A stretch of 23,649 bases of DNA, taken from positions 1 to 23,649 of IMG/VR virus record IMGVR_UViG_3300025030_001414; one strand, given 5' to 3'. Positions within the stretch are counted from its first letter, which is position 1. Every line of letters begins with the position of its first letter. Made by a program: the position numbers and the translations under genes. The notes under the pieces were generated by a model. It saw only the letters and a list, made by a program, of their open reading frames with translations, did not search any database and was not told the origin of the DNA. Positions 1 through 23,649 of this stretch are shown here, in pieces. Origin of the DNA: a virus.

Positions 1-11
1 TGTTTCTCGGT

Positions 12-50
12 CTCTCTCTGTCTGTCTCTCTTCCTTCCTTGCTTGCTTTC
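12..50. repeat. low-complexity tetranucleotide tract
   Basis: Short runs of TCTC, GTCT, TTCC and TTGC units follow one another here. The 1-189 stretch downstream of the integrase stop holds no convincing gene, and I see no clear terminator in it. An attachment site is often found beside an integrase gene, but I cannot identify one from this sequence alone. Confidence 0.5.
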
Positions 51-189
51 ACTCACCATCGTTCACTTCTAACGTTACGGACGTCAGCACACTTCTTCTG
101 TCTCACTGAGCTACTCTGGCTATATCTCTCTCGCGCACCCACTCGCTTATCACCCACCAGACTCACCACGTTTGACCAGGGCAAGAACT

Positions 190-1098
190 TCACACCCTAT
201 CCTTCTCCCACACCGCATCATAATCAACATCGTCATGGACATACATCTTCGCCGTGATGCTAGGGTCCGCATGTCCCAGAAAGCGACTCGTTGCCGTGAG
301 GCTCACACCCTTCACGATATGAAGGTCAGTCGCCCGACTGTGGCGCATGGTGTGAGGACTGATGTTCAGACCCATCTTACAACCCACCCGCTTAATCACC
401 TTGAACACACCATTACGAGATAACGGTTCACCGTCTTTCTTCTCAAAGAGCCAGGTACGAGGCACCAGTCCAGGGTACGCGTATCGGATGTCATCATACA
501 AGTCACACGGTATCTCCAGATGACGAGGCTTCCGTCCCTTGCCCCAGACCAGGACGCGCACGCGGTCATCGCTCACCTCACAATCCTTTACGCGTGCTGT
601 CACCATCTCCGTGACACGGCACCCCGTCTTAAACAGAAAGCGAAGAATCACTTGCGTCTTTTCAGATGCGACCGCGATGAGAGACATCACCTGGTCTTCC
701 GTCAAGCACATATCACGCCGTATCGACTTCTCAGTCCGATACGTGGGTATCTGCTCAAACACCTTCTCAACGATCAAGCGACGACTTCGACTATCCCCCC
801 CCACTTGAGCGCGAATGACCTTGAGAAGGGCATATTTGTGGAGGTTCAGACTACTCGGCGAGAACTTCCACCGTAACCCATTGAAGTACAGACGCAAGCT
901 CTCCTCACCCACCGAAAGACCATGCTCTGTGAGAAACGCGTTAAAGCAAGCAACCACCTCACAATACGTTTCCCGTGACCGCTCCATCAACCCACTCTTA
1001 CCATCGTGTACCGTGAGATAGTCTATGATTCGGGCATCAAGCTGCAACAGGTCATCTGATGTATCAACAATCACTGGAAGGTTCATCATTTCAGTCAC
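190..1098 (-). CDS. int: tyrosine recombinase / phage integrase
   Basis: A 302-residue site-specific recombinase that would integrate and excise the phage genome. The N-terminal part (about residues 20-120) looks like a SAM-like core-binding domain. The catalytic domain shows the full active-site set: Arg161 in GCRVTEM, Lys188/190 in WGKGRK, His249 and Arg252 in SPHTMRHSRAT, His276 in FLGHADPSIT, and nucleophile Tyr286 in KMYVHDD. Length fits XerC/D-like phage integrases, which lack the arm-binding domain of lambda Int. The frame opens at GTG 1098, which overlaps the stop of the preceding gene (GTGA). ATG at 1089 is an alternative, with AAAGG about 11 nt upstream. It is the last gene of the leftward operon. 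All catalytic residues are present, so it is probably active. Confidence 0.95.
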   Translation of the reverse strand: MTEMMNLPVIVDTSDDLLQLDARIIDYLTVHDGKSGLMERSRETYCEVVACFNAFLTEHGLSVGEESLRLYFNGLRWKFSPSSLNLHKYALLKVIRAQVGGDSRSRRLIVEKVFEQIPTYRTEKSIRRDMCLTEDQVMSLIAVASEKTQVILRFLFKTGCRVTEMVTARVKDCEVSDDRVRVLVWGKGRKPRHLEIPCDLYDDIRYAYPGLVPRTWLFEKKDGEPLSRNGVFKVIKRVGCKMGLNISPHTMRHSRATDLHIVKGVSLTATSRFLGHADPSITAKMYVHDDVDYDAVWEKDRV

Positions 1099-1421
1099 AA
1101 CCTTTCAAACACCCCTTCCCATACCCCCACGCAAGACAGTACATCTCTCCTATACGTCCAGCCCTTCCCTTGCAGAAATCGCTTTAACCAGCCAATATCC
1201 GCAACGCGGATTTCTCCGCGCTTAGAATGCAGGATGACAGTCAGTTGGATATTCCCAATTCGCGTCGTTTGCATCTGAAGCATCGGCTTGATGAAGCGAC
1301 GCATCCCATCCTTCAGACAGGCATTAACGGCTTTCTCATTCATTGCCTGCGACTTCAGGAATTGAGTTTGCTTATTTCTGTCCAGGTAAAACTTCACGCT
1401 TTTTTTATCCTTCAGGAGCAT
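1095..1421 (-). CDS. hypothetical basic protein upstream of integrase
   Basis: A 108-residue protein I do not recognise. It is rich in Lys and Arg with a long charged N-terminal stretch (KDKKSVKFYLDRNKQTQ), no evident membrane segment and no clear motif. Its stop overlaps the integrase start, and its start lies inside the end of the preceding gene, so it sits in a translationally coupled operon. By position it could help recombination (an excisionase-like or accessory role), but no sequence feature shows this. A TTG at 1424 and a later in-frame ATG near 1343 are other possible starts. Confidence 0.6.
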   Translation of the reverse strand: MLLKDKKSVKFYLDRNKQTQFLKSQAMNEKAVNACLKDGMRRFIKPMLQMQTTRIGNIQLTVILHSKRGEIRVADIGWLKRFLQGKGWTYRRDVLSCVGVWEGVFERL

Positions 1422-1599
1422 CAATCACAGCCTGGGGTGGCTGACAAAGCTCCATGATATTCACCAAACACTTGAGTTCAGCGAATGATGCCAAACCATC
1501 AATCTGAACCTTATCTTTTTCCTCCCACCTAAACCAGAAATTAAAGAGGAGTCCAGATTCATGTATGATGCGCTCTGCTGTTTCGACAAAATCTTCCAT
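1405..1599 (-). CDS. hypothetical small acidic protein
   Basis: A 64-residue protein of unknown function starting MEDFVETAERIIHESG. The ATG at 1599 is chosen because GGAAGGA lies 4 nt upstream. The frame stays open for 18 more codons upstream, but those codons read through a short-repeat tract (MLNLSFIIQHF) and look like repeat-derived extension. The residues LLFNFWFRWEEKD suggest a beta-strand or hydrophobic core rather than a membrane span. It overlaps the next gene by 17 nt. No family recognised. Confidence 0.55.
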   Translation of the reverse strand: MEDFVETAERIIHESGLLFNFWFRWEEKDKVQIDGLASFAELKCLVNIMELCQPPQAVIDAPEG

Positions 1600-1621
1600 T
1601 GAGTCCTTCCGTAGAGTGAGG

Positions 1622-1683
1622 AAATGCTGAATGATAAATGATAAATTCAGCATTCAACACTCATCATTTATCATTCAGCATTT
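1622..1683. repeat. short-repeat tract forming a perfect 21-bp inverted repeat
   Basis: The arms 1622-1642 and 1663-1683 are exact reverse complements, separated by 20 nt. The tract is built of ATTCAGCATT and ATCATTTATC units, and more copies follow to about 1710. It lies between two leftward genes, so the operon mRNA could fold into a long hairpin here. The same repeat style recurs at 8410-8475. It may dampen or terminate transcription or stabilise mRNA ends, or simply be an inserted repeat. Confidence 0.75.
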
Positions 1684-1715
1684 CTTTAGCATTCAGCATT
1701 TCTTCATTTCTGAGT

Positions 1716-2192
1716 TCAATCACGACCCCCCCAAGCCCACAGGAGCCGACGCCATCGGGACACGCTGCGTATCGCCTGCCGTTCGTTGACTGCACCCGCA
1801 AGCAGGCATTCTAGGGTGTCAATGCGGTCTTTTGCGAACGCGGCATCAGAAACAGCACGGGCAGTTGACGTCTCCAATTCATCCAGCAGCCTATCCACCT
1901 CGCCCTGTAACTTCTCCGACATCTGCTGGAAAGCAAAACGCGCCTCCTCCAGTTCGATAGACATCTGGGCGTTAGCATGGTCAGCCGCTAACGCCCTCTC
2001 ACGCACGGGGTCGATGTCAAGTATCCAGTGGCTTTCACCGCGTCCAGGCTGCTCACTCACAGAAGCACCCAGGACAAGCATGAGATCGACCAGCTTGGGA
2101 TAGCTAGTTTCGGGGAACGCGATGGATTGCCCATCAATTACGATGGACACCTTCGCCTTTAGGGGTCCATGGTCAATGATTGAGATTTGCAT
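1716..2192 (-). CDS. hypothetical coiled-coil protein
   Basis: A 158-residue protein without a recognised family. The first 60 residues look like a small beta-rich domain (MQISIIDHGP, VSIVIDGQSIAF). Residues about 76-134 form a likely coiled coil (MSIELEEARFAFQQMSEKL, then VDRLLDELE). The tail has a basic, Trp-rich end (SRWRRLLWAWGGRD) that could contact membrane or nucleic acid. It starts 9 nt after the stop of the upstream gene with only a weak ribosome binding site, consistent with coupled translation. A 105-codon frame on the other strand is a shadow. Confidence 0.65.
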   Translation of the reverse strand: MQISIIDHGPLKAKVSIVIDGQSIAFPETSYPKLVDLMLVLGASVSEQPGRGESHWILDIDPVRERALAADHANAQMSIELEEARFAFQQMSEKLQGEVDRLLDELETSTARAVSDAAFAKDRIDTLECLLAGAVNERQAIRSVSRWRRLLWAWGGRD

Positions 2193-2200
2193 GGCGATTT

Positions 2201-2482
2201 CTACTCATGTGACTTTTTTATAGCACGGTTGAGCCAGAGTGATGTTTCTTCCAGCCTCTCAATGGCTTTAAGGACATGGTCATATTGAGAAAAACAACCA
2301 CCTTCCACGTTAAGCTCCTCCAGAAAACCGTCCTGACTCATTTTGCGAATCCAGTTGTCTACAATAATTGAGATATCAATGAGCCACATCTGGGAAGCTG
2401 AAAGCTTATAGGTGATTTTCACGGGCGATTGTAAAAGCTGTTGTGTAAGATCTTCGGACACTGTTTCAGATTGGGGTTTCAT
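2201..2482 (-). CDS. hypothetical protein
   Basis: A 93-residue acidic, helical protein starting MKPQSETVSEDLTQQLLQ. The ATG at 2482 is chosen because a strong TGGAGG lies about 8 nt upstream, although the frame runs open to 2653. Residues 30-90 (MWLIDISIIVDNWIRKMSQ, then HVLKAIERLEETSLWLNRAI) suggest a helical bundle. There are no membrane spans, Cys clusters or known motifs. It starts 2 nt beyond the stop of a 26-codon frame, in a tightly packed operon. Function unknown. Confidence 0.6.
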   Translation of the reverse strand: MKPQSETVSEDLTQQLLQSPVKITYKLSASQMWLIDISIIVDNWIRKMSQDGFLEELNVEGGCFSQYDHVLKAIERLEETSLWLNRAIKKSHE

Positions 2483-2484
2483 TT

Positions 2485-2565
2485 CTATACCTCCATTAAA
2501 GCGATTGTGCCGAGAGGGGCTGTGTACCCAACCGTCTGGCACCTTCCACGCCGATAATCGCACAT
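2485..2565 (-). CDS. candidate 26-residue mini-protein
   Basis: A very short frame starting MCDYRRGRCQTVGYT. Its ATG overlaps the upstream stop (TGAATG), and CGGAGG lies about 10 nt upstream. It ends 2 nt before the next gene. Its first residues echo those of the preceding small gene (MCDYYRRKARD), which suggests a shared start module. Alternatively it may only serve translational coupling. At 26 codons it may not be a functional protein. Confidence 0.35.
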   Translation of the reverse strand: MCDYRRGRCQTVGYTAPLGTIALMEV

Positions 2566-2703
2566 TCAGAACAACCTCCGTATTAGGGAAATGACTCCGT
2601 ACCATACTCCAAGAGAGAGGGAGATACCCGCGCCCCATATAGCGAGGCGGCATAAGATTTCGAGTGAGGTATCACGGGCTTTGCGACGATAATAATCACA
2701 CAT
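2566..2703 (-). CDS. small single-span membrane protein
   Basis: A 45-residue frame with AAAGGAG about 6 nt before ATG 2703. It begins MCDYYRRKARDTSLEILC, then has a hydrophobic segment from about residue 16 to 41 (AIWGAGISLSLGVWYGVIS), and ends with RRLF. A basic N-terminus before one hydrophobic helix predicts an inner-membrane mini-protein. Such proteins in temperate phages can be superinfection-exclusion factors or holin-like peptides, but nothing here identifies the role. Its stop overlaps the start of the 26-codon frame. Confidence 0.5.
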   Translation of the reverse strand: MCDYYRRKARDTSLEILCRLAIWGAGISLSLGVWYGVISLIRRLF

Positions 2704-2778
2704 TGACTGGCTCCTTTCGTGCCTCTTTTCGGGTCCTCAGCGTTTCTAGTAGGTTGGCCACGTATCCGATGCAGGGGT

Positions 2779-2997
2779 TTAAGCCATGCCCGTAAACCGT
2801 AACTGTTGGGCCTCAACCGTAATATCAAACCTCTCGCCGCGCAGGAAGTGAAAGAGGCCGACGACATCTGACACCTGCTCGGGGGTATCCAAGCCGACGT
2901 CAAGGATGAGTCGCACAAATTCGGGTTTCTTGATAGTGCCATCCTCCGCAAGTTGCGCGGGGGTGATGGCGATTTTGTTAATGGTTGCTTGCATCAT
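2779..2997 (-). CDS. hypothetical 72-residue protein
   Basis: A small protein starting MMQATINKIAITPAQL, with GGAGGAG 4 nt before the first ATG. It overlaps the 3' end of the ribbon-helix-helix gene by 20 nt, so the two are probably translated together. The sequence alternates short predicted strands and helices (FVRLILDVGLDTPEQVSDVV, RFDITVEAQQLRF). Cys, membrane spans and recognisable motifs are absent. The tight overlap suggests a functional partner of the regulator, for instance an antitoxin/toxin or co-regulator pair, but the sequence gives no direct support. Confidence 0.65.
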   Translation of the reverse strand: MMQATINKIAITPAQLAEDGTIKKPEFVRLILDVGLDTPEQVSDVVGLFHFLRGERFDITVEAQQLRFTGMA

Positions 2998-3196
2998 CAG
3001 GCTCCTCCGTGGTGTGCATCAAGGGCATCTCAGGCGGGCAATAGCGTAGGCTGGACTGGCGCACAGCTAGAATTAGGTCGAGGTACTGATCCACCGCTCG
3101 ACGGATAGCCTCTGCTATCGGGATGCCCGTCTCTTTCGACAGGTCTTTGAGTTGCGTGTATTGCGTGTCGGTGAATGATGTTTGGAATTGTATCAT
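2978..3196 (-). CDS. ribbon-helix-helix (CopG/Arc-like) DNA-binding protein
   Basis: A 72-residue regulator. Residues 1-45 show the ribbon-helix-helix pattern: a short strand (IQFQTSFTDTQ), helix A (YTQLKDLSKETG), a turn and helix B (IPIAEAIRRAVDQYL). Members of this family dimerise and insert the paired strand into the major groove. ATG 3196 is chosen over upstream in-frame ATGs because the consensus promoter -10 lies only 6 nt before it, so the transcript would be leaderless or nearly so. Two 9-bp direct repeats around the -10 are likely operators, which suggests autoregulation. It heads the leftward operon leading to the integrase. Confidence 0.85.
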   Translation of the reverse strand: MIQFQTSFTDTQYTQLKDLSKETGIPIAEAIRRAVDQYLDLILAVRQSSLRYCPPEMPLMHTTEEPDDASNH

Positions 3197-3232
3197 ATCA
3201 GTATTATACAACATCATATCAAGCCGTGTCAA
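3192..3232 (-). promoter_or_regulatory. consensus promoter with paired operator-like repeats
   Basis: On the minus strand, -35 TTGACA (3227-3232) and -10 TATAAT (3203-3208) are separated by 18 nt. The start codon of the ribbon-helix-helix gene (3194-3196) lies 6 nt after the -10, predicting leaderless mRNA. Two exact copies of TGATATGAT (minus strand; plus-strand ATCATATCA at 3192-3200 and 3213-3221) are 21 bp apart, two helical turns, and flank the -10. That spacing is typical for cooperative repressor binding. Confidence 0.8.
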
Positions 3233-3579
3233 TAAAATTCACACCGCATGCCTGCCCGCCTTCCGATTTCTCCGAGCAAGCGAATCTGCGAATCTTGTCC
3301 GCCCATTCGCTTATTCGTGCTTTGTGATACAGCCAACTCTGAAAAGCATGAGTGGTCAAGGAACGAGGCGAACCCCTGAACGGAGGACACATCATATTCC
3401 AAAAGGCAAAATGGACAGGTTATCGTTCCCTTCACCACCGAGATTCGGATCATTGCTTCGCCTTCTTCATTCTGAAAGACGGCTTCGCCTTCTTCTTTCA
3501 GCAAGACGGCTTCGCCTTCTTCATTCTGAAAGACGGCTTCGGTTTTCCCACTTATCATTAAGCATTCATCACCCATCAT
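3229..3579 (-). CDS. small C2HC zinc-finger protein with repeat-expanded N-terminus
   Basis: A 116-residue protein. AGGAGG lies 6 nt before ATG 3579, which supports this start inside the end of the preceding gene. Residues 14-41 are three in-frame copies of a nine-residue unit (EAVFQNEEG, EAVLLKEEG, EAVFQNEEG). A zinc-finger-like part follows: TCPFC (Cys55, Cys58) with LDHSC (His76, Cys78). The C-terminal part reads through another short repeat (GCGAAT units near 3279-3320). The original gene was probably a short zinc-finger protein later enlarged by repeats at both ends. It stops at the promoter of the ribbon-helix-helix gene. Function unknown; nucleic-acid binding is plausible. Confidence 0.6.
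   Translation of the reverse strand: MMGDECLMISGKTEAVFQNEEGEAVLLKEEGEAVFQNEEGEAMIRISVVKGTITCPFCLLEYDVSSVQGFASFLDHSCFSELAVSQSTNKRMGGQDSQIRLLGEIGRRAGMRCEFY
3279..3320. repeat. GCGAAT-type short repeats with inverted copy
   Basis: AGCGAAT, TGCGAAT and the inverted ATTCGCT and ATTCG occur within about 40 nt. The same motif family is more extensive at 15131-15220. It forms the end of the zinc-finger reading frame, just upstream of the leftward operon promoter. Confidence 0.5.
3455..3535. repeat. three tandem 27-bp repeats
   Basis: Units at 3455-3481, 3482-3508 and 3509-3535 each begin GCTTCGCCTTCTTC and end AAGACG, followed by a partial fourth copy. Units 1 and 3 are identical and the middle unit differs at a few positions. 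The period is 27 nt, so the reading frame of the minus-strand gene is kept. A detached copy lies at 4021-4052. Confidence 0.9.
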
Positions 3580-3850
3580 TTCCCACCTCCTTTTCTTTAA
3601 TGCGTTCTCCCGCCCTGCGGACCTCATTCTGATAAGATTCACGCAGGAATGGGATGCAATTTGCCTTTGATAAGAAACTCATTGTAGGAATAATCGCCAG
3701 CAGTTCTGATTTGATCTCAGTGATAAGCTCACGCTCGGCATCAGTGAGCGCACGACTCGTGCGGATTTTGTCACCCTCGACAGAGAGGGTTAGCCCATCA
3801 GCTTCCCACTGGCGAAGGACAAGCAGAAGTCGGTTAGTTTCAGGTATCAT
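3569..3850 (-). CDS. TubC_N-like small protein
   Basis: A 93-residue protein. Residues 5-50 (LLLVLRQWEADGLTLSVEGD, then ALTDAERELITEIKSELLAI) resemble the TubC N-terminal docking fold. That pattern is a helix, then a GLxLxVxGDKI hairpin, then LTxxxxxxIxxxKxELL. It is known from synthetase docking regions and also from small phage and plasmid proteins near replication genes. The C-terminal 40 residues are basic and helical. ATG 3850 is chosen because GGAGG lies 7 nt upstream. It sits between the replication gene and the zinc-finger gene, so a role in protein-protein docking at the replisome is possible but inferred. Confidence 0.6.
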   Translation of the reverse strand: MIPETNRLLLVLRQWEADGLTLSVEGDKIRTSRALTDAERELITEIKSELLAIIPTMSFLSKANCIPFLRESYQNEVRRAGERIKEKEVGNDG

Positions 3851-3929
3851 CAAATCCCCTCCTTAACCCCTCGTTTCATTTGCAAAAAGCCTTACAATTT
3901 CCTGCATATCTGCTATGAGCCGCTGGGCA

Positions 3930-3991
3930 TGTTAGGAGTGTTAGGAGAAAAGACAGCAGCGCCTCCAGCAGAACAGATCGAGAAGTTTCAT
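3930..3991 (-). pseudogene. possible remnant of a cytosine-5 DNA methyltransferase start
   Basis: The minus strand from ATG 3991 reads MKLLDLFC, then WRRCCLFS and a stop. MKLLDLFC is the usual opening of phage cytosine-5 methyltransferases, which continue G-A-G-G-A-A-V. One base after the Cys codon, the other frame reads GGA GGC GCT GCT GTC (GGAAV). A five-base deletion within an ancestral GGAGCT would give exactly this sequence. The rest of the gene is missing. Further down, a short open stretch (QRLIADMQEIVRLFANETRG) ends in the ribosome binding site of the next gene and may be the tail of a second eroded gene. Confidence 0.4.
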
Positions 3992-3993
3992 TT

Positions 3994-4122
3994 TTAGCCC
4001 CCCGCATTCACGCATACAGGTTCGCCTTCTTCATTCTGAAAGACGGCTTCGCACAATTCCTTTGTATACGATGAGTGTACCTTTGTGTGTGATCGTACAC
4101 TAACCTCAAAGCCACGCGGCAT
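3994..4122 (-). other. 42-codon open frame of doubtful status
   Basis: A short frame starting MPRGFEVSVRSHTK and ending CVNAGG, 2 nt before the methyltransferase-like remnant. It contains one copy of the dispersed repeat in the same reading frame (EAVFQNEEGE) as in the zinc-finger gene. AGGA lies upstream of its ATG. Because it overlaps the iteron-like sites and a repeat insertion, I regard it as probably not a functional gene. Confidence 0.2.
4021..4052. repeat. dispersed single copy of the 27-bp repeat
   Basis: The 31 bases from 4021 match those beginning at 3457 in the tandem array. The copy lies alone in the gene-poor 3851-4239 stretch, showing that the element can move or be copied outside the array. 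Confidence 0.85.
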
Positions 4123-4310
4123 CTACATCCTAGAGGGTATAAGCAACATTTTAGTGTACCTTAGTGTACCTTTTGCCCCCACTACAACGCGAGGACCCAG
4201 GAGCTCAAAAGGGCTGGCAAAAAGTACACTACACTAAAATCAAATCAGCTCTGAACCCGCATGGCCATTGCCCACGTGACCAGTGTAGGGTTGTTCCAAA
4301 GGTACACTAA
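4074..4310. repeat. iteron-like cluster of TTAGTGTACC sites
   Basis: TTAGTGTACC occurs as two head-to-tail copies at 4151-4160 and 4161-4170, and inverted (GGTACACTAA) at 4301-4310. Near-matches are AGTGTACC at 4074-4081, GTACACTAA at 4095-4103 and AGTACACT at 4223-4230. The set straddles the 3' end of the primase-helicase gene. Clusters of short direct repeats beside a replication gene are typical of initiator binding sites, so this is a candidate replication origin or replication-control locus. Confidence 0.6.
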
Positions 4311-6873
4311 CTGCCAACTGTATACCCTTCCACACGATACTTTTCGCCCCAGAGCGGACTTTTTCCAACCCCTGCGCGGCGAGTTTTTCCCCAAAGACAC
4401 GCTGCGAGATAGCAAACTCACCTCCATGTTCGCACCACCCCTTAAATGCTTGATACAACGCGGTTGCTTGAGACTCACCATCCAGTTCACACCGTTCTTC
4501 AATGAACCGCCCAACAATATCCATCTGCTCCCGATACGCTTGTGTTGCTGACCGAATGGAATCCGACATTGGCAAACCATCAACTTGCCATTTCAGACAC
4601 CCCTCAATTGCCCAATTCAGGATACCTGGCCATTCTTTCCTAAGCAACTCAAGTAAAATCGCCCGTGGGATTTGTTCTCGTTCAGAAATCTCTACAAGAA
4701 ACGGAACCAATCGGATGCGTCTCCATATTCCGTAATCAGTCCCGCGGATAATCGGCTTGTGATTCGTACCAATCCACAGCTTGTGGGTAGGTTCAAACTC
4801 AAACCAATTTTGGTACATGTAGCGAGCTTTCATTTTATCCCCACCCGTCAATCGCTTGACTAATGGCTCGTGGAGGCGCGCAAACTCTCCAATTTCGGTT
4901 GTTGCTACAAACCGAGCCCCCACCAAATCAGCAAGCCCCGTTGGGTGATTCTCATGTCGGCGCATGATGAGGAGGTCAGGTTCAGAGTGGCGCGCATATT
5001 CACCGAGCATCCCCATCAGTGTCTCAAGAAAGACAGTCTTTCCATTCGCGCCCTCACCATACAGAATCATCAAAACCTGCTCATGAATGCGTCCCGTCAA
5101 GGAATAGCCGACCGCGCACTGTAGAAAGTCAATAACTTCCGCATTCCCATCCATCCACAAATTCATCGCGTCCATCCAACGCGGGCATTTTGCAGTCGCA
5201 TCATACGTCACAGGCGCAAGTCTTGTTATAAGATGCTCCCGTTGGTACGTGACCAGCTCACCCATCTGGAGGTCAACCGTCCCATTCTCTACCGTCAGCC
5301 TCCACGGGTCAACATCCAGAGATTCAGGGATGATAGCAATCCCATGCTCTGATTTAGCCAACGAAATCATCGCCTCATACTTGGCACGGGTATCCGCTAT
5401 CTTTGCCTGAGCCCGAATAAACTTCGCACTCACATCATCACCTGACTCGAGTGCGTCAGCAGCATCTCTCAACATCTTCACTGTGACCGATTTCGCTCGT
5501 CTCATAATTTCAAGGGTACGATCCGTCCGCCATCGTTTGCCATCCCAAATCAGCCACTTATCCCAATCCCCACAGAAATGCAGATCGACCCCGTGCGACT
5601 TAACGAGTTGCTTCGCCCGCCACCCATCCGAAAACTGTATATCGTCCGATTTAGGGACAGTCGTCGCTTGCGCTGTCCCTAAATCGTCCCTGGTGACGTT
5701 ATTGGGCTTAGGGGTATCCACCACCCTATCCCGAGTGGAATCATCGGTAGGGCGGGCTGTTTTTGTTCTTCCAGAAGAACGTTTAGAACTCCCTTCAAAG
5801 AACGGTGTGGGGTCATAAACCCCACGAAAGTCCATCCAATTCCGACCCCGACACGAATCATGAGGACACACAAAGCCAAGCCGTCCACTGGCTTCCTGTT
5901 GTAGCTGCGCATCCCCTCGATGGTCTGGATTAAACGGGCAATCCATTCGCCACACGACATCGCTTCCTTTATCGCGTCGCTTGGCTTCGATGCTATAGTG
6001 AGCAAGGTAGCGGTCAACGTCGAGTCGTGGGTATTCACCACGAGACGGGTGAGTGGTGAGTGGTGAGTGGTGAGCAGTGAGTGGTGAGTGGTGAGCAGTG
6101 ACGGGTAACTGGAAGCTGGAAGGGATAAGAAGATCGATGATCGCGGATAGATCGACGCGTTCAATCATTTTAGGCGGTTCAAGAGATGCCCGTCGATGCG
6201 GGGCGTCGGGGGTGTTATCTCCCTTGACGGCGAGCGTACCGTAAACCTTCCATATCCGTGAAGGGTTGCCAACGGTGCGGTCTACGGATACAAGGTCATT
6301 ACTAAACGTGTCAGCCAGCCAGTCTAACAGACGTTTCATCTTGGCTTGCGTCTCTGGGGTATTGGAATAGCCGATTAGGGGAATGAGTCCGTGCGCACCG
6401 TTTCCACTCATAGCAGGAATGACAGGCACGCCGTGCGGTTCAAAGACTTCACAGATGATACGGTCGCGACAGGCAAGCGCGAGGGCAAGTTCGTTGTCAG
6501 AGGAAGGGGTGTCAGCAGGTCGGATGGGGTCCACATCAAAGGGGAACCACAGGATAGAAATGATGTCCTCGTCCTTTGCGGTGACTTTGACCCCGAACGC
6601 GAGTTTGTTATGCGAGCGGCGCATCAGCTTCAGGTCGCACGGGTTGAGCGTGGCGTAAATCGCAGCCTTGCCATCAAACGGCGCAATGTTACGGGCGGCT
6701 TTTTCGTAATCAGTGTAATAGCCCGCAACGACCTTGCCAACGTATTCACGCCTACCGTTTACCACAACGTAGGAGGTCTTCGGTATGATACGAATTTCAG
6801 TACACCCGCCCGCTTCAATATGGGAAAGTAAGGTTAAGAACCGCTCAACAGGGTTCATAATAGGTTCCATCAT
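4240..6873 (-). CDS. P4-type primase-helicase (AEP primase + D5_N + SF3 helicase)
   Basis: An 877-residue replication protein that would unwind the phage origin and synthesise primers. Residues 1-250 resemble an archaeo-eukaryotic primase domain: the FDVD metal-binding motif at 112-115, SGNGAHG at 156-162 and DRTVGNPSRIWKVYGT near 198-213. A probable zinc site follows at 312-341 (Cys312, His318, Cys336, His338, Cys341). Residues 420-590 match the D5_N linker, and 600-730 the superfamily 3 helicase: Walker A GEGANGKT (606-613), Walker B FVATTEIGE (655-663) and motif C KLWIGTNHKP (698-707). Residues about 257-276 are encoded by heptamer repeats in the linker between primase and zinc parts. AAAGGA lies 3-6 nt before the two possible ATGs at 6873 and 6870. 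Confidence 0.93.
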   Translation of the reverse strand: MMEPIMNPVERFLTLLSHIEAGGCTEIRIIPKTSYVVVNGRREYVGKVVAGYYTDYEKAARNIAPFDGKAAIYATLNPCDLKLMRRSHNKLAFGVKVTAKDEDIISILWFPFDVDPIRPADTPSSDNELALALACRDRIICEVFEPHGVPVIPAMSGNGAHGLIPLIGYSNTPETQAKMKRLLDWLADTFSNDLVSVDRTVGNPSRIWKVYGTLAVKGDNTPDAPHRRASLEPPKMIERVDLSAIIDLLIPSSFQLPVTAHHSPLTAHHSPLTTHPSRGEYPRLDVDRYLAHYSIEAKRRDKGSDVVWRMDCPFNPDHRGDAQLQQEASGRLGFVCPHDSCRGRNWMDFRGVYDPTPFFEGSSKRSSGRTKTARPTDDSTRDRVVDTPKPNNVTRDDLGTAQATTVPKSDDIQFSDGWRAKQLVKSHGVDLHFCGDWDKWLIWDGKRWRTDRTLEIMRRAKSVTVKMLRDAADALESGDDVSAKFIRAQAKIADTRAKYEAMISLAKSEHGIAIIPESLDVDPWRLTVENGTVDLQMGELVTYQREHLITRLAPVTYDATAKCPRWMDAMNLWMDGNAEVIDFLQCAVGYSLTGRIHEQVLMILYGEGANGKTVFLETLMGMLGEYARHSEPDLLIMRRHENHPTGLADLVGARFVATTEIGEFARLHEPLVKRLTGGDKMKARYMYQNWFEFEPTHKLWIGTNHKPIIRGTDYGIWRRIRLVPFLVEISEREQIPRAILLELLRKEWPGILNWAIEGCLKWQVDGLPMSDSIRSATQAYREQMDIVGRFIEERCELDGESQATALYQAFKGWCEHGGEFAISQRVFGEKLAAQGLEKVRSGAKSIVWKGIQLAVSVPLEQPYTGHVGNGHAGSELI
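6050..6105. repeat. heptamer tandem repeat inside the primase-helicase gene
   Basis: Seven heptamers, TGAGTGG or TGAGCAG, run from 6050 to 6098, followed by a variant TGACGGG. On the coding strand they read as (A/T)HHSPLT units with a seven-residue period. They resemble the short tandemly repeated repetitive sequences known from filamentous cyanobacteria. The location between domains explains why the protein tolerates them. Confidence 0.9.
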
Positions 6874-6886
6874 AAATCCTTTCAGG

Positions 6887-6915
6887 TTGCGCCAGTACAG
6901 GATTTATGGTACAAT
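6887..6915 (+). promoter_or_regulatory. candidate promoter of an antisense RNA
   Basis: TTGCGC (6887-6892) and TACAAT (6910-6915) are separated by 17 nt on the plus strand, predicting transcription from about 6922 away from the primase-helicase gene. No plus-strand protein gene follows, but an intrinsic terminator lies 100 nt further on. Confidence 0.45.
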
Positions 6916-6981
6916 TCCTATACCAACGCAGGTTAATGGATAGACAAGTTGGCTTATGGAGGAAAGCCCTAAGCCTTCTTA

Positions 6982-7011
6982 ATTGTAACACAAATTCAAA
7001 AAGAAACACAA
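6982..7011 (-). promoter_or_regulatory. candidate primase-helicase promoter
   Basis: On the minus strand, TTGTGT (7006-7011) and TACAAT (6982-6987) are separated by 18 nt. Transcription would start near 6975, giving a leader of about 100 nt before the primase-helicase start. The -35 match is weak. Confidence 0.35.
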
Positions 7012-7023
7012 CAACTGAAAATC

Positions 7024-7055
7024 GCCCTGGAAAGCAAAGATGCCAGGGCTTTTTT
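7024..7055 (+). terminator. intrinsic terminator
   Basis: The stem GCCCTGG (7024-7030) pairs with CCAGGGC (7043-7049) over a 12-nt loop and is followed by six T on the plus strand. On the minus strand the stem is followed only by GATTTTC, so the main direction is plus. It lies just beyond the stop of the MerR/excisionase-like gene, where minus-strand transcription from 7263 may also slow. Confidence 0.75.
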
Positions 7056-7263
7056 ATTTCCGCTCTCCAAGCCGAGGAGAGCCTCGTGCTTCCTGTTCCC
7101 GCAATTGACGTGCCACTTGCGAAAGCTCAGTTACATCAATAAGCAGACAGGGCCCGACCACCATTTTAGGTGTTATCAGCCCGCGCTTCATCCAGAGGGA
7201 GACAGTCCCTTTGGTAATCCCCACCCGTTTCGCCGCAGCAGTACACGTCATCAAGTTTTCCAT
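7054..7263 (-). CDS. MerR/excisionase-like winged-helix DNA-binding protein
   Basis: A 69-residue regulator. Residues 6-50 show the helix-turn-helix and wing of the MerR/Xis class: TAAAKRVGITKGTVSLWMKR, then GLITPKMVVGPCLLIDVTEL. ATG 7263 is the first plausible start, with AAAGGAGG 13 nt upstream. The frame is open further upstream, but that part reads AT-rich promoter sequence. It is transcribed divergently from the structural operon and lies between it and the primase-helicase. It could therefore be an excisionase, a replication regulator, or the repressor of the late promoter. The upstream plus-strand ATATGAT (7296-7302) resembles the operator of the ribbon-helix-helix gene. Confidence 0.75.
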   Translation of the reverse strand: MENLMTCTAAAKRVGITKGTVSLWMKRGLITPKMVVGPCLLIDVTELSQVARQLREQEARGSPRLGERK

Positions 7264-7350
7264 TCTTTTTGTAAATCCTCCTTTCTCTAGGCACAATATG
7301 ATAACATATATCGTGATAAAAAAGCCAAAAAAAAGCCGCGTCAAATAAAA

Positions 7351-7403
7351 ATCACACTTTTTTCTTGACATCACCCCACACCATTCATATAATTAAGTGT
7401 GAT
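7351..7403 (+). promoter_or_regulatory. consensus promoter of the structural operon, flanked by a 9-bp inverted repeat
   Basis: TTGACA (7365-7370) and TATAAT (7388-7393) with 17-nt spacing form a perfect sigma70-type promoter. A start near 7400 gives a leader of about 36 nt before ATG 7436. Exact inverted repeats ATCACACTT (7351-7359) and AAGTGTGAT (7395-7403) bracket the promoter, about four helical turns apart. They are likely repressor sites that would block RNA polymerase binding. Confidence 0.85.
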
Positions 7404-7435
7404 AATTCGTCTCATTTAACAAACATGAGGGTATT

Positions 7436-8404
7436 ATGGCACACTACAGCATAAAGGACAAATCGCCTATATGGGGAAGCGTCAACAAGTCAACCCTTCC
7501 AATAGAAGCCTTTGCCTATCCTCATGCGATGATGCTTGCTGGGAAGATGACAGAAAAAAAGGCTCTCTACCTTCCCAAGTCAGAGTGGAAGTTACCCCAC
7601 CATTGGGAATCTGAAGGAAAACTCTGGGCACACCCAACAGGAGTTCAACTTGCCCTTCAAGCCATGGGGGCAGGACTCATGGGACAGAAAGTCAAACTTC
7701 CTGCCAGTGCCACAAGCATCGTAAGGGCACACCTAAACCAACATCTGAAAGGAGTAGAGCGTGTGAATACCAAGAAAGCAAAACAGAAAAAGGTTATAAC
7801 CGCCGAGCAAGCATTAGATCACCTGGAACAAATCGAGAACAACGATACAACCGTTCTCGACATTGAGGGATTAGCTCGTTGCATTGAAAGCCAAGAAGAA
7901 GCACTGACTCAGTTATGCACCTCACTTGACTTAGAAGAAGTCAATCTCAAGAATGCACAATCTCAAATTGAAAAGTTGGTTGCCGAGAAACAAAAAGTTG
8001 AGAAGCTAACCACCGATCTCACCACAAGTCTCACAACCATCAAGACACTTGAGACCGAAAGGGATACGATAAAATCCGAGAAAGAAAAAACCGACACTCT
8101 CTTTACGCTGCTAACCACAGAACGAGACACACTTCAAGCCACAGTCAACACCCGTCATAAAAAGTTAGTCTCACAAATTGTTGGCAAACACGAGTTAGTT
8201 GGACATGATAAATTAGCAGTCGAGGCATTCAAGACCCGCGCAGAGAAGCTCACGTTTGACGAACTCGATGCAGAGATGACAACGATCACGAAACAACTTG
8301 AGGAGAGCTGGGGGCCTGCCATCCGAATAAGCCAGCCCGCAGATGGGGTAGAAGCCCTGACCCGTCCACTCAACCTAGCAAAACTGCAAGGATTTCGAGT
8401 ATGA
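7436..8404 (+). CDS. putative capsid scaffolding / head assembly protein
   Basis: A 322-residue protein, the first of the rightward operon, with GAGG about 6 nt upstream. Residues 12-105 (SVNKSTLPIEAFAYPH, KALYLPKSEWKLPHH, KLWAHPTGVQLALQAMGA, RAHLNQHLKG) resemble a small domain seen in phage head-assembly proteins (DUF6582-like, from memory). Residues about 150-240 form a long coiled coil rich in Thr, Lys and Glu, and 255-290 another short helix. A coiled-coil protein directly before decoration and capsid genes is typical of a scaffold. The assignment rests on position and architecture, not on a clear family motif. Its stop overlaps the next start (ATGA). Confidence 0.55.
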   Translation: MAHYSIKDKSPIWGSVNKSTLPIEAFAYPHAMMLAGKMTEKKALYLPKSEWKLPHHWESEGKLWAHPTGVQLALQAMGAGLMGQKVKLPASATSIVRAHLNQHLKGVERVNTKKAKQKKVITAEQALDHLEQIENNDTTVLDIEGLARCIESQEEALTQLCTSLDLEEVNLKNAQSQIEKLVAEKQKVEKLTTDLTTSLTTIKTLETERDTIKSEKEKTDTLFTLLTTERDTLQATVNTRHKKLVSQIVGKHELVGHDKLAVEAFKTRAEKLTFDELDAEMTTITKQLEESWGPAIRISQPADGVEALTRPLNLAKLQGFRV

Positions 8405-8727
8405 GGAAGAAATGCTCAATGCTGAATGTTCAATGTTTTTCATTCATCATTCATCATTTAACATTCATAATTACAATGGCCCAGCGAATCAAAGGGTTCT
8501 TAACAGAGAACAAGCCCACTCACACAGATACAGTGATGCGAATCGAGAAAGGAGACATTGTACTCCTACGCAACGAGTATCTGGAGGTGGACGGCTTCTT
8601 CCGAACACACAAAGGAAAACTCTGCATGAGGCTTGGTATCCCGAAGGAACGAGAGAAGTTTCGTCACTGGGCACAGAAGAACCCTCATAAGGTCAAACAC
8701 TTAGAAACATGCACCACCCTATTATGA
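8401..8727 (+). CDS. hypothetical protein with repeat-derived N-terminus
   Basis: A 108-residue protein. ATG 8401 overlaps the upstream stop and has AAGGA about 8 nt before it, so this start is preferred. Residues 1-25 are encoded by a short-repeat tract (MLNVQCFSFIIHHLTFIIT). The probable original protein begins MAQRIKGFLTENK at 8476 and continues with a small beta-rich domain (GDIVLLRNEYLEVDGFF, GKLCMRLGIPKER), possibly an SH3-like barrel. Position between scaffold and decoration genes suggests a head-related role. No family recognised. Confidence 0.55.
   Translation: MRKKCSMLNVQCFSFIIHHLTFIITMAQRIKGFLTENKPTHTDTVMRIEKGDIVLLRNEYLEVDGFFRTHKGKLCMRLGIPKEREKFRHWAQKNPHKVKHLETCTTLL
8410..8475. 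repeat. ATTCATCATT-type short-repeat tract
   Basis: AATGCTGAATG, ATTCATCATTCATCATTT and ACATTCATAATT units fill 66 nt at the 5' end of a reading frame. They match the repeat style at 1622-1710. The tract keeps the frame open and adds about 22 codons upstream of an internal ATG at 8476. Confidence 0.8.
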
Positions 8728-8785
8728 AGAATTGAGGATTGACGATTTCGGATTGGAAGCGATCCTTCTTCAATTCCGCAATTCC
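8728..8785. repeat. intergenic GAATTG/CAATTC repeat tract
   Basis: GAATTGAGGATTG, CGGATTGG and the inverted TTCAATTCCGCAATTCC occupy the gap before the decoration gene. The inverted elements (AGAATTG with CAATTC) could fold as a hairpin. A clean ribosome binding site follows directly, at 8789-8795. Confidence 0.55.
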
Positions 8786-8802
8786 ACAAGGAGGATAACA
8801 CG

Positions 8803-9273
8803 ATGCCAACATGGGCAGATACAGCAGGAACCGCCGATAAGGTGAGAAGTCCCCAACCCGAAGGAGATAAAGTCGCCTATTTTGCAGTTGAGATTATCAG
8901 AACCGCCAGCGTTCGAGAGTTCGTCGAGACCGATTTAGACGACAGAAAAATATGCGCAGTCCTCGAATCAACAGGCAATACACCAACCGTCGGGAAGGGC
9001 GCAGATGGAGACCCCGCCTTCGGGTTCATCGAGGACATCAGTGAGGACGGCGCGGTCGCAGATGTTCTCATTCTAGGTATCTCCAGTGATGTCGCTTACG
9101 CCGCCGCATCCGAAGACCCTGATGTTGGAGATGCCATACAGTCAAAAGGTGACGGCACAGTGAAACAGGCTATAGCCACTCCCACAATTTCCGCAGGACA
9201 ACGTAACATTGGACGCGGGCATGTCATTTACAAGAATACGACCGATTCATACTGTCGTATCTTGTGGGTTTAA
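8803..9273 (+). CDS. putative head decoration protein
   Basis: A 156-residue protein with AAGGAGG about 8 nt before its ATG. The second half (GFIEDISEDGAVADVLILGI, GDAIQSKGDGTVKQAIATP, AGQRNIGRGHVIYKNTTDSY) follows the beta-rich pattern of small phage decoration/stabilisation proteins (DUF2190-like). Those proteins have a Gly-rich turn, GDxxxxxxDGxV, then a final strand. It lies directly before the capsid protein gene, where such proteins usually are. It would bind the outside of the mature head. The family assignment is from pattern recognition and needs a profile search. Confidence 0.65.
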   Translation: MPTWADTAGTADKVRSPQPEGDKVAYFAVEIIRTASVREFVETDLDDRKICAVLESTGNTPTVGKGADGDPAFGFIEDISEDGAVADVLILGISSDVAYAAASEDPDVGDAIQSKGDGTVKQAIATPTISAGQRNIGRGHVIYKNTTDSYCRILWV

Positions 9274-9286
9274 GGAGGAACACACA

Positions 9287-10507
9287 TTGCGACAACCATT
9301 CACAGAATATGCACAACGCATCAAACAAACCCAGGGCATGCTCAACACATTGTACGGAAATGTTGAGAACACCTACATGATGTCACTTGATATGACAGGC
9401 GCACAGAAACTCGCGGACACCGTGAAGCACTGGTCACAAACCCGCTCCACCGAGCTCTATCACACGGCTAAAGACAAAGGGATGTATCCGTGGGAAACCT
9501 TAGAAGACATGGACCCCTCCCCCCGAAATCTGGAGGGTCAGATTATTGCTCCACTCGATGCAATGGAACGCTGTCTTTATGCACTTGGACAGAATCTTTC
9601 CCAAATGACAGTCGATCAGTTTTATGCAGGCCCCGCCATGATTCTCGGGCCCGCCATGATCCTTCGCTGGATTCGTGAAGGAATCTTGATGGGCAGTGGG
9701 AGCATGGGACTCTTTGCCATTGACCGCCGCACCGTTGGATTAACCGCCCATCCCCTCTACCTGGAGGGACAAACCGCCGCGGGTGCTGCCGCACAAGCCC
9801 CTCCCACGACAACCGACGCCAAGCGATTAGGTGCTGTTGGAGCCCAGGGGCTTCCCACTACCAAGATTGGATATCGTGATAAGACCGTCAACATCGGCAC
9901 CTTCGGACGCAACCTCGTCTTTGAGGACGCCTTTGTCAAATACGCCACCATGCAAGAACTCCGAATGATATTCATCTTCCTCGGGCTTCAGATGGCATGG
10001 GACGATCGCGGAAACATCTTCGAGATTATAGACGTCGGCGACGGCGTGAGTGGTGCCCCTCCAACCCGACTTCAGATTAGTGGAGGCGGTGGCGCTGGAA
10101 CGCTTGTGTTCAAAGACCTCATCACCGCGATCGTGCGCATGAATGAAGGTGGATTCAAGGTGACACATTGGATTGGAGAGTCCGATTCGCTGATCGACTT
10201 TCTCACGCTCTCTCAGTTCTCAGGTGCGAATGAACGCGACACCACGCTGAGGGAATTACTCTCGCAGGACGGCCCACTCGCCACTCCATTAGGATACCTA
10301 CTCACATCACCCAATCCACCCGCGGATGCTGACCACCTTGGCTTCTTCGATTCACGGTGGGCAATCGCACGAGTTGAGGAAACTCCCATCACCATTAACA
10401 CCGACAAGGTGCTCGAGATGATTTGGGAGCAGATTGCCATTCACGCCCGATGGGCCTTCTACAAACTTTTTCCCGACAGCAGCGGGGTCGTCGACTTTTC
10501 GGCATAA
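9287..10507 (+). CDS. major capsid protein (HK97 fold)
   Basis: A 406-residue protein, a usual length for an HK97-type capsid subunit. TTG 9287 is chosen because AAGGAGG lies 8 nt upstream. An in-frame ATG at 9209 would force a long overlap with the decoration gene. The protein starts RQPFTEYAQRIKQTQGML, has a helical N-terminal region, a Gly/Ala-rich loop (GQTAAGAAAQAPPTTTDAKR), strands around GYRDKTVNIGTFGRNLVFED, and an A-domain-like end (GFFDSRWAIARVEETPITIN). It sits between decoration and fibre genes. Residues 115-126 repeat GPAMIL twice in tandem. No protease site can be assigned with certainty. Confidence 0.8.
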   Translation: MRQPFTEYAQRIKQTQGMLNTLYGNVENTYMMSLDMTGAQKLADTVKHWSQTRSTELYHTAKDKGMYPWETLEDMDPSPRNLEGQIIAPLDAMERCLYALGQNLSQMTVDQFYAGPAMILGPAMILRWIREGILMGSGSMGLFAIDRRTVGLTAHPLYLEGQTAAGAAAQAPPTTTDAKRLGAVGAQGLPTTKIGYRDKTVNIGTFGRNLVFEDAFVKYATMQELRMIFIFLGLQMAWDDRGNIFEIIDVGDGVSGAPPTRLQISGGGGAGTLVFKDLITAIVRMNEGGFKVTHWIGESDSLIDFLTLSQFSGANERDTTLRELLSQDGPLATPLGYLLTSPNPPADADHLGFFDSRWAIARVEETPITINTDKVLEMIWEQIAIHARWAFYKLFPDSSGVVDFSA

Positions 10508-10519
10508 GGAGGAATAATC

Positions 10520-12355
10520 ATGGCATTAGGAGCATACAACGAAGGGCTAATTCGCGCTTCCTCCTTAGACCAAGTCAAGGCATGGTTAGCAGGTGGGGTT
10601 GGGACTGACTCACTTCCCGCCAAGCCGCGCGTTGACGACATAGACCGCGTCTACATTGACAATGAGGATACCACAAGCGGAAACGCCCTACAAATCATAA
10701 GCACCATCACAACGTCCAATGTAATTGATGTATCTGCTGCTTCCCTTACCACAGGGAAGGGTATTGACATGTCCAACCTGGACGCGCTAACAACAGGCAA
10801 GGCGATTCATGTTGATGCCACTGGGGTTACACAGACTGATGGGATTCTGGTTCATGTTGATTCAGCGTCAACCGCTCTCACCGCAACAGGTCGGCTTCTG
10901 CTCATTGACCACACTGGCGCATCCTCGGTCTCTGGTGTTCTGACAGAATTTAAGTCAGCCGCCGCAGATGAAACCACCATCGTCCAAATCAACGCCACCG
11001 CCGCGCTCGCATTAGGAGTTGCACTTGACATTTCTCTCGCTGCGATGACCACAGGCAAGGGCATTGATATGAGCAATCTGGACGCTATCACCACGGGGAA
11101 AGCCCTTCATATCGACGCGACGGGAGTCACACAAACAACTGGCATCTTGGTCCACATCGACTCCGCCGCAACCGTGCTGACAGGAGCAGGTCGACTGCTT
11201 CTGGTCGACCACACTGGGGTCACAACGACCAATGGTGTGATTGCGGAGATACTTTCTGCCGCCAATGATGAAACTGTGATTGCCCAGATTCTCGCATCTG
11301 ACGCACTGGCTGGCGGTAAGGTGTTGAACCTATCCGCAGCTTCAATGACCACAGGCACCACACTTGCACTTTCAAACCTGAATGCGATCACAACAGGCAT
11401 CGGCATTCATATTGCATCAAGCGCAACCGCGATAACAGGGGCTGGACGGCTGCTCTACGTCAATCACACGGGTACCACGACGACCAGTGGAACGCTCATT
11501 GAATTTGCGTCATCAGCGACCGATGAAACCGATGTGGTCAAACTCAACGGCACTGGACAGGGATCTGGACGAACACTCGTCATTGTCGGTGGCTTTGACC
11601 TCGATGTGAAAGGTGGATATAACCGTCAGGAGGGAATCTCAAACCGTTTTCGATTAACATGGGCCGCAGGGCAACGTGGAAAACCAGGCATCAACGCGGA
11701 TATTCAAGATAGCTCGTCGGGTGGCGCTGGAACGGGTGAGGCTGTTCGCATGATTGCTGACCCTGATTTTGAAATATTGGGAACCAGCGCAACATCAGCA
11801 AGCTCCACGTTTGCAGTTGAAGGCGGAATTATACTGACAACTGGTGCTTCGGACAGCGACCAAACCATCCTCGCGCCTCACCTGGACGCCAATCAAACCG
11901 CGTGGACGCAAGTCACATGGGGCACCGACCAATCGACACGATGGGAATGCCGCATCCAAACTGGCACATCTATCACGGACGTGATAATCTGGGCTGGTTT
12001 GAAACTAACCAATACACCCGTCACAACAACCGATGCCAACCAAGCCTTCTTCCGTTATGAGGAAGGTGTCATCGCAGGAAACTGGCAAGCAATTGACAGC
12101 ATTAGCAACACGGATAATGCAGTTGATTCAGGCGTTGTTGTTGCCATAAATACCGATTATCATCTGGTTATTGATATTGATTCAGCACGAGTCGCGCGCT
12201 TTTTTATTGATGGTGTTCTAGTCTCCACGAGTGCTGCACTGACCAGTGCCATTGATATGATTCCCTACATTGGGGTGATGGTTCAAGCAGGTGGCGCTGC
12301 GGGCGCAAAGACCCTTACGGTAAGAGGTCAAGCAATTTCCAGAAATTACGCGTAA
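10520..12355 (+). CDS. repeat-containing fibre-like structural protein
   Basis: A 611-residue protein, 12 nt after the capsid gene, with AAGGAGG upstream. Residues 76-360 hold three repeats of about 100 residues, each starting TTGKGIDMSNLDA or similar, then HIDATGVTQTTGILVHIDS and GRLLLVDHTG. The third lacks about 15 residues. Such Thr/Ala/Asp-rich units form beta-helices in phage fibres. Residues about 430-600 look like a lectin-type jelly roll (WTQVTWGTDQSTRWECRIQT, DYHLVIDIDSARVARFFIDG, MIPYIGVMVQA). The place next to capsid genes suggests a fibre on the head or neck that contacts the host surface, but a tail fibre is not excluded. Confidence 0.7.
   Translation: MALGAYNEGLIRASSLDQVKAWLAGGVGTDSLPAKPRVDDIDRVYIDNEDTTSGNALQIISTITTSNVIDVSAASLTTGKGIDMSNLDALTTGKAIHVDATGVTQTDGILVHVDSASTALTATGRLLLIDHTGASSVSGVLTEFKSAAADETTIVQINATAALALGVALDISLAAMTTGKGIDMSNLDAITTGKALHIDATGVTQTTGILVHIDSAATVLTGAGRLLLVDHTGVTTTNGVIAEILSAANDETVIAQILASDALAGGKVLNLSAASMTTGTTLALSNLNAITTGIGIHIASSATAITGAGRLLYVNHTGTTTTSGTLIEFASSATDETDVVKLNGTGQGSGRTLVIVGGFDLDVKGGYNRQEGISNRFRLTWAAGQRGKPGINADIQDSSSGGAGTGEAVRMIADPDFEILGTSATSASSTFAVEGGIILTTGASDSDQTILAPHLDANQTAWTQVTWGTDQSTRWECRIQTGTSITDVIIWAGLKLTNTPVTTTDANQAFFRYEEGVIAGNWQAIDSISNTDNAVDSGVVVAINTDYHLVIDIDSARVARFFIDGVLVSTSAALTSAIDMIPYIGVMVQAGGAAGAKTLTVRGQAISRNYA
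10745..11584 (+). repeat. three protein-level repeats of about 300 bp
   Basis: Units start at 10745, 11045 and 11345. Spacing is exactly 300 nt for the first two steps, and the third unit is about 45 nt shorter. DNA identity is clearly lower than protein identity, with many synonymous changes, so the duplications are old and kept by selection. Confidence 0.85.
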
Positions 12356-12404
12356 AATGACGACTCAATACCCAACCGCTTCAAGATAAAAAGGAGACAC
12401 AAAA

Positions 12405-12644
12405 ATGGAAACCATCAACATCCAACACATTCAGTTCCGACGTACACAACTTGCCACGCAACTTCAGGATATTGCCATACAAATCGCCAGGGCTGCGCAA
12501 CAGCTAGAGCAGTTGAAAGTCCAAGAAATCGCAACCAAGGGGGCTATCGCAGGGCTAGATGAGATAATTACCAGTCCCACGACTTATGGACAGCCCACAT
12601 CAGTTGTGGACAAACGTCCTCAACCTGAAGTCAATGGTGTCTAA
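12405..12644 (+). CDS. small coiled-coil protein
   Basis: A 79-residue protein with AAAAGGAGA before its ATG. Residues 5-50 are a single heptad-like helix (QFRRTQLATQLQDIAIQIAR, then AQQLEQLKVQEIATKGAI), followed by a flexible tail. Its stop overlaps the start of the connector gene (TAATG). It may be a small structural or assembly factor such as a trimerising stalk or chaperone for neighbouring proteins. No specific family recognised. Confidence 0.65.
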   Translation: METINIQHIQFRRTQLATQLQDIAIQIARAAQQLEQLKVQEIATKGAIAGLDEIITSPTTYGQPTSVVDKRPQPEVNGV

Positions 12645-12985
12645 TGGCAACCTACACGACCGCTGCATTAGTTCGGAAGCGAGCAGAAAACCTAGATGCC
12701 ACACTCACAGATGCGAACATTGAAGCCTATATTGACACGGCTGAAGGAATGATTAACAGCATCATTGGAATGTCCTTTGTTGCAACCTTCACCGTAGCCA
12801 AACATGGAACTCTCCGTGCGGCGGCAGAAGCATGGGCAACCACATGCGCCATTGCATTCAATCCAGCAGGGTTCACAACACTTGGAGAAGCGTCTGCGAT
12901 TCAGGAGGTCTGCGCGTTTCAGTGGGAAGAATCACTCAAACTCCTAAGAGATAAATCCGTGATTGCCTACATGGAGAGCCTATAA
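12644..12985 (+). CDS. putative head-tail connector (gp6-like)
   Basis: A 113-residue helical protein. The opening (YTTAALVRKRAENLDATLTD, ANIEAYIDTAEGMINSIIGM) matches the helical head-tail adaptor pattern of gp6-like proteins, in which an early VRxR/TxxxIxxxIxxAxxxI segment leads into a helix bundle. The rest is a bundle with two Cys (WATTCAIAF, IQEVCAF). These proteins form a ring under the portal. It is translationally coupled to both neighbours (TAATG upstream, stop directly followed by ATG downstream). A second, related connector candidate lies at 14695-15129. Confidence 0.6.
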   Translation: MATYTTAALVRKRAENLDATLTDANIEAYIDTAEGMINSIIGMSFVATFTVAKHGTLRAAAEAWATTCAIAFNPAGFTTLGEASAIQEVCAFQWEESLKLLRDKSVIAYMESL

Positions 12986-14047
12986 ATGTTACAGGGTCGA
13001 ATCTTCAGAAGATTCAAGAAACAACAACAAGCCACCAATGAAATCAGCCATCGGTTTAAGGAAACCCCTTACGGTAAGCTCGCCATAACAGGTCCTATAG
13101 AAAATCATGGCGATGTTACCTTTGATAGCCATGTTGCTATCGGTCCCATTGCAGAAATCAATCGCTTAAATCCATTCTACGCGGGTGCAGACAGTCGGGT
13201 GATACTCGCCATTGGTGAGTTGATGACTGAGTTTCCAGCAACCTTTGTTGAAGGGGTTGCTAGTTATCTACATCTAAACCCCCGAGTTGCACCGACCGCT
13301 TTCATTTATGCTGGTGACTTTGAGGCAAGGACCCACGCCAATAACGCCTTAGACTTTAGTTGGCTGGACGGGATTTATACAGACACTCGTCACTATGGAA
13401 GTGGTATTCTGGATGTCTCTCTGGGTTTAGAAGGATATGTAAGTAACTATGGAATTGGTACCATTAACGGTGCATGGGGCCTATACGCCCAAATGGGGAA
13501 CTATGGTGCGGGTACGCTCACTCACGCGTATGGACTGTTTATTGACCGTCCCATCAACAGCGGTGGAGGCACCTTCACCAACAATTACGCTATCGCCATT
13601 GAAGACCAAACTGGCGGTGGGGTTATTGCTGGGAATAACTTCAACTTCTATTCAGAAGGTGCGACCGCTCAAAACTTCATTCAGGGCTATCTAGGGATTG
13701 GGACATCGACCCCATCGGGTAAGACCCACATTCAGGGGACCGCGGATGCAGTTCAACTCATTGCTCAAGCATTTTCTACACAAACGGCGAACCTTCAGGA
13801 GTGGCGTTCGAGTTCTGGAGGCGTGACCCTCGCGGTTGCCCCTAACGGACGCGATCTTATTTTGGACACGACCACTGGAACGAAGTGGGCTACCGCAGTC
13901 GGACAGAAGCAGGCGTGGTGGGCTGCGACGCCCATCGCACAACCTGCGGGCATTGCGGATGCAGACGGAACCCTGGCAGACATCACAACGAAATACAATT
14001 CGCTACTTGCCAAACTAGAGTTAATGGGACTCTTGGCGGCGGCATAA
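12986..14047 (+). CDS. fibre-like structural protein with phage C-terminal trimerisation motif
   Basis: A 353-residue protein. Its N-terminus is basic (MLQGRIFRRFKKQQQ), possibly for attachment. The middle is Gly/Asn/Tyr-rich with repeating short strands (NYGIGTINGAWGLYAQMGNY, HAYGLFIDRPINSGGG, NYAIAIEDQTGGG), a beta-helical or fibre pattern. LGIGTSTPSGKTHIQG and the C-terminal AWWAATPIAQPAGI followed by ITTKYNSLLAKLELMGLL match the end seen in many phage fibre and head-fibre proteins. It starts right after the connector stop. A host-contact role is likely; whether it is on head, neck or tail cannot be told. Confidence 0.7.
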   Translation: MLQGRIFRRFKKQQQATNEISHRFKETPYGKLAITGPIENHGDVTFDSHVAIGPIAEINRLNPFYAGADSRVILAIGELMTEFPATFVEGVASYLHLNPRVAPTAFIYAGDFEARTHANNALDFSWLDGIYTDTRHYGSGILDVSLGLEGYVSNYGIGTINGAWGLYAQMGNYGAGTLTHAYGLFIDRPINSGGGTFTNNYAIAIEDQTGGGVIAGNNFNFYSEGATAQNFIQGYLGIGTSTPSGKTHIQGTADAVQLIAQAFSTQTANLQEWRSSSGGVTLAVAPNGRDLILDTTTGTKWATAVGQKQAWWAATPIAQPAGIADADGTLADITTKYNSLLAKLELMGLLAAA

Positions 14048-14057
14048 GGAGACTGCA

Positions 14058-14249
14058 ATGGAATCCTGCTATTTTTGCAAACGAAGCTACAAAACCATAG
14101 AAGAACAAAAGGATGCGGGTGTGGTGTATTGCCCTCATCCCAACGGGCGTATTGCATGTGAGCCTTGCTGGAGTCAATTTATTAAACAAGTCCAAATATT
14201 ATCACAAGACAAGTCCACTCAAGCAATTTTACGCAATATCATCTCCTGA
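14058..14249 (+). CDS. Cys-rich zinc-binding mini-protein (copy 1)
   Basis: A 63-residue protein with AAGGAGA before its ATG. It contains CYFC near the start, then VYCPHPNGRIACEPCW, giving five Cys in a CxxC-x-C-x-CxxC pattern typical of a small treble-clef or zinc-ribbon fold, followed by one helix (SQFIKQVQILSQD). It is clearly related to the protein at 14481 (same CYFC, VYC-P-P-G and ACxxC spacing and the KQV helix). It may bind nucleic acid or stabilise a protein complex during assembly. Function unknown. Confidence 0.7.
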   Translation: MESCYFCKRSYKTIEEQKDAGVVYCPHPNGRIACEPCWSQFIKQVQILSQDKSTQAILRNIIS

Positions 14250-14262
14250 AGGGCGGTAGTTT

Positions 14263-14475
14263 ATGGCATGGACTGGACCTTACAATGCTTTCGGCATCGA
14301 CTTTTCAGACACAGTTGCGAACGCCCTCCCCTGGACCATTGACCAAGCATCCAACGCGGCATCCGTCTCTGTCCGAGTGTGGGCAAATGATGCCGCACGA
14401 CTTGGAAAGCAACGAGAAATCGGAAGTCACTTCTACCAGTGGATTTCTGGGGGAATGGTTGAGGAGAAGGAGTAG
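14263..14475 (+). CDS. hypothetical small protein between the Cys-rich pair
   Basis: A 70-residue protein starting MAWTGPYNAFGIDF. The upstream GGGCGG is a weak ribosome binding site, so coupling to the preceding gene is likely. It has no Cys, no membrane span and no recognised motif. The pattern ALPWTIDQASNAASVSVRVW may form strands. It separates the two related Cys-rich genes, which suggests it arrived with, or was caught in, the duplication. Confidence 0.5.
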   Translation: MAWTGPYNAFGIDFSDTVANALPWTIDQASNAASVSVRVWANDAARLGKQREIGSHFYQWISGGMVEEKE

Positions 14476-14480
14476 GCAGG

Positions 14481-14684
14481 ATGGAATCTCGTATAGATTT
14501 TTGTTACTTTTGCAGAAAGATACCCCTTGAACCCGTGTACTGCCCAAACCCACGGGGTCAGGTTGCATGTACCGCATGTTTTGACGCATTCTGTAAACAA
14601 GTACGAGAGTTATCAACGGTTTTACCCATTCACCACATTAAGCATTTAGCATCACCCAGGCTTGGAAAGCGAGATAGGCCCTGA
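14481..14684 (+). CDS. Cys-rich zinc-binding mini-protein (copy 2)
   Basis: A 67-residue paralogue of the protein at 14058. It shows CYFC, then VYCPNPRGQVACTACF and the helix DAFCKQVREL. A spacer of about ten residues present in copy 1 is shorter here. The tail differs completely (HHIKHLASPRLGKRDRP) and is basic. Conserved Cys spacing with divergent tails points to selection on the zinc core. Ribosome binding site GCAGG lies just upstream of ATG. Confidence 0.7.
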   Translation: MESRIDFCYFCRKIPLEPVYCPNPRGQVACTACFDAFCKQVRELSTVLPIHHIKHLASPRLGKRDRP

Positions 14685-14694
14685 GAGGCATGAA

Positions 14695-15129
14695 ATGGCA
14701 TTCACAACCGTTCAACGCGTCAAAGACCTCACTCGTGACCAGGGCACTGCATTCCACAACGCGCCCACCGAGAATGCGATAACGAATGCGGTCGATGGCG
14801 CAAACGCTTATCTTGAACAGATAGGGATTGATTCAGCAACAACTGATGCTGGACTTCTCATTGCCGCAGACCGCCTCGCCATGTCCTATCTCATGGAAGG
14901 CGAACTATCCCGAATGCTCTTACGAGGAGAAGCGCAAGCCATTGGAAGTTTTCGGCTTGCCGTTGACCAACTCCGATTTGCAGCGATTAACGATGCACAA
15001 ATCTATATACCCATCAGCTTCCGAAACACGCACATTCGAGCCAATCGAGACTTTGCCTTTAGGCGAGGAGGACCCCTTTATGGTGGAAGTGAAGCTGGAC
15101 GTTACCGACGGCGTGGAGACAAGCAATAA
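14695..15129 (+). CDS. putative second head-tail connector
   Basis: A 144-residue protein. ATG 14695 is chosen because GAGAGG precedes it; in-frame ATG 14662 would overlap the previous gene. The opening FTTVQRVKDLTRDQGTAFHN followed by NAITNAVDGANAYLEQIGI is the same layout as the connector at 12644 (VxxR, disordered link, IxxxIDxAxxxI helix). The bundle continues with ADRLAMSYLMEGELSRML and ends in a basic, Arg/Gly-rich tail (RRGGPLYGGSEAGRYRRRG). A head-completion or stopper protein is plausible. The 3' end overlaps the next gene by 50 nt. Confidence 0.55.
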   Translation: MAFTTVQRVKDLTRDQGTAFHNAPTENAITNAVDGANAYLEQIGIDSATTDAGLLIAADRLAMSYLMEGELSRMLLRGEAQAIGSFRLAVDQLRFAAINDAQIYIPISFRNTHIRANRDFAFRRGGPLYGGSEAGRYRRRGDKQ

Positions 15130-15391
15130 CGAATGGACAAATGAGCAAATGAGCGAATATACGAATGAGCGAATAGAAGAAAATGATTCGCTCATTCGCA
15201 AGTCCGCAAATTCGCTTTCGTGTCCTCAGCACTCACTCGCATGGTGGCATCAAGTCATCAACGTACCAAGTCCACCCAAACACAAACGCGGTGAAAAACC
15301 ATCTATCACCGCAGCCAAGCGATATGTCCACCGCGGAACCCCCACCGCGAAAGAAATATCAAGAATTAAAAGAGAGAGGGGTCAATCATAA
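15080..15391 (+). CDS. hypothetical protein with acidic start and basic tail, expanded by short repeats
   Basis: A 103-residue protein. ATG 15080 has GAGGAGG about 8 nt upstream and lies inside the end of the connector gene. Residues 20-52 are encoded by GCGAAT-type repeats (NEWTNEQMSEYTNERIEEN). The C-terminal part is Pro/Lys/Arg-rich (NVPSPPKHKRGEKPS, ISRIKRERGQS). The acidic-then-basic layout resembles the small proteins that follow, so it could be a distant or altered member of that family. No known domain. Confidence 0.5.
   Translation: MVEVKLDVTDGVETSNNEWTNEQMSEYTNERIEENDSLIRKSANSLSCPQHSLAWWHQVINVPSPPKHKRGEKPSITAAKRYVHRGTPTAKEISRIKRERGQS
15131..15220. repeat. GCGAAT-type repeats with 13-bp inverted repeat
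   Basis: Units such as GAATGAGCGAAT and AAATGAGC occur several times. CGAATGAGCGAAT (15162-15174) and its exact reverse complement (15186-15198) form a hairpin with an 11-nt loop. It lies inside a reading frame and belongs to the same repeat type as 3279-3320. Confidence 0.8.
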
Positions 15392-15417
15392 CCACACTCT
15401 CAGAAAAGGAGTTAATC

Positions 15418-15717
15418 ATGACCGAGAATATGAGTATCATCAGTTTTGATGAGAATCTAGTATCTGGCTTTTGGGGTGAAGGTGCAAGTATAGAGGGGGT
15501 AGAACTTGCCGCCCGTAAGCCATCAACTCGGGGGAACGTAGCACCCCCTACCCCCTGGTTACAACCTGGACACTACCGTTATCGGGGGAAACGGGAAAGC
15601 ATCGCACCGACGACGAACCCCTGGCGTGATAAGGGCGGCAAGCGTCATCCAGCCATTAACCCACCCAAGAGTAAGGAGCCTCGGTGGAAGAAAGCACCAA
15701 AAGGGTCCCTTGCATAA
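15418..15717 (+). CDS. polyampholytic small protein, ENMS subgroup
   Basis: A 99-residue protein with AAAAGGAG before its ATG. It begins with an acidic, hydrophobic leader (MTENMSIISFDENLVSGFW) and switches at residue 32 to LAARKPSTRG, then a Pro/Trp/Arg/Lys-rich tail (APPTPWLQPGHYRYRGKR, INPPKSKEPRWKKAPK). The opening matches the protein at 19640 (MIENMSLELTEN), and both have LA-R-KP at the switch. The tail should be disordered and positively charged. Possible roles include binding DNA or capsid interior during packaging. No known family recognised. Confidence 0.65.
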   Translation: MTENMSIISFDENLVSGFWGEGASIEGVELAARKPSTRGNVAPPTPWLQPGHYRYRGKRESIAPTTNPWRDKGGKRHPAINPPKSKEPRWKKAPKGSLA

Positions 15718-15727
15718 GGAGATAACT

Positions 15728-16036
15728 ATGTTTTCAGAAGAAATGTTTTCAGAAGAAAATCTCATAGAAGATTTCAGTAACGAACCGATGATAGAGGAGA
15801 ACTCTATCCCGAAGCGCCCCCCCCCCGATGATAATAAAGCAAGGGTTTTATCACTCAAGACAGAGATAAACAGGAGCAGGCGTAAAGATCTCCCATCATT
15901 AAAGCCCAGGATACACTATCAGTCACCCTCACCTATCTCAAAGCCGATTCCACGAGTCTATCCAAAGAAACAGACAATTCCTATCCCGACTCGAACACCC
16001 AAAAGTCGGTTGAGGCCTGATAGAAAACATACTTAA
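15728..16036 (+). CDS. polyampholytic small protein, MFSE subgroup
   Basis: A 102-residue protein with AAGGAGA 8 nt before ATG 15728. The leader contains the motif twice in tandem (MFSEEMFSEENLIEDF), then acidic residues to about position 27, followed by KRPPP and a tail rich in Arg, Lys, Pro and Ser (HYQSPSPISKPIPRVYPKK, IPIPTRTPKSRLRPDRKH). No Cys, no membrane span. It directly follows another gene of this type. The frame is open upstream but lacks a ribosome binding site there. Confidence 0.65.
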   Translation: MFSEEMFSEENLIEDFSNEPMIEENSIPKRPPPDDNKARVLSLKTEINRSRRKDLPSLKPRIHYQSPSPISKPIPRVYPKKQTIPIPTRTPKSRLRPDRKHT

Positions 16037-16055
16037 TACACTCAGAGAAGTAATT

Positions 16056-16355
16056 ATGTTTTCAGAAGACGGATTCACTTCCTCGGGGCAGGCCCAACTA
16101 TCAAGCACCAGATGTTTTCACAACCCAGGGACCTCAGAAGAACTAGGACTCAAAGGATGGTGGAAAGGACTCAAAGAAGATAAGCCAGAGAAGCGATACA
16201 TATCACCTTCAGAGCGCCGAGCCTTTCCCAAAACACTTGGATACCCACCCAGGCCCAAGCCAGCAAAGCACGGACCCTGGGCTCCTGGAGAGACCAAGCC
16301 ACCCAAGTACAAGGAACATTCAGATGATTATCATCGGTCGATGCAAAATCTGTAA
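16056..16355 (+). CDS. polyampholytic small protein, MFSE subgroup
   Basis: A 99-residue protein beginning MFSEDGFTSSGQAQ, encoded by the same ATGTTTTCAGAA start as three other genes here. The tail is Pro/Lys-rich with aromatic residues (RRAFPKTLGYPPRPKPAKHG, PGETKPPKYKE). A middle segment GLKGWWKGLKEDKPEKRY is unique to it. Ribosome binding site GAGAAG is moderate. Its last 32 nt overlap the start of the terminase small subunit, so their translation is likely coupled. Confidence 0.6.
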   Translation: MFSEDGFTSSGQAQLSSTRCFHNPGTSEELGLKGWWKGLKEDKPEKRYISPSERRAFPKTLGYPPRPKPAKHGPWAPGETKPPKYKEHSDDYHRSMQNL

Positions 16356-16731
16356 GTCTAAACACGCAAAAGAAATCTCACAAATGATGCTTGATGAGAT
16401 ACCCTATCCAGAAATCATCAAGAAGTTCCCTGAAATACGACTTTACAAGCAAGTCCTCAGTCACCATCGAAAGCATATCATTGACGAAATCAACTTCCCC
16501 GATATATCCGACCACGAGTTTGTAGACCGAATCAAGAAGTTAGCAAGCGGTTATCTTGAGAGGGGGCTAGAGGGCAAAGAGTTATCACTCACACAAACCC
16601 GTCTCATACAGACCGCTGCCAACGCTGTCGCGTTCCGCAAGCAAATCCAAGACAAGAGCGACGTTGAGGCATCACTTGAAAAGTTAGTCAAAGAGGCTTC
16701 TCAATCCAAGTGGAAGTATGAGACCGTATGA
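16324..16731 (+). CDS. terS: putative terminase small subunit
   Basis: A 135-residue protein. ATG 16324 is chosen because AAGGAA lies about 8 nt upstream and the conserved region begins at once: RCKICKSKHAKEISQMMLD, then EIPYPEIIKKFPEI and QVLSHHRKHI. This is the layout of phage small terminases with a CxxC knuckle (Cys7, Cys10), a helix-turn-helix and a HHxxH segment (His47, His48, His51) that may complete a zinc site. The rest is helical and would form the oligomer core. It recognises packaging DNA and stimulates the large subunit, encoded 424 nt downstream after one intervening small gene. Confidence 0.7.
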   Translation: MIIIGRCKICKSKHAKEISQMMLDEIPYPEIIKKFPEIRLYKQVLSHHRKHIIDEINFPDISDHEFVDRIKKLASGYLERGLEGKELSLTQTRLIQTAANAVAFRKQIQDKSDVEASLEKLVKEASQSKWKYETV

Positions 16732-16744
16732 GAGGAAAAATATC

Positions 16745-17152
16745 ATGTTTTCAGAAAATACGTTTATAGATGCTGATAATTGGGGTTTCCATCAAGACAG
16801 GGCTAACCCTAATCCAATAGGAGACAACACCATGTTATCAGAAGATTTAGTTTTAGAAAGTTTGTTCTCTAATTCAGGGTCACTAGAGGAAGATTTTGAT
16901 ATGTTTCGACAAGGCTCAACAACCAAACTCAATCCAACGGAATTAAAAGCGAAGTACCGCGGTGCGGGGCTTCCTCCTGGAGGGCGGGACGCAGCAAACA
17001 AGCAAAAGGAGTTCTTTAGAAAACGAGAAGCTGTTATTAAGAAACAAAGACCCATTGGTGGAAAACCACCAATACAAAGATTCACGCCATTTCCCAAACC
17101 CGCCGTGCGGCCTAAGCCTCCTAAAGTTATGAAACCAGAAAAGGTTGAGTAA
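16745..17152 (+). CDS. polyampholytic small protein, MFSE subgroup, with two possible starts
   Basis: A 135-residue protein beginning MFSENTFIDADNWGFHQ, with GAGG before ATG 16745. An internal in-frame ATG at 16832 has its own AGGAG nine nucleotides upstream and opens with a second leader-like sequence (MLSEDLVLESLFSNSGSLEE). Two products, of 135 and 106 residues, are therefore possible, or the gene is a fusion of two leaders. The tail is basic and Pro-rich (KAKYRGAGLPPGGRD, IGGKPPIQRFTPFPKPAV, RPKPPKVMKPEKVE). It lies between the small and large terminase genes and ends 2 nt before the latter. Confidence 0.65.
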   Translation: MFSENTFIDADNWGFHQDRANPNPIGDNTMLSEDLVLESLFSNSGSLEEDFDMFRQGSTTKLNPTELKAKYRGAGLPPGGRDAANKQKEFFRKREAVIKKQRPIGGKPPIQRFTPFPKPAVRPKPPKVMKPEKVE

Positions 17153-17154
17153 CC

Positions 17155-18567
17155 ATGAAGGTTCACCCATTTGCCCAAGCGGCCAAAGACCCAGTTTTCT
17201 TCGGTCACGCCCTACTTCACTGGCAAGCCCATCCCGCACAAGCAGCGTGGCTTAGGAACAGCATCCATCCCCTCAACCTGTGTCGCGCAGGAAACCGATG
17301 GGGAAAGACAGAATCTATTGCCATCAAGCATCTATGGAAATGTTGCTTCAAGATTCGAGAACCTAAATGGAGTTATGAGGCACCCTATCAAACGGTGAAT
17401 ACCTCCATCACCCTCGATCAGGCATCATTGCCCTTATTGAAGGCATGGAACATTATCAACCGCGAGGAAAACAAGACCTTTCGGAAAATCTTTATTGACC
17501 GTATCGTGCGAACCCCATTCCCAAGAATCGTATTTCAGAATGGAAGCGTATGGTGGGGACGCAGTACCACGCGAAAGGGAGAATACCTGGAAGGGTGGGA
17601 CTTCGACTATGCAAGTTATGACGAATGCTCGTTTGACCCCCAGTATAACCATATTGTCGATGAGGTGTTATCACTTCGGCTCTTAGACCGAGGCGGGCAA
17701 ATTGATTGTATTAGCACAGGAAAACGCCGCAGCGAATTCAATCAAAGGTTTGAGAAGTTCCACAAGAACCGAGGATTTTCCCTATCCACCGAACAAACGG
17801 ATGTCTACACGCAACAAGGCAGAACGCTTGATAACCCAAACTTAGACCAGGACGCGTTAAACCGAATCATCAAGACAATGGATAAGGGGTTGTTAGAGGA
17901 ACGCATTTACGGAGGCGAACGTCCCACGGAGGGACGAATCCCATACCCCTCCATCATGCGAGCCATAGAGCAAGCCACAGGACTTGATCGCGCGTACATT
18001 GGAAGCCGATACAGCACAGGGTGGGACTTAGCAAAGACCCGAAATATGACGGTTGGCGTAACCATTGACATCTCCGAAAGCCCCTATCAAGTTGTTGCGT
18101 GGGAAGCATTCAACCAGAATACAGAGGGCATCACGAGTGAAACCACATACTGGCAGCATGTATGGGACAGAATCCGAACCCGATGGGAAATCTATGGTGG
18201 ACTCACACAAGTCGATGTTACAGGGATTGGGAGCATCATTACCGATTACTTATCAGAGATTCAAGCGGAACCCCTCAACTTCAGTGGGCAGAAGGTAGGC
18301 GAACTCATCTCCTGCGTTGAAATTGCACTAGGTCTTGGGGTTGTCGCGTTTCCCATGTTGTCCATGACCCTGCCAGACGGAAGAAGCTGGAATATCGTCA
18401 ATGAGTTAGAAGAAGTCAGTGATGCGCTTGATGGACTTGACACCGCGACCGCCATCGCCATGGCACTCTGGGGGGTCCGAGCCGAAATTCAAGGAAAGAT
18501 ACCCATTACCATTTCACCTAAGATTATTGGAATCTCACAAGCCAAATCAAAACGCAAAATTGCGTAA
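17155..18567 (+). CDS. terL: terminase large subunit
   Basis: A 470-residue packaging motor and nuclease. The ATPase half shows Walker A at 45-52 (AGNRWGKT), Walker B with catalytic Glu at 149-157 (DFDYASYDE), and a coupling motif near ISTGKRR (186-192). The RNase H-like nuclease half shows three acidic sites: Asp291 in GWDLAKT, Asp354 in QVDVTGIG and Asp429 in DGLDTATAIAMALWG. Length is normal for the family. It starts 2 nt after the preceding small gene. It would dock on the portal, pump DNA into proheads and cut the concatemer. All key residues are visible, so it should be active. Confidence 0.93.
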   Translation: MKVHPFAQAAKDPVFFGHALLHWQAHPAQAAWLRNSIHPLNLCRAGNRWGKTESIAIKHLWKCCFKIREPKWSYEAPYQTVNTSITLDQASLPLLKAWNIINREENKTFRKIFIDRIVRTPFPRIVFQNGSVWWGRSTTRKGEYLEGWDFDYASYDECSFDPQYNHIVDEVLSLRLLDRGGQIDCISTGKRRSEFNQRFEKFHKNRGFSLSTEQTDVYTQQGRTLDNPNLDQDALNRIIKTMDKGLLEERIYGGERPTEGRIPYPSIMRAIEQATGLDRAYIGSRYSTGWDLAKTRNMTVGVTIDISESPYQVVAWEAFNQNTEGITSETTYWQHVWDRIRTRWEIYGGLTQVDVTGIGSIITDYLSEIQAEPLNFSGQKVGELISCVEIALGLGVVAFPMLSMTLPDGRSWNIVNELEEVSDALDGLDTATAIAMALWGVRAEIQGKIPITISPKIIGISQAKSKRKIA

Positions 18568-18578
18568 GGAGTTTTAAT

Positions 18579-18887
18579 ATGTTTTCAGAAAACAGTTTAG
18601 AAGAAATCATGAGTAGTTTAGTAGAAAACTCGAATTACGTTGATATGGAGGCGAGCGAGTCACTTGCAAAGAAGGTAAATTATCGAGACCCCAAAAAGAA
18701 GTACTCGCGTGGCCCATTACCGCCCCCAAACATACCCCTTGGGTCATACCCTTCAAGTGGTAAACATTTCTTCACTGGGTATCCCCCAGGACGCTCTGGG
18801 TCAAGAGTGTGTGCATCTCCTAGAAACCGAGCAATAATTAACCGAGCCCGAAGAAAGTACGATCGGGCACATCCAAATAGCGAGTAG
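18579..18887 (+). CDS. polyampholytic small protein, MFSE subgroup
   Basis: A 102-residue protein with AAGGAG 8 nt before its ATG. It begins MFSENSLEEIMSSLVENSNY, then SLAKKVNYRDPKKKY marks the switch to a basic tail with GPLPPPNIPLGSYPSSGKH and a highly Arg-rich end (PRNRAIINRARRKYDRAH). The middle PPPxxPxxSYP pattern is shared with the protein at 19640 (PPPYVPKSYPG). It lies between terminase large subunit and glycosyltransferase, 11 nt after the former and 3 nt before the latter. Confidence 0.7.
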   Translation: MFSENSLEEIMSSLVENSNYVDMEASESLAKKVNYRDPKKKYSRGPLPPPNIPLGSYPSSGKHFFTGYPPGRSGSRVCASPRNRAIINRARRKYDRAHPNSE

Positions 18888-18890
18888 TCT

Positions 18891-19595
18891 ATGTCCAATC
18901 GCTTAATTGATATTGTGATGCCTTGCGTTCAGGGGCGTATTATCCCGCCAGAGGTCCTCATGGGGACCTTATGGCATTGTGGGATTCGTACTAGCCTAAT
19001 CGTATCAACCGCTTTTCCATCAAATCTAACTCAGGCTCGCAATACAGTAAAGTTGTATGCAGAGACAGAGTTAGTTCTAATGCTAGATAATGATGTGGTT
19101 CTACCACCACGAAGTCTTGAAGGGATGGCATCCTTTTTAGATTGCCATCCTGACTTCGGCGCGATTGCACTCGCAAAATACCCATCTTGTGTCAAGCCAA
19201 TTCTTAACAATAGTCAAGTCACAGAACCCAACCATGTGGACATGAGCTGTGTTCTTTGGCGCAAGGATATTCTGCATAATATGGAGTTTCGCACCACTCA
19301 AGATTCAACCTACTGTGACTGTCTACCCGCTTGTGAAGACTTACGTAAGGCAGGGCATCGGATTGGTTTTATGCCTAAGTGGGTGTGTACCCATTTCGAG
19401 AATACAGACACAGGGTTATCAGTAGCACAACAGGCAGTTTTACCTACAATTACGGGCTTAATGGACAAAGTGGCGATTCAGCAAGTATTAAAGGATTATG
19501 GATTATGGTGGATAAATAAAAAGGGGGTCCAAAGGGAAGCCGAACCGTTCCTGCACAAAACCCTAGGGGCACCATCAAGAACCCCCCACGCATAA
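18891..19595 (+). CDS. family 2-like (GT-A) glycosyltransferase
   Basis: A 234-residue enzyme. Residues 6-60 form an N-terminal nucleotide-binding fold (DIVMPCVQGRIIPPEVL, TSLIVSTAFPSNLTQARNT). The metal/sugar-nucleotide motif is DND at 66-68 (ELVLMLDNDVVLPPRSLEGM). The acceptor side shows VDMSCVLWRKDI and ACEDLRKAGHRIGFMP with Glu149-Asp150, then His168 in VCTHFE. There is no membrane segment, so it acts in the cytoplasm. Inside a packaging operon it could glycosylate a virion protein or modify host surface sugars. The gene looks AT-richer than its neighbours, a possible sign of recent acquisition. Confidence 0.8.
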   Translation: MSNRLIDIVMPCVQGRIIPPEVLMGTLWHCGIRTSLIVSTAFPSNLTQARNTVKLYAETELVLMLDNDVVLPPRSLEGMASFLDCHPDFGAIALAKYPSCVKPILNNSQVTEPNHVDMSCVLWRKDILHNMEFRTTQDSTYCDCLPACEDLRKAGHRIGFMPKWVCTHFENTDTGLSVAQQAVLPTITGLMDKVAIQQVLKDYGLWWINKKGVQREAEPFLHKTLGAPSRTPHA

Positions 19596-19639
19596 AAATC
19601 CCCACAAATTGGATTTAATCAAAAAGGAGGATTTACAAA

Positions 19640-19912
19640 ATGATTGAAAACATGAGTTTAGAACTAACCGAGAATACCTACTTTGAGAGCCAGGAGACAA
19701 TGGAAGAAACAACTGACCTCGCAAGAAGAAAGCCCAGGGCGCTGCCTCCCCCCTACGTACCGAAGAGCTATCCAGGTCGTAGCGGTGATAGTGGAAGTGG
19801 GGGAGGAGATGTACCCAATCCTCTGAAGATCTGGTTTCCGAAACAACCTAAACCACGTCGCATGTTAAAACCCACGAGACCCACAAGAATTCCTGTAAAA
19901 AAACCATATTGA
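19640..19912 (+). CDS. polyampholytic small protein, ENMS subgroup
   Basis: A 90-residue protein with AAGGAGG nine nucleotides before its ATG. The acidic leader MIENMSLELTENTYFESQE leads to DLARRKPRALPPPYVPKSYP, a Gly/Ser-rich linker (GRSGDSGSGGGDVPN), and a strongly basic tail (IWFPKQPKPRRMLKPTRP, RIPVKKPY). The opening matches the protein at 15418 and the Pro motif matches the one at 18579, which ties the two subgroups together. It lies directly before the portal gene. Confidence 0.7.
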   Translation: MIENMSLELTENTYFESQETMEETTDLARRKPRALPPPYVPKSYPGRSGDSGSGGGDVPNPLKIWFPKQPKPRRMLKPTRPTRIPVKKPY

Positions 19913-19929
19913 ATAAGGGGCACCCATGA

Positions 19930-21267
19930 ATGAAGTTTCCAAAAGTCATCAATCAGGCACTTCAAAAAGTATTCGGAATCTCTGAGTCAAAGCCCGCCAG
20001 CCCCCGACTCACATCACCCATCGGGTTCTCAAGTGGGTGGATTGGGAAAAAGGAGTGGCTTGTTGATGAGGGTAGCTTTCTTTCTGACTATTACCGCTAC
20101 CTCAGGGTCCGCGTCCCAATGGTAGCTAATGGAATCCGAATCTGGGTTGACCTCTCAACCAGCGGTAACACGGTATCACTAGAAGGGGGAAGCAAAGATG
20201 ACCAAGAACAGGCTCAAGTCCTCCTTCATGATTTAGATCGACGGGCGTATGAGTTCGACTACGAGTGGGGAAGTGGATTTCAACGACTCTCCGAACTCTT
20301 CTTCCTCAACTTCTATACAAATGGGCGTTTCTGTGCAGAGATTGTACCCTTTGCTGACATGAGCGGGATTGCTTATGTTGCACTGGTAGACCCATTCTCT
20401 GTAAGGTTAAAACGGGAAGGCGATCACGTCAAACTCTATCAAAGCAAACTTTCAGAGAATCGGGTGATGGAAGATAGCCCGCTCCCCAAAGACCGAATCT
20501 TTTATGCAGCGTTTGACCCAGACCCCAAGAACCCGATGGGGTGCTCCATCTTAGACTCCGTGCGATGGGTAGTCGAGGTCAAGGAAAAGCTGCTTGAAGA
20601 CATGGCAAAGGCAAGCCATAACGCGGGGTTCCCAAGGATTAAAGTATCCGTTGCTCCCCCTCCCCAACTACCAGGTGAAAGCGTGAGTGATTACGTAGGG
20701 CGAGTCAATAACGACTTTGATGAGACCGTTAAGCAGTTTCGCTCGCTTGCCCCTGAAGATAACATATTCAGCATGTCCAACATCAATATTGATTACATGG
20801 CAGCCGCAGGCGGGCAAGACTTTCAATGGTCAATCAACCTATCCAGAATTGAAGATGAGATTGTCGCTGGATTAGGACTCTTTGGGTGGCTCGTCGGGAC
20901 ATCCTCATCCAGCACGAAGAACTGGGTGGACAGCCAACACGAAGTCCTCATGCAACGCGTTCAACGGGGTGCACAGCACGGGATTCGCTTCATGGATTGG
21001 GTACGAAATACAGAGCTTCGATTGCGAGGTTGCCCTGTCAGAGCCAGTCAAGATTTCAAGCCATTACGAGACCCAGGACGACTCATCGACGAGAGAGCAA
21101 AACAGTGGGAGCTACAGCGTGTGGATCAGATGGTACAAAGAGGATATATTAGCAAAGATGAAGGCGCACGACAAATCGGACTTGACCGAGCCCATAGACA
21201 AGACACACCTGAAGAGATGTTCCTGTCCACAACCCAACGGGGAAAACCAGGTAAATCTGCAAATTGA
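19930..21267 (+). CDS. portal protein
   Basis: A 445-residue protein that would form the dodecameric ring at the packaging vertex. Recognisable parts are the N-terminal entry region (EGSFLSDYYRYLRVRVPMVA, NGIRIWVDLSTSGNTVSLE), the wing strands (NFYTNGRFCAEIVPFADMSG, YVALVDPFSVRLKREGDHV), the helix after PKDRIFYAAFDPDPKNPMGC, and the crown region with ASHNAGFPRIKV and DNIFSMSNINIDYMAAAGG. ATG 19930 has AAGGGG nine nucleotides upstream; ATG 19926 is in another frame. Length is normal for HK97-like portals. It precedes the prohead protease as in most tailed phages. Confidence 0.85.
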   Translation: MKFPKVINQALQKVFGISESKPASPRLTSPIGFSSGWIGKKEWLVDEGSFLSDYYRYLRVRVPMVANGIRIWVDLSTSGNTVSLEGGSKDDQEQAQVLLHDLDRRAYEFDYEWGSGFQRLSELFFLNFYTNGRFCAEIVPFADMSGIAYVALVDPFSVRLKREGDHVKLYQSKLSENRVMEDSPLPKDRIFYAAFDPDPKNPMGCSILDSVRWVVEVKEKLLEDMAKASHNAGFPRIKVSVAPPPQLPGESVSDYVGRVNNDFDETVKQFRSLAPEDNIFSMSNINIDYMAAAGGQDFQWSINLSRIEDEIVAGLGLFGWLVGTSSSSTKNWVDSQHEVLMQRVQRGAQHGIRFMDWVRNTELRLRGCPVRASQDFKPLRDPGRLIDERAKQWELQRVDQMVQRGYISKDEGARQIGLDRAHRQDTPEEMFLSTTQRGKPGKSAN

Positions 21268-21346
21268 CACCTGCCCCACTTGTGGACACAAACAAGTTAG
21301 AGGAACCCCAGTGAACGCTATCGGAGGAAAATTATGCAGGCAATAA
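21158..21346 (+). CDS. candidate zinc-ribbon mini-protein overlapping portal and protease genes
   Basis: A 62-codon frame that starts inside the portal gene and ends inside the protease gene; 66 nt lie in the otherwise gene-free gap. It encodes RCSCPQPNGENQVNLQ followed by DTCPTCGHKQVRG, a good zinc-ribbon pattern (CxC and CPxCGH). The CPxPNG part resembles CPHPNG in the Cys-rich protein at 14058. GAGGA lies about 13 nt upstream of the ATG, weak support. The overlap of 110 nt with the portal gene is unusual, so the real start could be later or the frame may be a chance or a relic. Confidence 0.4.
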   Translation: MKAHDKSDLTEPIDKTHLKRCSCPQPNGENQVNLQIDTCPTCGHKQVRGTPVNAIGGKLCRQ

Positions 21347-22296
21347 CACTAGGTACAATCATCACAGACCTTACCCACAAAGATGATTTCACGGAGAAAA
21401 TTAACACACTCTCAACGACCCGAAAAGCACTCAAAGCCGACGAGGTTGTCGTGTGGACACCGCGCCTGATTGGAACAGAGACCACCGTACACGGAGGGCA
21501 ACTCAGAGAAAGCGATCTCACCCTATTTGCCCAACTCACGATTGGCGCTCCCATTCTCATCGGACATCAAAAGGAGACCAAGCCCATCGGTCGAGTCTAT
21601 GATGCGTGGGTCGAGCAGAAAATGGTCTATGCACCCTTCTATGTCCCACTTGCGCGAAGCGATACCCAAGACCTAATCATTGACATCAATACAGGTATCA
21701 TCGCAGAAGTATCCGCATCCTTCGCCTTTGACAAACCAACCTGCTCAATTTGTAGCCAGGATATGCGCTCCCTCCAATGCGGACATGTCCCCTTCAAGGA
21801 CAACGCGTTCTTCTACTACGAAACACCCCAGAAAGTATTAGAAATCTCCCTCGTCTACCGAGGTGGATACCCAGGCACTGGGTTTGCCAACCTCATGAAT
21901 GACCCAGAATGGACAGATAAATTTACCGCACTTTCAAAAGGAGATAAAACATTGCAAAAACAAATGATTGAAAACCTGATGGTTCCTGGACTCGTCTCAC
22001 TCTTAAACCGATTAGTTGAAGACCGATGCAAAAATGGTGAATACTCCACAATGACCCGCATCAAGTGCATCACGCAAATGGCAAGTTACGCAGATATGGC
22101 AGTATCCGATGTTGAGGGATTACTTACCAAAGAGGTCAAGATATGCCCAACCCTCGATCAGTTACGAGGATTTGCCACGGCACTTTCATGTCCAGCAACC
22201 CCCATCATTCGGGAAGCCATGAAGGACGGCTGCGAGTATGACGTCAAGATGATTCAAAAGAAAGATGGCGAGATTGCTTACCGAAACTATATGTAG
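21334..22296 (+). CDS. prohead protease
   Basis: A 320-residue protein with GGAGG 7 nt before its ATG. The N-terminal 180 residues match the herpesvirus-like/S78 prohead protease pattern. His78 lies in PILIGHQKETKPIGRV and a Ser in AEVSASFAF (Ser127). A zinc-like insertion has CSIC and QCGH (Cys137, Cys140, Cys149, His151), followed by the strand LEISLVYRGGYPGTG (170-184). Active proteases of this family process scaffold and capsid N-termini during head maturation. The C-terminal 130 residues are helical and may act as a scaffold or targeting segment. The likely substrates are encoded 11-14 kb upstream, an unusual separation. Confidence 0.8.
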   Translation: MQAITLGTIITDLTHKDDFTEKINTLSTTRKALKADEVVVWTPRLIGTETTVHGGQLRESDLTLFAQLTIGAPILIGHQKETKPIGRVYDAWVEQKMVYAPFYVPLARSDTQDLIIDINTGIIAEVSASFAFDKPTCSICSQDMRSLQCGHVPFKDNAFFYYETPQKVLEISLVYRGGYPGTGFANLMNDPEWTDKFTALSKGDKTLQKQMIENLMVPGLVSLLNRLVEDRCKNGEYSTMTRIKCITQMASYADMAVSDVEGLLTKEVKICPTLDQLRGFATALSCPATPIIREAMKDGCEYDVKMIQKKDGEIAYRNYM

Positions 22297-22305
22297 GAGA
22301 CAGAC

Positions 22306-23112
22306 ATGCCACTGCCCAAGCGTAGTGATATTCAACCCATCGAAATCCAAGATGGTGCCGGAAACCAACGAACCGCAAACGTCACCGCCGCGAATGAGTT
22401 AAACACACTGACATCAGCTCAACCCGGAGTTGATATCGGGGACGTCACCATTAACAACGCGGCGGGTGCCAGTGCCGTCAATGTTCAAGATGGGGGAAAT
22501 AGCCTCACAGTCGATCAGACAACCCATGATAACTTAAACTTAAACGCCAACCTACAAATCGCCAATATCGACGTTCCTGGGGGTGCTGGTGCCGTCACTG
22601 CGAATGTGCCCCGAGCCACACTTGCATCAGACGACCCAGCGGTCATCGCCCTCCAAGCCATAGATGACTGGGACGAGACTGACAGAGCGAAAGTTAATTT
22701 GATTGCAGGACAGGTTGGCATTGTCGGAGGTACAGGAGTTGATGCTGTCAATGCTCCCCGAGTGTCATTGGCGACCAATATTCCTCTGCCTGCTGGGACT
22801 AATGAAATTGGAAGTGTCGGGATTAAGAAGTATACGGCCCCCACAAGTGGTGAACTTGCTGGATCTGTAAGTGCTGTTCAAATGCCCAGTATTACATGTA
22901 GTATGGTTAATTTTAAGGCAGTGCTTTCTAATGCTGGGAATGTATATATCGGTATTTCAGGAGTGACCGTGGTTGATGGTACAACGGATACAACAACAGG
23001 GTTTGAATTAGGCCCCGGTGACGAAACAGGTTTTATCCCAGTTGACAATCTCAATCGTTTTTACCGCATCTCTAACAATGCGGGCGATGACCTAACCTAT
23101 CTAACGTACTAA
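22306..23112 (+). CDS. beta-rich virion surface protein
   Basis: A 268-residue protein 9 nt after the protease gene. Residues 1-160 are Asn/Ala/Val-rich short strands (VTINNAAGASAVNVQDGGN, VPGGAGAVTANVPRATLASD), a fibre-like pattern common in phage structural proteins. Residues 190-268 form a small beta-sandwich (NVYIGISGVTVVDGTTDTTT, GFELGPGDETGFIPVDNLNR, FYRISNNAGDDLTYL) seen at the ends of several virion proteins. It could be a decoration or fibre subunit. The last third looks AT-richer than the first, suggesting a mosaic C-terminal domain. Confidence 0.65.
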   Translation: MPLPKRSDIQPIEIQDGAGNQRTANVTAANELNTLTSAQPGVDIGDVTINNAAGASAVNVQDGGNSLTVDQTTHDNLNLNANLQIANIDVPGGAGAVTANVPRATLASDDPAVIALQAIDDWDETDRAKVNLIAGQVGIVGGTGVDAVNAPRVSLATNIPLPAGTNEIGSVGIKKYTAPTSGELAGSVSAVQMPSITCSMVNFKAVLSNAGNVYIGISGVTVVDGTTDTTTGFELGPGDETGFIPVDNLNRFYRISNNAGDDLTYLTY

Positions 23113-23114
23113 TT

Positions 23115-23649
23115 ATGTCCTTCCCTCATTTAAGAAAAAGAAAAACATTCAGGCCAACAATGATACCTGACTGTAAGTTATGGCCAGATTCATCATTCCA
23201 GCATAACGGAGTTAAATCTGGTAACTCTGCCCAGTTTATCGCCGTAAATAGCGAATATCTTTCCATTGCGGACAACCCCGCGCTGTCAATGGGGGATATT
23301 GATTTTATGATTGCGGGGTGGTTTTATTTTGATTCTGTGCCTGGACTTAACGTGGCAAACCACTTTCTCGGGAAATGGAGTGGAGAATATTTAGTCAACA
23401 TTGAAAATATATCAGGAACATTAAGATTACGATTTTGGGTGAGGAATACGGCAAACACAGTAACAACAGGAAGACACGCGGACACATTAGGAACGCCTGT
23501 TATCAATACTTGGTATTTTATTGTCGTGTGGCATGATGCGGTCAACAATACGCTTAACATCCAAGTCAATAACGGCGGTGTAGATACCACAAGCGGTTAT
23601 ACGGGTGGAGTCAGGGATTTCACAACAACTTTCACGATTGGCTCGGCAG
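23115..23649 (+). CDS. LamG-type lectin-fold protein, cut by the window edge
   Basis: An open frame from ATG 23115 to the end of the window, at least 178 residues. After a basic start (MSFPHLRKRKTFRPTM), the sequence follows the laminin-G/concanavalin-like pattern: SEYLSIADNPALSMGDIDFM, AGWFYFDSVPGL, LGKWSGEYLVNIENISGTLR, NTWYFIVVWHDAVNNTLNIQ and VNNGGVDTTSGYTGG. Such domains bind sugars on receptor-binding or adhesin proteins. No clear ribosome binding site precedes it; the start lies 2 nt after the previous stop, so coupling is likely. The low GC matches the end of the preceding gene. Confidence 0.75.
   Translation, partial: MSFPHLRKRKTFRPTMIPDCKLWPDSSFQHNGVKSGNSAQFIAVNSEYLSIADNPALSMGDIDFMIAGWFYFDSVPGLNVANHFLGKWSGEYLVNIENISGTLRLRFWVRNTANTVTTGRHADTLGTPVINTWYFIVVWHDAVNNTLNIQVNNGGVDTTSGYTGGVRDFTTTFTIGSA

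Follow-up and report, generated by a model that had tools for sequence, protein, structure and literature searches.

The internal proteins of phage T4 are small and basic and bind DNA at low salt, a leader of 10 residues suffices to target them to the head, and their mature parts diverge and are poorly conserved among related phages (PMC9026906). In the giant phages SPN3US and phiKZ, inner head paralogues that vary in number share an identical N-terminal start and undergo processing (PMC5694885). Here, we describe six small genes (s1 to s6) of a 23,649-base virus record (IMGVR_UViG_3300025030_001414; this whole stretch of DNA is referred to as the window), which are best read as accessory genes that have expanded in one lineage and encode disordered proteins with a charge split. 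Adenovirus protein VII was also considered as a parallel for their products. PMC4177764 cites the work of Arbiol and colleagues (2010) on mobile regulatory cassettes in plastic genome regions of T4-type phages. In these cassettes, a short repeat reportedly accompanies small genes that are variable and lie between conserved neighbours, and it is said to be an intergenic regulatory element.

Small genes in the late head operon

Named families were matched in the window by an integrase, a D5-type primase, the major head protein (MCP), the large terminase (TerL) and the portal; the labels scaffold (7436-8404), TerS, glycosyltransferase (GT) and protease are based on weak matches, position or synteny. 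The D5-type primase matches are scattered widely and do not identify the host phylum. Tandem HHSPLTTHHSPLT and FIIHHLTFII low-complexity stretches in the primase (5679-6164) and g7 (8401-8470) regions may help to identify the host. The MCP (9281-10507) seems to start at the TTG at 9287, behind AAGGAGG, rather than at 9209, where another TTG lies upstream. The small genes and their neighbours, with Shine-Dalgarno (SD) sequences where relevant, are the following:

s0, 15080..15391, + strand: ORF of 103 aa with SD GAGGAGG, acidic front and basic back, without the shared leader; uncertain member of the family
s1, 15418..15717, + strand: 99 aa, AAGGAG SD, leader MTENMS, charge switch with LAARKP, basic tail rich in Pro
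s2, 15728..16036, + strand: 102 aa, SD TAAGGAGA, leader MFSEEMFSEE, basic Pro-rich tail
s3, 16056..16355, + strand: 99 aa, leader MFSED, weak SD (-2.9 kcal/mol), weakest charge split
putative TerS, 16324..16731, + strand: CxxC N-terminus; a 39% identical gene holds the same position in the closest relative
s4, 16745..17152, + strand: 135 aa, composite, with leader MFSEN at its start and a further leader, MLSED, inside the gene at 16832
TerL (large terminase), 17155..18567, + strand: phrog_2 terminase large subunit, E 3e-16
s5, 18579..18887, + strand: 102 aa, SD AAGGAG, leader MFSEN, SLAKK switch, LPPPNIPLGSYP
glycosyltransferase-like gene (GT), 18891..19595, + strand: weak GT2-family matches below the curated cut-off (PF13641 E 8e-5)
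s6, 19640..19912, + strand: 90 aa, SD AAGGAGG, leader MIENMS, DLARRKP switch, LPPPYVPKSYP
portal, 19930..21267, + strand: phrog_3753 portal, E 2e-27
putative prohead protease, 21334..22296, + strand: placed by position and by alignment with L032, Jenst and the relatives; directly after the portal, no s-gene between

An earlier note on this DNA, made from the sequence alone, had listed six genes for proteins of 90-135 aa starting at 15418, 15728, 16056, 16745, 18579 and 19640, and both these starts, as + strand ORFs, and the order given around TerS, TerL, GT and portal were confirmed in this contig. The s-genes are packed tightly between their neighbours, the 3' end of s3 overlapping the start of the putative TerS, which matches no named family, by 32 nt. 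A second contig (L002) corresponds to window positions 15866-22572 at 99.97% identity, so the arrangement is no assembly accident of a single record; its 2 differences, both within TerL, are uninformative on selection acting on the s-genes. Inside s0, at 15132-15225, there are direct repeats with a period of 8 bp and a 40-nt inverted repeat (ATGAGCGAAT...ATTCGCTCAT). A second duplicated pair of small genes, at 14058-14249 and 14481-14684, encodes CxxC proteins with 41% identity across 49 aa (E 4e-11). The 70-aa gene that they flank (14263-14475) is unrelated to them, an arrangement like that of s5-GT-s6; in the closest relative, a counterpart of this pair was looked for by tblastn and not found.

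The four s-genes with an MFSE leader start with the same 12 nt, ATGTTTTCAGAA, of which the 23.6 kb hold five exact copies, each at an in-frame ATG of an s-gene. Two of them, at 15728 and 15743, belong to s2, whose leader is a 15-nt tandem duplication. With one mismatch, the sequence is found at two further sites: out of frame in s3 (16112), and at 16832, where s4 has an internal start with a separate AGGAG Shine-Dalgarno and where, rather than at 16745, the profile match of s4 begins. None of the other genes of the window shares the leader. When 300 pairs of gene starts were compared, 11 pairs agreed at 7 or more of the 9 nt that follow the ATG, and 10 of these fell within the family. The leaders of s1 and s6 read M(T/I)ENMS instead and are mutually similar (p 0.003); beyond MFSE, the s-gene leaders resemble each other loosely.

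Similarity over the full length exceeded that of shuffles for s1-s6, s4b-s5, s4b-s6, s5-s6 and s2-s3 (p 0.003-0.043; s4b is s4 taken from its internal start), whereas the tails taken by themselves gave no pair with p<0.05 when compared with shuffled ones (lowest p 0.066), which indicates that the relation is carried by the leader and the switch region and that the tails are alike in composition. Similarity of s0 to s1-s6 was not significant. The elements that the earlier note saw as shared beyond composition are weak: the LA(R/K)(R/K)-like element occurs in three of the six (s1, s5 and s6) and PPPxxP..SYP in two (s5 and s6). On the leader copies and the similarity tests, s1 to s6 are a true paralogous family, and the view of them as a shared leader with hypervariable low-complexity tails stands; the composite s4, the tandem leader of s2 and the charge design of s0 had been overlooked.

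Relatives of the phage and reach of the family

Relatives were found in viral contigs through a TerL motif pattern followed by two-sequence alignments, which brought up none in genomes; scans with TerL, portal and MCP as single proteins gave the near-identical contig alone among viral contigs and nothing in genomes. The closest relative, IMGVR_UViG_3300009537_001285 (L036/L037), has the same gene order over the structural block, with identities of 53% for TerL, 44% for the portal, 46% for MCP, 39% for TerS, 33% for the putative protease and 61% for g23, and it also matches the decoration gene, g10, g12 and g16, the match of the scaffold being weak. The long and internally repetitive g10 (10520-12355; TTGKGIDMSNLDALTTGKAIHVDATGVTQT units), with overlapping matches at L037 2589-4211, is probably a virion or fibre component. 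The gene after the putative protease, g23 (22306-23112), gave no family match and is a conserved late gene in the closest relative, where the identity covers 66 aa of its C-terminal half (L037 13850-14047).

At the syntenic places, s-genes are absent from L036/L037 and from the remoter relatives L038, L039 and L048, and so is a GT between TerL and portal. In the closest relative, the position of s1-s3 is taken by a 122-aa HTH-like ORF, TerS and TerL are separated by an unrelated ORF of 196 aa, and the distance from TerL to portal is 13 nt, compared with 1362 nt (s5-GT-s6) in the window; in the three remoter ones TerS-TerL and TerL-portal overlap, the latter gap being -14, -14 and -20 nt. In the late head operon, the s-genes thus occupy three places, ahead of TerS, between it and TerL, and between TerL and portal, each of which is closed or otherwise filled in the relatives. 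In distant phages (Jenst and faecal scaffolds), BLAST did not find the family.

The earlier statement that such a gene precedes nearly every packaging gene describes this contig, where it applies to TerS, TerL, GT and portal and not to the putative protease, MCP or putative scaffold, and it describes no relative. A conserved alternation or a role in packaging is not supported, because the syntenic relative and the three remoter ones do without s-genes, an observation that the earlier note itself had named as counting against it. Judging from gene order, the s-family and the GT appear to be late, lineage-specific insertions, and the s-genes do not seem to be needed for packaging, or for the expression of packaging genes, in this phage group. 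Since relatives lack them, the s-proteins would be accessory and no part of the packaging machine, and the gene order of one genome should not be taken for a conserved module.

The s-family had no convincing match in PHROGs, Pfam, NCBIfam or PADLOC, and a PDB profile search was empty. The family profile recovered all six s-genes in the window as a positive control and found none among 6005 ORFs of other loci or in the whole records of three relatives. When the leader DNA pattern was run over all viral contigs, 29 (exact) or 58 (synonymous codons) matches were obtained, of which the near-identical contig alone was genuine, the remaining ones being rejected as relatives because their proteins are unrelated. 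Searches of phages by tblastn (s1, s4, s5 and s6) and blastn (the region), and of plasmids by blastn, gave none, and low-complexity filtering may hide weak matches. In everything searched, with a reach that is limited for low-complexity proteins and with few relatives available, the family was restricted to this phage and contig L002, which is nearly identical. It thus appears to have multiplied recently in this phage lineage, and we infer that it spread by whole-gene copying followed by fast divergence of the tails, the short start being presumably the most constrained or the most recently copied part.

Genes of this kind could be fast-evolving accessory genes that act in the host cytoplasm, in host takeover or counter-defence, and are parked in the late operon, with the leader as a relic of duplication or a motif for docking on a host partner. 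They are indeed lineage-specific, hypervariable and multi-copy, a further accessory gene (GT) lies among them, all of which is frequent in accessory genes of phages, and any link of their products to head proteins is hypothetical; however, their position in the head/packaging operon suggests late expression and a defence-related library gave no match, and we regard such a role as credible although rather unlikely.

Composition of the proteins and translation signals

The tails of all six s-proteins contain 39-47% Pro, Arg and Lys, whereas the richest 60-aa stretch among the other window genes has 32% and dinucleotide shuffles of the DNA for the tails give 26-32% (p <=0.023 each, 6/6; Fisher 3e-10, a combined value that is somewhat flattered, since these residues were picked after the earlier note had remarked on them). 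Leader acidity was greater than in dinucleotide shuffles in five of the six (Fisher 2e-8), and the split between an acidic front and a basic back beat residue shuffles in the same number; the exception was s3 (p 0.073 and 0.20, respectively), so that the combination of acidic leader and Pro/Arg/Lys tail that had been described holds for every tail and for all leaders and charge splits except those of s3. The proteins have a net charge of +5 to +8 and are otherwise unlike small basic proteins with a common short N-terminal leader, s3 again conforming weakly. The excess is confined to the coding frame and missing from the other frames, which indicates selection on the s-proteins and argues that the products of these genes are used.

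Of the 45 window ORFs of 80-150 aa, 4 passed a filter on charge and proline, and each of the 4 is an s-gene (here, the starts from which s2 and s4 were scored differ from their real ones). From other loci, 6 of 1361 ORFs of this size passed, these six being copies of two distinct and apparently antisense ORFs. Codon usage alone gives weak support to the s-gene frames and fails for s2 and s6. An AlphaFold model made from the six paralogues had low confidence (mean pLDDT 62, pTM 0.13) and no secondary structure, which fits the predicted disorder of the s-proteins.

The same genes might represent a near-neutral expansion, in which a strong start site (the SD plus ATGTTTTCAGAA) is copied by illegitimate recombination and the tails have little function. 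While the tandem leader of s2, the composite s4 and the out-of-frame copy in s3 resemble ongoing slippage or duplication, and tails unlike in sequence and absence from relatives would be expected as well, this explanation is made unlikely by the in-frame excess of acidic fronts and Pro/Arg/Lys tails over dinucleotide shuffles and by six frames that are intact in a compact genome.

Each s-gene has its own SD, of -6.0 to -11.6 kcal/mol with the exception of s3. Translation coupling, by which the small gene would deliver ribosomes to the next start and its fixed first codons and SD would serve efficient or regulated initiation, is quite improbable, for although TerL and GT start 2 and 3 nt after the stops of s4 and s5 with SDs (-3.8 and -3.0 kcal/mol) weaker than most of those of the small genes, and the F-S-E codons are identical in every exact leader copy, the relatives couple TerS, TerL and portal directly as adjoining or overlapping genes and so need no translation module, the portal keeps its own SD (-7.6), and the in-frame amino-acid composition would be superfluous. 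Any influence of the s-genes on how the gene behind them is translated may be incidental.

A possible role in the head and known parallels

For the accessory, charge-split proteins favoured here, we hold tentatively, at somewhat short of an even chance, that they act like the internal head proteins of T4, with docking, virion entry and cleavage taken over by analogy. The s-proteins would be made late, together with the head genes, as their place in the head operon suggests; the acidic leader would dock on the forming head, at the scaffold or the protease, the basic tail would enter the head with the DNA, as T4 internal proteins do, and the proteins would then be cleaved or ejected. Among the three roles suggested in the earlier note, leader-guided virion cargo would fit best on this analogy, and DNA compaction is possible from composition. 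Against the head-protein reading, the leaders are loosely alike beyond MFSE and take another form in s1 and s6, the leader is not found on other window genes, and disorder by itself fits many roles.

A candidate for the cleaving enzyme is the putative prohead protease, so labelled from its position and its conserved residues (His78 and Ser127, together with a Cys/His cluster). It matched no named family, and T4 gp21 and herpes proteases were among the low-Z matches (Z 2.1-2.2) of its low-confidence AlphaFold model. Outside the MFSE copies, the leaders contain 12 hydrophobic-x-E motifs where 6.9 would be expected (p 0.016), a mild enrichment that is not seen with the stricter form (L/I)xE (p 0.12). 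At the far end of what we would entertain is a diversification device, in which a start cassette (SD, ATG and acidic leader) is recopied in the late operon and yields new head-targeted proteins with freely varying disordered basic tails, each cistron being coupled to an essential packaging gene, hence made late and hard to lose.

With regard to known systems, the T4-type cassettes differ from this locus in that the repeat of the s-genes is the start codon region, and promoter-like sites, scanned with the sigma-70 consensus alone, were no commoner here than in shuffles. The same was seen for terminator-like sites, which, like a promoter of its own, a moron-type insertion would bring along. The head paralogue families of SPN3US and phiKZ recall the s-genes by their identical start, but their proteins are much larger and folded, and the protease and its motifs are characterised for them. 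Likeness to IPI-III of T4 extends to small basic paralogues with a short common N-terminal leader, an unlike remainder and poor conservation (PMC9026906). In contrast to those proteins, the s-tails are Pro-rich and seemingly disordered, the s-genes are interspersed among TerS, TerL and portal, and the head lineage is another one; the s-proteins are known here from their genes, and the likeness is one of design rather than of sequence. We do not file them as T4 internal proteins: a leader followed by unlike basic tails is common to both, while leader cleavage, a prohead protease and a place inside the head are putative for the s-proteins. Should the leader have no targeting or docking function, the locus would still illustrate clearly how young paralogues come to lie among essential packaging genes while their frames are under selection at the level of composition. 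If the leader does target or dock the tails, the T4 principle of a shared leader and free cargo would have arisen independently a second time in these genes, in a minimal version with a leader of 4-6 residues and a fully disordered cargo, caught while expanding.
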